DNA of 64,000 nt from Solwaraspora sp. WMMA2056 (GTDB lineage Bacteria > Actinomycetota > Actinomycetes > Mycobacteriales > Micromonosporaceae). Shown here piece by piece: positions 1-64,000 of this stretch. The notes beneath the pieces are model-generated. The model did not search any database. It was not told the DNA's origin and was given only the letters and a program-made list of their open reading frames with translations. Position numbers and translations under genes: made by a program. Numbering within the stretch: the first letter of the stretch is position 1; every line of letters starts with the position of its first letter. The stretch is from contig NZ_CP128360.1 of the NCBI RefSeq assembly GCF_030345095.1, forward strand, positions 310,001 through 374,000, written 5' to 3'.

Positions 1-34
1 CCCGGCCGATCACGGTGATCGCGATTTCGTTCAT
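1..34 (-). CDS. Start of an SSB-like gene, cut by the window edge
   Basis: Only the first 11 codons are present, reading off the left edge: ATG followed by NEIAITVIGR. That N-terminus resembles actinobacterial single-stranded DNA-binding proteins, which often begin MNE-x-x-V-T-V-x-G. A purine-rich stretch (GGAAGTGAGGG) lies 10-20 bases upstream on the same strand. The gene is divergent from mutY, so the 95-bp gap should hold both promoters. With 11 residues this is a suggestion only. Confidence 0.4.
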   Translation of the reverse strand, partial: MNEIAITVIGR

Positions 35-129
35 GCCTGTCGGGCCCTCACTTCCGGTCGACTCCACCTGAGCAGTCTGCCCGACCGGATGACGGGGCGT
101 CCGCGCGGCCTGGCAGGATCGTCCCCGCT

Positions 130-1026
130 ATGCGTGACGTGAGCTTCGCTGATGCCGCCATCGAATGGTACGACCGCAACGCCCGCGACCTGCCGTGGCG
201 TGAGCCGGGGATCGGCGCATGGGCGATCCTGGTCAGCGAGGTGATGCTGCAGCAGACACCGGTGGTCCGGGTGTTGCCGGCCTGGCGGGCCTGGTTGGAC
301 CGGTGGCCGGAGCCGGCGGCGCTGGCGGCAGACCCACCCGCCGAGGCGATCCGGATGTGGAACCGGCTCGGCTATCCACGTCGGGCGTTGCGGCTGCACG
401 AGTGCGCCGTCGAGCTGGTCACCCGGCACGGTGGCGCGGTGCCGACCGACCTGGACGAGCTGCTCGCGCTGCCCGGGGTCGGCATGTACACGGCGCGGGC
501 GGTCGCCGCGTTCGCGTACGGGCAGCGTCATCCGGTGGTCGACACGAACGTACGACGGTTGGTGGCCCGGGCGATCGACGGCGCCGCCGACGCCGGTCCG
601 GCCACCCGACCGGCGGACCTGGTGGCCACGGCGGCCCTGCTGCCGGTGGAGCCGGCCCGGGCCGCCCGGGCCAGCGCCGCGTTCATGGAGCTGGGTGCGG
701 TGGTCTGTGTGGCCCGTACGCCCCGTTGCGGTGGCTGCCCGATGGCCCGACGGTGTGCCTGGCGGGCGGCGGGCAGCCCGCCGCTGGTCGGCCCGAGCCG
801 GCGACCGCAGCAGTACGCCGGCACCGACCGGCAGGTACGTGGGCTGCTGCTGGCGGTGCTGCGGGAGGCGACCGGCCCGGTGCCGCAGCAGCGGCTGGAC
901 ACGGTCTGGGCCGACGATCTGCAGCGCCGCCGGGCGTTGGCCAGCCTGATCGAGGACGGCCTGGTGGAGCCGGTCGGCCACGACGACGCACCGCCGACCG
1001 GGTACGCCCTGGCCGGCCAGGGCTGA
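130..1026 (+). CDS. mutY: A/G-specific adenine glycosylase MutY
   Basis: Base-excision repair glycosylase that removes adenine mispaired with 8-oxoguanine. The catalytic Glu lies in SEVMLQQTPV (about residue 37). The helix-hairpin-helix/GPD core reads LPGVGMYTARAVAAF and carries the catalytic Asp in HPVVDTNVRRL. The 4Fe-4S ligands follow in the order C-x6-C-x2-C-x5-C in CVARTPRCGGCPMARRC. At 298 residues it matches short actinobacterial MutY proteins; the C-terminal NUDT1-like domain is short. It is convergent with clpC, and a strong bidirectional terminator lies between them. Confidence 0.95.
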   Translation: MRDVSFADAAIEWYDRNARDLPWREPGIGAWAILVSEVMLQQTPVVRVLPAWRAWLDRWPEPAALAADPPAEAIRMWNRLGYPRRALRLHECAVELVTRHGGAVPTDLDELLALPGVGMYTARAVAAFAYGQRHPVVDTNVRRLVARAIDGAADAGPATRPADLVATAALLPVEPARAARASAAFMELGAVVCVARTPRCGGCPMARRCAWRAAGSPPLVGPSRRPQQYAGTDRQVRGLLLAVLREATGPVPQQRLDTVWADDLQRRRALASLIEDGLVEPVGHDDAPPTGYALAGQG

Positions 1027-1048
1027 CCCGTCCCGTACCGCGTGCGGG

Positions 1049-1139
1049 ACGGACGGACCCCCGTGACGCCGTGCGGGGCGGACGGACCCCCCGTGACGCC
1101 GTGAGGCGCGGCCGGACCCCCGTGACGCCGTGAGGCGTC
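1049..1139. repeat. Three imperfect 30-bp tandem repeats
   Basis: Three copies of a roughly 30-bp unit sharing the core GGACCCCCGTGACGCCGTG follow the mutY stop directly; the middle copy has one extra C. The last copy runs into the left arm of the mutY/clpC terminator hairpin. The repeats lie between convergent genes, so they are unlikely to carry a promoter. Confidence 0.75.
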
Positions 1140-1164
1140 GCCGGTGCCCCGGCGACGCCTCACG
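1129..1164. terminator. Bidirectional hairpin between mutY and clpC
   Basis: A perfect 16-bp inverted repeat (1129-1144 with 1149-1164) closes a TGCC tetraloop, very GC-rich and without a clear T-tract. It lies between the 3' ends of convergent mutY and clpC, the expected place for a shared terminator. Confidence 0.75.
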
Positions 1165-1186
1165 AACAGGTGGTGCTTGTACAGAC

Positions 1187-3718
<2,532 letters not shown>

Positions 3719-3872
3719 GCCCTCGTGCTCCTCACGTGCCGTGCGCCAATGGTCTTGGCGGGCCAGCGCACGAGCCTCCAGGTGGAAGCTCGTGCCATCA
3801 CTCTATCGCCGTGGACCGGCTCCGCTCCTGCCGTGTCTTGCCGGAGCAGGGGCGATCCGCAACGTTTACCCC

Positions 3873-3899
3873 AACTGTGCAGCCTCGTTGGCTGTTCCC
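3873..3899 (-). promoter_or_regulatory. Sigma-R/SigH-type promoter for clpC
   Basis: On the minus strand GGGAAC is followed by exactly 18 bases and then GTTGGG. This fits the GGGAAT-N18/19-GTT consensus of thiol-oxidative-stress sigma factors (SigR of Streptomyces, SigH of Mycobacterium and Corynebacterium). Transcription would start near 3866 and leave a leader of about 150 nt. Clp protease genes are known members of these regulons. Confidence 0.6.
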
Positions 3900-3912
3900 C
3901 GAGGCTCCGGCG

Positions 3913-3929
3913 CTACGCGGTGAGCGAAA
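3913..3929 (-). promoter_or_regulatory. ClgR-like activator box
   Basis: The minus strand reads TTTCGCTCACCGCGTAG. Against the ClgR consensus WCGCYNANRGCGWWS I count one mismatch. The box begins 14 bp upstream of the sigma-R-like -35 element, a usual activator position. ClgR is the known activator of clpC and clpP in actinobacteria. Confidence 0.5.
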
Positions 3930-4000
3930 TCCGGTCGATCCGCAGGTTCGGCGCGGCGTCGGCGCAGTCGGCCGCGCCGTCCGTACCGGGCCGGGCCAGC

Positions 4001-4047
4001 CAGTTGTCCACAGGCCTGTGGACAACTGGTGCACAGCCTGTGGACAA
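4001..4047. promoter_or_regulatory. Cluster of three DnaA boxes with a 28-bp palindrome
   Basis: Positions 4001-4028 form a perfect 28-bp palindrome containing two inverted TTGTCCACA boxes (4004-4012 forward, 4017-4025 reverse). A third perfect box lies at 4039-4047, in the same orientation as the second. TTGTCCACA is the preferred DnaA box of GC-rich actinomycetes. No dnaA/dnaN genes or AT-rich unwinding element lie nearby, so this is not oriC. Confidence 0.7.
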
Positions 4048-4170
4048 CCTCCGCCGGGCCGCGTGCCCTGCCTTGCCCTGCCCTGCGGCGCACTCGGTGC
4101 CCTGCGGTGCTGGCGGTGTGTCCAGGGTCGCAGTCAGTGAGCGCCCAAAAACCCAGAAACCCCCAAAAAC

Positions 4171-4208
4171 GACACGAGGTACGGATGTCGCCATCCGTAC
4201 CTCGTGTC
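4171..4208 (-). terminator. Rho-independent terminator of lsr2
   Basis: A perfect 17-bp stem (4171-4187 with 4192-4208) closes a 4-base loop. On the minus strand it is followed by GTTTTTGGGGGTTT, an unusually T-rich tail for this genome. It lies 53 bp past the lsr2 stop and would insulate clpC from lsr2 read-through. Confidence 0.88.
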
Positions 4209-4261
4209 ACTGCACCTGACTGGACCGGCCGAGCCGGCCAGCACCGGTACGCCTGGGACGA

Positions 4262-4612
4262 TCAGCGACCGGCCTTGGCGTGGTACTCGTCCACGATCTC
4301 CTGCGGGATGCGCCCGCGGTCGGAGATCTCCTTGCCTTCCTTCTTCGCCCAGGCACGGATCGCCCGGTTCTGCTCACGGTCGGCAGCAGCACCGCCCCGA
4401 CCCCGCGCGGCCCGACCACCCACGACCACGCCACCGCGGCCGATCTTGGTGCCTGCAGCCACGTACGGAGCGAACACCTGCCGCAATTTGTCCGCGTTCT
4501 TCTCCGAGAGGTCGATCTCGTACTGGACGCCGTCGAGGGCGAACTTGACGGTCTCGTCGGCGTCGCCGCCGTCCAGATCGTCGACCAGCTTGTGAATGAT
4601 CTGCTTGGCCAC
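4262..4612 (-). CDS. lsr2: Nucleoid-associated protein Lsr2
   Basis: H-NS-like DNA-bridging protein that silences AT-rich and foreign DNA. At 116 residues it is typical. The N-terminal oligomerisation domain begins MAKQIIHKLVDDLDGG and continues through the beta-rich segment VQYEIDLSEKNADKLRQ. A basic Gly/Arg linker (RAARGRGG) precedes the DNA-binding domain AIRAWAKKEGKEISDRGRIP, whose RGR is the AT-hook-like minor-groove motif. GTG start, with GGAAGGA about 9 bases upstream. It has its own promoter and terminator, so it is probably monocistronic. Confidence 0.96.
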   Translation of the reverse strand: MAKQIIHKLVDDLDGGDADETVKFALDGVQYEIDLSEKNADKLRQVFAPYVAAGTKIGRGGVVVGGRAARGRGGAAADREQNRAIRAWAKKEGKEISDRGRIPQEIVDEYHAKAGR

Positions 4613-4654
4613 AGGCCGTTGTCCTTCCGAGCACGTTCTCCCGCAATCAAGAGC

Positions 4655-4685
4655 ACAATAGCCCGAAAGATGCGCCAGCCGTCAA
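4655..4685 (-). promoter_or_regulatory. Vegetative-type promoter for lsr2
   Basis: On the minus strand TTGACG (4680-4685) and TATTGT (4655-4660) are separated by 19 bp, in a locally AT-richer patch 43 bp upstream of the lsr2 start. The spacing is one to two bases longer than ideal. Confidence 0.45.
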
Positions 4686-4721
4686 TAGGACGCGCAAACT
4701 CCCCCAGAAAACTTGCCGGAA

Positions 4722-6239
4722 CTACTCCGGACGGACCAGCGGGAAGAGGATGGTTTCGCGAATACCCAGGCCGGTCAGGGCCATGAGCAACCGGTCGATT
4801 CCCATTCCCATGCCCCCGGCCGGCGGCATTCCGTACTCCATGGCCCGCAGGAAGTCCTCGTCGAGGCGCATCGCCTCCGGGTCCCCCCCGGCGGCCAGCC
4901 GGGCCTGTGCCACCAGCCGCTCGCGCTGCACCACCGGGTCGACCAGCTCGCTGTACGCCGTGGCCAGCTCCACCCCGCGCACGTAGAGGTCCCACTTCTC
5001 GGCCAGCCCGGGCTCGCTGCGGTGCTCCCGGGTCAGCGGGCTGGTCTCCACCGGGTAGTCCCGCACGAACGTCGGCTGGTGCAGATGCGGCACGACCAAT
5101 TCTTCGAAGAGTTCCTCCGCCAGCTTGCCCGGGCCCCACTTCGGGTCGACGCTGACGTCGAACTTCTCGGCGTAACGCAGCAACTGCGTACGGTCGGTTC
5201 GCACGGTGACTTCCTCACCGAGAGCTTCTGACAACACTCCGTACAGTGTGACGGTCCGCCACTCACCACCCAGGTCGAACTCCGACCCGTCGGCGTGCGT
5301 CACCACATGTGACCCACTGACTGCGGCAGCGCACTCCTGCACCAACTCCCGGGTCAGCCGCGCCATGCTGTCGTAGTCCCCGTACGCTTCGTAAGTCTCC
5401 AGCATCGCGAACTCCGGCGAGTGGGACGAGTCGATCCCTTCATTGCGGAAGTTCCGGTTGATCTCGAACACCCGGTCGATGCCGCCGATCACGCAGCGCT
5501 TGAGGAAAAGCTCCGGGGCGATTCGCAGATACAGATCGGCGTCCAGGGCATTGCTGTGCGTGACGAACGGCCGGGCCGCCGCGCCGCCGTGCAGCAACTG
5601 CAGCATCGGCGTCTCCACCTCGACGTACCCACGGGTGTGGAACGAGTCACGCAGCGTACGCATGGCCGTCGCCCGGGTGGCGACGGTCCGCCGCGCCTCC
5701 GGGCGCATGATCAGGTCGACGTACCGCTGCCGGACCCGCGACTCCTCGCTCAACGGCTTGTGTGCCACCGGCAGCGGGCGCAGTGCCTTGGCGGTGATCT
5801 GCCAGGAGTCGGCCAGCACCGACAGCTCACCCCGCCGACTGGTGATCACCTCGCCGGTGACCCCGACGTGGTCGCCGAGGTCGACCAGCCGCTTCCAGTC
5901 CTCCAGCGGCTCGGCGCCGACCCGGTCCCGGGAGAGCATCACCTGCAACTCGGTACCGTCGCCGTCACGCAGCGTCGCGAAACAGAGCTTGCCGCTGTTC
6001 CGTACGAAGATCACCCGGCCGGTCACCGCCGCCTGCTCGCCGGTCGCGGTGTCGGTCGGCAGGTCGCCGAAGCGCTCACGCACCTGCGCCAGCGTCGCCG
6101 TCCGGGGATATCCCACCGGGTACGGCGCGACGCCCCGGGCCAGCAACCGGTCCCGCTTCTCCCGGCGCACCCGCATCTGCTCGGGCAGATCCTCGGCGAA
6201 ATCGTCGGGTACGGTCACGTGCTCGGTCACGGTGGGCAT
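4722..6239 (-). CDS. lysS: Lysyl-tRNA synthetase, class II
   Basis: Charges tRNA-Lys. About 505 residues. An N-terminal OB-fold anticodon-binding domain (around [14 protein letters not shown]) is followed by the class II catalytic core: motif 2 in [16 protein letters not shown] and motif 3 in [14 protein letters not shown] use the ATG at 6239; a TTG six bases upstream is also in frame. It lies between coaX and lsr2, as in mycobacteria. No MprF-like membrane domain is fused, which separates it from LysX. Confidence 0.95.
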
Positions 6240-6348
6240 CCTCAAACACAGGGGGTACGGACAAACGGTGGGCAGCTCGGGGCGGCCGTCCGGCCACGAG
6301 CGTACTCAAGCCGGAGCGGACCCGGCAGTCGATAAGCGCCGCAGCGGC

Positions 6349-7107
6349 TCAGGTGTTGCGCTCGAACACCATCCGCAGGCCGATCAGGGTGATCATGGGC
6401 TCGTGGTGGGTGATGGTCCGGCACTCGCCGATCACCACCGGCGCCAGACCACCAGTGGCAATGACCGCGCTGAGCTGCCCCAACTCTTCCGACATCCGCT
6501 CCACGATGCGATCCACCTGACCGGCGAAACCGAAGTACATGCCCGACTGCAGGCACTCCACCGTGTTCTTGCCGATCACCGCCCGGGGCCGGGTCGGCTC
6601 GACCTTGCGCAGCTGCGCGGCCCGGGCCGCCAACGCGTCGAACGAGATCTCGATACCCGGCGCGAACGCACCGCCGAGGAACTCCCCCCGGGCGCTGATC
6701 ACGTCGAAGTTCGTGGTGGTGCCGAAGTCCACGACGATCGACGGACCGCCGTACAGGGTGTGCGCGGCGAGAGTGTTGACCACCCGGTCGGAGCCGACCT
6801 CCTTGGGGTTGTCGATCGCCAACTGCACGCCGGTCTTCACCCCCGGCTCCACGATGACGCTCGGGATGTCGCCGTAGTAGCGGGCGAGCATCGACCGTAG
6901 CGACCGCAGCGCCGCCGGCACCGTCGAGCAGGCTGCCACCCCGGTGATCTCCACCGCGTCCCCGGCGAGCAGCCCACGGAACATCAGACCCAGCTCATCG
7001 GCGGTGGACCGGGCGTCGGTCTTGATCCGCCACGAGTGGACCAGCTTGTCGCCAGAGAAGGTGGCCAGCACCGTGTTGGTGTTACCGATGTCGATGCAGA
7101 GCAGCAT
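6349..7107 (-). CDS. coaX: Type III pantothenate kinase
   Basis: First step of coenzyme A synthesis (pantothenate to 4'-phosphopantothenate). At 252 residues it has the acetate/sugar-kinase fold signature: phosphate-1 motif MLLCIDIGNTNT at the N-terminus, phosphate-2 motif VVDFGTTTNFD near 125 and the FAPGIEISFDAL segment. It lies 17 bp downstream of nadC, with panD and panC further up the same strand, so pantothenate synthesis and activation genes are clustered. Type III enzymes usually need a monovalent cation and resist CoA feedback. Confidence 0.94.
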   Translation of the reverse strand: MLLCIDIGNTNTVLATFSGDKLVHSWRIKTDARSTADELGLMFRGLLAGDAVEITGVAACSTVPAALRSLRSMLARYYGDIPSVIVEPGVKTGVQLAIDNPKEVGSDRVVNTLAAHTLYGGPSIVVDFGTTTNFDVISARGEFLGGAFAPGIEISFDALAARAAQLRKVEPTRPRAVIGKNTVECLQSGMYFGFAGQVDRIVERMSEELGQLSAVIATGGLAPVVIGECRTITHHEPMITLIGLRMVFERNT

Positions 7108-7124
7108 GTCGTCCTCCCGGCCGG

Positions 7125-8057
7125 TCAGCGCGACGGCCCGTCGGCACCAGCGTCGCGCGAACCGGCGTCGGCGGCCGGCCGCAGGTCCAGCGCGATGTCC
7201 ATGATCGGCGAGGAGTGGGTGAGCGCCCCCACCGACAGGTAGTCCACGCCGGTCGCCGCGTACCGCGCCGCGTTGGCCAGCGTCAACCCGCCGGTCGCCT
7301 CCAACTCGGCACGGTCGCCGACGGCGGCCACCACCTCCCGCAGCAGCTCCGGCGGCATGTTGTCGCAGAGCAGGAACGTCGCCCCGGCCGCCACCGCCTC
7401 CACCGCCTCGGCCAACGTCGTCACCTCGACCTCGACCGGCACCTGCGGGAACGCCGCGCGGACCCGTCGGTACGCGGCCCCCACCCCGCCAGCGGCCAGC
7501 TTGTGGTTGTCCTTGACCATCGCCACGTCGAACAGGCCCATCCGCTTGTTGCCGCCGCCGCCGACCCGCACCGCGTACTTCTCCAACGCCCGCAGCCCCG
7601 GCGTGGTCTTGCGGGTGTCCAGCACGGTCGCCGTCGAGCCGGCCAGCGCGTCGGCCCAGGCGCGGGTGTGGGTGGCGATCCCGGACAGCCGACTGATCAG
7701 GTTCAACGCGGTCCGTTCCCCGGTCAACAGGGTCCGGACCGGGCCGGTCACCGAGGCCAGCACCGTACCGGCCGGCACCCGGTCACCGTCGCTGCGGTGC
7801 AACCGCACATCGACCGGCGTACCGGCCGACGGCACCGCGTCGAACACGGCGGCGACCAGCGCCAGCCCGGCCACCACCCCGTCGGCCCGGGCCACCAGCT
7901 CGGCGGTGCCGATCTGGTCGGCGTCGATCGTCGCGGCCGTGGTCACGTCCAGCCCGGCCGGACCGAGATCCTCGGCGAGCGCGGTCGCGACCACCCGCTC
8001 GACCACGACGGGGTCGAGGTCGCCGTCGACCGGCCCGGCGGTCAGCTCGCTGCGCAT
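7125..8057 (-). CDS. nadC: Nicotinate-nucleotide pyrophosphorylase (quinolinate PRTase)
   Basis: Converts quinolinate and PRPP to nicotinate mononucleotide in de novo NAD synthesis. 310 residues. Active-site segments include TRKTTPGLRALEKYAV, GGGGNKRMGLFD and MVKDNH. The start overlaps the nadB stop by 16 bp, which suggests translational coupling. nadA (quinolinate synthase), which often accompanies nadB and nadC, is not in the window. Confidence 0.95.
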   Translation of the reverse strand: MRSELTAGPVDGDLDPVVVERVVATALAEDLGPAGLDVTTAATIDADQIGTAELVARADGVVAGLALVAAVFDAVPSAGTPVDVRLHRSDGDRVPAGTVLASVTGPVRTLLTGERTALNLISRLSGIATHTRAWADALAGSTATVLDTRKTTPGLRALEKYAVRVGGGGNKRMGLFDVAMVKDNHKLAAGGVGAAYRRVRAAFPQVPVEVEVTTLAEAVEAVAAGATFLLCDNMPPELLREVVAAVGDRAELEATGGLTLANAARYAATGVDYLSVGALTHSSPIMDIALDLRPAADAGSRDAGADGPSR

Positions 8058-9736
8058 GACGGCTCCCAGGTCAGGGTGGGCGCTCCGGCGGAGCCGAGAC
8101 CGCTCACCAGATGTCCCGACCAGTCCTCGTCGGCCTCCGGGAAGTCGTCACGCCAGTGACAACCCCGGGTCTCCTGCCGGGCGTACGCCGCCGCCACCAG
8201 CGCGGTGGCGACGGTGACCAGATTAGTCGTCTCCCAGTCGGCGGTGCCGGGCACACCCGGCACGGCGGCCGCGGCGCGCAACGCGGTCGCCGCTGCGTCG
8301 AGGGTGGCCGCCGACCGCAGCACCCCGGCGCCCCGGCTCATCGCCCGCTGCAACGGCTGCCGCGCGGTCGCCGCCACCACCCATCCGGGGTCGTCGCCGG
8401 TGCCGGCGTCGGGCCCGGCCGGATCCTGCTGGGCGGGCAGCGCACGGGCGATGTCGCGGGCGATCCGCCGGGCGAACACCAGCCCTTCCAGCAGCGAGTT
8501 GCTGGCCAGCCGGTTGGCGCCGTGCACCCCCGTGCAGGCCACCTCGCCGCAGGCGTACAGGCCGGGGATGCTGGTCCGGCCGTACAGGTCGGTACGGACG
8601 CCGCCGGAGGCGTAGTGCGCGGCCGGTGCGACCGGGATCAACGCCTGCGCCGGCTCGATGCCGGCGGCCCGGCAGGAGGCGACGATGGTCGGGAAGCGCC
8701 GGTCCAGGAACTCGGCACCCAGATGCCGGGCATCCAGATGGACGTGGTCGCTGTCGTTGGCCACCATCACCCGGTGGATGCCCTTGGCGACCACGTCCCG
8801 GGGGGCCAGTTCGGCGAGTTCGTGCTGGCCGAGCATGAACCGTTTGCCGTCCGGGTCGACCAGGTGGGCGCCCTCGCCGCGCAGCGCCTCGGAGACCAGC
8901 GGCTGCTGTCCGCTGCCGCCGGCCCCACCGGGCACCGCCAGCGCGGTGGGATGGAACTGGACGAACTCCAGGTCGGCCACGACCGCGCCGGCCCGCAGCG
9001 CGAGCGCCACCCCGTCGCCGGTGGAGACCGCCGGGTTGGTGGTGGTGGCGAAGATCTGCCCCATCCCGCCGGTGGCCAGCACCACCGCCCGGGCCAGGAT
9101 CGCCCCGACCCCGTCCGGGGAGCCCTCGCCGAGCACGTGCAGGGTGACCCCGCAGGCGGCACCCGGTGCCCCGGCCCGCTCCGGGGCGGCCCGCAGCAGG
9201 TCGACCACCAGGGCGTGCTCGACCAGCCGGATCCACGGGTCCCGGCGGACCGCCGCGTGCAGCGCCCGCTGCACCTCGGCACCGGTCGCGTCACCGCCGG
9301 CGTGCACGATCCGGTTCGCCCGGTGCCCACCCTCCCGGGTGAGCAGCAGCGCACCGGCGGCGTCCCGGTCGAACTCCGCGCCGACCCGCATCAGCTCCCG
9401 GACCCGCGCCGGCCCCTCCTCCACCAGGGTCCGGACCGCGTCCCGGTCGCACAGGCCGACGCCGGCGACCTCGGTGTCCTGGGCGTGCGCCGCCGGGGTG
9501 TCCAGCGGGTCCAGCACGGCGGCGATCCCGCCCTGCGCCCAGCGGGTGGAGCCGTCGTCGATGTTGACCTTGGTCACGACGGTGACGTGCAGGCCGGCTT
9601 CCCGCAGGTAGAGCGCGGCGGTCAGACCGGCGATCCCGGAGCCGACGACCACCACGTCGGTGGTCTCCGCCCAACCGGGCTGCGGCGCGGCGAGCCGGCC
9701 CGGCAGGGCGGGCAGTTCCGGGGTACGCACGAGCAT
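8042..9736 (-). CDS. nadB: L-aspartate oxidase
   Basis: Flavoenzyme oxidising L-aspartate to iminoaspartate for quinolinate synthesis. The FAD-binding Rossmann motif VVVVGSGIAGLTAALYL lies near residue 30, the fumarate reductase/succinate dehydrogenase-type flavoprotein core includes QFHPTALAVPGG, and a C-terminal helical domain follows. I use the ATG at 9736 (564 residues), which places the Rossmann motif correctly; an upstream extension in the same frame looks non-coding. No strong Shine-Dalgarno is visible. Confidence 0.94.
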   Translation of the reverse strand: MLVRTPELPALPGRLAAPQPGWAETTDVVVVGSGIAGLTAALYLREAGLHVTVVTKVNIDDGSTRWAQGGIAAVLDPLDTPAAHAQDTEVAGVGLCDRDAVRTLVEEGPARVRELMRVGAEFDRDAAGALLLTREGGHRANRIVHAGGDATGAEVQRALHAAVRRDPWIRLVEHALVVDLLRAAPERAGAPGAACGVTLHVLGEGSPDGVGAILARAVVLATGGMGQIFATTTNPAVSTGDGVALALRAGAVVADLEFVQFHPTALAVPGGAGGSGQQPLVSEALRGEGAHLVDPDGKRFMLGQHELAELAPRDVVAKGIHRVMVANDSDHVHLDARHLGAEFLDRRFPTIVASCRAAGIEPAQALIPVAPAAHYASGGVRTDLYGRTSIPGLYACGEVACTGVHGANRLASNSLLEGLVFARRIARDIARALPAQQDPAGPDAGTGDDPGWVVAATARQPLQRAMSRGAGVLRSAATLDAAATALRAAAAVPGVPGTADWETTNLVTVATALVAAAYARQETRGCHWRDDFPEADEDWSGHLVSGLGSAGAPTLTWEPSCAAS

Positions 9737-9814
9737 GGCGTCAGTCAACCCCGCCCGCCGCAGGCCGGGTGCGCCGGGGCGACCGGATGTGGGCCGGTAC
9801 ACCCGCGCCGCCGC

Positions 9815-10720
9815 CTACTCGTACTGGATCGGCAGCCCGTCGGTCCCGGCGCCCTTGAGCGAACGGCTGACGTTGCGCTCGTTGAGCCACAGGTAGCAGC
9901 GGACCCCCCGGTTGCCGGCCGCCCACTCGGTCGCGCCGCCCGGCAGCGAGATCACACCCGTACGGAACTGCAGGTTGTCGTCGAGCGGCACCCCGGCGTA
10001 CCGGCCGATGATCTTGCGGCACTCGGCGTGGAACTGGGCCCAGTCCCGGTCCTTGGTGGGGAACGGGATGTCCGGTGCCTGCCACACCCCGGCGAACTCC
10101 GCGTTGTGCGGCTTGTCGCACTGCTCCGCCGGCATCGTGTCGATCGCGCCGTTGCTGTCGTTGCGCACCGCGTAGCAGGTCAGATGCAGCGGGGACGGCT
10201 CGGCGAGCGCGTCCCGCAGACTCGCGGTACGGCTGGCCGTACCGCCGTTGTCCTCGACGTTGGTCAGCTCCGTCATGTCGCAGCGGAACCACCGGGCGCC
10301 GCCCTCCCAGGCCGCCGGCGAGGGCACCGCGACGCCGATCCACAGCCGACCGGACCGCCAGTCGCCACCGACGTACTCGCTGGCCTTGGTGTCACACTCG
10401 GCGTACGCGCCACGGATCTCCGCCGACCCCTGGGCCGGCGGCTCGGCCGCCTCGGCCACCGCCGCGCCGAACGCCCCGACGTGCACCGTCTCGGTCCGGT
10501 GCGGCGCGGTGCAGTCCACCGGGCTGTACGACGACAGGTAGGCGGTCTCGGCGAAGTCACCCGAGTGGCAGACCTCCGCCGGCGGCACGAACGGGGTCGG
10601 CTCGGGGATCGGCTGCCAACTGTTCGTCAGCTTCCCGTCCACCCCGGCGGGCAGGCCGCAACCGGTCAGGCCGAGCGCGAGCGCTCCGCCGACCGCGACG
10701 GCGGCGGTCCATCGGCGCAT
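9815..10720 (-). CDS. Septum_form-family lipoprotein
   Basis: A 301-residue secreted lipoprotein: MRRWTAAVAVGG signal, lipobox LGLTGC, then an extracellular region with repeated Cys/His/Trp features (VCHSGDFAET, DCTAPHRTETVHVG, RWFRCDMTEL). This pattern matches the actinobacterial Septum_form family of unknown biochemistry. GGGAGGGA precedes the ATG. The family name comes from a proposed septation role, so the function here is a family-level guess. It lies between panD and nadB with no obvious metabolic link. Confidence 0.8.
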   Translation of the reverse strand: MRRWTAAVAVGGALALGLTGCGLPAGVDGKLTNSWQPIPEPTPFVPPAEVCHSGDFAETAYLSSYSPVDCTAPHRTETVHVGAFGAAVAEAAEPPAQGSAEIRGAYAECDTKASEYVGGDWRSGRLWIGVAVPSPAAWEGGARWFRCDMTELTNVEDNGGTASRTASLRDALAEPSPLHLTCYAVRNDSNGAIDTMPAEQCDKPHNAEFAGVWQAPDIPFPTKDRDWAQFHAECRKIIGRYAGVPLDDNLQFRTGVISLPGGATEWAAGNRGVRCYLWLNERNVSRSLKGAGTDGLPIQYE

Positions 10721-10838
10721 CGTGTCCCTCCCACGGGCACTGGCTGGCAGGCAGTAGTACGGACCGCCGAGCATACGTGAGCTTCCAGTCACCGGCCGGT
10801 GACGGTGGGGCAGCACGGTACGACGGCGACGTCCCACG

Positions 10839-11285
10839 CTACGGCGTGGCGGCAACCGTCGGCCAGCCGACGGCCCGGTCACCGCGTACCGGCTCGCCGA
10901 CCAGACCGGCCGGCGCCCCGGCCGGGTCCGCGTCCAGCTGGATCACCCGGTTGGCGGCGTCGACGTGTACCACCCGGGGGGTGAAGGCACGCGCCTGCTC
11001 GTCGGTGAACTGCCCGTACGCGATCAGGATGACCAGGTCACCGGGGTGCACCAGGTGGGCGGCGGCACCGTTGATGCCGATCACGCCGCTGCCCCGGGCA
11101 CCTTCGATGACGTACGTCTCCAGCCGCGCCCCGTTCGTCACGTCCACGATGGCGACCTGCTCACCGGGGAGCAGGTCCGCCGCGTCGAGCAGGTCGGCGT
11201 CGACGGTGACCGAGCCGACGTAGTGCAGGTCGGCCTGGGTCACCGTGGCCCGGTGGATCTTCGACTTGAGCATGGTGCGCAGCAT
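10839..11285 (-). CDS. panD: Aspartate 1-decarboxylase
   Basis: Pyruvoyl enzyme making beta-alanine for pantothenate. 148 residues starting [17 protein letters not shown], as in mycobacterial PanD. The self-cleavage site is Gly-Ser in YVGSVTVD (Gly24-Ser25), which generates the pyruvoyl group. The C-terminus has an extra Ala/Gly-rich tail of about 20 residues. Its ATG overlaps the panC stop by one base (TGATG), so it is coupled to panC. Confidence 0.95.
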
Positions 11286-12223
11286 CAGGGTCCTTCCGAT
11301 CGCGGGCCGGACTGCAGGTCGGGTCGGGGGTCGGCCAGGTGCACCGGCGCGTTGTCGATCAACCTGGTCCCGCCGACCCGGGCCGCGATCAGCAGCCGGG
11401 CCGGGCCGGCCACCGGCGGGGCCAGGTCGGGACCGGTCAGCACCAGGTAGTCCAGCTCGGCGGCGCCGGCGGTGTGCCGGTCGAAGGCGGCCCGGCCGGC
11501 AGCCACCACCTCGGCGGCGTCACCTCCGGCGTCGGCCGTCGCGGCCCCGGCCCGTAACGCCGCGGCCAGCCCCAGCGCCGTCCGTCGTTGCGACGGGGAC
11601 AGGTACCGGTTGCGGCTCGACCGGGCCAGCCCGTCGGCCTCCCGGACGGTCGGCACCCCGACGATCTCCACCGGCAGGTCCAGGTCCCGCACCATCCGCC
11701 GGACCAGGGTCAGCTGCTGGTAGTCCTTCTCGCCGAAGAAGGCCAGATCAGGGCGGGTCAACTGGAGCAGCTTGAGCACCACGGTGAGGACGCCGTGGAA
11801 GAAGCCGGGCCGGCTCGCCCCCTCCAGGGTCTCGCCGACCGGACCGGGGTTCACCCGGACCATCGGCTCGCCGTCCGGGTAGATCTCGGCCCGGCCCGGC
11901 GCGAACACCAGCCCGACCCCGGCCTGCCGGCAGATCTCCAGGTCGTCGTCGATGGTGCGCGGATAGCGGTCGAAATCCTCGGTCGGACCGAACTGCAGCG
12001 GGTTGACGAAGATCGTCACGATGACGTGGTCGGCCCGGGCCGTCGCCGCCCGCAGCAGGGCGGCGTGCCCGTCGTGCAGCGCACCCATCGTCATCACCAC
12101 CGCCACCGATCCGGTCCAGCCGGCCCGTACGGCGGCCAGCTCGGCGCGGGTCCAGGCGACCTGCAACCCGGCGGTCGACGACGCACCCACCGCGCCCACT
12201 CCCGGCGCGCTCACCGCGCCCAC
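11285..12223 (-). CDS. panC: Pantothenate synthetase
   Basis: Joins pantoate and beta-alanine with ATP. 312 residues. Visible motifs are [19 protein letters not shown] (HIGH-like nucleotide motif), [29 protein letters not shown] and SSRNRYLSP. The first 14 residues ([14 protein letters not shown]) come from a 24-bp duplication that also covers the 3' end of the upstream gene, so the true start may be a later GTG. It overlaps both neighbours. Confidence 0.94.
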
Positions 12224-12235
12224 TCCCGGCGCGCC
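12188..12235. repeat. 24-bp tandem duplication at the panC/DUF2520 junction
   Basis: Two adjacent 24-bp units (12188-12211 and 12212-12235) differ only at their last base. They cover the stop of the DUF2520 gene and the proposed start of panC, so start-like GTG codons are duplicated too. Confidence 0.8.
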
Positions 12236-13158
12236 GCCGCAGCGGGGTCCCGGCCGGCCAGCACGTCGAGCAGCGGTACGGCGTCGCCGGCCGACAGCCG
12301 ACCGGCGGCGATCGCCCGGTCGGCGGTCCGCCGGGCCAGCGCCAGGTAGCTCGGCAGACTCTCCGGCGCGGTCCCGGCCAGGCGGTCGACATGCCGCGCG
12401 ACGGTACCGGCGTCGCCGCGCGACACCGGCCCGGTCAGCGCCGCGTCGCCGTGCGCCAGTGCGTTGTCCAGGGCGGCCCGCAGCAGCGGCGCCAGCACTT
12501 TCGCCGGGTCACCGACCCCGGCGTCGCGCAGCCGGTCGGCGGCCTCGTTGACCAGGGTGACCAGGTGATTGGCACCGTGTGCCAAGGCGGCGTGGTAGAG
12601 CGGACGGTCGGTTTCGTCGACCCACTCGACGCTGCCGCCGAGATCGGCGACGAGCCGCTGCGCCAACGCCCGCGCCGATACCGGGGCGGTGACGCCGTAG
12701 CTGATGCCGGGCAACCTGTCGAGATCCCCTGGCTGCCCGGTGAAGGTCATCGCCGGGTGCAGTGCCAGCCCGACGGCCCCGGCACGCTCCACCTCGGCGA
12801 GCACCCCGAGCCCGTACGCGCCCGAGGTGTGCGCCACCACCTGACCGGTGCGCAGCACCTGCCGGGCGGCGAGCTCGGCCACCAGTCCGGGCAGTGTGTC
12901 GTCCGGCACGCTCAGGATCAGCAGGTCGGCGGTGGCCGGCACAGCGGGGACCGGCCGACGCGGCACGCCGGGCAGCATCCGGGCGATCCGTTGTCTGCTC
13001 GTCGGGCTGTCGCCGGAGACGGCGGTGATCCGGTAGCCGGCGGCGGCGAGGGCGGCGGCGAGCACCACGCCGACCCGTCCGGCGCCGATGACCCCGACGG
13101 TGGGGCCGGTGTCCCGGTCGGCGGAGACGTCCGCCGCCGGGCGCGCCAATGCGCTCAT
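12211..13158 (-). CDS. Rossmann-like/DUF2520 dehydrogenase-type protein
   Basis: A 315-residue homologue of M. tuberculosis Rv3603c, always found next to panC in actinobacteria. An N-terminal NAD(P)-binding motif [17 protein letters not shown] is followed by a short-chain-dehydrogenase-like fold ([25 protein letters not shown]) and a helical DUF2520 C-terminal domain ([20 protein letters not shown]). The architecture resembles ketopantoate or 6-phosphogluconate dehydrogenases, so a missing ketopantoate-reductase role is conceivable but unproven. The start is the ATG at 13158; the frame stays open far upstream, opposite the methyltransferase gene, which is a GC artefact. Confidence 0.87.
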
Positions 13159-13235
13159 AACGTGATCCAGTCCTCGAAACGGGGGTACCGGTCGATGCCC
13201 AGTATGCGCCGCCGCCACACGGCCGAAACATGGTG

Positions 13236-13266
13236 TGTGAAAACCTTCACCCCGGTCGACTAGGGT
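13236..13266 (+). promoter_or_regulatory. Promoter for a leaderless midA-nuoD transcript
   Basis: TAGGGT (13261-13266) lies six bases before the GTG start at 13273, with GTGAAA (13236-13241) 19 bp further upstream. No Shine-Dalgarno precedes the GTG. A -10 element this close implies that transcription begins at or next to the start codon, as in many actinobacterial leaderless genes. Confidence 0.4.
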
Positions 13267-13272
13267 GGCCGG

Positions 13273-14349
13273 GTGCTGACCTGGCGGGCCGCCATGACCC
13301 GGGCGCTCTACGGTCCGCAGGGCTTCTACCGGGCCGGGGGCGGGCCGGTGCCGGCGACGCACTTCCGGACCAGCGCCCAGACCGGGGTGCCGTTCGCCAC
13401 GGCGGTGCTGCGGCTGCTGACCCGGGTCGACCGGCTGCTCGGCCACCCCGACCCGCTCGACCTGGTCGACATCGGCGCCGGTGGCGGCGAGCTGCTCGGC
13501 ACCGTCCACGACCTGCTCGGCACCGTCCACGACAGGGCCCGACCACTCGCCGGACGGCTCCGGCTGGTCGGCGTCGACCACGCCGACCGACCCGCCGGGC
13601 TGGCCGCCGACATCGGCTGGCAGGCCACCCTCCCGACCGGGATCGTCGGACTGCTCGTCGCCACCGAATGGCTGGACAACGTACCGCTGGATCTGGCCGT
13701 GCGGGTCGACGGCGTCGTGCGGTACGGCCTGGTCGACCCGGTCACCGGCGCCGAGCGGCCCGGCGACCCGCTTGCCGACGCCGACGCCGCCTGGCTGGCC
13801 CGGTGGTGGCCGGCGCTGCCCAACGGCGGCCGGGCCGACCTCGGTCGGGCCCGCGACGAGGCCTGGGCCGAGGCCGTCCGGACGCTGCGGCGGGGCGTCG
13901 CGGTCGCGGTCGACTACGGCCACCGGTACGCCGAACGCCCGACCGCCAGCACGCTGACCGGCTACCGGTCCGGTCGGACCGTCGCCCCGGTGCCCGACGG
14001 CTCCTGCGACGTCACCGCCCACGTGGCGATCGACGCGGTGGCCGACGCCGGCACCGCCGCCGCCGGTGGCGCCGGTCATCTGCTGCGCCGGCAACGCGAC
14101 GTCCTGCGGACGCTGGGCGTGTCCGGTGCCCGGCCGCCGCTGGCCCTGGCCGGCAGCGACCCACGCGGCTATCTCGCCGCGCTGTCCGCCGCCGGCACCG
14201 CCGCCGAACTGACCGACCCGTACGGCCTGGGCGCGCACTGGTGGCTGCTGCAGCCCGTCGGCCTGACCGCCGAGGACGGTTCGCTGCCGGCCGCCGACGC
14301 AGCCGCCGCGCTGCTGGCCGACGACGGCGGCAGCGACGTGGCACGATGA
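13273..14349 (+). CDS. MidA/NDUFAF7-family SAM methyltransferase (DUF185)
   Basis: A 358-residue class I methyltransferase. The N-terminus [16 protein letters not shown] and the SAM motif [14 protein letters not shown] (about 67-80) are typical of the family, followed by the acidic DYGH-type loop [16 protein letters not shown]. The eukaryotic member NDUFAF7 dimethylates an arginine of complex I subunit NDUFS2, the NuoD homologue. Here the gene overlaps nuoD by 4 bp (ATGA), so enzyme and probable substrate are co-translated. Directly after the SAM motif there is a perfect 21-bp in-frame duplication (LLGTVHD twice). Confidence 0.88.
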
Positions 14350-15536
14350 CCGGCATGGACACCGAGACCGGTTCGCTGCCTGCGGCCGACCCGGCAGCCG
14401 GGCTCCGTCAGGTCACCGTCGGCACGGGTGCCGGCCTGGACACCGCCGACATGGTGCTCAACATCGGCCCACAGCATCCGTCCACACACGGCGTACTGCG
14501 GCTCAAGCTGGTCCTCGACGGCGAGCGGGTGGTCTCCTGCGAGCCGATCGTCGGCTACATGCACCGGGGTGCCGAGAAGCTGTTCGAGGTACGCGACTAC
14601 CGCCAGATCATCATGCTGGCGAACCGGCACGACTGGTTGTCGGCGTTCGGCAACGAACTCGGGGTGGTGCTCGCCGTCGAGCGGCTGATGGGCATCGAGG
14701 TGCCGGAACGCGCGGTCTGGCTGCGGACCGCGCTGGCCGAGCTGAACCGGGTGCTGAACCACCTGATGTTCCTCGGCTCGTATCCACTGGAGATCGGGGC
14801 GCTCACCCCGGTGTTCTACTCGTTCCGGGAGCGGGAGACCCTGCAGACCGTCATGGAGGAGGTCTCCGGCGGGCGGATGCACTACATGTTCAACCGGGTC
14901 GGCGGCCTCAAGGAGGAGGTGCCGGCCGGCTGGACCCGCCGGGCCCGCGAAGCCATCGGCCAGGTCGAGGCGCGGATGCCCGACCTGGACCGGCTGATCC
15001 GGCGCAACGAGATCTTCCTCGCCCGTACCGTCGGCGTCGGGGTGCTCGACGCCGCCACCGCCGCCGCGTTCGGCGCGTCCGGGCCGGTCGCCAGGGCCAG
15101 CGGGCTCGACCTGGACCTGCGCCGCGACGAGCCGTACCTCGCCTACGGCGAACTCGACGTCCCGGTGGTCACCCGGCGCACCGGCGACTGCCACGCCCGG
15201 TTCGAGGTCCTGCTCGACCAGGTGTACGTCTCCCTCGAGCTGGCCCGCCGCTGTCTCGACCGGGTCGACCAGCTGACCGGGCCGGTCAACGTCCGGCTGC
15301 CCAAGGTGGTCAAGGCACCCGAGGGGCACACGTACGCCTGGACCGAGAACCCGCTCGGCGTCAACGGTTACTACCTGGTGTCCCGGGGCGAGAAGACCCC
15401 GTGGCGGCTCAAGCTGCGGACCGCCTCGTACGCCAACGTGCAGGCGTTGGCGACGCTGATCCCGGGCAGCCTGGTACCGGATCTGGTGGCGATCCTCGGG
15501 TCGATGTTCTTCGTGGTCGGTGACATCGACAAGTGA
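14346..15536 (+). CDS. nuoD: Stand-alone NADH-quinone oxidoreductase subunit D
   Basis: A 49-kDa/NuoD-type subunit that helps form the quinone pocket of complex I. 396 residues with [34 protein letters not shown] and [17 protein letters not shown]. The Arg in MHRGAEK appears to correspond to the arginine methylated in mitochondrial NDUFS2. No other nuo gene is in the window, so this is either a second, orphan copy or part of a dispersed complex. The N-terminus is about 40 residues shorter than operon-encoded actinobacterial NuoD, as I remember it. Convergent with the next gene, 7 bp apart. Confidence 0.9.
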
Positions 15537-15543
15537 GGTCGGG

Positions 15544-17535
15544 CTAGCGCCGTCGACGGTCCTCGGAGTACTCGTAGTCGTCGGCGTAGCGGCCCCGCCC
15601 GTCATCGGCGTAGCCGTCGTCGCGGTAGCCGCGCCCGACGTCGTCGCGATATCCCCGCCCCGCGTCGTCCCGGTAGCCCCGGCCGGCGTCGTCCCGGTAG
15701 CCCCGCCCCACGTCGTCGTGCAGGTCCCGGCCGGTGTCGTCCCGGTAGCGCCGACCGGTGCCGCCGTCGTCGCGGTACCGGCCACCGTCGAACTCGTCGG
15801 CCCGGTAGCGCCGACCGGCGTCGGGCTCGCCACGGACGTCCCGGCTGCTCTCGGCGCGGTACCGGCCGCCCGCTTCGTCGGCGCGGTTGCGCCCGCCCGG
15901 ATCGTCGTCGCGGTAGCGGCCGCCCTCGAGGTCGTCGGGCCGGTAGCGACGGCCGGGCTCGTCGTCGTCGCGGTAGCGGCCACCCTCGAGGTCGTCGGCG
16001 CGGTAACGACGGCCAGGTTCGTCGTCGTCGTCGCGGTAACGACGGCTGCGGCGCACCGGTTCGGCGTCGGCCACCTCGCGTACGCCGGACGACCAGGGCG
16101 TGACCTCGGCGCTGCTGCCGGCCGGCAGCGCCGGCAGCGCGGTACGGCGCGGACCCGGGCTGTCCGCCACGTCGGGCGCCCGTTGGTCCCAGCGGGCGTC
16201 GCGCCACGGCGGCTCGTCCGCCGATCGGGCACCGGACACCGGCGCGTCGAACCGGGAGGCGTCCCGCGCGCCCCTCGGGTCGGGGCCGTCGAACCGGCCA
16301 CCCGGCCGGTCCAACCGGTCGTCGGGGTAACGGCCGGCCCGGTCCTCGGCGTACCGGTCGGGTCGACCGGCACCGGCCGCCCGGTCGGCGTAGCCGTCCT
16401 CGCCCCGGCCGGTCGACCACCGCTGCGCCGGCGAGCCGGTGCCGTAGCCGTCGGCCCGCCCGGCGTCCCACCGGTCCTCGGCCCGGTCGCCGTAGCGCTG
16501 CTCGGAACTGTCGTCGCGGTCACCGTTCCAGGACCACCGGTCGTCGGCCTGGCCACGCGGCCGTCGGTCGGACCACGACTGCTCGTCGGCCTCGGCCGCG
16601 CGTCGACCGCGTGTCGAACTCGCCGACCATTCCCCGTCGATCGACTCACCGGTACGGGTGCCGTACCGGGTGCCGCCGTACACGGTGCCCCCCGGTTCCT
16701 CGGCCGCCGGTCGGCGGCCACTCGCCGGGGCCGGCTCGATCTGCCGGGCCAGCCCGTTGGCCGCTGGCTGACGGGGCAGCACGGTCCCGGTCACCGCCGG
16801 CACCGAGGCGCGGCCACCGGTCGGACCGGACCCGTACTGACCGGCCCCGTACTGACCCGCGCCGTACTGACCGTCGTAGTCGGCCGCGCCGTTGCGCCCG
16901 CCGTAGCCGTCGGCACCGTTGCGCCCGCCGTAGCCGGCCGGGCCGGAGGCAGGGGCAGCCGCCGGCACCGCCGACGCCGGGGCGCTCGGGTCGAAGCGGT
17001 CGTACCCGGCCTCGTCGTCGGGACGGGCCGACCGGCCCCGGTCACCGCCGGAGGCGTCCCGGCCCCGGACCGGTACGTCGCGGGCGGTGGCCTCCGCCCG
17101 GACCGCTTCGGCGCGGGCGGACTCGACGCGGACCGCCTCGCTGCGCACCACTTCCCCACGGACCGCGTCCACCTGGCCACGCAGTGCCTCGACGTCGTCC
17201 TGCATCGCCTGCACCTTTTCGCCGAGCGCGCGATGGGTGGCCCGTACCGCCGTGGAAATGTCATTACGGACGTCCTCGCGGAGCACGTCCATCTCCTCCA
17301 CCAGCGCATCTTCCATGTCAGTGCGCATAGTTTCGATGCCACCACGTAAAGTGATTGACAATCCGATCAGGACGACCGATGCGATCGCGATCACCATCGC
17401 GAGCCGTAATGACCCGTCACCATCGCCAAGCAGCAACAAAACCGCAGCTAGAGGCGCCAACCCCAGGCCACCCCAGGTAAGCCACTTGAGTGGAACCGTG
17501 CGGCGTGGCTCCTCTTCGGCCTCGGGAGCGGACAT
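15544..17535 (-). CDS. Membrane-anchored coiled-coil protein with Arg-Tyr-Asp repeat tail
   Basis: 663 residues from the ATG at 17535. Two hydrophobic segments (about 19-40 and 47-68) form a hairpin anchor. They are followed by a charged, probably coiled-coil region (about 70-150: TDMEDALVEEMDVLREDV, VQAMQDDVEALRGQVDAV). The remaining 500 or so residues are disordered: Gly/Tyr/Asn-rich to about 300, Arg/Asp-rich to about 490, then many YRDD/YRADD units, ending with five GRGYRDD copies. I recognise no enzymatic domain. The -10-like TAGGCT lies 8 bases before the ATG, suggesting a leaderless mRNA. Function unknown. Confidence 0.8.
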   Translation of the reverse strand: MSAPEAEEEPRRTVPLKWLTWGGLGLAPLAAVLLLLGDGDGSLRLAMVIAIASVVLIGLSITLRGGIETMRTDMEDALVEEMDVLREDVRNDISTAVRATHRALGEKVQAMQDDVEALRGQVDAVRGEVVRSEAVRVESARAEAVRAEATARDVPVRGRDASGGDRGRSARPDDEAGYDRFDPSAPASAVPAAAPASGPAGYGGRNGADGYGGRNGAADYDGQYGAGQYGAGQYGSGPTGGRASVPAVTGTVLPRQPAANGLARQIEPAPASGRRPAAEEPGGTVYGGTRYGTRTGESIDGEWSASSTRGRRAAEADEQSWSDRRPRGQADDRWSWNGDRDDSSEQRYGDRAEDRWDAGRADGYGTGSPAQRWSTGRGEDGYADRAAGAGRPDRYAEDRAGRYPDDRLDRPGGRFDGPDPRGARDASRFDAPVSGARSADEPPWRDARWDQRAPDVADSPGPRRTALPALPAGSSAEVTPWSSGVREVADAEPVRRSRRYRDDDDEPGRRYRADDLEGGRYRDDDEPGRRYRPDDLEGGRYRDDDPGGRNRADEAGGRYRAESSRDVRGEPDAGRRYRADEFDGGRYRDDGGTGRRYRDDTGRDLHDDVGRGYRDDAGRGYRDDAGRGYRDDVGRGYRDDGYADDGRGRYADDYEYSEDRRRR
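15610..16040. repeat. Coding tandem repeats (YRDD units)
   Basis: Degenerate 24-27-bp units on the minus strand encode RGYRDDAG, RRYRADDLEGG and related peptides. The tightest array, near 15610-15720, has five or six copies of a 24-bp unit. They stay in frame, so they are protein repeats rather than a CRISPR or an intergenic array. Confidence 0.8.
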
Positions 17536-17543
17536 GGCTGTCG

Positions 17544-17549
17544 AGCCTA
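17544..17549 (-). promoter_or_regulatory. Possible -10 box of a leaderless gene
   Basis: TAGGCT on the minus strand ends 8 bases before the ATG at 17535. No purine-rich ribosome-binding sequence lies between them and no good -35 element is visible. Confidence 0.3.
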
Positions 17550-17649
17550 CCCACATCTGCAGATCAACGGAACGGGTACCGCTGAGCGGCCGAGTGGACA
17601 GGCCCGACGACAGCCGGTGGTGGCATCCGTACGGACGCCACCGGAAAAA

Positions 17650-18654
17650 TCAGCCGGCGGCCAACGCACCGTCCGAGGAGAACACCAGACCGACGCTGAT
17701 CTCACCGGTGGTCAACGCGGTCTTGGTCTGCGGCCCACCGGCGTCGAGAGAACTGAACTCACCGGCCCGGAAGTCGTACACCTCGACCAACCCCTGCTGG
17801 CACTTCGGCCGCTGCGGGCACTCCGGCGGACCACCCAGCACAGTCGCCTCGCCGGAGCATTTCTCGGCCAGCTCGGAAAGCGTCCGCACACCGTACTCCT
17901 CGGCGAACGCACTGGTCACCGCGAAGGCGTTCTGGTTCTGCGCCGCCGACGGCTCCCCGAAGACGATGTTGACCTGCTCACCGACGCGGCGCAGCCCGGC
18001 CATGGTCTCGGTCAGGTCCGTCGACGAGATCGCCGGAGCGTTCTCGCCCTCGACCTTGCCGTTGATGAAGTCGGCCAGGGTGGCGGCGTACTCCGGGACC
18101 ACCTGGATCTCACCGGTCTCCAACGCCGGCTCGTACAGCTCGCGGTTGCCGATCTGCTGCACCGTCACCTCGTAGCCGGCGGCCGTCAACGCGATCTTGT
18201 ACAGCTCGCCCAGGATCTCGCTCTCGCTGAAGTTCGCCGCGCCGACGGTCAACTCGCCGCCCGGTCCGGTCTCGATACCGTCGGCCAGGCCCTCGGCAGC
18301 GGCGAACTCCTCGGCCGCAGCCTGCGGCGTCTGCCGGTCGACGTCGACCGCCCGGTTGAGCCCGATCAGCTTTTCGGTGTCCAGCGCAGCCGACACCTTG
18401 TCCAGCGCGGCGATGACCTGCGGCGATGCCGCGTCGGCGTTGATCGCCGGCACGATGTTGTCGGTGTTCTGCAGATTCTGGTCGTCGTCGAGGACCACCA
18501 GCTGATCGCCGGCGACCGGTGCGCAGCCGGCACCGGACGCCCCCGCCTGCGGCGCGTCGGTGCCGGACGACCCGGCATCCCCGCAGCCGGCGAGAATCCC
18601 CGCCGCCGCGACCGCGCTCACCGCGCCCAGCGCGACCCGTGTCCGTACCAGCAT
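17650..18654 (-). CDS. Osmoprotectant ABC transporter substrate-binding lipoprotein
   Basis: 334 residues from the ATG at 18654, which is preceded by a weak GGGAGG-like stretch. A lipoprotein signal ends in AAAGILAGCGD. The mature part resembles the OpuAC/ProX/OsmF family of quaternary-amine binders: LTVGAANFSESEILGELY near the first lobe, VQQIGNRELYEPALETGEIQ and PEYAATLADFI. The best-known ligands are glycine betaine, carnitine and choline; the specific ligand cannot be read here. It is the last gene of a three-gene minus-strand set with both permeases, 143 bp after the second. The mature N-terminus carries about 80 residues before the first-lobe motif, including an Asp-rich stretch not usual in the family. 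Confidence 0.87.
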   Translation of the reverse strand: MLVRTRVALGAVSAVAAAGILAGCGDAGSSGTDAPQAGASGAGCAPVAGDQLVVLDDDQNLQNTDNIVPAINADAASPQVIAALDKVSAALDTEKLIGLNRAVDVDRQTPQAAAEEFAAAEGLADGIETGPGGELTVGAANFSESEILGELYKIALTAAGYEVTVQQIGNRELYEPALETGEIQVVPEYAATLADFINGKVEGENAPAISSTDLTETMAGLRRVGEQVNIVFGEPSAAQNQNAFAVTSAFAEEYGVRTLSELAEKCSGEATVLGGPPECPQRPKCQQGLVEVYDFRAGEFSSLDAGGPQTKTALTTGEISVGLVFSSDGALAAG

Positions 18655-18797
18655 GACTGCCCGCCTCCCGTATGCCCGCAAACGCGACCGGCTTGTGCCG
18701 TCGCCGGCGCCGTCGCCCGATTCCTCTACCGAACATCCTCACAGCCAGGTCCGACAAGCGCTGAAGATCGGTTGTCATCGGATCGTCACAGGACGCG

Positions 18798-19538
18798 TCA
18801 AGCCGCTCCCACCGCACTGGCCTGTTCGTCGGCCGGCCGCCGGTAGCGCCGCAGCGGCAGTGGCGTGAGCATCCGCTCGGCCACCGCCAACACCGCCTCG
18901 GTGACCAGCGCGAGCGACGCGACCAGCAGGCCGCCGGCCAGGATCTGGCCGCCGCCCACCGAGATGCCCAACCCGAATCCGGCACTGATGATCTGGCCCA
19001 GACCCCCGCCGTTGACGAACGCCGCCAGCGCCGCCGTCGCCACCACCTGCACCGCGGCGGTCCGGAACCCGGCGGCCAGGTACGGCACCGCGAGCGGCAG
19101 CTCGACCCGGCGCAGCACCTGCCAGCCGGACAGGCCCATCCCCCGGGCCGCCTCACGCACCTGCGGGTCGACCTGGCGCAGCCCGGTGTACGCGTTGGCC
19201 AGCAGCGGCGGCACCGCGAACACCGCCAGGGCCAGGATCACCGGCGGTTTGCCGAAGCCCAGGAACGTCAACGGCAGAATGGACAGCAGCGCGATCGTCG
19301 GCACCGCCAACGTGATGTTCGACACCAGGACCACCACGGCACCGCCGCGTCCGGTGTGGCCGAGCCAGAGGCCGAGCGGCCAGGCCACCAGGACCCCGAT
19401 CGCCACCGCCGCCGCCGAGATCACCAGATGCTCGCCCAACCGGTCGAGCACCCCACCCGGATTGGTCCAGTTGAGCGGATCGTTGAGCCAGACCACCGCC
19501 TGCTCGACGGGGTTCGCCGCCGCGTACCGACGGCTCAT
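18798..19538 (-). CDS. Osmoprotectant ABC permease
   Basis: Integral membrane subunit of a betaine/choline-type importer. 246 residues with about six hydrophobic segments. The EAA coupling loop reads REAARGMGLSGWQVLRRVELPLA, with the permease signature VAVPYLAAGF-like segment after it. It overlaps the upstream permease by 4 bp, so the two permeases probably form a heterodimer. Basic C-terminal tail (RRYRRPADEQ). Confidence 0.87.
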   Translation of the reverse strand: MSRRYAAANPVEQAVVWLNDPLNWTNPGGVLDRLGEHLVISAAAVAIGVLVAWPLGLWLGHTGRGGAVVVLVSNITLAVPTIALLSILPLTFLGFGKPPVILALAVFAVPPLLANAYTGLRQVDPQVREAARGMGLSGWQVLRRVELPLAVPYLAAGFRTAAVQVVATAALAAFVNGGGLGQIISAGFGLGISVGGGQILAGGLLVASLALVTEAVLAVAERMLTPLPLRRYRRPADEQASAVGAA

Positions 19539-20230
19539 CGGACGGCCCGCCGGGCGGTCCACGGCGTCAGCAGCCGCCCGGCGACCGCCAGCAGCAGATC
19601 GAGCGCCAGCGCCAGCGCCACACTGAGCAGGGTCCCGGTGAGGATCTGTGCCTTGTAGAAGTTGTTCCGGAAACCGCTGAAGATCAGGTCGCCGAGACCG
19701 CCGTAGCCGATCAGCGACCCGACGGTGACCAGCGCGACGGTGGAGACCGTCGCCAGCCGTACCCCGGTCAGGATGCTCGGCAGAGCCAGCGGCAGTTCGA
19801 TGCGCAGCAGCCGGACGAGCCGGCCGTACCCCATCCCGTCGGCCGCCTCGATCGTGTCCGCCGGCACCTGGGTCAGCCCGGCCAGGCAGTTGCGCACCAC
19901 CAGCAGCAGCGCGTACAGGACCAGGGCGATCAGCACCGACGCCGGGTTGGTCGCCCCCACGTACGGGGCCAGGAAGGCCAGCAGGGCCAGCGACGGGATC
20001 GTGTAGAGCACCCCGGTGAGCGCCAGGATCGGACCGGTCAACGGCCGGAACCAGTACGCCAGCACCGCCAACGGCACCGCTATCAGCGCCGCCACCACCA
20101 CCGCCTGTACGGTCAGGGTGACGTGTTCGGTGAACGCGGCGACGATCGTCGACCAGTTGTCCCGCACGTACTGGCCGGAGAACCACGGGTTCCCCGGATC
20201 AGCCCGGTCGTCGAGCAGGTGGAAGGACAC
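19535..20230 (-). CDS. Osmoprotectant ABC permease
   Basis: 231 residues, paralogous to the following permease, with hydrophobic segments from about residue 38 and an EAA loop around DTIEAADGMGYGRLVRLL. GTG start at 20230, only 2 bp from the divergent GTG start of the ATPase gene, so the promoters of each gene must lie inside the other. No good Shine-Dalgarno is seen; an in-frame GTG 63 bp downstream is an alternative start but would remove a conserved-looking leader. Confidence 0.85.
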   Translation of the reverse strand: MSFHLLDDRADPGNPWFSGQYVRDNWSTIVAAFTEHVTLTVQAVVVAALIAVPLAVLAYWFRPLTGPILALTGVLYTIPSLALLAFLAPYVGATNPASVLIALVLYALLLVVRNCLAGLTQVPADTIEAADGMGYGRLVRLLRIELPLALPSILTGVRLATVSTVALVTVGSLIGYGGLGDLIFSGFRNNFYKAQILTGTLLSVALALALDLLLAVAGRLLTPWTARRAVR

Positions 20231-20232
20231 AG

Positions 20233-21216
20233 GTGGACGGTACCGCGCGGGACGCCGGTGGCGCGGCGGCGATCACGTTGACCGGCATCGGCAAACAGTT
20301 TCCGGACGGCACCCGCGCCGTACGCGACCTGTCGCTGCGCATCCCCGCTGGCGAACTGGTGGTGCTGATCGGGCCGTCCGGCTGCGGCAAGTCGACCGTC
20401 CTGCGCATGATCAACCGGCTGATCGAGCCGACCAGTGGCCGGATCCTGCTCGGCGACGAGGACGTCACCGGGGTCGACCCGGTGCGGTTGCGCCGGCGGA
20501 TCGGTTACGTCATCCAGCACGTCGGACTCTTCCCGCACCAGACGATCCGGGCCAACGTCGCCACCGTGCCCCGGCTGCTCGGCTGGCCCCGCGACCAGAT
20601 CCGCCGCCGCGCCGACGAACTGCTCGACCTGGTCGGGCTGGAGCCGGGCCGGTACGCGAAGCGGTACCCGCACGAGTTGTCCGGTGGGCAGCGTCAACGG
20701 GTCGGCGTGGCCCGCGCCCTCGCCGCCGACCCGGTCGTCCTGCTGATGGACGAGCCCTTCTCCGCGGTCGACCCGATCGTGCGCGGCCGGCTGCAGGAGG
20801 AGTTCCTGCGGTTGCAGGCCGAGGTCCGCAAGACGATCGTGCTGGTCACCCACGACCTCGACGAGGCGGTCCGGCTCGGCGACCGGATCGCCGTGCTGTC
20901 CGAGGGCGGCCACCTGGAGCAGTACGCCGACCCCACCACCCTGCTCGGTCAGCCGGCCACCGGGTTCGTCCGGGAGTTCGTCGGCGCGGACCGGGCGATC
21001 CGCCGCCTCGCGGTCACCCCGGTCGACCGGGACCTGCTGGAGCCGGAGTCGGAGCTACCGGACCTGGCCGGGCTGCCCACCCTGACGCTGGGCGTCTCCC
21101 GCTACGACGCGCTGGCCCGGCTGCTCGCCGACGGGACCGAGCACGGGCGGGTCGTCGACGCCGCCGGGGATCCGGTCGGCGTGGTCAGCCGCCGCCGGCT
21201 GCTGGACGCCGGCTGA
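20233..21216 (+). CDS. Osmoprotectant ABC transporter ATPase
   Basis: Glycine betaine/proline-type (OpuA/ProV) ATP-binding subunit, 327 residues. Walker A IGPSGCGKST (about 53-62), Q-loop VIQHVGLFPH, signature ELSGGQRQRVGVARAL, Walker B VVLLMDEPFSAVD and H-loop VLVTHDLDEA are all intact. The C-terminal 75 residues look like half of a CBS pair (YDALARLLADG, RVVDAAGDPVGVVSRRR), the usual site of ionic-strength or c-di-AMP sensing in this family. GGAAGGA precedes the GTG. It is unusual that the ATPase is divergent from its permeases. Confidence 0.92.
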   Translation: MDGTARDAGGAAAITLTGIGKQFPDGTRAVRDLSLRIPAGELVVLIGPSGCGKSTVLRMINRLIEPTSGRILLGDEDVTGVDPVRLRRRIGYVIQHVGLFPHQTIRANVATVPRLLGWPRDQIRRRADELLDLVGLEPGRYAKRYPHELSGGQRQRVGVARALAADPVVLLMDEPFSAVDPIVRGRLQEEFLRLQAEVRKTIVLVTHDLDEAVRLGDRIAVLSEGGHLEQYADPTTLLGQPATGFVREFVGADRAIRRLAVTPVDRDLLEPESELPDLAGLPTLTLGVSRYDALARLLADGTEHGRVVDAAGDPVGVVSRRRLLDAG

Positions 21217-21240
21217 CGGGCGGGTACCGGCTGGCGGGGC

Positions 21241-21561
21241 TCAGTCGCGGTGACCGTCGTGCAGCAGGTAGTCGATGAACGCCGCGCGCAGCAGCGGCTC
21301 GGACTCGCCGTACTCGTGGCCGGTGAACTCCCGCCACATCGCCACCGCGTCGTCGACGGTCGGGCCGATCGAGTTCGGTGCGCCGTCCAGCTCGCTGGCG
21401 TCGTCGGCCCGCGACAACCGCTTGGTGATCGACCAGAAGAAGCCGAGGTCCTTGCGCTCGCGGGCCAGGTCGAAGGCCCGTTCCCGCAGCTGCTCGGTGG
21501 AGAGCACGTCGAGTTCGGCGAAGGTCGGCACAGCGCGCCCCGGGGCCGGCGATTCGGTCAT
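21241..21561 (-). CDS. Conserved actinobacterial protein of unknown function
   Basis: 106 residues, soluble, mostly helical, with no Cys and one TM-free hydrophobic patch. It contains LSTEQLRERAFDLARERKDL and a C-terminal EPLLRAAFIDYLLHDGHRD. I recognise similar short proteins in many actinobacteria but no assigned function. Convergent with the ABC ATPase gene (24 bp). Confidence 0.75.
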   Translation of the reverse strand: MTESPAPGRAVPTFAELDVLSTEQLRERAFDLARERKDLGFFWSITKRLSRADDASELDGAPNSIGPTVDDAVAMWREFTGHEYGESEPLLRAAFIDYLLHDGHRD

Positions 21562-21635
21562 ACGCCGAGCCTAACCCGACCGTCGCGGGCCCGGGCGGGT
21601 CGGCAGCGGGTCGGCCACCGCCGCACTGGCCGGCC

Positions 21636-23087
21636 TCACCCCCAGTGGTTGCCGGTGTCCCAGCGTTCCCGGGCCCGGGCCGGCTGCGCCGGCAGCGTCG
21701 CCGACCACGAGTCCTGGGTGACGGCCGGCGTCCAGGACTGCGGCGGTGGCTCGACCCACTCGTCCTCCTCCTCCGGCGGCGGTTCGGCGTCCTCGACCTC
21801 CTGCCGGACGCGGGGCCGTCCGAAGGTCTCCACCAGCCGGGTCACCACGAGCCCGACCGCCAGGGTGACGGCAGCGGTGGCGTACAACGCGATGTCCAGC
21901 TGGCGAAGGTCGGCGTACCGGATGAAGATCGTCAGGCCGACCACCGCGAACACGGCGCCGAAGATCCCGCCGCGCCGGCCGAAGACGCTGGTGCCGCCGA
22001 GCAGCGCGGCGCCGATCGCGAGCGCGCTCCACTCCAGCCCGACCGACGGGCTGACCGGCCCGCCGCCGACCGCGGCCAGCAGCACGCCGCCGCCGACCGC
22101 CAGACCCATCGAGACCACCAGCGCCCCGCTGGTGACCATGGCGGCGGTCGCGCCACGCCGCAACGCCGGATCGGCGACCGGGCGGAACCGTCCGACACCC
22201 CGGCGTACCGGTTTGACGGTGCCGAGGATCCCGCCGAGCACGGCCACCGCCACGAACCCACCGAACAGGAAGACTGCCTGGCCGGTCGGGTCGAACGCAC
22301 CCTGCAGGTCGACCGGCGCGGCGCGTTGCTGGATGAACACGACCGCGACGCAGGCGGCGACGAGACTGCCGGCCCAGCCGGGCATCTGCAGACCGGTCAC
22401 CAGCACGGCCGTGAGCACGCCGAGCACCACCGCCCAGATGCCGGCGGTGACCAGCACCGGCAGCACGCCGTTGTCGCCGTTCTCGGCGAAGTGCAGCGCG
22501 GCCGCGATGGCCACCGGCCCGATGGCGAGATTCGGTGCCCCGGCACGCAGGCTCACCCCGGCGGCCAGTACGAGCAGGCCGAGCCCGGTGGCGTAGACCA
22601 GCAGCGGATCCCGGGCCGCCGCCCCGGTGACCGTCGGATCCTCCTGGTAGAGCAGGTAGCCGAGCCCACCGACCACGGCCAGCAGGATCGTCTCCCAGAC
22701 GACGTGCACGGCGAGCCGGTCGCGGCCCGGCTCGCCGTGCCGTGGATCGTCGAAGACGTCGTCGAGCCCGGGGGCCGGGCGGCGGTGGCCGGACCGCCGA
22801 CCCGCCGACCGCCTGCCGCCACCACGGGTCCGGCCGGTGGTCGTGGTGGCGGTGCCGGCACCCGCGTCGGTGACGGCCCCCGCCGTGGTGAACGAACTCG
22901 TCTGATAGCCGGAGGCGGTACGGTTGCCGGGCTCGCCGGGGCCGTCCGGGCCGCCGTAGCCGGGGTCGCCGTAGCCGGGGTCGCCGGAGTAGCCGTGGCC
23001 GGGATCGCCGTGGCCGGGATCGCCGTGGCCGCCCGGTTCCGGTACGCCCGCGCTCCGCCGGCGATAAGGCGAGTCGTCGTACGCCAT
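21636..23087 (-). CDS. Polytopic membrane protein, probable Rv3604c counterpart
   Basis: 483 residues. The first 110 or so are disordered and rich in Gly, Pro, Tyr and Asp, with repeated GDPGHGDPGHG and GDPGYGDPGYG units. About ten hydrophobic segments follow, then an acidic C-terminal tail (AEPPPEEEDEWVEPPP-like, about 435-480). No catalytic motif is visible. It sits between DUF2520/panC-side genes and the fol operon, matching the position of M. tuberculosis Rv3604c. GAGGAG precedes the ATG. Role unknown. Confidence 0.78.
   Translation of the reverse strand: MAYDDSPYRRRSAGVPEPGGHGDPGHGDPGHGYSGDPGYGDPGYGGPDGPGEPGNRTASGYQTSSFTTAGAVTDAGAGTATTTTGRTRGGGRRSAGRRSGHRRPAPGLDDVFDDPRHGEPGRDRLAVHVVWETILLAVVGGLGYLLYQEDPTVTGAAARDPLLVYATGLGLLVLAAGVSLRAGAPNLAIGPVAIAAALHFAENGDNGVLPVLVTAGIWAVVLGVLTAVLVTGLQMPGWAGSLVAACVAVVFIQQRAAPVDLQGAFDPTGQAVFLFGGFVAVAVLGGILGTVKPVRRGVGRFRPVADPALRRGATAAMVTSGALVVSMGLAVGGGVLLAAVGGGPVSPSVGLEWSALAIGAALLGGTSVFGRRGGIFGAVFAVVGLTIFIRYADLRQLDIALYATAAVTLAVGLVVTRLVETFGRPRVRQEVEDAEPPPEEEDEWVEPPPQSWTPAVTQDSWSATLPAQPARARERWDTGNHWG
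22950..23036. repeat. Coding 15-bp repeats (GDPG-H/Y-G)
   Basis: In-frame 15-bp units on the minus strand encode GDPGH or GDPGY pentapeptides near the N-terminus of the membrane protein. They are a local expansion in a disordered tail. Confidence 0.7.
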
Positions 23088-23297
23088 ACCGCGTCTCCTC
23101 TGCCGTGCCCGTCCACCACCGTCGGTCGGGACTACGACGGCAGGTGGACCTGGTCGTTCGATCGACCAGTGCGGCAGGCGCGGTGGCGCGTCGAGCGGTA
23201 CCGGTCGCTGGCACCGTACCCGCGACCGGGTACGGCCGTCACCCCCCGTGTGCGCAGGCGGCCACCGGGACCGCTGCGGGCGACAGCCGGCGGCGGG

Positions 23298-23765
23298 TCA
23301 GCCGACGGGCGGTTGCGGGGCGTCGGAGTCCTCCGGCTGGTCCGGCACCCGGCAGGCGCGTTCGAGCCAGACAGCGGCCGCCACCAGCGCGAGCGACGCG
23401 GCGAGGCCACTGACGGCCGCGGGCAGATCGTTGTCCGCCGCCCGGGTCTGCTGGATGAACAGCCAGAGCACCAGCCCCGCGTAGAAGCCGGCGAAGATCG
23501 CCCCGGCGAGAGCCGAGGCCTTGGCCAGCACCACGAACCTGGCGACCAGCAGGGGGTTGACCGGATCCTGGCCCGGCCGGCGGTCGATGCGGGCCCGGGT
23601 GTTGACCGCCGCGTACGCCTCGAGCACCGCCAGAGCCGCCAGCGTCACGGAGGGTAACCACGGAAAGACCGGCATCCGTACGTACCAGGTGCTGATCACC
23701 CACCAGCCGACGGCGGCCGCCGCCAACGCCGCCACCACGAGCGTCGAGGCCCGCGTGGGTTCCAT
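23298..23765 (-). CDS. DUF3180 membrane protein
   Basis: 155 residues with four hydrophobic segments (ASTLVVAALAAAAVGWWVIS, FPWLPSVTLAALAVLEAYA, LAGAIFAGFYAGLVLWLFI, LAASLALVAAAVWLERA). The family is encoded just after folK across actinobacteria (Rv3605c position). I prefer the ATG at 23765, preceded by GGACGAG at good spacing; an in-frame GTG at 23816 lacks a ribosome-binding site. Biochemical role unknown. Confidence 0.83.
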   Translation of the reverse strand: MEPTRASTLVVAALAAAAVGWWVISTWYVRMPVFPWLPSVTLAALAVLEAYAAVNTRARIDRRPGQDPVNPLLVARFVVLAKASALAGAIFAGFYAGLVLWLFIQQTRAADNDLPAAVSGLAASLALVAAAVWLERACRVPDQPEDSDAPQPPVG

Positions 23766-23850
23766 CCGTGGCTCGTCCGGACCCCGGCCACGCGGGCTGA
23801 CCCCGGGCCCGGTCACGGCAGCACCGGCACAGCGATCGACAGACGCACCT

Positions 23851-24378
23851 TCACTGTGCCGACTCTAGCGGCAGATCCGGGCGCGGGCGCAGATCGCGCA
23901 GGTCACTCGCGACAGGTTCCCGACCGAGCAGGTCCGTCAACCAGCCGTGTCCCGGCAGCTGCCCGTACGGCGTGATGTCGATCCACGGGCGCAGCACGAA
24001 GGCCCGCAGATGGGCCCGGGGATGCGGCAGGACCAGCTCGGGGTCGTCGCTGTGCACCGGGGCGCCGTCGGCGGCCCAGACGGCGACGACGTCCACGTCG
24101 AGGCTGCGGGGGCCGTACGGCCGGTCGGCGTCGCGCACCCGCCCGGCGGCCTGCTCCAGGGCCCGGCAGCGGGCCAGCCAGTCGACGGCGGTGGCGTCCG
24201 GGTCGGCGACGAGGGCGACGGCGTTGAGGTAGTCCGGCTGCGCCGGGTCACCCCACGGCGGGTTCTCGTACACCCCCGACACCACCAGCAGTACGTCGTC
24301 GAGCGCCCGGACCGCGTCGCGCAGCCGCGCGTACCGGTCGCCGAGGTTGCTGCCCAGGGCGAGCACCGCCCGGGTCAC
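23851..24378 (-). CDS. folK: HPPK, 2-amino-4-hydroxy-6-hydroxymethyldihydropteridine kinase
   Basis: Pyrophosphorylates the pterin alcohol in folate synthesis. 175 residues: ALGSNLGDRYARLRDAV at the N-terminus, YENPPWGDPAQPDYLNAV, and the metal/ATP site GPRSLDVDVVAVW, where Asp-Val-Asp replaces the more common Asp-Leu-Asp. The C-terminal 25 residues extend past the usual end. GTG start overlapping the folB stop by 4 bp. Confidence 0.94.
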   Translation of the reverse strand: MTRAVLALGSNLGDRYARLRDAVRALDDVLLVVSGVYENPPWGDPAQPDYLNAVALVADPDATAVDWLARCRALEQAAGRVRDADRPYGPRSLDVDVVAVWAADGAPVHSDDPELVLPHPRAHLRAFVLRPWIDITPYGQLPGHGWLTDLLGREPVASDLRDLRPRPDLPLESAQ

Positions 24379-24737
24379 GCCCGGCTCCGGGTGAGGGTGA
24401 CCGCGACGTCGGCGAACTCGTGCGGGATCGGTGCCTGCGGTTTGTGGACGGTGACCGTCGCGGTCCGGACCCGGCGGTCGGCCAGGCAGACGGTCGCCAG
24501 CCGGTCGGCCAACGTCTCGATCAGGTTGACCGGCTCGCCGGCCACGACGGCGACGAGCTGGCCGGCGAGGTCCCCGTAGTGCACGGTCTGCTCGACCTGG
24601 TCGGTCCGGGCCGCCGGGGCGAGGTCCAGTTCGAGTACGACGTCCACGACGAAGTCCTGGCCGGCCGCCCGCTCCTGCGGGTAGACGCCGTGCCGGCCAC
24701 GGGCCCGCAGCCCGGTGAGCTGGATCCGGTCAGTCAT
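24375..24737 (-). CDS. folB: Dihydroneopterin aldolase
   Basis: Cleaves dihydroneopterin to the HPPK substrate and glycolaldehyde. 120 residues with IQLTGLRARGRHGVYPQERAAG at the N-terminus, the catalytic Glu in HGVYPQE and the Lys in VTVHKPQAPI. It overlaps folP and folK by 4 bp each, so the three enzymes are tightly coupled. Confidence 0.94.
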   Translation of the reverse strand: MTDRIQLTGLRARGRHGVYPQERAAGQDFVVDVVLELDLAPAARTDQVEQTVHYGDLAGQLVAVVAGEPVNLIETLADRLATVCLADRRVRTATVTVHKPQAPIPHEFADVAVTLTRSRA

Positions 24738-25660
24738 CGTCGGCTCCCGTGATCGGTTCCGTGGGTCGGCTGGCGATGGTCGGGCCGGTGGCTCGCGACG
24801 GTCGTCGGCTGTGGGAGGCCGACGGTGAGCGTGGGGCGACCGCTGGCCTGCCAGACGGCGAGTGCGTCGACGGTGTCCCGGACATCGTGGACGCGGACCC
24901 CCCAGGCACCGGCGGCGACGGCCAGCAGGCTGGTCGCGGTGGTCGCGGCGGCCCGCTGGTCCACCGGGCGGGGCGTGCCGTCCGGATCGGCGAGCAGCCG
25001 CCCCAGGTAGGACTTGCGGCTGGCGGCGAAGAGCAGCGGGTAGCCGAGGCTGAGTAACTCACCCAGGTGCACGGTCAGCTGCCAGTTGTGTTCCGGACGT
25101 TTGGCGAAGCCGAGGCCGGGGTCGACGACGATCCGCTCGGCGGCCACTCCGGCGGCGAGCGCGGCGTCGACCCGCGCGGCGAGTTCCGTGCGGACCTCGG
25201 CGACCACGTCGCGGTAGTCGGCCAGATCCTGCATCCGGTCGGAGTGGCCCCGCCAGTGCATCAGGATCCACTGGCAGCCGGCGGCCGCGACCACGGCGCC
25301 CATCGCCGGGTCGGCCAGGCCACCGGAGACGTCGTTGACCACGCTCACCCCGGCGGCGAGCGCGGCGTCGGCCACCCGGGCCCGGGTGGTGTCGATGCTC
25401 ATCGGTACGCCGGCGGCGGCCAGCTCGCGGATGACCGGCAGCACCCGGGCCACCTCGGTCTCCGGGTCGACCCGCTGTGCTCCGGGGCGGGTGGACTCGC
25501 CGCCGACGTCGACCAGGTCCGCGCCGTCGCGGTGCAGCCGGACCCCGTGCGCGACGGCGGCGTCGAGGTCGGCGTACCGCCCGCCGTCGGAGAAGGAGTC
25601 GGGCGTGACGTTCAGGACGCCCATCACGACCGGCCGGGTCGGGCGTAGTAGATCTGTCAC
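24734..25660 (-). CDS. folP: Dihydropteroate synthase
   Basis: Condenses the pterin pyrophosphate with p-aminobenzoate; target of sulfonamides. 308 residues from the GTG at 25660. The TIM-barrel signatures are MGVLNVTPDSFSDGGRY, DVGGESTRPGAQRVDPETE, SIDTTRARVADAALAAG and DPGLGFAKRPEHNW. The frame continues upstream without a start and is not coding there. In M. tuberculosis folE lies directly upstream; here about 13 kb of secretion-like genes intervene, so folP needs its own promoter in 25661-25990. Confidence 0.95.
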   Translation of the reverse strand: MTDLLRPTRPVVMGVLNVTPDSFSDGGRYADLDAAVAHGVRLHRDGADLVDVGGESTRPGAQRVDPETEVARVLPVIRELAAAGVPMSIDTTRARVADAALAAGVSVVNDVSGGLADPAMGAVVAAAGCQWILMHWRGHSDRMQDLADYRDVVAEVRTELAARVDAALAAGVAAERIVVDPGLGFAKRPEHNWQLTVHLGELLSLGYPLLFAASRKSYLGRLLADPDGTPRPVDQRAAATTATSLLAVAAGAWGVRVHDVRDTVDALAVWQASGRPTLTVGLPQPTTVASHRPDHRQPTHGTDHGSRR

Positions 25661-25990
25661 GGGTAGACGGTACCGGCGCACTTCGTGGCCGGACGCGACC
25701 GGGCGCGGTGGGTACCCTCGAATCAGACAACGGTCACGGGCGGCGCTGTCGGTCTGGTTCCACGCAGCTTGTACCAGACAAGGGTGGCCCGTACGCTTTG
25801 CAGTTGCCGGGGGCCAGTGGGGGCGAAGGTTGAGAAGAAGGGCCGAAGTTGGACAAAGTGCCCAAAAGTCGTCACCGTACGCGGTGACCGTCGGACACAG
25901 GGTCGACATCCGCGGCTCGACCCACGACGCCCACAAGGTGTGACAACTGCAGTGCCCCGGCTCTGCCGGCCGCACACCGGGGAGGTTCCC
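25661..25990. other. Divergent intergenic region, folP / T4SS-like operon
   Basis: 330 bp without a convincing gene. It must hold the folP promoter (minus) and the promoter of the secretion-like operon (plus). Visible are a 6-bp-arm inverted repeat in GTCACCGTACGCGGTGAC at about 25871-25888, a CTTGT-ACCAG-ACAAG inverted repeat near 25768-25782 and a locally A-rich stretch at 25826-25868. No classical -35/-10 pair stands out. Confidence 0.5.
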
Positions 25991-26314
25991 ATGATCGAAA
26001 CGACGCTCGTCGCAGCGGTCCACGCCAGCGTGGTCTCCGCCATCGACACGCTGTCGCTGCTCGCCGCGCCCACCGGCGAGCCGGACACGCCGACCGGTTT
26101 CAACACCGAGGGCGTCGTCTCCTTCCTCGCCAGCAAGGTCGCCCCGATCCTGCTGGCCGTACTGGGCGTGATCTTCATCGGGCGGGCCAGCAAGGGTGAG
26201 ATCTCCAAGGTGCTGACCAGCTCCGCGATCGCGATCGTCGGCCTGGCCTTCATCGCCGGAGCCGCGACCCTGTTCTTCGTCGGCGACTACCTCATCAACC
26301 TGATGTTCGAATAG
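25991..26314 (+). CDS. Small VirB2/TrbC-like membrane protein
   Basis: 107 residues from the ATG at 25991, preceded by GGGGAGG. A polar N-terminal 45 residues is followed by two hydrophobic helices (VAPILLAVLGVIFIGRASKG at about 53-66 onward, and AIAIVGLAFIAGAATLFFVGDYLI). Size, topology and first place before a PrgI/VirB3-like gene fit a VirB2-type pilin or pilin-like subunit. Sequence similarity alone would not settle it. No Cys. Confidence 0.65.
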   Translation: MIETTLVAAVHASVVSAIDTLSLLAAPTGEPDTPTGFNTEGVVSFLASKVAPILLAVLGVIFIGRASKGEISKVLTSSAIAIVGLAFIAGAATLFFVGDYLINLMFE

Positions 26315-26329
26315 AGCGCGGAGCACGAG

Positions 26330-26692
26330 ATGCGGCTGCGCACCGACGACGACATCTACCGGGCCCGGTTGGTCTACCTGGGCCCGCCTGGCTACACGCT
26401 GCCGGTCCACCTGCCGTACGCCCAGTACGGGGTCTTCATCCTACTTGTTCCGTTCTACATGTTCGTCCACTGGGCGTTCACCCTCAACGTGGAACTCTTC
26501 CCCGCCTGGGAGATCGCGCTCGCGATCGTCACCACCTCCTTCATCTTCCGGTACGTCGACCCGGACCGGCCGGCCCGGATGGTCGTGCGCACCGCCCTCA
26601 CCGACTGGCGCCGGACCCGGGAACCGGCGACCGAGCAGCGGGACCCACGCCTGATCGCCAGCCACATCAGGATCCGGGAGGAGTTGGCATGA
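26330..26692 (+). CDS. PrgI/VirB3-like inner-membrane protein
   Basis: 120 residues with two closely spaced transmembrane helices (YGVFILLVPFYMFVHWAFTL and WEIALAIVTTSFIFRYV) between a short polar N-terminus and a basic cytoplasmic tail. This is the VirB3/PrgI layout, and the gene precedes a VirB4-like ATPase as in other T4SS loci. GGAGCACGAG precedes the ATG. Its stop overlaps the start of a 23-codon ORF by 4 bp. Confidence 0.7.
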   Translation: MRLRTDDDIYRARLVYLGPPGYTLPVHLPYAQYGVFILLVPFYMFVHWAFTLNVELFPAWEIALAIVTTSFIFRYVDPDRPARMVVRTALTDWRRTREPATEQRDPRLIASHIRIREELA

Positions 26693-26760
26693 CCTGCACC
26701 GGCATCCGGACGCCGGCCCGCACCCACTCCGGCAGCCACGCGTGCGAGGCGATGGCATGA
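26689..26760 (+). CDS. Candidate 23-residue ORF coupled between VirB3- and VirB4-like genes
   Basis: ATG at 26689 shares ATGA with the stop of the upstream gene. GGAGG lies 8 bases upstream at ideal spacing. The frame ends at 26760, where its TGA overlaps the ATG of the VirB4-like gene, again as ATGA. The peptide begins MTCTGIRTPARTHSG and ends HACEAMA, with two Cys and two His. The exact fit of both overlaps argues for translation. It may be a functional small protein or simply a relay carrying ribosomes to the ATPase start. Confidence 0.6.
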   Translation: MTCTGIRTPARTHSGSHACEAMA

Positions 26761-29700
26761 GTCGATCATTCCCGCCGGGCGGCCCCCGCCCGGCAGGTCA
26801 GCCGGCCGGCAACGGCGGTAACGGTAAGCGATCACACGACTACCGCGACCCCGACGTGGACGAGGCGGCCGAGACCGAGCTCGTCACCAGCCCTAGCCAC
26901 GGCGCGGTCGCGGTCTTCCAGACCCCGTCGGCGACCCGCGGCCCCCGCGCCGGCCGTACCGCCGCCGGCCCGGCCGCCACGCCGACCTCGCCGCACCACC
27001 CGGTACCGCCCCCTCGGGCCTCCGGTGTCACCGACCACGGCGACATCGACTCGCCCTTCCTCGACCTGTTCTCCGGCACCACTCCCACCACCCAGCGGCA
27101 CCGGCCGGCGATCCAGCCCCCGAACCGGCCCACCGCCATCGAACCGCCGACCCGGCCCGCCGCCATCGAGCCTCCCGCGCGCCCCGCCGAGATCCCACCG
27201 CCGGCCCCACCCCGCGCCACCGCACCGCCGGCCCGCTCCGGGCCCACCCAGACCCCGCCGGCCCGCTCCGGGCCCACCGGACCCCCGCCGGACCAGATCG
27301 GCACCGCGCTGACCGGCCCCACCACCGATCACCCCGATCCGGCGACCCGACGGCGCAGCGCGGCACCACCGCCCCGTACCGCAGCAGAGGCCGCCGCCCC
27401 GACGGAGCTGGCGGCCCCGGCACCGCACGGGCCCGGCACCGCCCCGGCGGACCGCGCGGGCCACCCGTACCCCGACGCACGCCCCGCACCGACGGCACGG
27501 ACGACGCCGCCGGACCGCCCGGCACCACGGACCCGGACCTCGCCGGACCAGGTCGCGCCCGGCGACGTCCCCGGCCCGCCGGCGGCCGGCCGGGACACCG
27601 CCGGCCGGCCCGATCCCACCGTCGGCCCGCCCGCCGGCCGAAGCGGCCGGGACGCCCCCGTCGCCGGCCCGACGGCCGACAGCACCGCTGCCCGGACGGC
27701 CGACGACACCGCCGACCCCGCAGCCGGTGCCGGTGTCGCGCCGGCCACCACCGGTGGCAGACGACCACGGCGGCGACCCAAGGCCGAGACCTCCCGGTCC
27801 GACAAACCGATCAAGCCGGTCCCGGTACGCCCCCCGAAGGTCAAGTTCACCGACCGCGACCCCGCCGCCGAACTCGCGATCACCGAGATCGCCGGCCACC
27901 TGACCTTCACCCCGAACACCGTCACCGCCTGGTACTGGCTTCCGGAGGTGCGCTGGGCCTTCCGGCCCGACGCCGAACGGGAGGTGCTGCTGTCGGCGAT
28001 CTCCGAGCAGTACGCCGGACTCGCCGGCTTCCGGCTGCACCTGCGCCGCACCACCCGACCGTTCCCCGCCGACGAATGGGCCCGGACCATCGACGGGCTC
28101 ACCGCCCACCCGCTGGCCGCCGTCGACGGAGCCGCGTCCTGGGCCGACCACCTGGTCGCCGCCCAACGACACCTGATGTCGGTCAACCACGCCGAAGGCC
28201 AGACCTACCTGGGCATCACCTTCGCCCGGCGGTCGCTCGGCGACTCGCTGTCCGAACGGGTGCTGCGGTTGTTCGGCCGGGGCGTCGCCGAGAGCGAACG
28301 CCGCCGGCTCGGCCGGATGGTCGACCAGTTCGACGAGGTCCTCGGTGCCTTCGGGATGCGCGGCCGGCGGGTCACCGCCGGCGAACTCGAATGGCTGCTC
28401 TACCGGTCGGTCGCCCTGTGCATGACCCCACCGACGATGCTGTCGCCGGTGCGCGACGGCAACTGGGACCGTGGCGACCTGCTCGCCCTCACCGAACAGA
28501 TCGAGCGCTACCGCACCCCGTACGGCTCGACGCTCAAGCTGGTCAACCGGATGTCCGGCGAGGAACGCCACGTCGCCGTGCTGGCCGTGGGCCGGATGGA
28601 ACCGCTGGAGATCCCCGAACGGCACGAGCCGTGGATGCACTTCCACGAGCGGCTGCCCTGGCCGATGGAGATCTCCTCCCGGATCGACCTGCTCGGCCCC
28701 ACCGACTCGTTCCGCAACCTGGAACACCGGCTCCGCATGATCCGGTCGCAGCAGCTCGACTACGCCGAACACGGCATCGACGCCCCGCCGGAGCTCGAGC
28801 GCCTGGCGAAACGGGCGCTCAACATCGGCGACGAGATGACCACCGGACTGCCCGTCGAGTCCGCCCGGGCACACGGCTGGCACCGCATCGCGGTCGGCGG
28901 CCGCACCCGGGAGGAGTGCCTGGAACGCGCCCGCCGGCTCATCCAGCTCTACTCCCGCGAGATGCGGATCTCGCTGCAGCACCCGAAGAACCAGGACTGG
29001 CTGGCCCGCGAGTTCATCCCCGGCGAACCGGTGGCCAACACCGGCTACATCCGACGGATGCCGGTGAAGCTGCTCGCCGCCGCGCTGCCGCAGGCGGCGT
29101 CCACCGTCGGCGACCGCCGTGGCGACCTGATCGGCCGGACCGCCGGCACCTGCCGCCGACCCGTCTTCCTCGACCTGCACTTTCCGATGGAGGTCCGGGA
29201 ACGGTCCGGGCTCGCCGTCTTCGTCGCCGAACCCGGCGGTGGCAAGTCGACCCTGCTCGGTGCCCTCGGATACCTGGCCGCCCGCCGGGGCGTGCAGGTG
29301 ACGCTGCTCGACCCGTCCGGGCCGCTCGCCCGGCTCTGCGCCATGCCGGAGCTGCGGCCGTACTCGCGGGTGCTCAACCTGACCGGCTCCGAACAGGGCA
29401 CGTTGGCGCCGTACTCGCTGATCCCGACCCCGATCCGGGCGGAGTTCGCGACCGGCGCCGCCGGCGACCGCGAGTACGAGATCGCCGTCTCCAACGCCCG
29501 GGCCGAACGTCGGATGCTCGTCCAGGACATCTGCATGATGCTGGTGCCGCCGCAGGTGGCCCGGGAATCCTCGACCGCCACCCTGCTGCGGCACGCGGTC
29601 CGGCAGGTCCCCGCCGAGGAGACCTCGACCCTCGACGACGTCGTCGCCTGCCTCAACGGCATCGACGAGGACGGCCGGGAGCTGGCGAACCTGCTGCTGG

Positions 29701-30398
29701 ACACCGCCGAGATGCCGTTGGCGCTGCTGTTCTTCGGCTCCCCGTCGCCCGGGCTGCTCGGCGCCGACGCCGCGCTGACCGTGATCACCATGGCCGGGCT
29801 GCGGCTGCCGGACCTGAAGATCGAACGCGAGTACTGGTCGGCGGAGGAGGCCCTGGCGCTGCCGATGCTGCACACCGCGCACCGGCTCGCCGTCCGGCGC
29901 TGCTACGGCGGCTCGATGTCGTCGCGCAAACTGGTCGGCCTCGACGAGGCGCACTTCATGGAGGGCTGGCGCTCCGGCCGGTCCTTCCTGGTCCGACTCG
30001 CCAGAGACTCCCGCAAGTGGAACCTCGCGGCGCTGGTCTCCTCACAGAACCCGAAGGACATCCTCGGCCTCGACGTGCAGAACCTGGTCTCCACCGTCTT
30101 CGTCGGACGCATCGCCGAGGACGAGGAGATCGCCGCCGAGGCGCTACGCCTGCTGCGGGTCCCGGTCGACGACGGTTACGAAGCGACCCTCGCCTCGTTG
30201 TCCAGCGTAGACAGCTCGTCGGCGGCCCGCCTCGGCTTCCGTGAGTTCATCATGCGCGACGTGGACGGCCGGGTGCAGAAGGTCCGGGTCGACGTGTCAT
30301 ACGTGGACGGCCTGCTCGACCATCTGGACACCACGCCCGGCACGCCGCAGTCGGCACCGGCAGGACTGCCATCAGCGCTCAGCGACCTGGAGGTGTGA
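26757..30398 (+). CDS. VirB4/TraC-like secretion ATPase with long Pro-rich N-terminus
   Basis: 1213 residues from the ATG at 26757; a GTG 15 bp upstream is also in frame. Residues 1 to about 350 are disordered and dominated by Pro, Ala and Arg with PPARSGPT-type repeats. The VirB4-like part follows: an N-terminal domain at about 370-800, Walker A FVAEPGGGKSTLL near 825, Walker B KLVGLDEAHF near 1060 and a conserved SSQNPKDI segment. It should power pilus assembly or substrate transfer at the inner membrane. Known T4SS VirB4 proteins do not carry such an N-terminal extension. One base separates its stop from the next gene. Confidence 0.82.
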   Translation: MSRSFPPGGPRPAGQPAGNGGNGKRSHDYRDPDVDEAAETELVTSPSHGAVAVFQTPSATRGPRAGRTAAGPAATPTSPHHPVPPPRASGVTDHGDIDSPFLDLFSGTTPTTQRHRPAIQPPNRPTAIEPPTRPAAIEPPARPAEIPPPAPPRATAPPARSGPTQTPPARSGPTGPPPDQIGTALTGPTTDHPDPATRRRSAAPPPRTAAEAAAPTELAAPAPHGPGTAPADRAGHPYPDARPAPTARTTPPDRPAPRTRTSPDQVAPGDVPGPPAAGRDTAGRPDPTVGPPAGRSGRDAPVAGPTADSTAARTADDTADPAAGAGVAPATTGGRRPRRRPKAETSRSDKPIKPVPVRPPKVKFTDRDPAAELAITEIAGHLTFTPNTVTAWYWLPEVRWAFRPDAEREVLLSAISEQYAGLAGFRLHLRRTTRPFPADEWARTIDGLTAHPLAAVDGAASWADHLVAAQRHLMSVNHAEGQTYLGITFARRSLGDSLSERVLRLFGRGVAESERRRLGRMVDQFDEVLGAFGMRGRRVTAGELEWLLYRSVALCMTPPTMLSPVRDGNWDRGDLLALTEQIERYRTPYGSTLKLVNRMSGEERHVAVLAVGRMEPLEIPERHEPWMHFHERLPWPMEISSRIDLLGPTDSFRNLEHRLRMIRSQQLDYAEHGIDAPPELERLAKRALNIGDEMTTGLPVESARAHGWHRIAVGGRTREECLERARRLIQLYSREMRISLQHPKNQDWLAREFIPGEPVANTGYIRRMPVKLLAAALPQAASTVGDRRGDLIGRTAGTCRRPVFLDLHFPMEVRERSGLAVFVAEPGGGKSTLLGALGYLAARRGVQVTLLDPSGPLARLCAMPELRPYSRVLNLTGSEQGTLAPYSLIPTPIRAEFATGAAGDREYEIAVSNARAERRMLVQDICMMLVPPQVARESSTATLLRHAVRQVPAEETSTLDDVVACLNGIDEDGRELANLLLDTAEMPLALLFFGSPSPGLLGADAALTVITMAGLRLPDLKIEREYWSAEEALALPMLHTAHRLAVRRCYGGSMSSRKLVGLDEAHFMEGWRSGRSFLVRLARDSRKWNLAALVSSQNPKDILGLDVQNLVSTVFVGRIAEDEEIAAEALRLLRVPVDDGYEATLASLSSVDSSSAARLGFREFIMRDVDGRVQKVRVDVSYVDGLLDHLDTTPGTPQSAPAGLPSALSDLEV

Positions 30399-30399
30399 C

Positions 30400-32328
30400 G
30401 TGGCGAGGACCGCGACCCGGTGCACCGCACTACTGCTCGCCGTCCTGATCACCGCCGTGGCGAGCGTCTCCTGGCCGGTCCTGGGTGCCGGATCCGCCGC
30501 ACAGGCCGCCCCGATCGCCCCGATCGCCCAACTGCCGGCCCAGGATCCGACGAACCTGTGCCCGGTGGAGGCGTGGCAGGCCGACTTCCGGGCCTGCCTC
30601 GACCGGCTGGAGGACGTCGGTTCCGCCCGCGCCCAGTGTCTGAAGCCACCGGCCCCGAGCGCTCCCGACTCCGGCTTCGGCGGCTGGTTCGCCACCCAGC
30701 CGGAGCAGACCGAGGGCGCGGGCGGGCTGTACATGAACTACGGATACGCCGGCTACCGGTTCCCCACCTACGACCTCGACGGCGGCTGCGCCTCCAGCGT
30801 GACCAACGTCGACGTCAGCGCGTTCAACGGCCTCGCCAACTTCGAGATGATGGTGGCCACGGCGATCATCGGCGCCTCGAACGCGATCCGCGAACGCGCC
30901 TGGGATCCGGGCACCATGTACGCCTGGGCCGACCCTCTGGTGGAGCAGGCCACCACCGCCATCTACGAGGAGGTCTTCACCGTCTTCGGCCTGATCACGC
31001 TCTGCGTGGTCGGCCTCTACCTGATCTGGCGGTCCCGGCAGTCCGACATGAGCAACATGATCACCACTGCTGGCTGGGCGGTCCTGATCATGGTGGTGGT
31101 GACGGCGATCGCCGCCTGGCCGGTGCGCTCGGCCAACCTCGCCGACGGCGCCCTGACCAGCACGCTCGGCGTCGTGCACGAAGCGGTCGGCCCCCGCGCC
31201 GTCGAGATTCCGGCCGAGGACTGCCCGGAGGCAGACGCGCAGCGCTGCGCCGACCAGCGCCCGCCGGCCGTGCGGGCCAGCGACACCATCACCTCGTCAA
31301 TGGTCTACCGCAACTGGCTGCGGGGGGTGCTCGGGTCGGCGGACAGCCCGACGGCCCAGAAGTACGGCTTCGCGCTGTACGACGCCCAGGCCTTCACCTG
31401 GGCCGAGATCGAGGCGATCCGGGCCGACCCGGCGCGACGCGACGCCATCATCGCGGCCAAGAACCAGCAGTGGATGAAGGTGGCCGAGCAGATCCGGACC
31501 GAGGATCCGGAGGCGTACGAGCACCTGCAGGGCATCCGCGAGATGGACCGGGTCGGTACCGGCCTGATCGCGATCTTCGCTGCGGTCATGTTCGCCATGT
31601 TCGACCTGGCGGCGTCGCTGCTCGTGCTGCTGGGCTTCCTGCTCTTCCGCTGGGTGGTGGTCGCGGCGCCGATCCTCGGCACCATCGGGCTGCTGCGCCC
31701 GGCCGGGGCCGGGATGCGCCGGCTCGGCAACGCGGTCGTCGCCGCGATCTTCAACATCGCGATCTTCGGTACCGGCGCGGCCGTGTACCTCTTCGCCGTC
31801 GATCTGATCATGAGTACGCCGACCCTGCCGGGCTGGCTGCAGGTGGTGCTGATCTGGCTCTGCGGCATGGTCGGCTGGCTGTTGCTGCGCCCGTACCGGC
31901 GGATCACCGAACTGGGCGGTCGCGGCGGCGCCGGTGGCGGCAACTCCTGGCACCTGCGCTACTTCCGGGAGACCCGGGAGACCCGCGAGCCGGAACAGGT
32001 CGTGGTCCGTACCAAGGGCAGTGACCGTAGCACGGTGGTCAAGCAGTCCACCGTACGACCGGAGGCCCGCCTGGAGGATCCGGCCGCCGACAAGCCACGC
32101 ACCGACAGCACCGCCGCCCCGGTGCGGGAACGCCCGGACGGTCGCGAATCGGCCCCGGAACCGTCGCCGGAGCGCTCGACGGCCCCGGCGGCCAGACCGC
32201 GCCGCACTCCGACCTGGACGGCTCCCGACGTGCCGGCCGAGCAGCAGCAGTACGCCGTCTACCGGCCGGGCAGCGCGCCGAAGAGCACCGAGGCGCCGAA
32301 GCCACGGATCCGTACCGAGGCGCGGTGA
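30400..32328 (+). CDS. VirB6/TrbL-like polytopic membrane protein
   Basis: 642 residues from the GTG at 30400, preceded by GGAGG. A signal-like hydrophobic N-terminus (ALLLAVLITAVASVSWPVLG) leads to an exported Cys-containing segment (CPVEAWQADFRACLDRL). Transmembrane helices follow at about 190-250, 395-450, 455-485 and 490-515, then a basic disordered tail of about 110 residues. This is the VirB6/TrbL channel-component layout. The frame is open upstream, but that part overlaps the ATPase gene and is not coding. Confidence 0.72.
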   Translation: MARTATRCTALLLAVLITAVASVSWPVLGAGSAAQAAPIAPIAQLPAQDPTNLCPVEAWQADFRACLDRLEDVGSARAQCLKPPAPSAPDSGFGGWFATQPEQTEGAGGLYMNYGYAGYRFPTYDLDGGCASSVTNVDVSAFNGLANFEMMVATAIIGASNAIRERAWDPGTMYAWADPLVEQATTAIYEEVFTVFGLITLCVVGLYLIWRSRQSDMSNMITTAGWAVLIMVVVTAIAAWPVRSANLADGALTSTLGVVHEAVGPRAVEIPAEDCPEADAQRCADQRPPAVRASDTITSSMVYRNWLRGVLGSADSPTAQKYGFALYDAQAFTWAEIEAIRADPARRDAIIAAKNQQWMKVAEQIRTEDPEAYEHLQGIREMDRVGTGLIAIFAAVMFAMFDLAASLLVLLGFLLFRWVVVAAPILGTIGLLRPAGAGMRRLGNAVVAAIFNIAIFGTGAAVYLFAVDLIMSTPTLPGWLQVVLIWLCGMVGWLLLRPYRRITELGGRGGAGGGNSWHLRYFRETRETREPEQVVVRTKGSDRSTVVKQSTVRPEARLEDPAADKPRTDSTAAPVRERPDGRESAPEPSPERSTAPAARPRRTPTWTAPDVPAEQQQYAVYRPGSAPKSTEAPKPRIRTEAR

Positions 32329-32334
32329 CCCCGG

Positions 32335-32883
32335 ATGCGCGCCGTCATCGCCTTCCTGACCCGGTTCCTCTTCCGGTCCCGGGTCGGGCTGGCGATCCTG
32401 CTGCTCGTCGTCGTGGTCAGCGTGATCGGGGTCGGGCAGGTGGTCGGTCCCGGTGACGGTGCCGTCCGGCCGCCGTTGGGCAACCCCGGTCCACAACCGG
32501 CGCTGACCATCGACCCGACCGCCGGTGACGACGGCATCCAGTCGGTCGCCCCGCCGCCCGACCCGGTGACCAGTCCGGGCGCGCCGGAGCCGCAGACCGT
32601 CGCGATGGACTTCGCGACCGAATGGATCCGGCGCGATCTCGCCCCGGAGCAGTGGCACCGGGGGCTGCGCCCGTACGTCACCGCCGAGCTCGCCGACAAG
32701 CTGGTCGGAGTGGACCCGGTGGTGGTGCCGGCGGAGCGGTTGACCGGGGAGCCCGCCGTCGTGCCGTACGCGACGAATCTGGTCGAGGTGGTGATCGACG
32801 TGGACTCCGGCCTGCTGCGGCTGCGGCTGACCGGCCCGGACGGGATCTGGTTGGTCGACGGGGTGGACTGGGAGCGGGGATGA
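32335..32883 (+). CDS. Single-pass membrane protein with NTF2/VirB8-like domain
   Basis: 182 residues. One transmembrane helix (VGLAILLLVVVVSVIGVG, about 17-34) is followed by a Pro/Gly linker and a globular domain of about 95 residues (FATEWIRRDLAPEQWHRGL ... VEVVIDVDSGLLRLRLTG). Topology and NTF2-like flavour match VirB8-type periplasmic scaffold proteins. The stop overlaps the next start by 4 bp. Confidence 0.6.
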   Translation: MRAVIAFLTRFLFRSRVGLAILLLVVVVSVIGVGQVVGPGDGAVRPPLGNPGPQPALTIDPTAGDDGIQSVAPPPDPVTSPGAPEPQTVAMDFATEWIRRDLAPEQWHRGLRPYVTAELADKLVGVDPVVVPAERLTGEPAVVPYATNLVEVVIDVDSGLLRLRLTGPDGIWLVDGVDWERG

Positions 32884-34007
32884 GCGACGCCGAACCCAGT
32901 CTCCGGTCGCGGGCCGGCCGGCACGTCGCCCTCACCGTGGCGCTGACCGCGACGATGGTGCTGCTCTGCTGCACCGGCGGGATCGGCGCCGTGCTGTTCA
33001 GCGAGGACGCCGACCAGTCGACCCTGTTCAGCACGTTCGGCTGCGGCCGGGAGGGGCCGGTCGACCCCGACCGTGCGCCCCGGATCGGGCCGTACGGGCC
33101 GGACCAGATCGCCAACGCGGTGGTGATCATCAACGTCGGTGCCGAAATGTCGGTCCCGCCGCGCGGCTGGGTGATCGCGGTCGCCACCGCCATGCAGGAG
33201 TCCGCCCTGCGCAACCTGGGGAATCTGGGGTCCCGCAACGATCACGACTCGCTCGGGCTGTTCCAGCAGCGGCCGAGTCAGGGCTGGGGCACCCCCGAGC
33301 AGTTGCAGGACCCGGCGTACTCGTCCGGGAAGTTCTACGACAAGCTGCTCACCATCGACGGCTGGGAGACGATGGCGTTGACCGTCGCCGCGCAGCGCGT
33401 ACAGGTCAGCGCCTTCCCGGACGCCTACGCCAAGCACGAACCCCTCGCCACCCGGATCGTCAACGTCCTCACCGACGGCGCGGCCCGCGCGGTGAGCGGG
33501 CCCGACGGGCTCCGCTGCGCCGCCGACGGGGAGATCGCCGCCTCGGGGTGGACCAGGCCGGTGCCGGGCAACGTCGGCTCCGGGTTCCGCACCAATGCCC
33601 GGCCGGGACACAACGGGGTGGACATCGCCCAGCCCAAGGGGGTGCTGATCCGGGCCGCGGCGGCAGGCCGGGTGATCGTCTCGCGGTGCGACCCGGACCA
33701 GTACGGCCGCCTCAACTGCGACGTCGACGGCTCCACCGACACGGGCGGCTGCGGCTGGTTCGTGGACATCCTGCACGCCGACCAGGTGATCACGAGATAC
33801 TGTCACATGGTGCAACGGCCGGACGTCGCCACCGGAGACCTGGTCGACGCCGGGCAGGTGATCGGCAAGGTCGGCTCCAGCGGCAACTCGTCCGGACCGC
33901 ACCTGCACTTCGAGGTGCACATCGACGGCGACCGGAGCCGACGCGGCGCGGTCGACCCGGTGCCCTTCATGCGGGAGCGGGGCGCGCCACTGGGTGAGAG
34001 CGGCTGA
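32880..34007 (+). CDS. Bifunctional wall hydrolase: transglycosylase-like plus M23 peptidase
   Basis: 375 residues from the ATG at 32880. An N-terminal transmembrane anchor (VALTVALTATMVLLCCTGG) is followed by a lytic-transglycosylase-like domain at about 75-190 (ATAMQESALRNLGNLGS, with a catalytic-type Glu, and DSLGLFQQRPSQGWG) and an M23/LytM domain at about 225-345 (HNGVDIAQPKG metal-site HxxxD, and GPHLHFEVHIDG with HxH). It would open peptidoglycan for the secretion channel, like VirB1, but with two activities in one chain. Overlaps its upstream neighbour by 4 bp. Confidence 0.85.
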   Translation: MSDAEPSLRSRAGRHVALTVALTATMVLLCCTGGIGAVLFSEDADQSTLFSTFGCGREGPVDPDRAPRIGPYGPDQIANAVVIINVGAEMSVPPRGWVIAVATAMQESALRNLGNLGSRNDHDSLGLFQQRPSQGWGTPEQLQDPAYSSGKFYDKLLTIDGWETMALTVAAQRVQVSAFPDAYAKHEPLATRIVNVLTDGAARAVSGPDGLRCAADGEIAASGWTRPVPGNVGSGFRTNARPGHNGVDIAQPKGVLIRAAAAGRVIVSRCDPDQYGRLNCDVDGSTDTGGCGWFVDILHADQVITRYCHMVQRPDVATGDLVDAGQVIGKVGSSGNSSGPHLHFEVHIDGDRSRRGAVDPVPFMRERGAPLGESG

Positions 34008-34028
34008 TCGACCGGGCGGGAGGACACG

Positions 34029-34631
34029 ATGACCCGGGAACCGATGCCGGATCCCTTCGCCGACCAACCCGACTGGGCGCCCCGACCACCCCGGCCACTG
34101 GCCCTGGTGCCGGCCGCCGCCGAGCCGGAACTGCGCGGTCGGCGGGTGCTGATCGGGCTGCCCGGCACCGGTTGGCGCGGCGATCTGCGCGGCGACGAGA
34201 AGGTCGTCCAGCGCAGCCGCACCTACGTGCCGGTGCTACCGGAACAGGAGTGGTACCGGGCGGAGTCCGAGGGCGTCGAGGTGTTCGCGCCGCTGGTGCC
34301 GGCGGACCGGGTCTGGGTCGAGCGGCCGGACGAGCGGCTGACCGCCCCGCCGCGCGACGACGTCCTGTCGCGGCTGGTCTCGTTGGACGCCCCGGCGGCC
34401 CGCTTCCCGGTGCCTGCGGTCGACGCCGGCCCGCTCGCCGGCCGCCGCATCGTGCACATGGACGACGGCACGGAACGCCGGGATCTGCGCGCGGTCACCG
34501 AGCTGCACACCGGCGCCGACGGCGACATCTGTGTCCGGGCCAGCACCGAGCTGGCGTGGTACCGCTGGGTCTGGACCGGGCAGCCGCCGGAGACCATCGA
34601 ACTGCCGGTGCATCTGGTCTGGGTCGAGTGA
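34029..34631 (+). CDS. Unknown protein with two tandem about-65-residue repeats
   Basis: 200 residues, soluble, preceded by GGAGG. After a Pro-rich start there are two similar halves. The first runs from LRGRRVLIGLPGTGW to PADRVWVE (about 38-100), the second from LAGRRIVHMDDGTERRD to LPVHLVWVE (about 137-200). Each half has a GRR start, a WYR segment and a VWVE end. I do not recognise the fold. It is the last plus-strand gene of the secretion-like operon, so it may be a cytoplasmic accessory. Confidence 0.7.
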   Translation: MTREPMPDPFADQPDWAPRPPRPLALVPAAAEPELRGRRVLIGLPGTGWRGDLRGDEKVVQRSRTYVPVLPEQEWYRAESEGVEVFAPLVPADRVWVERPDERLTAPPRDDVLSRLVSLDAPAARFPVPAVDAGPLAGRRIVHMDDGTERRDLRAVTELHTGADGDICVRASTELAWYRWVWTGQPPETIELPVHLVWVE

Positions 34632-34644
34632 CGCGTCGCCGCGC

Positions 34645-35196
34645 TCACGTCAACCGCTCGACCTGGCAGACCCGCCAGCCGTCCTCGTCCACCGTGGTGA
34701 TCCGCCAACGGTCGGTCAGCCGGGTGATCAACCCGCCGGTCGGCAGCCTCCGTTCCACCTCCACGGTCAGCACCGCCCGGTCCTGTCCCGAGGTCTCGGT
34801 GGTCAACTGCCCGATCGTCATCGCCGACAGGGTGCCCTGACGCTGCTCCCACTCGACGGTGTCGGTGCGGTAGGCGGTCAGCGGCGCGATCGACGGTTGC
34901 TCGCAGAGATGCAGATCGGCCACGACATCGTCGCGCTGCAACAGGTACGCGTCGAGGAAGCTCAGCGCCGCCGTCTCCGGCGTGCTGCGGTCGGGGGTGG
35001 TGACGTTGGCGTAGAGCACGAAGGCGACGCCGACCCCGCCCATGCAGAGCAGGGCGAGGGCACCGGCGACCAGGACCACCGCGAGGCGGAGCCGGCGACC
35101 GGGTGGGACCACCACCGGGGGGGTTACGCCCGGAGCGGTCCGCTGCCGGGGCACCCAGCCCCGGCGTACGGGGGTCGCCGGTCGCGTCTGCTCCAC
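34645..35196 (-). CDS. Membrane-anchored NTF2-like protein
   Basis: 183 residues. A basic, Pro-rich N-terminus (RGWVPRQRTAPGVTPP), one transmembrane helix (LAVVLVAGALALLCMGGVGVA, about 38-58) and an extracytoplasmic domain with an NTF2/DUF4878-like look (ETAALSFLDAYLLQRDDVV, WRITTVDEDGWRVCQVERL). It is convergent with the secretion-like operon and divergent from the FtsK-like gene. A TACTGT -10 candidate (35203-35208) lies six bases before the GTG start, again suggesting a leaderless transcript. Confidence 0.65.
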   Translation of the reverse strand: MEQTRPATPVRRGWVPRQRTAPGVTPPVVVPPGRRLRLAVVLVAGALALLCMGGVGVAFVLYANVTTPDRSTPETAALSFLDAYLLQRDDVVADLHLCEQPSIAPLTAYRTDTVEWEQRQGTLSAMTIGQLTTETSGQDRAVLTVEVERRLPTGGLITRLTDRWRITTVDEDGWRVCQVERLT

Positions 35197-35412
35197 CCTT
35201 CGACAGTATCCGTCGACAACGTGAGACTGAATAGCGGAGCGGCGTCCTCATTGGTCACATATCCGGCGAAGCACCCCGACGAGTGCCGATCAATCGTGAA
35301 ACATCGGTTGCCGCCGACCGGCTCCCAGATCGCTGGGATACCGTCTCAGGTCTGGACTCGACCGGCACCCGCCAGATCGGGTTGGCGAACAAGCAGTAGG
35401 CAGGTGGTCGAG

Positions 35413-38166
35413 ATGGGCATTGACCTGGACCGCGCCGCCGCGCTGCACCGCTCGGCTGCCGCCGGCGTCGCCGCCCTGACGCTGACCGGCCACCACCCGG
35501 CAGCCGGCACCGACCGGCCCGGCGTCGACCGTGACGGCGTCGACCGTGACGGCGCTGACCGTGCTGGCGCCGACCGCAACGGCGTCGACCCGGGCACGAG
35601 CCAGCACGAGATCGCCGAACAGTTACGCAGCCTCGCCGCCCGGCTGGCCCCCGGCTGGTGGGGCGCGCCGCTGGACGCGCAGACCCCGGCCCTGCCGCTC
35701 GGCGACGTGGACCAGGCCGGGCACGTCCGGATCGGGATCGCCCAGCCGCTCGACGACGCCCGCTTCCCGGTCGTCGTACCGCTGCTGGGCACCGGGCACC
35801 TGGCCGTCGACGGCGACGTCCGGGACAGACGGGTGGCCGGACTGCTCCGGGCGCTGGTGCTCCGGCTGCTGGCCGCCGTACCGCAGCGCCGCCTGACGGT
35901 ACGGGCGGTGGACGGCATCGCGACAGTGCCCGGCGGCGTACTGGCCCCGTTCGGGGCGCTGATCGACGCTGGCGTACTGCGCCCAGCGGCGACCCAGACC
36001 GCCGGGCTGCGATCCGTGCTGGCCGAGGCGGAACAGTGGATCCGTCCGGCCCGACCGACCGTCGCCCGGCACCACCGGCACGGCCGGTTCATGGTCCTGG
36101 TGATCGCGTCACTGCCCGAGGACACCGAGGGCGTCGATCTCGACCGGATCGCCCGGCTCGCCCAGGCCGGCCCCGAACACGGTCTGCACCTGGTGGTCGC
36201 GGGTTGGCCGCCGCCGCCGTTGAGCCTCGAGCAGACCCGCGCCGACCTGCCCCGCAGCACCACGGTCCGGCTGCGCAATCCGCACGTGCTGGTCGGCGAC
36301 CCGCCAGGCGAGGCCTTCGGCGATCCCGCGTCGGCCGGGCCCGGCCGGCCGGGCGGGTTGGCGGTACCGGTGTACCTCGACGCGGACCCACCGCACCACC
36401 TCGTCGACCGGGTCAGCGCCGAACTGGCGGCGGCCGGTCCCCCGGCCCGCCCGACGCTCACCGAACTCCTGCCCGACCCGGCCACCGGGTGCTGGACCGA
36501 GTCGGCGGCCGACGGGCTGGTGGTCGTCGCCGGTTTCGACGGCCACCGCCAGGTGCCGCTGGGCCTCACCGACGTCACCCCCCACTGGCTGGTCGCCGGC
36601 GAGGCCGGTGCCGGAGTGGCCGAGTTCCTGGTCGACGTCCTGTACGGGCTCGCCGTCCGGTACCCGCCGGACGAGCTGACCGTCCATCTGGTGGACCTGT
36701 CGCCCGGGGAGTCCTTCGCCGGCGTCATGTCCGCCGCAGCCGAGCCGGGCGGGCCACCACAGGCCGAGTCGGGCCAGCCACCGCAGGCCGGGCCGGCCTG
36801 GTTGCCGCACGTCGCGTCGGTCGGCGTCGAGGCCGACCCGGAGTACGGACTGTCGGTGCTGCGGCTGCTCGCCGCCGAGGTGGAGCGGCGCACCTGGCTC
36901 GCCGGCCGCAGCGGCTCCAGCCGGTTCGCCGACCTCGCCGCACACGCCCGGATCGGCCGAGTCCTCTGCGTGATCAAGGATCCGGGGCCCCTGCTCGACC
37001 GCTCCAGCGACACCGCCGCCGACGCCGTCGACCTGCTGGACCGGATCGCCCGGGGCGGCCGCGGCTGCGGCGTCCACCTGGTGCTGGCCGACTCGACGGG
37101 CGGCCGACCGGCCGACGACACCGACAGCGGGACGGCCGGGCCAGCCGAGCCGGCCGCCGGTGCGCCCTGGTGGCAGGACGACACGCTGCGCGGCCACTTC
37201 CCCGTACGGGTGGCGCTGCCCGGCGGTGACTGGCTGCTGGAGCCGGACAACGACGCGGCGGCCGGCCTGCCGCTGGGCAGCGCGGTGGTGAACACCGCCG
37301 GTGGTCTCGGCGGGCCCCGGGGTGCCACCCGGGGCCACGAGCGGACCGTCGCCTTCCCGGACCCGTACGCGGACCGGCCGGAGCTGGCCCGGCTGCGCCG
37401 GCAACTCTGGTCCCGGGCCGACCCGCAGGCCGGTCCGCCGCAGGTGTTCGCCGGGTACGCCGAACCGATGTCGGCGGCGGGCGCGTCGAAAACTGGCGAC
37501 GGCACCGGGCCGCCGGTGTGCCGGCTCGGTCGGGCGGTGGAGCTGCCGGAGCGGGCAGCCGAGTTCCGGTTCGAACGCGCCCCCGGGCGGCACCTGGCCA
37601 TCTTCGGCTCCCGTACGCGGACGGCCGAACTACTGGCCACGGCGGTCATCAGCCTCGCCGGGCAGCACGAGCCGGGCACCGGCCGGCTGATCCTCGTGTC
37701 GTTCGGCGAACATGACCGGCCGCAGCTCGACAGCCTCGCCGCCGCCGTCGACGGTCGGCTGACGACGGAGATCGTCGATCTGGACGTGCTGCGGACGCTC
37801 GGCGACACGTCCGGACCCGCCTACCTGATCATCGCGACGGCCGACGTACTCGAACTCGGTGGGCCGGCCGCCGCCCGGCTGCGCAACCTGCTGGATTCCG
37901 GACCGGCGCGGGGGGTCCACCTGCTCTCCTGCTGGGAACGGGTGGACCCGTTCGTGGCGTTCCTCGGGCCGAGCCCGGAACTGATCGCCGGCATCGTGCT
38001 GCTCGACCTGCCCGTGGCCGCAGACACCGGCGGCCCGGACCGGCTGCCGCCGTGGCGTCCCCGGGACCGTCGTGGCCTGCTGTACGACGCCCAGACCGAC
38101 CGGCGCACGGTCTTCGTGCCGTACGGCCGGGGCACGGTGTCCGACCACGGGGAGGTGCCGTCGTGA
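35413..38166 (+). CDS. FtsK/EccC-like protein with three degenerate P-loops
   Basis: 917 residues from the ATG at 35413 (an in-frame GTG lies 9 bp upstream). Three FtsK/HerA-like modules can be followed by their strand patterns. In each the Walker A region lacks the essential Gly-Lys-Ser/Thr: GTGHLAVDGD near 122, GEAGAGVAEF near 395 and GSRTRTAELL near 730. Walker B-like hydrophobic strands remain (FMVLVIASLPE, VLCVIKDPGP, AYLIIATADV). The protein therefore looks like a non-hydrolysing relative of EccC. VDRDG pentapeptide repeats lie near residue 40. It overlaps a small membrane protein gene by 4 bp. Confidence 0.72.
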   Translation: MGIDLDRAAALHRSAAAGVAALTLTGHHPAAGTDRPGVDRDGVDRDGADRAGADRNGVDPGTSQHEIAEQLRSLAARLAPGWWGAPLDAQTPALPLGDVDQAGHVRIGIAQPLDDARFPVVVPLLGTGHLAVDGDVRDRRVAGLLRALVLRLLAAVPQRRLTVRAVDGIATVPGGVLAPFGALIDAGVLRPAATQTAGLRSVLAEAEQWIRPARPTVARHHRHGRFMVLVIASLPEDTEGVDLDRIARLAQAGPEHGLHLVVAGWPPPPLSLEQTRADLPRSTTVRLRNPHVLVGDPPGEAFGDPASAGPGRPGGLAVPVYLDADPPHHLVDRVSAELAAAGPPARPTLTELLPDPATGCWTESAADGLVVVAGFDGHRQVPLGLTDVTPHWLVAGEAGAGVAEFLVDVLYGLAVRYPPDELTVHLVDLSPGESFAGVMSAAAEPGGPPQAESGQPPQAGPAWLPHVASVGVEADPEYGLSVLRLLAAEVERRTWLAGRSGSSRFADLAAHARIGRVLCVIKDPGPLLDRSSDTAADAVDLLDRIARGGRGCGVHLVLADSTGGRPADDTDSGTAGPAEPAAGAPWWQDDTLRGHFPVRVALPGGDWLLEPDNDAAAGLPLGSAVVNTAGGLGGPRGATRGHERTVAFPDPYADRPELARLRRQLWSRADPQAGPPQVFAGYAEPMSAAGASKTGDGTGPPVCRLGRAVELPERAAEFRFERAPGRHLAIFGSRTRTAELLATAVISLAGQHEPGTGRLILVSFGEHDRPQLDSLAAAVDGRLTTEIVDLDVLRTLGDTSGPAYLIIATADVLELGGPAAARLRNLLDSGPARGVHLLSCWERVDPFVAFLGPSPELIAGIVLLDLPVAADTGGPDRLPPWRPRDRRGLLYDAQTDRRTVFVPYGRGTVSDHGEVPS
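35515..35592 (+). repeat. Coding 15-bp repeats (VDRDG)
   Basis: Four to five in-frame 15-bp units encode VDRDG or close variants near the N-terminus of the FtsK-like protein. They form a short flexible, acidic-basic linker. Confidence 0.6.
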
Positions 38167-38792
38167 CCGCGCCCGCCGACTGGGCGGAGTACGCCGCGAC
38201 CGTCCGGCGACTCGCCCGGCTGCGCCAGGCCCCGGCGGTACCGCCGCCGGGGGCGGCTCCCGGTGCGCCGGGGGCATCGTCGGCCATCACGGACCGGCTG
38301 GCGGCGCAGCGGCACCAGCTGATCGCGTTCGGCGTACCGCCGGGGGCCCTGGACCCGGCGGCGGAGGAGGTGGCCGCGACGCGGGCCGCGCTCGAGTCGG
38401 GTGGTGCCTCCGCCCGCCAGGCCACGGTGGCGCGGACCGTGGCCGCGCTGGACGGGGCGGCGGCCGCACTGGCCGGGCCGGCACCGACCGGCGGCGGTAG
38501 CCCGGCGTGGCTGCGCAACCTGCTGGTGTACGGGCCGTTCGCGATGATCGTCGTGGTGATCCAGATCGCGTTGTTCGCCGCCGCCGGCGACCAGGTGCCG
38601 CTGCGCTACGTGCTCGGCTGCGGGGTGGTGATGCCGGCGGTGGCGTTCGGTCTCGGCTGGCTGGCCGTCGGGTTCGTCTACGCCGGCCCTGGTCGGCAGG
38701 TGGACCGTACGCCGGTGGCCGGCCTCGCCGTCTGCTCCGCTCCGCTGCTGCTGGCGCTCGTCCTCGCGGCCGTCGTCGCCCTGCTGCGGTGA
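38163..38792 (+). CDS. Three-helix membrane protein coupled to the FtsK-like gene
   Basis: 209 residues from a GTG sharing GTGA with the upstream stop. The N-terminal 110 residues are Ala-rich and helical (WAEYAATVRRLARLRQAP, AAEEVAATRAALESGG). Three hydrophobic segments follow (FAMIVVVIQIALFAAA, GVVMPAVAFGLGWLAVGFVYA, LLLALVLAAVVALL). No known domain is recognised. The coupling suggests it anchors the FtsK-like protein to the membrane. Convergent with folE. Confidence 0.7.
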   Translation: MTAPADWAEYAATVRRLARLRQAPAVPPPGAAPGAPGASSAITDRLAAQRHQLIAFGVPPGALDPAAEEVAATRAALESGGASARQATVARTVAALDGAAAALAGPAPTGGGSPAWLRNLLVYGPFAMIVVVIQIALFAAAGDQVPLRYVLGCGVVMPAVAFGLGWLAVGFVYAGPGRQVDRTPVAGLAVCSAPLLLALVLAAVVALLR

Positions 38793-38817
38793 CGACCCGG
38801 GCGCTGTCGTACCAGGC

Positions 38818-39444
38818 TCAGCTGTGGATGATCAGGCTCATCGCTTCGGCCCGGGACTTGGCGTCCCGCTGGAACACGCCACGGACGGCGGAGGTGATCG
38901 TCCGGGCTCCGGCCTTCTGGATGCCGCGCATGGCCATGCACATGTGCTCGCACTCCAGTACGGCGACCACGCCACGCGGCTCCAACCGGGCCATCAGCGT
39001 GTCGGCGATCTGGGCGGTCAACCGTTCCTGGACCTGCAGCCGCCGCGCGTAGACCTCGACCAGCCGGGCCAGCTTCGACAGCCCGGTGATCCGCCCGGTG
39101 GTGCCGGGGATGTAGCCGATGTGCGCCACGCCCCGGAACGGCAGCATGTGGTGCTCGCACAGCGACATGACCTCGATGTCGCGGACCAGGACGAGCTCGT
39201 CGTGGTCGGCCTCGAAGGTCGTGGTGAGCACCTGGCCGGCGTCGGCCCGCAGTCCGGCCAGCAGTTCGGCGTAGGCGCGGGCGACCCGCCCCGGCGTCTG
39301 GCGTAACCCGTCGCGGTCCGGGTCCTCGCCGACGGCGATCAGGATCTCCCGTACGGCGCGTTCGATGCGGCCCAGGTCGACGGAGCGTTCGATCGGGGTG
39401 CCGTTGAGTTTGCCGTTGATCAGGCGGGCGGCGAGATAGTCCAA
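38818..39444 (-). CDS. folE: GTP cyclohydrolase I
   Basis: First step of folate synthesis (GTP to dihydroneopterin triphosphate). Core motifs: [41 protein letters not shown] (zinc Cys and His) and [17 protein letters not shown] (second zinc Cys). The start is unclear. No ATG or GTG is available between ftsH and the conserved core. The first standard codon is TTG at 39444 (208 residues), which lies in the arm of a 16-bp hairpin. A CTG at 39498 overlapping the ftsH stop would give 226 residues. It follows ftsH directly but is separated from folP by about 13 kb. Confidence 0.93.
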
Positions 39445-39481
39445 CGCGTCGTCGTCCGGTTCGGTCGACGACGCGTTGGAC
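39439..39481 (-). promoter_or_regulatory. 16-bp perfect hairpin at the ftsH-folE junction
   Basis: Arms 39439-39454 and 39466-39481 are perfectly complementary with an 11-base loop. In the transcript the hairpin starts 13 nt after the ftsH stop, and its 3' arm contains the candidate TTG start of folE. No U-tract follows. It could be an attenuator or terminator, or a structure hiding the folE start. Confidence 0.7.
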
Positions 39482-39494
39482 GGTGTCGGGCTGC

Positions 39495-41510
<2,016 letters not shown>

Positions 41511-41545
41511 ACGTATGTCGAGCGCCGCGGCGCCCGGACCCTCCT
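41511..41545 (-). promoter_or_regulatory. Distant Shine-Dalgarno and hairpin before ftsH
   Basis: AGGAGGG (plus positions 41539-41545) lies 28 bases upstream of the ftsH ATG. Between them GGGCGC-CGCG-GCGCTC (41520-41535) can fold into a 6-bp stem that would bring the site to about 12 bases from the start. The start codon sits in CATACGTATG, a 10-bp palindrome. No closer ribosome-binding site or alternative in-frame start is visible. Confidence 0.45.
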
Positions 41546-41858
41546 GATCGACGTTCTGACCGTCTGGTTAGCGACCCCGAGGCGCCACCCGCACGCCACG
41601 GTCATTCGACGGTACACCGTGGTGGCGCGGCGCGTGTCCGCGCGCCCGGTCGGTCGGTCGGCGTGGGCCTGTCGACTGGCCGGTACGGTGGCTTCCGCCC
41701 CGCCGGTACGGGTGTTCGCCCGCACCATCAGACACCGTAGCGCTGTTTTCTGGAAGTGGCCTGGACGTCCCGGCGAGTTTCCCGGACGGAAGACCCGGCG
41801 ACAGCTGGTACGCGGCTACCGGCCGCCCACGGCGACCATCGGCCGCGCACCGGTACGG
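41546..41858. other. Intergenic region hpt-ftsH
   Basis: About 310 bp with no convincing gene. It should contain the ftsH promoter. A run of GGTCGGTCGGTCGG lies near 41650-41660. A relatively AT-rich patch at 41740-41760 (CGCTGTTTTCTGG) is the only promoter-like stretch noticed. Confidence 0.45.
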
Positions 41859-42431
41859 CTACCGGGCGTACACCTCGGGCTTGAGCACCCCGACGTAGGG
41901 CAACTCCCGGTAACGCTCGGCGAAGTCGAGGCCGTAGCCCACCACGAACTCGGTCGGGATGTCGAAACCGACGTACCGCACCGGGACCGGCACCTTGACC
42001 GCCTCCGGCTTGCGGAACAGCGCGACCACCTCGACGCTGGCCGCCGACCGGGACTCCAGGTACTTCAGCAGCCAGGACAGGGTCAGGCCGGAGTCGATGA
42101 TGTCCTCGACCACCAGTACGTGCCGGCCGGCGATGTCGCGCTCCAGATCCTTGAGGATCCGCACCACGCCGGACGAGGTGGTGCCCTGCCCGTAGGAGGA
42201 GACTGCCATGAACTCCAGCTCCACGGGTGGGCCCTGCCGGCCGAGCGCCCGGGCGAAGTCGGCCATGAACATGACCGCGCCCTTGAGCACGCAGACCAGC
42301 AGCAGCCCGCCCGGCACGTCGGCGTGGTCGGTGGCGACCTGCTTGGCGAGTTCCGCCGTCTTCTCGCGGATCTCGTCCTCCGTGATGATCACGTGGTCGA
42401 TGTCGGCGTCGTACCAGGAGCCGTCAGCCAT
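41859..42431 (-). CDS. hpt: Hypoxanthine phosphoribosyltransferase
   Basis: Purine salvage enzyme making IMP or GMP from PRPP. 190 residues. The PRPP loop is LVVEDIIDSGLTLSWLL, an SSYGQGTTSSG flexible loop lies before it, and the substrate-binding C-terminal segment is VGFDIPTEFVVGYGLDFAERYR. AGGGG precedes the ATG. It sits between ftsH and tilS, as in many actinobacteria, although here a regulator gene and a small ORF separate hpt from tilS. Confidence 0.95.
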   Translation of the reverse strand: MADGSWYDADIDHVIITEDEIREKTAELAKQVATDHADVPGGLLLVCVLKGAVMFMADFARALGRQGPPVELEFMAVSSYGQGTTSSGVVRILKDLERDIAGRHVLVVEDIIDSGLTLSWLLKYLESRSAASVEVVALFRKPEAVKVPVPVRYVGFDIPTEFVVGYGLDFAERYRELPYVGVLKPEVYAR

Positions 42432-42502
42432 GCCCCTAAGCCTGCCGCATCCGGCTCACCGACCGGCAGCCGGGCCGGCCGTGACGATGATCGCCCACCC
42501 GG

Positions 42503-42631
42503 TCACCAAGAGCGCCGCTCGCCCTGGTGGCTCGGCCGCCAGTCGGCCGAGTCACGGCTGTCGTGGGTCAGGCCCGCCGCCGAGGCGGCGGCCAGCAACG
42601 CGATGATCGTCGTGACAATGAACAGTTCCAT
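42503..42631 (-). CDS. Candidate 42-residue membrane-anchored protein
   Basis: ATG at 42631 with GAAGGTGA about 9 bases upstream. The peptide has one hydrophobic helix (MELFIVTTIIALLAAASAAG) and a polar tail with HDSRDSADWRPSHQGE. Clear N-in topology, two tail Trp residues and an organised composition argue that it is real. Located between hpt and the GlxA-type regulator on the minus strand. Function unknown. Confidence 0.6.
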   Translation of the reverse strand: MELFIVTTIIALLAAASAAGLTHDSRDSADWRPSHQGERRSW

Positions 42632-42783
42632 GGCGGCGTCACCTTCTGATGGTGTTCGACAGGTCTGCCGCCGGTGCGCACCGGACGTCTGTGACCAGTC
42701 TGCGACCGCCCGCCCCGGGCCGACAGTGGCAGGAATGCCATCGCCCCTCGATTTACTGCCAGCACCGCGCTAACCTCGGTCGT

Positions 42784-43761
42784 ATGATCCGTACCGTCGC
42801 AGTGATCGCCCTCGACGACGTCGCCGCCTTCGAGCTCGGGGTGATCTGCGAGGTCTTCGGCCTGGACCGCAGCGCCGACGGCTTCCCGACGTACCGCTTC
42901 GACGTCTGCACCGTCGACGGGGCACCGGTCCGCAGCACGTCCGGGTTCTCGATCACCCCCACCGCCGACCTCGGGCCGGTCGCCGACGCCGACCTGGTGG
43001 CCGTCCCGGCCGCCGCCTACCAGCGCACGGTGCCGCCGCCGGTGCTCGACGCGCTACGCGCCGCCGACCGGCGCGGCGCCATCCTGCTCAGTGTCTGCTC
43101 CGGCGCGTTCGTGCTCGGCGCCGCCGGTCTGCTCGACGGCCGCGCCTGCACGACCCACTGGAAGTACGCCGACGAACTCGCCCGCCGTCACCCGACCGCC
43201 CGGGTGCAGTGCGACTCCCTGTACGTCCACGACGGCAACGTGTTGACCGGCGCCGGCACCGCCGCCGGGATCGACGCCTGCCTGCACCTGGTCCGCCAGG
43301 AGCACGGCTCGGCGCTGGCCACCAAGCTCGCCCGTCGGATGGTGGTCCCGCCGCACCGCGACGGCGGTCAGACGCAGTACATCGAGACCCCGATCGCGGC
43401 CAGCCCGACCGCGACCACCCTGGAACCGGTGCTCGCCTGGATGCAGGCCCACCTGGACGTACCGGCGAGCGTCGACGACCTCGCGGCACGGGCGCACATG
43501 GCCCCGCGCACCTTCGCCCGGCGGTTCCGCGCCGAAACCGGCACCACCCCGCACGACTGGCTGACCGGCCAACGGGTGCTCCGGGCCCGCCAACTGCTGG
43601 AGGAGACCAGCCTCGGCGTCGAGGCGGTCGCCCGGCACTGCGGCTTCGGCGACGCGGCCACCCTGCGCCACCACTTCACCCGCCGGGTCGGCGCCACCCC
43701 GCAGGCCTACCGCAGCACGTTCCGCGACCGCACCGCCGTCGGCGCGTCCGCCGCCGGCTGA
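42784..43761 (+). CDS. GlxA-type transcriptional regulator (DJ-1/PfpI + AraC)
   Basis: 325 residues from the ATG at 42784. An N-terminal DJ-1/PfpI class I amidotransferase-like domain (about 1-190) has the nucleophile-elbow Cys in LSVCSGAFVLGAAGL. The C-terminal AraC DNA-binding domain (about 215-315) has both helix-turn-helices (SVDDLAARAHMAPRTFARRF and GVEAVARHCGFGDAATLRHH). The N-terminal part probably senses a small molecule. TAACCT 8 bases before the ATG suggests a leaderless transcript. The 3' end overlaps tilS by 55 bp, tail to tail. It is not part of the conserved mycobacterial order. Confidence 0.9.
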   Translation: MIRTVAVIALDDVAAFELGVICEVFGLDRSADGFPTYRFDVCTVDGAPVRSTSGFSITPTADLGPVADADLVAVPAAAYQRTVPPPVLDALRAADRRGAILLSVCSGAFVLGAAGLLDGRACTTHWKYADELARRHPTARVQCDSLYVHDGNVLTGAGTAAGIDACLHLVRQEHGSALATKLARRMVVPPHRDGGQTQYIETPIAASPTATTLEPVLAWMQAHLDVPASVDDLAARAHMAPRTFARRFRAETGTTPHDWLTGQRVLRARQLLEETSLGVEAVARHCGFGDAATLRHHFTRRVGATPQAYRSTFRDRTAVGASAAG

Positions 43762-44819
43762 GTGGTCGCCACCGGCTGATCGTCCCCCACCGGCTGAGTG
43801 GTGCCCACCGGCTGAGTGGTGCCCACCGGCTCGTCGGCGGTCGCGCTCACGGCGGCCAGTACGCCGGCCCGACGGTGGACCTGGATCCCCCCGGGCAGGT
43901 GCACCGCCCGCTGCCCCCGCCAACCGGTCACCAGCGTGTCGAGGGCGTCGACGTGCCGGTGGGACAACGCGCCGCCCGCCGCGCCGAGCTCACGGGCCCA
44001 GCGGTGCAGCACCCGGGTCCGTACCGCGTCGGGCTGCTCGGCGAGCACCGCGACCACCAGCCCGGCCGGGGTCCGGGCCCGGCGCAACGCGGCGTCGGCC
44101 AACCCGTCGAGTACGGCGTTGTCGGCCGCCAGCAGCGTGGCGGTCCGGGCCAGGTTCGCCACCACCCCGGCACCCAACGTGTCGACCAGCGCCGGCAGCA
44201 GATCGGCCCGGACCCGGGCCCGGGCGTACGCCGGGTCGGTGTTGTGCGGGTCGGTCCACGGGTCCAGCCCCAGCGCGGCACAGGCCGCCGTCGTCTGCGC
44301 CCGGGTCACCGACAGCAACGGCCGCAGCAGCGTGACGCCGGCGACCTCGCGGGCCGGCGGCATCCCGGACAGTCCCGCCGGCCCGGCCCCCCGGGCCAGC
44401 GCCAGCAGCACCGTCTCGGCCTGATCGTCGCGGGTGTGCCCGAGCAGCACGGCGACGGCACCGTGCCGGCTGGCCACCTCCCGGAGGGCGGCGTACCGGG
44501 CGGAGCGGGCCGCCGCCTCCGGACCACCGTCGCGCCCGACCGACACCGGTGCCACCACGACCGGGTCGAACCCGACGTCGGCCGCCCACCGGGCCACCTG
44601 CCCGGCCCGCGCGGCGGAACCCGGCTGCAGGGCGTGGTCGACGGTCACCAGACCGGCGGTGACGGCACAGCGCGGGGCCACGAACGCGACGGTGGCCGCC
44701 AACGCCAGCGAGTCCGGACCGCCGGAACAGGCCACCAGCACGGTCCGTCCGGCGTACCCGCGCAGGACCCGGCGGACCGCGACCCGCAGCGCGGCGACCT
44801 CAGCAGCGGGCCCGGCCAC
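43707..44819 (-). CDS. tilS: tRNA(Ile)-lysidine synthase
   Basis: Modifies the CAU anticodon of tRNA-Ile2. 370 residues from the GTG at 44819, 8 bp after the upstream stop. The PP-loop ATP motif VLVACSGGPDSLAL (about 30-43), the LGHTRDDQAETVLL segment and a C-terminal domain typical of the short actinobacterial form are present. The last 40 residues are an odd tail with QPVGTT repeats, encoded by 18-bp repeats and partly antisense to the regulator gene. Confidence 0.93.
   Translation of the reverse strand: MAGPAAEVAALRVAVRRVLRGYAGRTVLVACSGGPDSLALAATVAFVAPRCAVTAGLVTVDHALQPGSAARAGQVARWAADVGFDPVVVAPVSVGRDGGPEAAARSARYAALREVASRHGAVAVLLGHTRDDQAETVLLALARGAGPAGLSGMPPAREVAGVTLLRPLLSVTRAQTTAACAALGLDPWTDPHNTDPAYARARVRADLLPALVDTLGAGVVANLARTATLLAADNAVLDGLADAALRRARTPAGLVVAVLAEQPDAVRTRVLHRWARELGAAGGALSHRHVDALDTLVTGWRGQRAVHLPGGIQVHRRAGVLAAVSATADEPVGTTQPVGTTQPVGDDQPVATTQPAADAPTAVRSRNVLR
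43757..43835. repeat. 18-bp repeats at the tilS 3' end
   Basis: Four to five copies of a CACCGGCTGAGTGGTGCC-like unit follow the regulator stop. On the minus strand they encode the (QPVGTT) tail of TilS. Copy number could vary between strains. Confidence 0.75.
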
Positions 44820-44826
44820 CGGCGGC

Positions 44827-45900
44827 TCAGGCAACCGTGGGCGGCGAACCGGACACCGGGCCGTGCACCCGGGCAACCCACGCGTCGGGGTCGCCGAGCT
44901 CCTCCAGCCGGGGCAGGGTCAACGGCGAGTCGAAGATCTTGTTGAAACCGGCCATGCCGACCCGCTCGACGACGCCGTGGACGAACTTGCGGCCCTCGGC
45001 GTACTGGCGCATCTTGACCTCCACGCCGAGCAGCCGACGGATCGCCTTCTCCAACGGGTTGCCCGCCTCGCGGCGCCGGTTGAAGCCGGCCCGGATCTGC
45101 TCCACGGTCGGGATCACCTCCGGCCCGACGCCGTCCATGACGAACTCGGCGTGCCCCTCCAGCAGGGTCATCAACGCGGTCAGCCGGTCCAGGACGGCCC
45201 GCTGGGCCGGGGTCTGGACGATGTCGAGCACGCTGGCCCGGCTCTGCGGATCGCGGATGGCGTCGGACAGTGTGCCGACGCCCCGTCGAATCCGCTCGAC
45301 GATGTTGTCGCCGCCGGCCTGGGAGGCGTCGACGAAGGCCTGCACCTGGCCGAGGAAGTGCCCCCGCATCCACGGCACCGCCGTGAACTGGGTCCGGTGC
45401 GTCACCTCGTGCAGGCAGACCCAGAGCCGGAAGTCCCGGGGGTCGGCCTGCAGTTTCCGCTCGACCTCGACGATGTTCGGCGCGACCAGCAGCAGCTGGC
45501 CGGGGTCACCGGAGAAGACCTCGTACTGGCCGAGCACCCGTCCGGACAGGTAGCTGAGCACCGTACCGGCCTGGACGCCGGTCACCCGCGAGCCGATCGC
45601 GTCGGTCAGCGCACCGGGCTGGCGGTCCCCGGCGGCCCGGGTCACCAGCGGGGTGATCACGTCGCGCAGCCCGGCGATGTTCGCCGCCGCCCAGTCCCGC
45701 CGGTCGACCACCCGCACCGGGGGGTGCGCGACCTGGGCCTGCAACCCGGTGTACGCGACGACGTGCCCGGCCGCTTCGTCGGTGAGTCGCCGGAGGTCGT
45801 CGACGACCTGGGTCGCCTCGTCCAAGGTAGCCTTCGGCCCCGACTTGCTCAGCGCGCCAGCGGTAGCGGCGGCCAGATCCCAGTCCACGAACTGCGCCAT
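44827..45900 (-). CDS. Zinc-dependent metalloprotease-like DUF2342 protein
   Basis: 357 residues from the ATG at 45900 (GGTGG upstream). The HExxH-type motif is LHEVTHRTQF near residue 165, and the protein begins MAQFVDWDLAAATAGAL as in its family (Rv3626c; sometimes called coenzyme F420 biosynthesis-associated). No signal peptide or transmembrane helix is visible, so it is cytoplasmic. Activity has not been established for the family as far as I know. Lies between dacB and tilS, matching mycobacteria. Confidence 0.88.
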   Translation of the reverse strand: MAQFVDWDLAAATAGALSKSGPKATLDEATQVVDDLRRLTDEAAGHVVAYTGLQAQVAHPPVRVVDRRDWAAANIAGLRDVITPLVTRAAGDRQPGALTDAIGSRVTGVQAGTVLSYLSGRVLGQYEVFSGDPGQLLLVAPNIVEVERKLQADPRDFRLWVCLHEVTHRTQFTAVPWMRGHFLGQVQAFVDASQAGGDNIVERIRRGVGTLSDAIRDPQSRASVLDIVQTPAQRAVLDRLTALMTLLEGHAEFVMDGVGPEVIPTVEQIRAGFNRRREAGNPLEKAIRRLLGVEVKMRQYAEGRKFVHGVVERVGMAGFNKIFDSPLTLPRLEELGDPDAWVARVHGPVSGSPPTVA

Positions 45901-45952
45901 GCCACCCACCGTACCCGCGTACCGCTCGTCGACCCTGTTGATCATGTCCTGA

Positions 45953-48259
45953 TCAGCGGCAACCGCAGCCCGCCAGGGTCGCCGCGATCCGGTCCAGCGC
46001 CTCCTGGGCCTGGTCGATGTAGAGCGGCACCGCGTCGGCCAGCACCGCGAACGCCAACAACCGGCCATCGGCGGTCGTGACCGTCCCCGCCAGTGAGTTC
46101 ACCCCGGACAACGAGCCGGTCTTGGCCCGCACCACGCCGGCGCCGGCCCGCTGCGGCGCGGCCGTCGCCCGGTACCGGCCCTGCAGCGTTCCGGACCACG
46201 CGGCGACCGGCAGTCCGGCGAATATCCCGGCCAGCTCGGGACGGCTGCCGCTGCCCGCCAGCACCGTCAACTCGGTCAGCAGGCGGGGCGACATGCGGTT
46301 GGTCCGCGACAGGCCGCTGCCGTCGAACAGCTCGCTCTGTTCGGCCGGCAGGCCGAGATCAGCCAGTACGGCGTCCATCGCGGCCGCCGCGCCCGCGTAC
46401 GACGCGGGTTCGCCCCGGGCGATGGCGACCTGTCGGGCCAGCGCCTCCGCCACGACGTTGTCGCTGTCGGCCAGCATGGTCTCCACCAGGCTGATCATCG
46501 GCGGCGACTCGACCCGGGCGAGTTCGGTGCCGGGACGCACCGCCGGGTCGCCGGTGCCGGCGGTCTGCGAGGGCGCGCCGGTGCCGGCGGTCTGCGTGGT
46601 CGCGTCGGTGCCGGTCCCCGCCGCCGAGGTGGCCGGGGCGCCCGCGACCGCCCCGGTGCTGCCCGTCGGCTGCCCGGTCGATCCGGCGAGCTGCTCGGCG
46701 TAGCCCGCAGGTGCGCTGGTCACCGCCTCCGCCGGCAGGCCCAGGGCCCGGGCGAAGGCCCGGCCGGCCGCCAGATCCGGTGCCGACGAGCGGGGTGCCC
46801 ACCCCTTGCCTGCCTTCGGGTCGGTCCGGCCGCCGTCGACCATCAACGCGGTGATCGCCGCGGCGTACCCGCCGGTGGGGATGTCGTCGTCCCAGCCGGA
46901 CCCGAACGCCGGACCGGAGAACAGCGACGCGTCGATGACGACCCTGGCGACCGGGGTCGCCCCGAGCGCCGTACGGGTGGCGGCCGCCAGCTCGTCGAGT
47001 CGCGCCGCCGTCGGGTAGAACCCGGTCCCGTCGATCGCCAGGGTCGGGTCACCGCCACCGACCAGCACGACCTCACCGGGAGCCGACCCCGCGACCACCC
47101 GGGTGGCGATCCGGTGGGTCGGGCCGACCGTGGCCAGCACGGTCGCCGCAGTGACCAGTTTCGTGGTCGACGCCGGCATGGTCATCATGTCCGGCTGCTG
47201 GCTGAACAGCACCGACCCGGTCGCCATGTCCTGGACGGAGACATGCACCCGACCGCCGAGTCCGGACGAGGCGAGTGCCGCGGTGAGCTCCGTCGCCAGC
47301 GCCGTCTGGTCCGGCACCGGTGCGTCCGCCGCCATCGCGGCCAGCACCGGCCCGGGCGTCGGATCGCCTGACGGGCTGGGGGTGGGATCGGGTTGGGCAC
47401 CGAACCAGCCGGCCACCGGCCCCGGTCGCAGCACGGCGACCGACGTACCACTCACCAGCAGGAAGGCACCGACGATCGCGGCGGCCAGCAACATGGCCCG
47501 CCGGCGACCGACCCCAGCGCCGGTCGGCTCGGGCCCGGCTGCAGGCTGCTCGGGTACGGCCACAGGCTGCTCGGGTACGGCCACAGGCTGCTCGGACTCG
47601 ACCGCAGCACGCTCGGGTACGGCCACAGGCTGCTCCGGCGCGGCCACCGACGGCGATGCGGACTCGGCCGCAAGCACGGACTCAGACGGAGGCGCTGCTG
47701 CTGGCGGCTGCGGCGCTGACGCGGTGGCGCGCACCGGTACGACGGCCTGACCACGATGCGGCCGGGGCGGGGTGTTCGACGGTACGACGGCCCGCCCGGT
47801 CACCGGCCGCCGCGCCGGCTCGGGCTCAGCGACCGGCTCGGGCCCGACAACCGGCTCGGACTCAGCGACCGGCTCAGGTACGACGACCGGCTCAGGTACG
47901 ACGACCGGCTCGGGCCCGACGACCGGCTCAGGTACGACCGCGCCGGGCTCAGCAACCGGCTCCGGCGTGACTGTCGACTCCGACTCCGGCTCGCGCTCGG
48001 GTTCCGGTACGGGCTCGGGTACGGCTGCGGTCACCTCGTCGGCGGTGACCACGGCCGGCGAGGCCGGCGCGTCGGCCGGACCGTCCTCGGGCGGATCACC
48101 ACCAGCCAGATTGTCACTCTCCGCATCGACCACCTTGCCCTGCGGCGAGATGTCGGGCTCCCGGCCCGACGGGTCGGCCTCACCGGCGGTCTTACCCGAG
48201 TGTGAATCTTCCCTCCCCACCGGCCCCACCTCCCATACGACGAACCGACTAGGCGACAC
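45953..48259 (-). CDS. dacB: D-Ala-D-Ala carboxypeptidase/endopeptidase (PBP4, S13) with repeat-rich N-terminus
   Basis: 768 residues from the GTG at 48259; a better-placed ribosome-binding site favours the GTG at 48220. About 250 disordered residues with PEPV and VPEQPVA repeats precede a transmembrane helix ([20 protein letters not shown]) and the extracytoplasmic S13 penicillin-binding domain. Active-site motifs: STTK in [10 protein letters not shown] near 361, SDN in [10 protein letters not shown] near 598 and KTG in [10 protein letters not shown] near 713. It trims or cleaves peptidoglycan stem peptides. The long N-terminal cytoplasmic repeat region is unusual for PBP4. Matches the Rv3627c position. 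Confidence 0.92.
47520..47960. repeat. Coding repeats in the dacB N-terminus
   Basis: In-frame 18- and 27-bp units encode [15 protein letters not shown]-like and [14 protein letters not shown]-like peptides. They lie in the disordered cytoplasmic segment. Confidence 0.7.
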
Positions 48260-48262
48260 TAC

Positions 48263-48274
48263 TTGTGTTCACAA
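48263..48274. promoter_or_regulatory. TTGTG-TT-CACAA inverted repeat between dacB and ppa
   Basis: Perfect 5-bp arms with a 2-base centre lie just upstream of the proposed dacB start and about 90 bp before ppa. The spacing is wrong for a Crp site (TGTGA-N6-TCACA). It may be an operator for another regulator or chance. Confidence 0.3.
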
Positions 48275-48366
48275 AGCGAGCGGGAGCCAACGGTCGGGCG
48301 GGGCAACGCCCGAGCGGCGTACCGCTCTATTTCCGTAGCCAGCGCGGGCGACGAGGGAGCGTGATG

Positions 48367-48873
48367 ATGGATTTCGACGTGACGGTTGAGATCCCCAAGG
48401 GTCACCGGAACAAATATGAGGTCGATCATGCGACCGGCCGGATCCGGCTGGACCGTACGTTGTTCACCTCGACGCAGTACCCGGCAGACTACGGTTTCAT
48501 CGAGGGAACCCTTGGGCAGGACGACGATCCACTGGACGCACTGGTACTCGTACCGGAACCCACCTTCCCAGGATGCCTCATCCGATGCCGGGCGATCGGC
48601 ATGTTCCGGATGAAAGACGAAAAAGGCGCCGACGACAAGGTCCTCTGCGTGCCGTACGAGGACCCGCGCCAGGAGCACCTGCGCGACATCCACCACCTCG
48701 GCGAGTTCGACCGGCTGGAGATCCAGCACTTCTTCGTGGTCTACAAGGACCTCGAGCCGGGCAAGTCGGTCGAAGGTGCGACCTGGGTCGGGCGGGTCGA
48801 GGCCGAGGCCGAGATCCAGGCGTCGTTCCGGCGGCGTGAGGCCGCCCTGGAACGCGGCGAGGCAGCCCACTGA
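48367..48873 (+). CDS. ppa: Inorganic pyrophosphatase, family I
   Basis: Hydrolyses pyrophosphate from biosynthetic reactions. 168 residues starting [18 protein letters not shown]. The metal site is [10 protein letters not shown], with [12 protein letters not shown] before it and [14 protein letters not shown] near the C-terminus. Three consecutive start codons (GTG-ATG-ATG, 48361-48367) are available. The last gives the best spacing to GAGGGAG and matches mycobacterial Ppa. Divergent from dacB. Confidence 0.95.
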
Positions 48874-48916
48874 CCGGCTGAACCCAGCCCCCCCCCGGGT
48901 GGGCTGCCGGCCACGC
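48874..48916. terminator. Possible terminator between ppa and eccD
   Basis: CAGCCC and GGGCTG flank a run of ten C residues in the 43-bp gap between convergent genes. The stem is short (6 bp) and lacks a T-tract, so this is weak. Confidence 0.35.
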
Positions 48917-50335
48917 TCAGCCGAGCAGGCCGGTGGCCCACCGGTACAGGCCCAGCACCGCACCGGCGACCGGGATCAACGACACCACCGCCAGCGTGTC
49001 CAGCACGTCCGCCGCCCGACCGAGGTACGGCGACGGGGCCCGGGTGGCGTACCGGCCGCCGGCCGCCGCCGTGGTCAGCGCGAGTACGGCCGCGAGCGCG
49101 ACGAAAACGGTCGCCGGCAACGGCAGGTACGCCGGGAGACCGACGAACACCAGCAGCACCCCTGCCGTGAGCCCCGCTGCCTGCAACGGCACCCGCTGAC
49201 GGGCGACGACGAACATCCGGCCGCGCAGCGGCAACGCCACCGCCGCCGTCCCGAGCAGAACCAGACCGGCCACGCCGCCGCGCCACACCAGGACGGCGCT
49301 CGCGACGGCGGCCAGGACGGCGGACCCGACCAGCATCCCGGTGAGCACCTGTTCGGCGCGGACCACGCCATGTGCCACCGCGTCCGCGTCCGGAGCGGAC
49401 CTGTCGGCGGTGGTCGCCCCGGGTGTGGTCGCCCCGGCTGCGGTCGCGTCACTCGGGCCGGTCGCCGGGCTGGTCACCGGCAGCCGCCCGATCCGGACCG
49501 CGAGTCGGGGCAGCAGACCGGTTCCGCAGCCGACGAGGGCCAGCGTCAGAGCGGCCGCACCGGCCGCTCCCGCGCCAGCGAGCGCCACCGCCGCTGCCAG
49601 GCTGCCGAGCAGACCGACGGTGGTCGCGGCGGCGAAGATCGACCGGCCGGTGGTCACGCCGAGTGCGATCAGCGGCGCGGCCACCAGCATCGCCAGGTGA
49701 GCGGCGAGTACCGCCCCGGCGCTCGGCCAACCGTGCGGGTCGGTGCCGACCGGTCCGCCGTCCCCGGCGAGCAGCAGGCCGGCGGCGAAGGCGTACGGCA
49801 GAGCGCCCGCGCCCAGCGTCAGGCCCGCCACCGGATTGCGCCACACCCGGTCGGCGAGCACCCCGGCGACCGCCACCGCCACGGTGACGGCCACCGCCAG
49901 CTCCGCCAGGTCGGGACCGTTGGAGCGGACCAGCAGCAGCCAGCCGCCGGCGAGCCAGGCAGCCGCCGCCGCGCCGGCGTAGCGCCGGGTGGTCTGCCCG
50001 GACCACGGCGTGCGCCGGCGGCGGGAGGTCGCCGCGACCAGGTCCGCCAGGTCGTCGTGTTCCGGCTCCGGCCAGAAGGTGTCGCCGGGCACCAGGTGCA
50101 GCACCTCGCCGTCGCGTACCCCCTGCTGCGGCAGTGGCCGAGTGGCGCTGACCGGCGTACCGTCCGTGCGGCACAGCAGCCAACCGCCGTGCCGCTCGCC
50201 CTCGTCGGCCAGCCCGTCGCCGGCGCGACGCAGCACCTCCGGCAGCCATTCGGCGACCGGCACGTGGGCCGGCAGCGCCAGGTCCAGCCGACGTCGCGGC
50301 CCGCAGACGGTGATCTTCGCCAGACGTACGCTCAC
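48917..50335 (-). CDS. eccD: Type VII secretion membrane protein EccD
   Basis: Central membrane component of ESX channels. 472 residues from the GTG at 50335, with GGAGGTGCC just upstream. The N-terminal ubiquitin-like (YukD) domain spans about 1-95 (VRLAKITVCGPRRRLDLAL ... LPQQGVRDGEVLHLVPGD). About eleven transmembrane helices follow from about 125. Divergent from eccC across a 126-bp promoter region. No eccB, eccE, espG or esx gene flanks it. Confidence 0.85.
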   Translation of the reverse strand: MSVRLAKITVCGPRRRLDLALPAHVPVAEWLPEVLRRAGDGLADEGERHGGWLLCRTDGTPVSATRPLPQQGVRDGEVLHLVPGDTFWPEPEHDDLADLVAATSRRRRTPWSGQTTRRYAGAAAAAWLAGGWLLLVRSNGPDLAELAVAVTVAVAVAGVLADRVWRNPVAGLTLGAGALPYAFAAGLLLAGDGGPVGTDPHGWPSAGAVLAAHLAMLVAAPLIALGVTTGRSIFAAATTVGLLGSLAAAVALAGAGAAGAAALTLALVGCGTGLLPRLAVRIGRLPVTSPATGPSDATAAGATTPGATTADRSAPDADAVAHGVVRAEQVLTGMLVGSAVLAAVASAVLVWRGGVAGLVLLGTAAVALPLRGRMFVVARQRVPLQAAGLTAGVLLVFVGLPAYLPLPATVFVALAAVLALTTAAAGGRYATRAPSPYLGRAADVLDTLAVVSLIPVAGAVLGLYRWATGLLG

Positions 50336-50461
50336 GGCACCTCCGTTACGCACAGCTGCACTGGCCGAACAGACCGGAGCACTGTATCCACTTTCGATAC
50401 ACTGGGGAACACCACGGTGTGTCCGTTGCGGACGACGCAGCGTGCCGTGTTAGCTGAGTCG
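50336..50461. promoter_or_regulatory. Divergent eccD/eccC promoter region
   Basis: Contains GTATC-CACTTTC-GATAC (5-bp arms) near 50388-50404. Its right arm overlaps a TACACT -10-like element for the plus strand (about 50400). A single operator could therefore control both transcripts. No clear -35 element was identified. Confidence 0.4.
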
Positions 50462-53400
50462 ATGTCCGGTACCGTCCTCGACCGACCGGCCCGCCAGCCG
50501 GCACCCGACGTCACCGGTGGCGAGATCCGCATCGCCGCGCCACCGTCGTTGCCGACCGAACCCACCGGGGTCGCCGGCCGATGGCAGCAGGCGTTCATGC
50601 TGCTGCCGGCGCTCGGCGGCTCGGTCGCGGCGGCGATGGCCCTCGGCCAGGGCGGCGGCGCCTACCCGTACCTGATGGGCGCGGTGTTCGCGGTCTCCGC
50701 GCTGGCGATGCTGGCCACCTCGTGGCAGGCCGGCGGCGGTGCGGCCACCGCGTCCGAGATGGACGTCGCCCGCCGGCGGTACCTGCGCTACCTGGCCGAG
50801 CTACGCCGACAGGTGCGCCAGACAGCGGTACGGCAACGGGCAGCGCTGTGCTACCGCCACCCGGATCCGCACACGCTGTGGTCGACGGCGGCCAGCAGCC
50901 GGGTGTGGGAGCGCCGGGCGGGCGACGACGACTTCGGCGTGGTCCGGGTCGGGGTGGGCCCGCAACGCCTCGCCACCGCGCTCGTCGCCCCGACCGGCCA
51001 GGCACCCGAGGACGTCGAGCCGCTCACCGCCGCCGCCGTACGACGGTTCGTCGACACCTACGCCGTGGTGCCGGACCTGCCGGCGACGGTCGCGCTGCCC
51101 GCGTGGTCCCGGATCGTCGTCACCACGACCGGAAACCGGTCGGCACCACACGTGAGCGGCGAGAGCCCGGCGTGGGACGGCGGTACGCGGCCGGAGCGGG
51201 ACGGCGGTACGCGGCCGGAGCGGGACGGCGGTACGCGGCCGGCGGCGGTGGTACGGGCCATGCTGGCCCAGCTCGCCGTCTTCCACCCGCCGGACGAGCT
51301 ACGGATCGCCGTCTGCGCCGCACCGCAGCGTCGACCCGCCTGGGAGTGGACGAAGTGGCTGCCGCACGTCTGGCATCCGCAGCGGCACGACGCCGCCGGT
51401 GCGCTGCGGCTCGTCGCCACCGACGTCGCCGAGTTGGCGCCGCTGGTGGCCCCGCTGGTGGCGGCGCCGCCGAGCGGGGCCGGGCCGGCCACCGGCACCG
51501 GCGCGCACCTGGTGGTCGTCCTCGACGGCGTCACCGGCGACCTGCCGACCCTGCGTCGCGACAGCGGTGGTACGGCCCGGCTCACCGTGATCGAGGTGGA
51601 CCCCACGCCGGCGACGCTCGACCCGGCCACGCTGGAGCTGGCGATCGGACCGGACGGCCGGTTCACCGACCAGCGCAGCGGGCCCACCGCTGCCGACGGG
51701 GTCCGGACGGGACTGCCGGCGACGGCGACGGCGGACCAGCTCAGCACCGTCGAGGCGGAGGCGCTCGCCCGGCAGTTGACGCCGCTGCGGCTGGCGGCCG
51801 GTGACCGTACGACGCCGGGGTCGGCCGCTGAGGCCGACCTGATCCGGCTGCTCGGACTCGACGCCGCGCCCGCCGCACGGTGGTGGACGGCGGACGGGCC
51901 GGTACGCGGCCCGGCGGCCGGCCGGCAGCTACGGGTACCGATCGGCGTCGACGCCGACGGCCGGCCGGTCGAACTCGACCTGAAGGAGTCGGCGGCGCAG
52001 GGCATGGGTCCGCACGGGATGGTCGTCGGCGCCACCGGCTCCGGCAAGTCCGAGCTGTTGCGGACCCTCGTGCTCGGGTTGGCGTTGAGCCACCCGCCGG
52101 AGGAGCTGAACGTCGTCCTCGTCGATTTCAAGGGCGGTGCCACGTTCGCGGCCCTGGACCGGTTGCCGCACACCGCCGCCGTCATCACCAACCTCGCCCG
52201 GGAGCTGCCGCTGGTCGACCGGATGGCGGACTCGTTGACCGGTGAGGTGGTGCGCCGGCAGGACCTGCTGCGCCGGGCCGGCAACCTGGCCAGCCGTCAG
52301 GAGTACCTGCGGGCCCGGCAGAACGACCCGGCGTTGCCGCCGCTGCCGGCGCTGCTGATCGTCTGTGACGAGTTCACCGAGCTGCTCACCGCCAAGCCGG
52401 ACTTCATCGAGGTCTTCGGTCAGATCGGACGCCTCGGTCGGTCACTCGGCATCCACCTGCTCCTCGCCTCGCAGCGGGTGGACGAGGGCCGGCTGCGTGG
52501 GCTGGACACCCACCTGTCGTACCGGATCGGGCTGCGCACCTTCTCCGCGCTGGAGTCCCGGGCGATTCTCGGCGTACCGGACGCCTACCACCTGCCCCGG
52601 GATCCGGGACACGGTTTCCTGGCCTACGGCACCGAACCGCCGGTGCGGTTCCGGGCCGCGTACGTGTCCGGACCGTACCGCCGGCCGAGGCCGCGACCGG
52701 CCGGCGGACGCCGCCGTGCGCCCCGGCTGTACGACTACCGGACGGCGGTGGTGCCAGCGGTCGCGCCGGAGCCGGTCGTCGCGCCGCCGGTCACCGGGCC
52801 GAGCCTGTTGGACGTCACCGTCGACCGGCTCGCCCGGTACGGCCCCACCGCCCACCAGGTGTGGCTGCCGCCGTTGGACACCTCCCCACGCCTGGACGAC
52901 CTGCTCGGGCCGGTCCGTCCGGTGCCCGGTCGGGGTCTGCAGGTGGCGGACCCCGCCGTCGCGGGCCGGCTGCGGGTGCCGGTCGCGCTGGTCGACAAGC
53001 CGGCCGCACAGCGGCGCGACCCGCTGTGGCTGTCGTTGGACGCCGCCGCCGGGCACCTCGCCGTGGTGGGCGCGCCGCAGGCCGGCAAGTCGCACCTGCT
53101 CCGTACGGTGGTCTGCGCGCTGGCGCTGACCCACACCCCGGACGAGGTTCAGCTGTACTGCCTCGATTTCGGTGGCGGGACCCTGGCCGGACTTCGCGAG
53201 CTGCCGCACGTCGGAGCGGTGGCCGGCCGCGCCGACACAGCCACGGTCCGCCGTACGGTGGCCGAGGTCGCCGACCTGCTCGCCGTCCGGGAGCGGCGGT
53301 TCGCCGCGCTCGGGGTGGACTCGATGGCGGCGTACCGCCGTCGCCGGGCCGCCGTCGGGGTCCGCGCCGCCGTTGGTGTTGATGCGGCGGACGGCCCGGC

Positions 53401-54694
53401 CGACGACCTCGACCGGTACGGCGACGTGTTCCTGGTCGTCGACGGCTGGCCGACGCTGCGCGGCGAGTACGACGACCTGGAGCAGCCGATCACCGACCTG
53501 GCCACCCGGGGCCTGTCGTACGGCGTACACCTGGTCGCGTCGGCCCCCCGGTGGACCGATTTCCGGCCGGCGCTGCGGGACCTGTTCGGGTCGCGGTTGG
53601 AGCTGCGGCTGGGCGATCCGGTCGAATCGATGGTGTCCCGCCGCTCGGCCGGCAACGTGCCGGCGCAGCCGGGCCGGGGGTTGTCCGTCGACGGTTTCCA
53701 CTTCCGCACCGCTCTCGCCGAGGTGGGCGAGACCGCTCTCGCCGGGGTGGCCGAGCCGGGTGCGAATGCGAACGCGGGTACGGACGCGGGTACGGACGCG
53801 GGTGCCGGCACCGCCGGACTGGTCGCCGCGATCGCCCGGCACTGGCCGGGACGGGGCGCGCCGCCGGTGCGGCTCCTGCCGGACCTGGTGCCGTACGCCG
53901 AGTTCTCCCGGGTCGCGGGGGTGGCCGGGGACGGTGCGGACGGGCTGCGGCTGGCGATCGGCCTGGCCGAGGCGGACCTGCGACCGGCGGCGGTCGACTT
54001 CGCGGCCGACCCGCACCTGGTGGTCTTCGGCGAAGCGGAGTCCGGCAAGTCGGCCTTTCTCCGTGCACTCGCCACATCCATCGTCGACCGGTTCGTTCCC
54101 GAACAGGCCAGGTTGATCATCGTCGACTACCGACGCAGTCTGCTCGGCGCGGTCACCTCGCCCCACCTCATCGGGTACGGCAGCACTCCGTCGCACACGG
54201 CGGACCTGATCGCGTCGGCCGCGAGCTATCTGCGGGACCGACTGCCCGGGCCGGAGGTGACCGCCGGCCAACTGGCCGCCCGGTCCTGGTGGTCGGGTCC
54301 GGAGCTGTTCGTCCTGGTCGACGATCACGACCTGGTCGACAACGGCGGTCCTGATCCGCTGCTGCCGTTGGTGGAACACCTGGCCCAGGCCCGCGACGTC
54401 GGGCTGCACCTGGTGCTGGCGCGGCGCAGCGGTGGGGCGGCGCGGGCCCTGTACCGGCCGGTCCAGCAGCGACTACGGGAGTTGTCCAGCGCCGGTCTGG
54501 TCCTGCGCGGCGACCCGGACGAGGGCCCGCTGGTCGGCCCGGTCCGCCCCACACCGCTGCCGCCGGGCCGTGGGTGGCTGGTGACCCGTCGGGAGCCGAC
54601 CCGGCTGATCCAGCTGGCCTATCTGCCGCCGCCGGTGCCCGACGGTCACATCAGTCTCCCCAAGAGCACATCTGGCGGTGGAGAATCACGGTAA
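50462..54694 (+). CDS. eccC: Type VII secretion ATPase EccC (fused Ca-Cb form)
   Basis: 1410 residues. Two transmembrane helices lie near 45-95 (LPALGGSVAAAMALG and YLMGAVFAVSALAMLATSW). Three FtsK/SpoIIIE ATPase domains follow, all with intact P-loops: GATGSGKS near 522, GAPQAGKS near 869 and GEAESGKS near 1189. Walker B strands include LLIVCDEFTELL, VFLVVDGWPT and LFVLVDDHDLV. In known ESX systems the C-terminal domains recognise substrate signals. A 24-bp unit repeated three times (51174-51241) encodes RDGGTRPE copies. Cognate WXG100 substrates are not in this window. Confidence 0.92.
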   Translation: MSGTVLDRPARQPAPDVTGGEIRIAAPPSLPTEPTGVAGRWQQAFMLLPALGGSVAAAMALGQGGGAYPYLMGAVFAVSALAMLATSWQAGGGAATASEMDVARRRYLRYLAELRRQVRQTAVRQRAALCYRHPDPHTLWSTAASSRVWERRAGDDDFGVVRVGVGPQRLATALVAPTGQAPEDVEPLTAAAVRRFVDTYAVVPDLPATVALPAWSRIVVTTTGNRSAPHVSGESPAWDGGTRPERDGGTRPERDGGTRPAAVVRAMLAQLAVFHPPDELRIAVCAAPQRRPAWEWTKWLPHVWHPQRHDAAGALRLVATDVAELAPLVAPLVAAPPSGAGPATGTGAHLVVVLDGVTGDLPTLRRDSGGTARLTVIEVDPTPATLDPATLELAIGPDGRFTDQRSGPTAADGVRTGLPATATADQLSTVEAEALARQLTPLRLAAGDRTTPGSAAEADLIRLLGLDAAPAARWWTADGPVRGPAAGRQLRVPIGVDADGRPVELDLKESAAQGMGPHGMVVGATGSGKSELLRTLVLGLALSHPPEELNVVLVDFKGGATFAALDRLPHTAAVITNLARELPLVDRMADSLTGEVVRRQDLLRRAGNLASRQEYLRARQNDPALPPLPALLIVCDEFTELLTAKPDFIEVFGQIGRLGRSLGIHLLLASQRVDEGRLRGLDTHLSYRIGLRTFSALESRAILGVPDAYHLPRDPGHGFLAYGTEPPVRFRAAYVSGPYRRPRPRPAGGRRRAPRLYDYRTAVVPAVAPEPVVAPPVTGPSLLDVTVDRLARYGPTAHQVWLPPLDTSPRLDDLLGPVRPVPGRGLQVADPAVAGRLRVPVALVDKPAAQRRDPLWLSLDAAAGHLAVVGAPQAGKSHLLRTVVCALALTHTPDEVQLYCLDFGGGTLAGLRELPHVGAVAGRADTATVRRTVAEVADLLAVRERRFAALGVDSMAAYRRRRAAVGVRAAVGVDAADGPADDLDRYGDVFLVVDGWPTLRGEYDDLEQPITDLATRGLSYGVHLVASAPRWTDFRPALRDLFGSRLELRLGDPVESMVSRRSAGNVPAQPGRGLSVDGFHFRTALAEVGETALAGVAEPGANANAGTDAGTDAGAGTAGLVAAIARHWPGRGAPPVRLLPDLVPYAEFSRVAGVAGDGADGLRLAIGLAEADLRPAAVDFAADPHLVVFGEAESGKSAFLRALATSIVDRFVPEQARLIIVDYRRSLLGAVTSPHLIGYGSTPSHTADLIASAASYLRDRLPGPEVTAGQLAARSWWSGPELFVLVDDHDLVDNGGPDPLLPLVEHLAQARDVGLHLVLARRSGGAARALYRPVQQRLRELSSAGLVLRGDPDEGPLVGPVRPTPLPPGRGWLVTRREPTRLIQLAYLPPPVPDGHISLPKSTSGGGESR
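51174..51241 (+). repeat. 24-bp coding triplication inside eccC
   Basis: Three near-identical 24-bp units encode DGGTRPER copies in a linker of EccC before its first ATPase domain. The near-perfect DNA identity indicates recent expansion. Confidence 0.85.
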
Positions 54695-54736
54695 CCTCCG
54701 TGCAGCAAGTGTCTGTTGGGGTGAGAAGGCCAGATT

Positions 54737-56221
54737 GTGACGTCGTTGCCGCGCCAACCGCGCCGCGCCGTCCGACGCCTCGTCGGGACGGTGCCTGCCG
54801 TCCGACGCCTCGTCGCGCCGGTGCCTGTCGTCCGTGTCGTCGCGGCGGTGCTCGTCGTGCTGGTCACCGTCACTCCGGTGGCCACCTCCCGGACCGCCCC
54901 GGTCGCCGGCCGTGGCGCCGGCCCGTTGTCGGCCGGGGTCGCCGCAGCGGCCGTCGCCACGCCGCCGACCGCGTTGCCGGTGCGGTACGACGCGATCCGC
55001 GACGAACAGTGGCAGTTGCGGGAGCTGTCGGCGCCCACCGCCTGGCAGCATTCCACCGGCACCGGCGTCACGGTCGCCGTGATCGACTCCGGGGTCGACG
55101 CGGAGCACGTCGATCTCGTCGGTCAGGTGCTACCCGGGATGGACTTCGTGGCCGACGGTGACGGCCGGTCCGACCCGGTCGGGCACGGCACCACCGTCGC
55201 GGGGCTGATCGCGGGGCGCGGGGACGACGACAGTGGGGTGCTCGGGCTCGCCCCCGGTGCCCGGATTCTGCCGGTGCGGGTGCTGGACGAGGAGAACCGC
55301 TACGACGACGCGATGATCGTCGCCAAGGCGGTCCGGTGGGCGGTCGACAACGGCGCCCAGGTGATCAACCTGTCGCTGGGCGGCAGCGGCGACAGCCCGG
55401 CACTGGCGGCGGCGCTCGACTACGCGTTCGCCAGCGACGTCGTGGTCGTCGCCTGCACCGGCAACGTCTCCGCCACCGGCACCACCGAGGTGTGGTACCC
55501 GGCACGGGAGCCGGGCGTGATCGCGGTGGCCGGGCTCGAACGTGAGGGCGAGGCATTGTGGGCCGGGTCGATCACCGGCGCGCAGACGGTGCTGACGGCA
55601 CCGGCCACCGGGTTGGTCGGTGCCCGGCCGGGCGGCTACTGGCGGGTCCAGGGCACCAGTTTCGCCGCGCCGCTGGTCGCCGCGACCGCCGCGTTGATCC
55701 GGGCGCGCTGGCCGGAGATGTCGGCGGCGACGGTGGTGACCCGGCTCATCGAGACGGCGCGGGACCTCGGTGCCGCAGGTCGGGACGACCGGTACGGCTT
55801 CGGCGTGGTCGATCCGGTCGCCGCGCTGACCGAGGGCGTGGAGACCGTGGCACACAACCCGCTCGACGACAACGAGACACCGGGCATCGTCGGGTTCGGC
55901 CCGGCACCCGGGCTGGAGTCCGCCACCGCGGCGGTGGCCGGCGCCGCGACCCGGCTGAGCGGGCCGGGTGACGATCAGGGTGCCGGCTGGTCGATCGGTC
56001 CGGTCGGCGCGGACCCGGACGACGGCGGTCAGGGGCTGCTCAGCGGCGGCCTGCTGGTCCTGGTCACGGTCGGCATCGGGGCGTGGCTGGCCCGTCGGAT
56101 GCACCTGGTGTCCGTGACCGCCACGACTCCCCGTGTGGAGGTCACGCGCACTCGCCGGTGGCGGTCTGACGGGTGCTCCGTACTCCCAGCGCCGCCGAAA
56201 CCGACGCCTCCTCGGCGGTGA
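54737..56221 (+). CDS. mycP: Mycosin, ESX-associated subtilisin-like protease
   Basis: 494 residues from the GTG at 54737. A basic N-terminus with a duplicated VRRLV-xx-VP unit leads to a signal/anchor helix (VVRVVAAVLVVLVTVTP). The catalytic triad is Asp117 in VAVIDSGVD, His150 in DPVGHGTTVAG and Ser308 in VQGTSFAAPL; the oxyanion Asn is in VACTGNVS. A C-terminal transmembrane helix (GGLLVLVTVGIGAWLARR) ends in a cytoplasmic basic tail. Mycosins stabilise the ESX membrane complex and cleave substrates. The 3' end overlaps marP by 80 bp. Confidence 0.92.
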   Translation: MTSLPRQPRRAVRRLVGTVPAVRRLVAPVPVVRVVAAVLVVLVTVTPVATSRTAPVAGRGAGPLSAGVAAAAVATPPTALPVRYDAIRDEQWQLRELSAPTAWQHSTGTGVTVAVIDSGVDAEHVDLVGQVLPGMDFVADGDGRSDPVGHGTTVAGLIAGRGDDDSGVLGLAPGARILPVRVLDEENRYDDAMIVAKAVRWAVDNGAQVINLSLGGSGDSPALAAALDYAFASDVVVVACTGNVSATGTTEVWYPAREPGVIAVAGLEREGEALWAGSITGAQTVLTAPATGLVGARPGGYWRVQGTSFAAPLVAATAALIRARWPEMSAATVVTRLIETARDLGAAGRDDRYGFGVVDPVAALTEGVETVAHNPLDDNETPGIVGFGPAPGLESATAAVAGAATRLSGPGDDQGAGWSIGPVGADPDDGGQGLLSGGLLVLVTVGIGAWLARRMHLVSVTATTPRVEVTRTRRWRSDGCSVLPAPPKPTPPRR

Positions 56222-57320
56222 CCGCGAAGCCGGTGTTCGGATCGTCGGCCGCCGCCGCGAAGATCACCCCGAGCACGAGGCCGTTCGCCGCGACCAGCGG
56301 TCCGCCCGAGTTGCCGGAGCGGACCAGCGCCCGGATCGTGTAGACGTCCCGGTTGACGTCGCCTTCGTTGTAGATGTTGGGGCCGGTGATCGGGCCGACG
56401 TCGCGCACCCGGGCGGACTGCGCGTCGTAGGGACCGTCCAGTGGGAAGCCCAGCACGATCGCGTCCGCGCCGGTCGGGGCCGGTCGGTCGGCGAACGGCA
56501 GCACCGGGGCCGGCAGGTTCGGTACGTAGATGACGGCCAGGTCCAGGTCCGGGTCGTAGACGACCACCCGCCCGTTGTGCTGTTCACCCAGTACCTCGAC
56601 CGCCACGGTCTGCGTACCGGCCACCACGTGCGCGTTGGTCATCACCCGGTCCTCGGCGTACACGAACCCGGATCCCTCGATGCGGCGGGAGCAGCGGGGC
56701 GCGGATCCGAGCACCTTCACCACGGAGCGTTCGGCGTTGGCGACCACCGCCGAGCCGGCCAGGGCGGGGTCCGGGGCGGGCACCTCCCGTACCCGGGTCG
56801 GGGTGAGGCCGCCGAAGACGTCGGGGAAGCCACGGGTGTCGACGGTGTCCCGCAGGGCGGTGGAGAGGGCCTGCGCCTGCGGGGGCATCACCCGGTCGAT
56901 GCCGTTGAGCAGCGCGCTGTTGCGGACCGCGCCGGCGAGTCCGGGCATCGCCGAGGAGCCCAGCGGCACCGCGACCAGCCAGGCGACCAGCAGGACCGCG
57001 ACCAGGGAGACCGCCGCCCCGCCGATGTCGTCGGCCCGGCGGCCCGCCGGGCTGGTGATCGCGTGCCGCAGCCGGGAGCCGGCCCAGCCGGCCAGGGCCT
57101 GCCCCAGTACGGCGAGGCCGAAGACCGCGACCAGCGAGACCACCACCCGGGCCGCGTTGTCGACGAACTGCTGCGCCAGCAGCGGGCCGAGTTGCAACCC
57201 GATCAACGCGCCGCCGAGGAACCCAGCGAACGACAGGATCCCGATGACGAATCCCTGGCGGTAGCCACTGACCGCGAAGACCAACATGAGCAGCAGAAGT
57301 ACGACATCGACGGCGGACAC
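56142..57320 (-). CDS. marP: MarP-family membrane serine protease
   Basis: 392 residues. About four N-terminal transmembrane helices of the CvpA (colicin V production) type (FVIGILSFAGFLGGALIG and others) are followed by a periplasmic trypsin-like domain. The catalytic His is in VMTNAHVVAG, the Asp in VYDPDLDLAV and the Ser in VRSGNSGGPL. In M. tuberculosis (Rv3671c) this protease supports acid and oxidative stress survival. The Cys in the APRCSRRIEG segment may form the regulatory disulfide known there. Convergent with mycP and 61 bp downstream of the nudix gene in the same direction. Confidence 0.93.
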   Translation of the reverse strand: MSAVDVVLLLLMLVFAVSGYRQGFVIGILSFAGFLGGALIGLQLGPLLAQQFVDNAARVVVSLVAVFGLAVLGQALAGWAGSRLRHAITSPAGRRADDIGGAAVSLVAVLLVAWLVAVPLGSSAMPGLAGAVRNSALLNGIDRVMPPQAQALSTALRDTVDTRGFPDVFGGLTPTRVREVPAPDPALAGSAVVANAERSVVKVLGSAPRCSRRIEGSGFVYAEDRVMTNAHVVAGTQTVAVEVLGEQHNGRVVVYDPDLDLAVIYVPNLPAPVLPFADRPAPTGADAIVLGFPLDGPYDAQSARVRDVGPITGPNIYNEGDVNRDVYTIRALVRSGNSGGPLVAANGLVLGVIFAAAADDPNTGFAVTAEEASVSAALGVRSTRQTATGECA

Positions 57321-57381
57321 CCGTCAAGACTACGGGGGCACGTCAGGTGGTCGGACCGGTAGCCGTCCGTGGCGGCCGCCG

Positions 57382-58134
57382 TCAGGACCGCTGCGGCGCC
57401 GACCCGTCCACAGTTGGCGGTACGTCGCCGAGCCGTTCACCCACCGTGTCGACCAGCCCGACGCCGGCGGGCGGGGTGGCCGGTAGGTCGATCACCCGGT
57501 CGGTCGGCCACGGGCTGGCCCAGCCACCCATGTCGAGCAGCGCCGACAGCACGCCGGCGGTGAACCCCCAGACCAGCATGCCGCGCACCTGGAAGGCCGG
57601 GCCGATCCAGCCGCTGGGGTGGCGTACCTGCAGTCGGTTGTCGGGGTCGACCAGCTCGGCGACGGGCAGTCGGGTGACGTGGGCCACTTCGGCGGGCTGG
57701 CAGGGGTGCACCGGGTGCGGACGGTGCCACCAGGCGAGCACCGGGGTGACGACGAATCCGCTGACCGGAATCCACAGCCGGGGCAGTTGGGCCACCACGG
57801 TGACGCTGTCGGGGTCGAGCCCGACCTCCTCCTGCGCCTCCCGCAGCGCGGTCGCGGGGGCGTCGGCGTCGCCGGGTTCGGCACCGCCGCCCGGGAACGC
57901 CGACTCCCCCGCGTGGTTGCGCATGGTGGCGGCCCGCTGCAGCAGCAGCACGTCGGGTTCGCCCGGTCGGCCCTCGCCGAGCAGCACCAGCACCGCGCTG
58001 GGCCGGCCGCCGCGCTCCGGCGTGGCGAGCCGGCTGAAATCGGTGGTACGGGCGGCGTGCAGCCGGTTCAGCAGCGGCTGCCACCAGGGCGGTAGCGGAC
58101 CGACCGGCGCGGTTGGTCCGGCTGGCCCGGTCAC
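57382..58134 (-). CDS. Nudix hydrolase of the CoA pyrophosphatase type
   Basis: 250 residues from the GTG at 58134, sharing GTGA with the upstream stop. The Nudix box runs GGGAEPGDADAPATALREAQ followed by EEVGLD. Just before it lies the LLLQRAATMRNHAGESAFPG segment of the CoA-type subfamily (UPF0035-like). Probably hydrolyses CoA or acyl-CoA derivatives. In the same place as Rv3672c, between marP and tlpA. Confidence 0.88.
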   Translation of the reverse strand: MTGPAGPTAPVGPLPPWWQPLLNRLHAARTTDFSRLATPERGGRPSAVLVLLGEGRPGEPDVLLLQRAATMRNHAGESAFPGGGAEPGDADAPATALREAQEEVGLDPDSVTVVAQLPRLWIPVSGFVVTPVLAWWHRPHPVHPCQPAEVAHVTRLPVAELVDPDNRLQVRHPSGWIGPAFQVRGMLVWGFTAGVLSALLDMGGWASPWPTDRVIDLPATPPAGVGLVDTVGERLGDVPPTVDGSAPQRS

Positions 58135-58802
58135 CGGGCCACCGGCAGCCCGAGCTCGCGCTGCACCAGTTCGGCGAGGGTGGCGTCGTCGACGGTGCCC
58201 TCGTAGGTGTGTCGGATGGTGCCACGGTCGTCCACGAACAGGGTCAACGGCAGGCCGACGCGCTCCACGCCGAGCAGCAACGCCCGGTCCCGGTCGACCA
58301 GGCTCGGGAAGCTCAGCCCGAGGTCCTCGGCGATCGCGACGGCCCGGTCCCGGTCGTCCCAGGTGTTGACGCCGACCAGGTGCAGCTGACCGTCGGTACG
58401 GTCGGCGAGGCGCTGCAGCGCCGGCAGTTCGTCGCGGCACGGTTCGCACCAGGAGGCCCAGAAGTTGATCACCGCAGGGCCGCGGATCGCGTCGACCGCG
58501 ACCGGGGTGCCGTCGGCGAAGCAGGCCAGCTCGATCGCGGGCAGCGACGTGCCGGTCGGCGTGGCGTCCGGCGACACGCCGTCGGTTGGCGGTGCGGCGG
58601 CGTCCGGCGGGGCGGTGGAGGCCGGCGGTGCGGTGGTCAGGCCCGCGCAGTCGGCGAACGGCACCGCGCCGGCCTCGGTGGTCGACCCGCCGCCGGCGCC
58701 ACCGCCGCAACCGGCCAGCATTAGCAGCGGTACGGCGACCGCCAGCAGCCGCCGCCAGCCCGGCATGACGCCGGTCGACGCGGCAGGGGCCTGCACGGTC
58801 AT
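58131..58802 (-). CDS. TlpA-like thioredoxin lipoprotein
   Basis: 223 residues from the ATG at 58802 (GGAGG upstream). A lipobox in [12 protein letters not shown] anchors it outside the membrane. After a Ser/Pro/Ala linker comes a thioredoxin fold with the redox site Cys-Glu-Pro-Cys in [17 protein letters not shown] and the cis-Pro in [14 protein letters not shown]. Likely reduces extracytoplasmic disulfides, for example in cytochrome c maturation. Overlaps nth and the nudix gene by 4 bp each. Confidence 0.9.
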
Positions 58803-59608
58803 GGTGCCTCCGCCGCCACGGCGGCCGCCGGCACGAGCTCGGCGCTGATCCCGGCCGCCTCGGCGAGCTCCCCGGCACGGGGCCCCTTGAGCAGGGTGAC
58901 CGCGTCGGCCGGCGCGGTCGGGCCGGTGCCGTACGCGGGGCAGAGCGGGGCGAGCGTACAGGCGCCGCAGGCTGGTTTGCGGGCGTGGCAGACCCGCCGG
59001 CCGTGGAAGATCACCCGGTGGGAGAGCATGGTCCAGTCGCGGCGCTCGATCAGCGCCCCGACCGCGTGTTCGATCTTGACCGGGTCGGTCTCCTCGGTCC
59101 ACCGCCAGCGTCGGACCAGTCGTTGAAAGTGGGTGTCGACGGTGATGCCGGGCACGTCGAAGGCGTTGCCGAGGATCACGTTGGCGGTCTTACGGCCGAT
59201 GCCGGGCAACGCCACCAGCTGCGGCAGGGTGCCCGGGACCGCGCCACCGTACTGGTCGGACAGGGCCTGGCCGAGCCGGATCAGCGAGTCGGTCTTGTTC
59301 CGGAAGAACCCGGTCGGGCGGATCAGCTCCTCCAGCTCGGCCCGGTCCGCACCGGCGTAGTCGGCTGCCGTCGGGTAGCGGGCGAACAACCGTGGGGTGA
59401 CCTCGTTGACCCGCTTGTCGGTGCACTGCGCGGACAGGATGGTCGCGACCGCGAGTTGCAGCGGCCCGTCGTGGTCGAGCTCGCAGTGCGCGTCCGGGTG
59501 GGTCCGGGCCAGCACTTTCGCCATCCGCCGGGCCCGGCGTTTGCGGCCCAGGTCGGTCTCCGGGTGGTCAGCCCGGATTCTCGTGGCGCGGGGGGCCGAG
59601 GTGGTCAC
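58799..59608 (-). CDS. nth: Endonuclease III
   Basis: Bifunctional DNA glycosylase/AP lyase for oxidised pyrimidines. 269 residues. HhH motif [17 protein letters not shown] with the catalytic Lys, catalytic Asp in [10 protein letters not shown], and 4Fe-4S ligands in [18 protein letters not shown] (C-x6-C-x2-C-x5-C). The N-terminal 40 residues and a C-terminal 40-residue Ala-rich tail extend past the core. GTG start. Confidence 0.95.
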
Positions 59609-59631
59609 GCCGGCCAGCCTACGTCGCCGGC

Positions 59632-60825
59632 TCAGTCCAGTGGAGGGGAGATGGTCCCGTCATCAGCGAATTGTGCGGCTGTCTGCGGAAAGTCCGACTC
59701 GCTCAGCTCGCGGACCAGGTCGAGGCCCCGGCGATCGTCGTCGACGGTCGGCAGGCCGTTGCCGTTCATGTACGTGGCGACGAACTCACCGTCGACCCAG
59801 CTGCCGTCCGGATTGAGCGACACCTTCAGTACGCCGCCCCAGCCCAGCCGCCCGTTGTTGCTGAGCGTGCCGCCGCCACCGGCGAAGTTGCCCAGGCTGT
59901 AGGCGATCAGCCGGCCCTGGTAGAACTCCATGCCGCGCAGCACGTGCGGGCCGTGGCCGACGATCAGGTCCGCCCCGGCGTCGATCATGGCGCGGGAGAA
60001 GGCCATCGGGTCGCCCCGGTTCTCCCCGAGGAACAGTTCGGTGCCTTCGGTGACCCGGGTCATCTCCGACCCCTCGGCCCCCATGTGCACCTGGACGACG
60101 ACCAGGTCGGCCTGCTCGTCGGCCCGGCGCACCAGATCCGCCGCCGCGTCGATGTCGATCAGGCTGTTGTTCGGCGGCGAGTAGGACGAGAACCCGGCGA
60201 CCGCGACGCTGACCCCGGCGACGTCCAGCACGGTGATCTGGTCCAGCGCGCCGGTGTGCCGCATGCCGTGTTCCTCGATGGCCTGCTGGGTGTTGCGGTA
60301 GCCGGCCTCACCGTAGTCGTACCCGTGGTTGTTGGCCTGGTTGAGCAGCATGAACCCGCCGTCGCGCAGGTGCGCGGCGTACTCCGGTGGGGCCCGGAAC
60401 TGATGGCACTGGGTCGAGCCGGGCGCGCACTTGCCGGTGCCGGTGTCGACCGTCAGCGGCTCCTCCAGGTTGCCCATCACCAGGTCCGCCGCGAGCGCCT
60501 CGGTGACCGAGTCGAAGAAGCCGGCCCCGTCGTCGGGCGGCAACCGGTCCGGGGCGTTGCCGAGCACGATGTCCCCGGTGGCGGACATGCTGATCGGCTG
60601 GGGCTGCGGGCTCGGGCTGGCGCTGGGCGAGAGCCCGGCGGCCGGGCCGGCGGCCGCGCGCCACTGCGGATCCGGCTCTTCCCGGTTGATGCCGCCGAGC
60701 GCCACGATGCCGACCAGGACGGCACCGAGCAGCACGGCGGTCAGCACGACGATCGACACGATGGGGCTGCCGGCGGTGGATTCCTGCCGCCGCCGGCCCC
60801 GCGAGGAACGCTGGGCGTCGGTCAC
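59632..60825 (-). CDS. CapA-family (poly-gamma-glutamate synthesis type) membrane-anchored protein
   Basis: 397 residues. An N-terminal transmembrane helix ([22 protein letters not shown]) and a Ser/Pro/Gln linker are followed by a calcineurin-like metallophosphatase domain: [39 protein letters not shown] and [11 protein letters not shown] supply the metal ligands. CapA takes part in capsule polyglutamate retention, but many actinobacterial members are orphans, as here with no capBC nearby. Substrate unknown. Confidence 0.87.
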
Positions 60826-60879
60826 TGGCGTGACCCTACCGGCCGGTGGCGCCCGCCGACGACCACCCGTCCGGCTGGT

Positions 60880-61539
60880 TCATCCGGCGTGTCCCGGCCC
60901 ACCTGGCCGGGCGCCGTCGTGCACGGTGCGGTGCGCCACCCGGGCCAGCCGGGCCCCCCAGGTGGAACGCGGTCCGCCGTAGGGCTCCGGCGGACCGTCC
61001 GGCGGGCAGAGCACGACGACCGCGTCCGTGGCGGTACCGGTGGCCCGCAGCCCCAGTTCGACCAGGGCCTGGCTCTTCGCCTCGGTGATGGTGGCCACGG
61101 CGTTCACCAGCGCCGCGTCGCTCAGCCGCACCGGCAGTGCGGCCACCAGGTTGATCGTGCCGACCCGGCCCGGGTCGGCGCCCGGGTCAGGGTCGGCCGC
61201 GGCCAGGATCGGGGTGCCGAGCCCGACGGTCGCCCAGATCCGCACACCGGCCTCGTCGCAGGTCACGGTCCTGCGTACGTCCACCCCGGTCAGCAGCCCG
61301 ACCCCCGGCCCGCGCAGGTCGGCCTGGTCGGCGAGGGCCGTCAGGTGCGCGTCGGGGTCGTCGCGGCGGTACGACATCGGCACCGTCGCGTTGATCACCC
61401 ACCAGCGCAGGCCGATGCCACCACCGAGTGGCGCGGAGCTGATCGCCAGCGCCGGCCCGGTCAGGGCCCAGCAGGCGTACGGCAGCGCCGTACCGTCCTC
61501 GGTGCGGGTGGCGAACCAGGGGCGGGCGAGATCAGACAC
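60880..61539 (-). CDS. cbiZ: Adenosylcobinamide amidohydrolase (CbiZ)
   Basis: Cobamide remodelling enzyme that removes the aminopropanol side chain from adenosylcobinamide. 219 residues from the GTG at 61539. Motifs include ISSAPLGGGIGLRWWVINATV near the N-terminus, TVGLGTPILAAADP, GTINLVAALPVRLSDAALVNAV and TEAKSQALVE near 140-175. The frame is open upstream, but that part lacks the family pattern. No other cobalamin gene is in the window. No clear ribosome-binding site. Confidence 0.85.
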   Translation of the reverse strand: MSDLARPWFATRTEDGTALPYACWALTGPALAISSAPLGGGIGLRWWVINATVPMSYRRDDPDAHLTALADQADLRGPGVGLLTGVDVRRTVTCDEAGVRIWATVGLGTPILAAADPDPGADPGRVGTINLVAALPVRLSDAALVNAVATITEAKSQALVELGLRATGTATDAVVVLCPPDGPPEPYGGPRSTWGARLARVAHRTVHDGARPGGPGHAG

Positions 61540-61770
61540 CGGTCGACGATACGGCCAGCCGGGTGGGCGCGGTCCGCCGGCCGCGCCGCAGGCACCGGTG
61601 GGCGAACCGGTGCCGCATATTAACGACGGATCCACCCGGTTGGGTTACGCTTCTGGATCAAGATTCGGAGGGTGCGCATCCGGCCAGGGGCGGGATGCAC
61701 CTAGACTGACTGCGCGCGGTAGCTGCCGGCTGGGTGCCGGAAGCGGACGCCGCGCAGGCGGAGGTGCGCG
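61540..61770. other. Divergent region cbiZ/crp
   Basis: 231 bp without a gene. TAGACT at about 61701 is the best -10 candidate for crp (plus strand). A locally AT-rich patch (CATATTAACGACGG) lies at 61616-61629. I found no convincing Crp box (TGTGA-N6-TCACA) for autoregulation. Confidence 0.4.
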
Positions 61771-62448
61771 ATGGACGAGGTGCTGGCTCGTAGCGGGATC
61801 TTCCAGGGCGTCGACCCGGAGGCCGCGGAGGCGCTCGCCAAGGAGATGGAGACGATCGAGGCCCGCAAGGGCGAGATCGTGTTCAACGAGGGCGAGCCCG
61901 GAGACAGCCTGTACATCGTTCTGACCGGCAAGATCAAGGTCGGTCGGCGGGCGGCCGACGGCCGACAGAACCTGATCGCCGTGATGGGGCCGTCGGACAT
62001 GGTCGGTGAGCTGTCCCTGTTCGACCCCGGGCCGCGTACCGCGACCGCGACCGCGGTCACCGACACCCGACTGGCCCGGCTGCGCAAGCAGGCCCTGCGG
62101 CCATGGCTGAACAACCGGCCGGAGATCGCCGAGCAGCTGCTGCGGGTGCTCGCCCGCCGGCTGCGGCGGACCAACGACGCCCTCGCCGACCTGATATTCA
62201 CCGACGTGCCCGGCCGGGTGGCCAAGAACCTGCTGCAGATGGCGGGCCGGTTCGGCACCCGCGACGGCGGCGTGCTGCGGGTGACCCACGACCTCACCCA
62301 GGAGGAGATCGCCCAGCTCGTCGGCGCGTCCCGGGAGACCGTGAACAAGGCACTGGCCGACTTCGCCTCGCGGGGCTGGCTGCGGCTGGACGGCAAGAGC
62401 ATCATCATCCTGGACCCGGAGCGACTGGCCCGCCGGGCCCGGGTCTGA
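61771..62448 (+). CDS. crp: Crp/Fnr-family cAMP-responsive regulator
   Basis: 225 residues. A cyclic-nucleotide-binding beta-roll (about 10-115; the phosphate-binding cassette [18 protein letters not shown] lies at about 90-108) precedes the hinge helix and a winged HTH (about 150-220; [21 protein letters not shown] is the recognition unit). GGAGGTG lies before the ATG. Closely related to Rv3676 of M. tuberculosis and GlxR of Corynebacterium, global regulators of carbon and respiratory genes. Confidence 0.94.
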
Positions 62449-62460
62449 ACGACCTGCCTC

Positions 62461-62480
62461 GGCCCGGTCACGGCCGGGCC
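62461..62480. terminator. Possible terminator after crp
   Basis: GGCCCGG and CCGGGCC (7-bp arms) flank TCACGG in the gap between convergent crp and the membrane-protein gene. It is followed by a degenerate repeat (about 62490-62520) rather than a T-tract. Confidence 0.4.
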
Positions 62481-62526
62481 GCCGCTGAGGCCCTGCCGGG
62501 CTGCTGCTGAGCCCCTGCCGGGCCGG

Positions 62527-63543
62527 TCACGACCCGGGGGCGGTCGCCCGGCAGACCGCGCCGACCGGGGTGATCGGTCGCACCTGCCGGCCCAGCGCCT
62601 GCAGCAACGAATCCTCGACGTGGAATCCGTGCACCCACAGCCGGTACCGGGGCAGGTCGCCTTCGTCGGGGCAGAGCACCCGGGCCCCCACCTGTTCGGT
62701 GTCCACGTAGCGGATGCCGCCCTGCTCCTGCAGGATCACCACGCTGACGTCGTCGACCGCGATCACGCTGCCCCGGATCTGCTCGGTCTCGTCGTCGGCC
62801 ACCTCGACGGTCGTCACCGTTGTCGGCAGCACCGGGGCAGTGGCCACCGAGTAGGACGTCCAGGCCAGCATGATCATGATGGCCAGCTGGCCGAGCCCGA
62901 CGAGTGGCCGTACGGTGGCGGCCAGCACCGGGCCGGTCACCGCGACGGCGAGCAGCGGCGGCGCGGCCAGCACCAGCGCCGCGATCCACTCCCCGGCGCC
63001 GACGGCCGCGGCCACGGTCGGGCCGAGCAGGCCGTAGTAGGCGATCAGGAGCGCGGCGAGGGCCGCCAACTGGAATGCCCGACGCTCGTGGACCCGGCGC
63101 AGCGAGAGCTGGAAGGTCGCGGCCACCACGGGCAGCAGCAACGGCAGGTAGAGGATCTTCCAGGTCACCGCCGCGACCAGGAGAGTGACGATCACCAGCC
63201 AGACCGGGACCACCCGCTTCCAGCGGACCAGCAGCGGTATCGGTCGTCGTCGCCAGCCCGCCGGGTCGTTGTCGATGCTGACCGCGAGCACCGCGCTGAT
63301 CGCGAACAGCGCGACCATCGCGCCGGAGACCAGCCGACTCGCCGTGGTGACGAACGCGGCGACCAGGTTCACCGGGTTGACGTTGGCGGCCAGCAGCAGC
63401 GTCGTCTGCAGTTCGCCGCCGGCCTCGACGACGAGCCGCAGCACCGAGACGATGGCCGGCGCGCCGACCACCACGCTCCAGAACTGCTGCGCTGCCCGGT
63501 TCCGCCGGTCCTCGTCCTCCGGGCGGCGGGCCGGCGCGGTCAC
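62527..63543 (-). CDS. Multi-spanning membrane protein linked to a solute-binding protein
   Basis: 338 residues from the GTG at 63543, sharing GTGA with the upstream stop. About seven or eight hydrophobic segments run from about 25 to 265, with an extracytoplasmic C-terminal domain of about 80 residues (GSVIAVDDVSVVILQEQGG ... GFHVEDSLLQALG). No transporter signature such as an EAA loop is visible. Co-translation with a solute-binding-like protein suggests it anchors or signals for it. Function unknown. Confidence 0.65.
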   Translation of the reverse strand: MTAPARRPEDEDRRNRAAQQFWSVVVGAPAIVSVLRLVVEAGGELQTTLLLAANVNPVNLVAAFVTTASRLVSGAMVALFAISAVLAVSIDNDPAGWRRRPIPLLVRWKRVVPVWLVIVTLLVAAVTWKILYLPLLLPVVAATFQLSLRRVHERRAFQLAALAALLIAYYGLLGPTVAAAVGAGEWIAALVLAAPPLLAVAVTGPVLAATVRPLVGLGQLAIMIMLAWTSYSVATAPVLPTTVTTVEVADDETEQIRGSVIAVDDVSVVILQEQGGIRYVDTEQVGARVLCPDEGDLPRYRLWVHGFHVEDSLLQALGRQVRPITPVGAVCRATAPGS

Positions 63544-64000
63544 TGGCGGATTTTGTCGTCGTGGTCGAGCAGATCGGGTGCGCCGATCGGCGGTGGCTGC
63601 TGCGCCTCGCCGAGCCAGTTGCCGAGGGTCACGGTGTACGCCGTCTGCCATGCGGTCGCCTCGCCGCGTTGGCTCTGTTCGTAGCTCTTGGCCAGGAAGT
63701 AGGCGACCAGGTCCCGCAGGTTCTCGTCCTCCAGCGGCACCCCGATGCCGAGCGCCTCCTCCACCCCGAACGGCATGTCCACCAGTTCGAACTCGGTGGG
63801 GTCCTCGGACAGGAAGCCGGCGAGGATCGTCTCGTCGGAGACCATCGCCTGGAACTTGCCGTCGAGCAGACCGTCCCGGCAGTCCGACGGGCTGTCCGCC
63901 TCCCCGACCGGGACGGACAGCTCCTTCAACATGCTCTGGGTGGTGGAGCCACCGGCGACGCAGACGGCGTACTCGTCCTTGCGCAGATCCGGGATGGTCT
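63540..64000 (-). CDS. Family 3 solute-binding protein, 3' part only
   Basis: 153 residues up to the stop; the gene continues past the right edge, so the signal peptide is not seen. The visible part includes KDEYAVCVAGGSTTQSMLKE, QAMVSDETILAGFLSED and ALGIGVPLEDENLRDLV, the second lobe of periplasmic amino-acid-type binding proteins. The apparent ATG at 63932 is internal: the frame is open to the edge. It may be a transporter component or a ligand-sensing partner of the following membrane protein. Confidence 0.75.
   Translation of the reverse strand, partial: TIPDLRKDEYAVCVAGGSTTQSMLKELSVPVGEADSPSDCRDGLLDGKFQAMVSDETILAGFLSEDPTEFELVDMPFGVEEALGIGVPLEDENLRDLVAYFLAKSYEQSQRGEATAWQTAYTVTLGNWLGEAQQPPPIGAPDLLDHDDKIRQ

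Follow-up and report, generated by a model that had tools for sequence, protein, structure and literature searches.

A vertically inherited VirB-type gene cluster between folP and folE in Micromonosporaceae, possibly domesticated from a plasmid-type transfer apparatus

Introduction

Between folP and folE on the chromosome of Solwaraspora sp. WMMA2056 lies a cluster of genes resembling a VirB machine. The species belongs to the Micromonosporaceae, a family of antibiotic producers. Is this locus a conjugative element, or an apparatus that the family inherits vertically and uses for something else? We analysed a window of 64,000 nucleotides (the whole stretch of DNA, to which all positions below refer). 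The first-pass annotation had placed the cluster at 25991..38792, and these limits were right: its first ATG is at 25991, preceded by a GGGGAGG ribosome site, and the co-oriented ORFs extend to 38792.

Results

Six core genes form a tight plus-strand run at 25991-34007. The features of the locus are as follows.

24734..25624, minus strand: folP, left flank
25769..25797, plus strand: candidate operon promoter (TTGTAC, 17-base spacer, TACGCT)
25991..26314, plus strand: VirB2-like small membrane protein, 107 aa (ORF, ribosome site, hydrophobic segments)
26330..26692, plus strand: PrgI/VirB3-like membrane protein, 120 aa
26757..30398, plus strand: VirB4 ATPase
about 26757-27860, plus strand: proline-rich, fast-evolving N-terminal extension of VirB4
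about 29232-29252, plus strand: VirB4 Walker A
about 29943-29948, plus strand: VirB4 Walker B residues
30400..32328, plus strand: VirB6-like polytopic membrane protein, six hydrophobic segments
32335..32883, plus strand: VirB8-position protein, one N-terminal membrane segment and an outer domain
32880..34007, plus strand: VirB1-like wall hydrolase, muramidase-like domain and M23 peptidase
about 33198-33200, plus strand: invariant Glu codon of the muramidase-like domain
34029..34631, plus strand: putative conserved soluble protein
34645..35196, minus strand: Rv0361-like membrane protein (NF051431, 5.7e-06, below its cut-off)
35404..38166, plus strand: FtsK/EccC-like protein with lost ATPase motifs
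about 36616-36618, plus strand: its Walker A, lysine replaced by Val (alignment)
about 36976-36981, plus strand: its Walker B, Asp-Glu replaced by Lys-Asp (alignment)
38163..38792, plus strand: membrane protein, three hydrophobic segments
38818..39471, minus strand: folE, right flank
39495-41510: ftsH, after folE

The cluster had been described as one co-oriented operon. This holds for the core run, but the gene at 34645-35196 lies on the minus strand and so breaks the operon; the Rv0361-like protein encoded there is probably outside the machine. The block at 25769..25797 stood out as conserved when 27 upstream regions, chosen from Micromonosporaceae, were aligned with the window, and may be read as a sigma-70-type promoter.

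Firm matches to known families were obtained for only two of the six core proteins, VirB4 and the wall hydrolase. VirB4 matched AAA_10 over cut-off (3e-22) and the TcpF model far below that model's cut-off (7e-19), and a profile of 11 relatives reached the solved VirB4 structure 4ag5 (1.6e-11). Its Walker A (PGGGKST) and Walker B (LDEAHF) were both intact. The Pfam family CagE_TrbE_VirB had zero matches across the genome. The hydrolase matched Peptidase_M23 (3e-24), and the profile of its family reached the solved muramidases 8b2e (7e-23) and 8b2h (1e-20) at the N-terminal half. Of the features expected of VirB4-bearing type IV secretion systems (T4SS) of monoderms, the locus thus has a VirB4 with both Walker motifs and a VirB1-like hydrolase.

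The first-pass identities of the remaining core proteins survive as labels drawn from gene order, size and hydrophobic segments. No curated family was matched by the VirB2-like protein in Pfam and NCBIfam-type model searches, and the PrgI/VirB3-like protein matched neither a curated family nor a solved structure. The latter is conserved (median 90% identity, 65 named loci), and its plasmid relatives were detected down to 3e-29; plasmid relatives of the VirB2-like gene were also found. Gene order and topology of the VirB6- and VirB8-position proteins fit T4SS partners. The VirB6-like protein has homologues in other families and on plasmids, and a weak, sub-threshold match to CD3337/EF1877 (0.0057); the VirB8-position protein matched no fold, solved structure or curated family. 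Pfam matches of the VirB8- and PrgI-position alignments were set aside as stray, being weak and confined to one member each.

Beyond the core, the 34029-34631 protein was found in 80/80 named loci (median 65% identity) and, by profile search, on two cassette-bearing Streptomyces plasmids (2e-32 and 7e-29); Pfam and NCBIfam-type model searches returned no curated family for it. The membrane protein after the FtsK-like gene was present in 64/80 named loci, at a median identity of 38%.

The FtsK-like protein matched PF01580 over cut-off (3.7e-13) and TIGR03924 below cut-off (5e-11); the NCBIfam model nearest to it is type VII EccC, below cut-off. The earlier statement that no active coupling ATPase is visible needs one correction: the motifs are indeed lost, but the protein is of FtsK/EccC type and not VirD4. 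Among 73 readable named loci, the ATPase motifs were kept in 11, including several genera, and lost in 62, which include Micromonospora, Salinispora and the genus of the window. Where they were lost, residues 593-654 remained nearly invariant (ten aligned rows). Searches next to the cassette failed to find the gene in 13/24 family loci, some of which end early, and in the 18 loci of other families (L017-L034). Loci where it was not found include L070, L082, L103 and L138, where other genes follow instead, and L079 and L094, which end early. A genome-wide PF01580 search gave 23 matched stretches with FtsK-type domains, a listing from which the window gene is missing; these other domains could serve the machine in trans.

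The first-pass annotation had reported no relaxase, and genome-wide searches bear this out for two relaxase families. The whole 7.0-Mb genome had no match to TrwC (PF08751), Relaxase (PF03432) or VirD4 (PF02534), and each search gave matches among 14 control genomes (PF02534 in five, PF08751 and PF03432 in one each). Thus neither the VirD4-type coupling protein nor a relaxase of these two families, as expected of an integrated conjugative element (ICE), was found; nor was an active FtsK/TraB translocase, as expected of an AICE, present in the cluster, where the Walker motifs are lost. Attachment repeats and a composition shift had likewise been reported missing, and we agree: among the 20 listed of 22 direct-repeat families, only one 19-nt pair (89%) lay near both ends, inside genes, and neither GC composition nor tRNA scans pointed to an island. 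Flanking attachment repeats with variable presence were not seen.

VirB4 was detected in 93/101 Micromonosporaceae genomes (84/89 of good quality; 41/44 genera), and a match was missing in eight, including 3/3 of one genus. These counts leave out a class-wide profile search in which three candidates were scored per genome. The site is also shared. folP, VirB2 and PrgI lay upstream in 65/67 named loci with upstream DNA, and folE lay downstream in 56/80, many of the remainder ending early. The two loci L079 and L133, with full upstream DNA, had unrelated genes up to VirB4 in place of VirB2, PrgI and folP, a difference that may be misassembly or rearrangement. Outside the family, folE and folP were adjacent in 6/6 genomes, which represent the empty site; the first-pass annotation gives them as adjacent in M. 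tuberculosis too.

VirB4 and FtsH distances agreed closely within the family (r = 0.96, Mantel p = 0.0002, 19 genomes). All 14 VirB4 splits with support of at least 0.8 were compatible with FtsH (23 genomes); without the support filter, 7/20 VirB4 splits conflicted. dN/dS was 0.01-0.07 for the VirB4 core (ten pairs) and 0.06-0.56 for its extension (eight pairs), compared with 0.04-0.09 for FtsH. We concluded that vertical inheritance and non-mobility are supported by how VirB4 is distributed, by the shared site and its empty counterpart outside the family, and by gene-tree agreement and selection; a recent ICE or ICE remnant was rejected by distribution, site, repeats, tree agreement and dN/dS.

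We compared the locus with cassettes on six plasmids: five linear ones, from Streptomyces sp. 891-h and NEAU-S7GS2, Nonomuraea sp. NBC_00507, Pseudonocardia sp. DSM 110487 and R. rhodochrous, and the circular one of R. qingshengii. VirB4 was present in all six, as in the chromosomal locus. Profiles of the chromosomal copies recovered all six core genes in the same order on the 891-h, NEAU-S7GS2 and Pseudonocardia plasmids, five on that of R. rhodochrous (not VirB8) and four on that of Nonomuraea (not PrgI or VirB6). On the R. qingshengii plasmid only VirB4 was matched by profile, most genes having been missed by the gene finder; the annotated order and sizes fit. Five of the six carry a nearby FtsK/SpoIIIE gene with intact motifs, of another family than the chromosomal neighbour, and in the stretch of the Pseudonocardia plasmid examined none was found. 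We therefore rejected the neighbour as a copy of the plasmid FtsK gene, the ATPase domain being all they have in common. No relaxase is listed in any of the six cassette stretches examined; one of the six records is typed MOBP elsewhere. Because these stretches list no relaxase and five have an FtsK-type gene, relaxase absence does not exclude conjugation in actinomycetes, and the argument built on it at first pass is weak.

Discussion

Because the locus is vertically inherited, unlike the plasmid cassettes, and the same six genes occur on plasmids, it looks like a domesticated plasmid-type transfer apparatus. Our main reading, to which we assign a probability of roughly 0.55, is that domestication took place in the Micromonosporaceae ancestor and that the machine now has a cell-envelope role such as hyphal differentiation. 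A six-gene VirB-type core, related to actinomycete plasmid cassettes that mostly sit beside an FtsK-like DNA pump, would have come inside the ftsH-folE-folP-folB-folK operon in that ancestor; distribution, the empty site and dN/dS show that it has since passed vertically under strong purifying selection, and the direction, plasmid to chromosome, is the one we infer. VirB4 and the hydrolase stay intact while in many loci the FtsK-like neighbour has lost its ATPase motifs or was not found, and the machine presumably no longer moves DNA. Since the parts that move DNA seem to be missing, it probably does another cell-envelope job. VirB4 might power the assembly or cycling of a membrane complex made of VirB2/B3/B6/B8. 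Where this complex sits, the hydrolase might open or remodel peptidoglycan, and the result would be a wall-spanning channel or a short fibre on the surface that could serve hyphal differentiation or envelope homeostasis, by analogy with the VirB4-containing cmd operon of Streptomyces.

The developmental cmd operon, cmdABCDEF (SCO4126-4131), is the nearest precedent and likewise chromosomal; its primer pattern (at most 3 mismatches) occurred in 106/199 Streptomyces genomes. CmdB and VirB4 have homologous ATPase domains (profile comparison: probability 93%, E 4.5e-07, 284 columns). CmdE gave a weak match to the VirB8-position profile in 3/3 cmd loci (2.7e-05, 0.001 and 0.0025; 179 proteins searched). 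In 2/3, a gene near cmd was reached by the profile of the hydrolase. In contrast, the cmd gene order is different, its VirB4 is a short ATPase-domain protein, and the remaining Cmd proteins were unmatched by profile-profile or single-profile search; beyond the ATPase domain, the case for orthology comes down to the weak CmdE match. In the excerpts of PMC2782261, most cmd mutants have sporulation defects, with none visible in a cmdA mutant. This closest published relative with a phenotype would point to development (PMC2782261, excerpts), yet the analogy is a weak guide to function because the other Cmd proteins are unmatched, gene order differs and the cmdA mutant sporulates without visible defect. 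The SLP2 transfer genes of S. lividans (by annotation an FtsK-like gene, a lytic transglycosylase with C40, a small protein and an ATP/GTP-binding protein) are plasmid-borne, unlike the window locus, and were barely reached by its profiles (best 0.012, small protein; 0.017, ATPase). ComB, Bartonella Trw and Ptl are VirB machines without a VirD4 coupling protein, reused otherwise (excerpts of PMC12857230); they are Gram-negative systems, unlike this one.

The locus could still be a DNA channel. An FtsK/TraB-type translocase, encoded at another place in the genome or, in Actinoplanes and others, next to the cluster, would then carry double-stranded DNA from one mycelium to another, no relaxase being needed. 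The pairing of cassette and motif-intact FtsK-type gene on plasmids, the intact minority of chromosomal neighbours, the many FtsK domains of the genome and the TraB-driven chromosome transfer reported in Streptomyces (PMC12857230, excerpts) speak for this. We nonetheless think it unlikely: the neighbour is outside the plasmid FtsK family and has mostly lost its motifs while VirB4 is unrelaxed, and in Streptomyces the transfer of an SLP2-derived plasmid showed no significant change when the cmd cluster was deleted (PMC2782261, excerpts; data not shown there). Protein export appears to us just as doubtful. The FtsK/EccC-like protein would then be a former substrate-recognising ATPase, later dispensable, as its nearness to EccC and its nearly invariant segment would suggest, but the gene is not found at many family loci, nor at those of other families. 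Kinship with plasmid systems and a dead FtsK-like gene might also betray a decaying integrated conjugative element; the conserved site, the tree agreement, dN/dS as low as that of FtsH and the absence of two relaxase families and of flanking repeats make this very improbable. Of the first-pass preference for a secretion or surface apparatus over a conjugative element, the vertical, non-mobile part is what we retain.

Returning to domestication, we put at slightly under even odds the proposal that this is a near-universal housekeeping VirB machine of a free-living monoderm family, run by VirB4 alone, with an FtsK-like pseudo-ATPase kept in a large genus, and serving mycelial development or cell-cell exchange and not conjugation. 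Among the literature matches listed for Micromonospora, the sole mention was one virB4-annotated gene of M. lupini (excerpt of PMC4182475), which may be this locus.

The finding describes a T4SS-type machine held under constraint like that of FtsH across a family. It links the locus to the cmd operon, in which most mutants are impaired in sporulation. Natural variants have the neighbouring ATPase kept, killed or lost, and a non-conjugative role for the machine is therefore directly testable.

Results

The cluster at 25991–38792 comprises ten genes by open reading frame analysis and gene prediction, nine of them on the + strand. The parts to which we refer are:

25991–34007, the six core genes: VirB2-like, PrgI/VirB3-like, VirB4, VirB6-like, VirB8-like and wall hydrolase
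26757–30398, VirB4
32880–34007, wall hydrolase, the sixth gene
34029–34631, soluble protein
35404–38166, + strand, FtsK/EccC-like gene

VirB4 matched AAA_10 above the cut-off, and its profile matched the solved VirB4 structure 4ag5. The hydrolase has two domains: a family profile matched its N-terminal half to muramidases, and the window protein also gave an M23 match. The names VirB2-, VirB3-, VirB6- and VirB8-like were assigned by position and topology. Several relatives differ in the second domain: in hydrolase alignment A4, and also in plasmid annotation, it looks like C40 where other lineages have M23, while the muramidase-like half is kept (loci L025, L033 and L143 versus window 32880–34007). 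Elsewhere in the window, a 1972-aa open reading frame (48776–54694) carries FtsK-type ATPase domains (genome 361926–364160); judged by these domains, the window may contain a type VII secretion (EccC-like) locus as well as the cassette.

In an even sample of the Micromonosporaceae, VirB4 was matched in 93 of 101 genomes, spanning 41 of 44 genera, and more than one match occurred in six of those 93. Among the 89 good-quality genomes, 84 had a match. Scanning named genomes gave 536 confirmed relatives. The best 80 of these were all labelled Micromonosporaceae or genera thereof: Micromonospora, Verrucosispora, Salinispora, Plantactinospora, Asanoa, Phytohabitans, Actinoplanes and Paractinoplanes. 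Among these 80 named loci, folP, VirB2 and PrgI lay upstream of VirB4 in 65, and folE lay downstream in 56. Thirteen of the remaining 15 had about 700 bases or less ahead of the match; the other two (L079 and L133) had full upstream DNA, yet folP, VirB2 and PrgI were not found there. Both are draft genomes with unrelated genes immediately ahead of VirB4, which may reflect misassembly or true rearrangement. In further family loci picked across genera, folP was within the locus in 18 of 24. One family genome (G697) had a second, more distant cassette (L170; 64% identity, joining the family clade at its base), with no folP found nearby.

Across the order, VirB4 was matched in 53 of 150 genomes. 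A second family of the order, presumably Pseudonocardiaceae, had it in 60 of 60 genomes at about 40% identity. Chromosomal VirB4 clusters also occur in another family of the class (f31), where large proteins precede VirB4 (L058, L186–L188).

Six genomes from five other families (L231–L234, L238 and L240; f13, f11 twice, f15, f5 and f4) had ftsH, folE, folP, folB and folK consecutively, so that folE adjoins folP. Five deeper-branching members of the Micromonosporaceae had ftsH and folE together, with folP absent from the stretch read around them; in two of them (G616, G655) the cassette and folE were still 12 to 14 kb apart, and in three (G652, G620, G621) the cassette was located away from folE. 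The intact order outside the family, taken with ftsH and folE lacking folP in these five, points to a probable break of the fol operon in the family ancestor, with later rearrangement in some lineages.

The VirB4 tree (43 rows) placed the 21 family rows in a 100/100 clade, nested in a wider clade, likewise 100/100, that also contains f11 and f13, and plasmid rows clustered with other families; the program warned of long branches, so the deeper joins are unsure. Comparison with FtsH omitted the partial FtsH row G119 and the unpaired G006 and G080. The correlation (r) between distances for the two proteins was 0.96 for 19 genomes of the family, 0.69 when f1 (the family) was taken together with f11 and f13 (23 genomes) and 0.71 over all 27. 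Thirteen of 20 VirB4 splits were common to FtsH and seven conflicted with some FtsH split; of the 14 supported at 0.8 or more, 11 were common and all 14 compatible. The VirB4 core is under strong constraint (dN/dS 0.01–0.07, ten pairs; FtsH 0.04–0.09, four pairs). Its long, proline-rich N-terminal extension (26757–27860) ranged from 0.06 to 0.56 over eight pairs and evolved fast in four pairs of the window genus, Solwaraspora (0.36–0.56). The length of the open frame around VirB4 differed among genomes.

The FtsK-like neighbour has lost its ATPase motifs in the window. Both motifs were readable in 73 of the 80 named loci. In 11 of the 73 the Walker A lysine was kept together with the Asp-Glu of Walker B: two in Plantactinospora, three each in Asanoa and Phytohabitans, and three in Actinoplanes and Paractinoplanes combined. 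The lysine was lost in the other 62, one of which (M. pattaloongensis) retains Asp-Glu. In further family loci the lysine was kept in six of nine readable cases, and the three losers were the window genus. Residues at the lost motifs differ between the window genus and the usual Micromonospora replacements, which suggests that the motifs decayed independently in the two. The gene's dN/dS was 0.23–0.35 in four window-genus pairs and 0.08–0.19 in the other six. Residues about 593–654 (window 37180–37365), a block that includes NDAAAGLPLGSAVVNTAGGLGGPRGATRGHER, hardly varied across an alignment of ten relatives, including those that had lost the ATPase motifs, suggesting that the protein retains a non-ATPase role. 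We considered whether the neighbour was the plasmid FtsK gene and rejected this, as it is not of the plasmid FtsK family. In three Micromonospora loci (L070 16520–20221, L082 16562–20266, L103 7683–11378) an opposite-strand gene, whose product of about 1230 aa looks secreted, occupies its place.

For the comparison with plasmids, profiles drawn solely from the window and chromosomal loci were searched against 179 predicted proteins. All six core genes were found in order on plasmids of Streptomyces 891-h, Streptomyces NEAU-S7GS2 and Pseudonocardia, five in R. rhodochrous and four in Nonomuraea; the R. qingshengii plasmid, most of whose genes were missed by the gene finder, yielded VirB4 alone. 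Five of the six plasmid stretches carried an FtsK/SpoIIIE gene whose Walker motifs are intact. No relaxase was listed in any of the six within the stretch read, and the R. qingshengii plasmid record is typed MOBP. The protein at 34029–34631 has relatives on the two cassette-bearing Streptomyces plasmids (2e-32 and 7e-29) and on this account may belong to the system. Those relatives (L143 18533–19159; L223 24490–25053) sit apart from the cassette, whereas the window copy follows the hydrolase.

Discussion

The chromosomal branch resembles the envelope portion of a plasmid-type system, retained without its DNA pump, and we infer that the direction was from plasmid to chromosome. Streptomyces already provides examples of chromosomal VirB4-type clusters with a developmental phenotype, and a single virB4 gene is listed for M. 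lupini (PMC4182475). In the paper listings searched, there was no mention of the family-wide site, the folate-operon insertion, the relationship to plasmid cassettes or the neighbour's loss of ATPase motifs.

By analogy, the best precedent for the cassette's role is cmdABCDEF of Streptomyces. In that work (PMC2782261), CmdB is VirB4-like and membrane-bound, and changing two of its lysines abolished complementation, although the authors allow for protein destabilisation. Mutants of cmdB and of the whole cluster were defective in branching, septation and segregation, the cmdA mutant had no visible sporulation defect, and an SLP2-derived plasmid showed no significant change in transfer (data not shown there). 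In our profile comparison CmdB resembled the window VirB4 through its ATPase domain, the VirB8-position profile weakly matched CmdE, and two of three cmd loci had a hydrolase gene nearby. Elsewhere, cmdBCDEF were grouped with the transglycosylase gene tgdA by effects on pigment and aerial hyphae (PMC6585502), consistent with a wall-linked machine. What the data show is the gene content, the constraint and the dead neighbour. On the strength of this precedent, these matches and the tgdA grouping, we propose a developmental role for the cassette in Micromonosporaceae: VirB4 would drive a membrane complex, the wall would be opened locally alongside it, and the two together would serve development.
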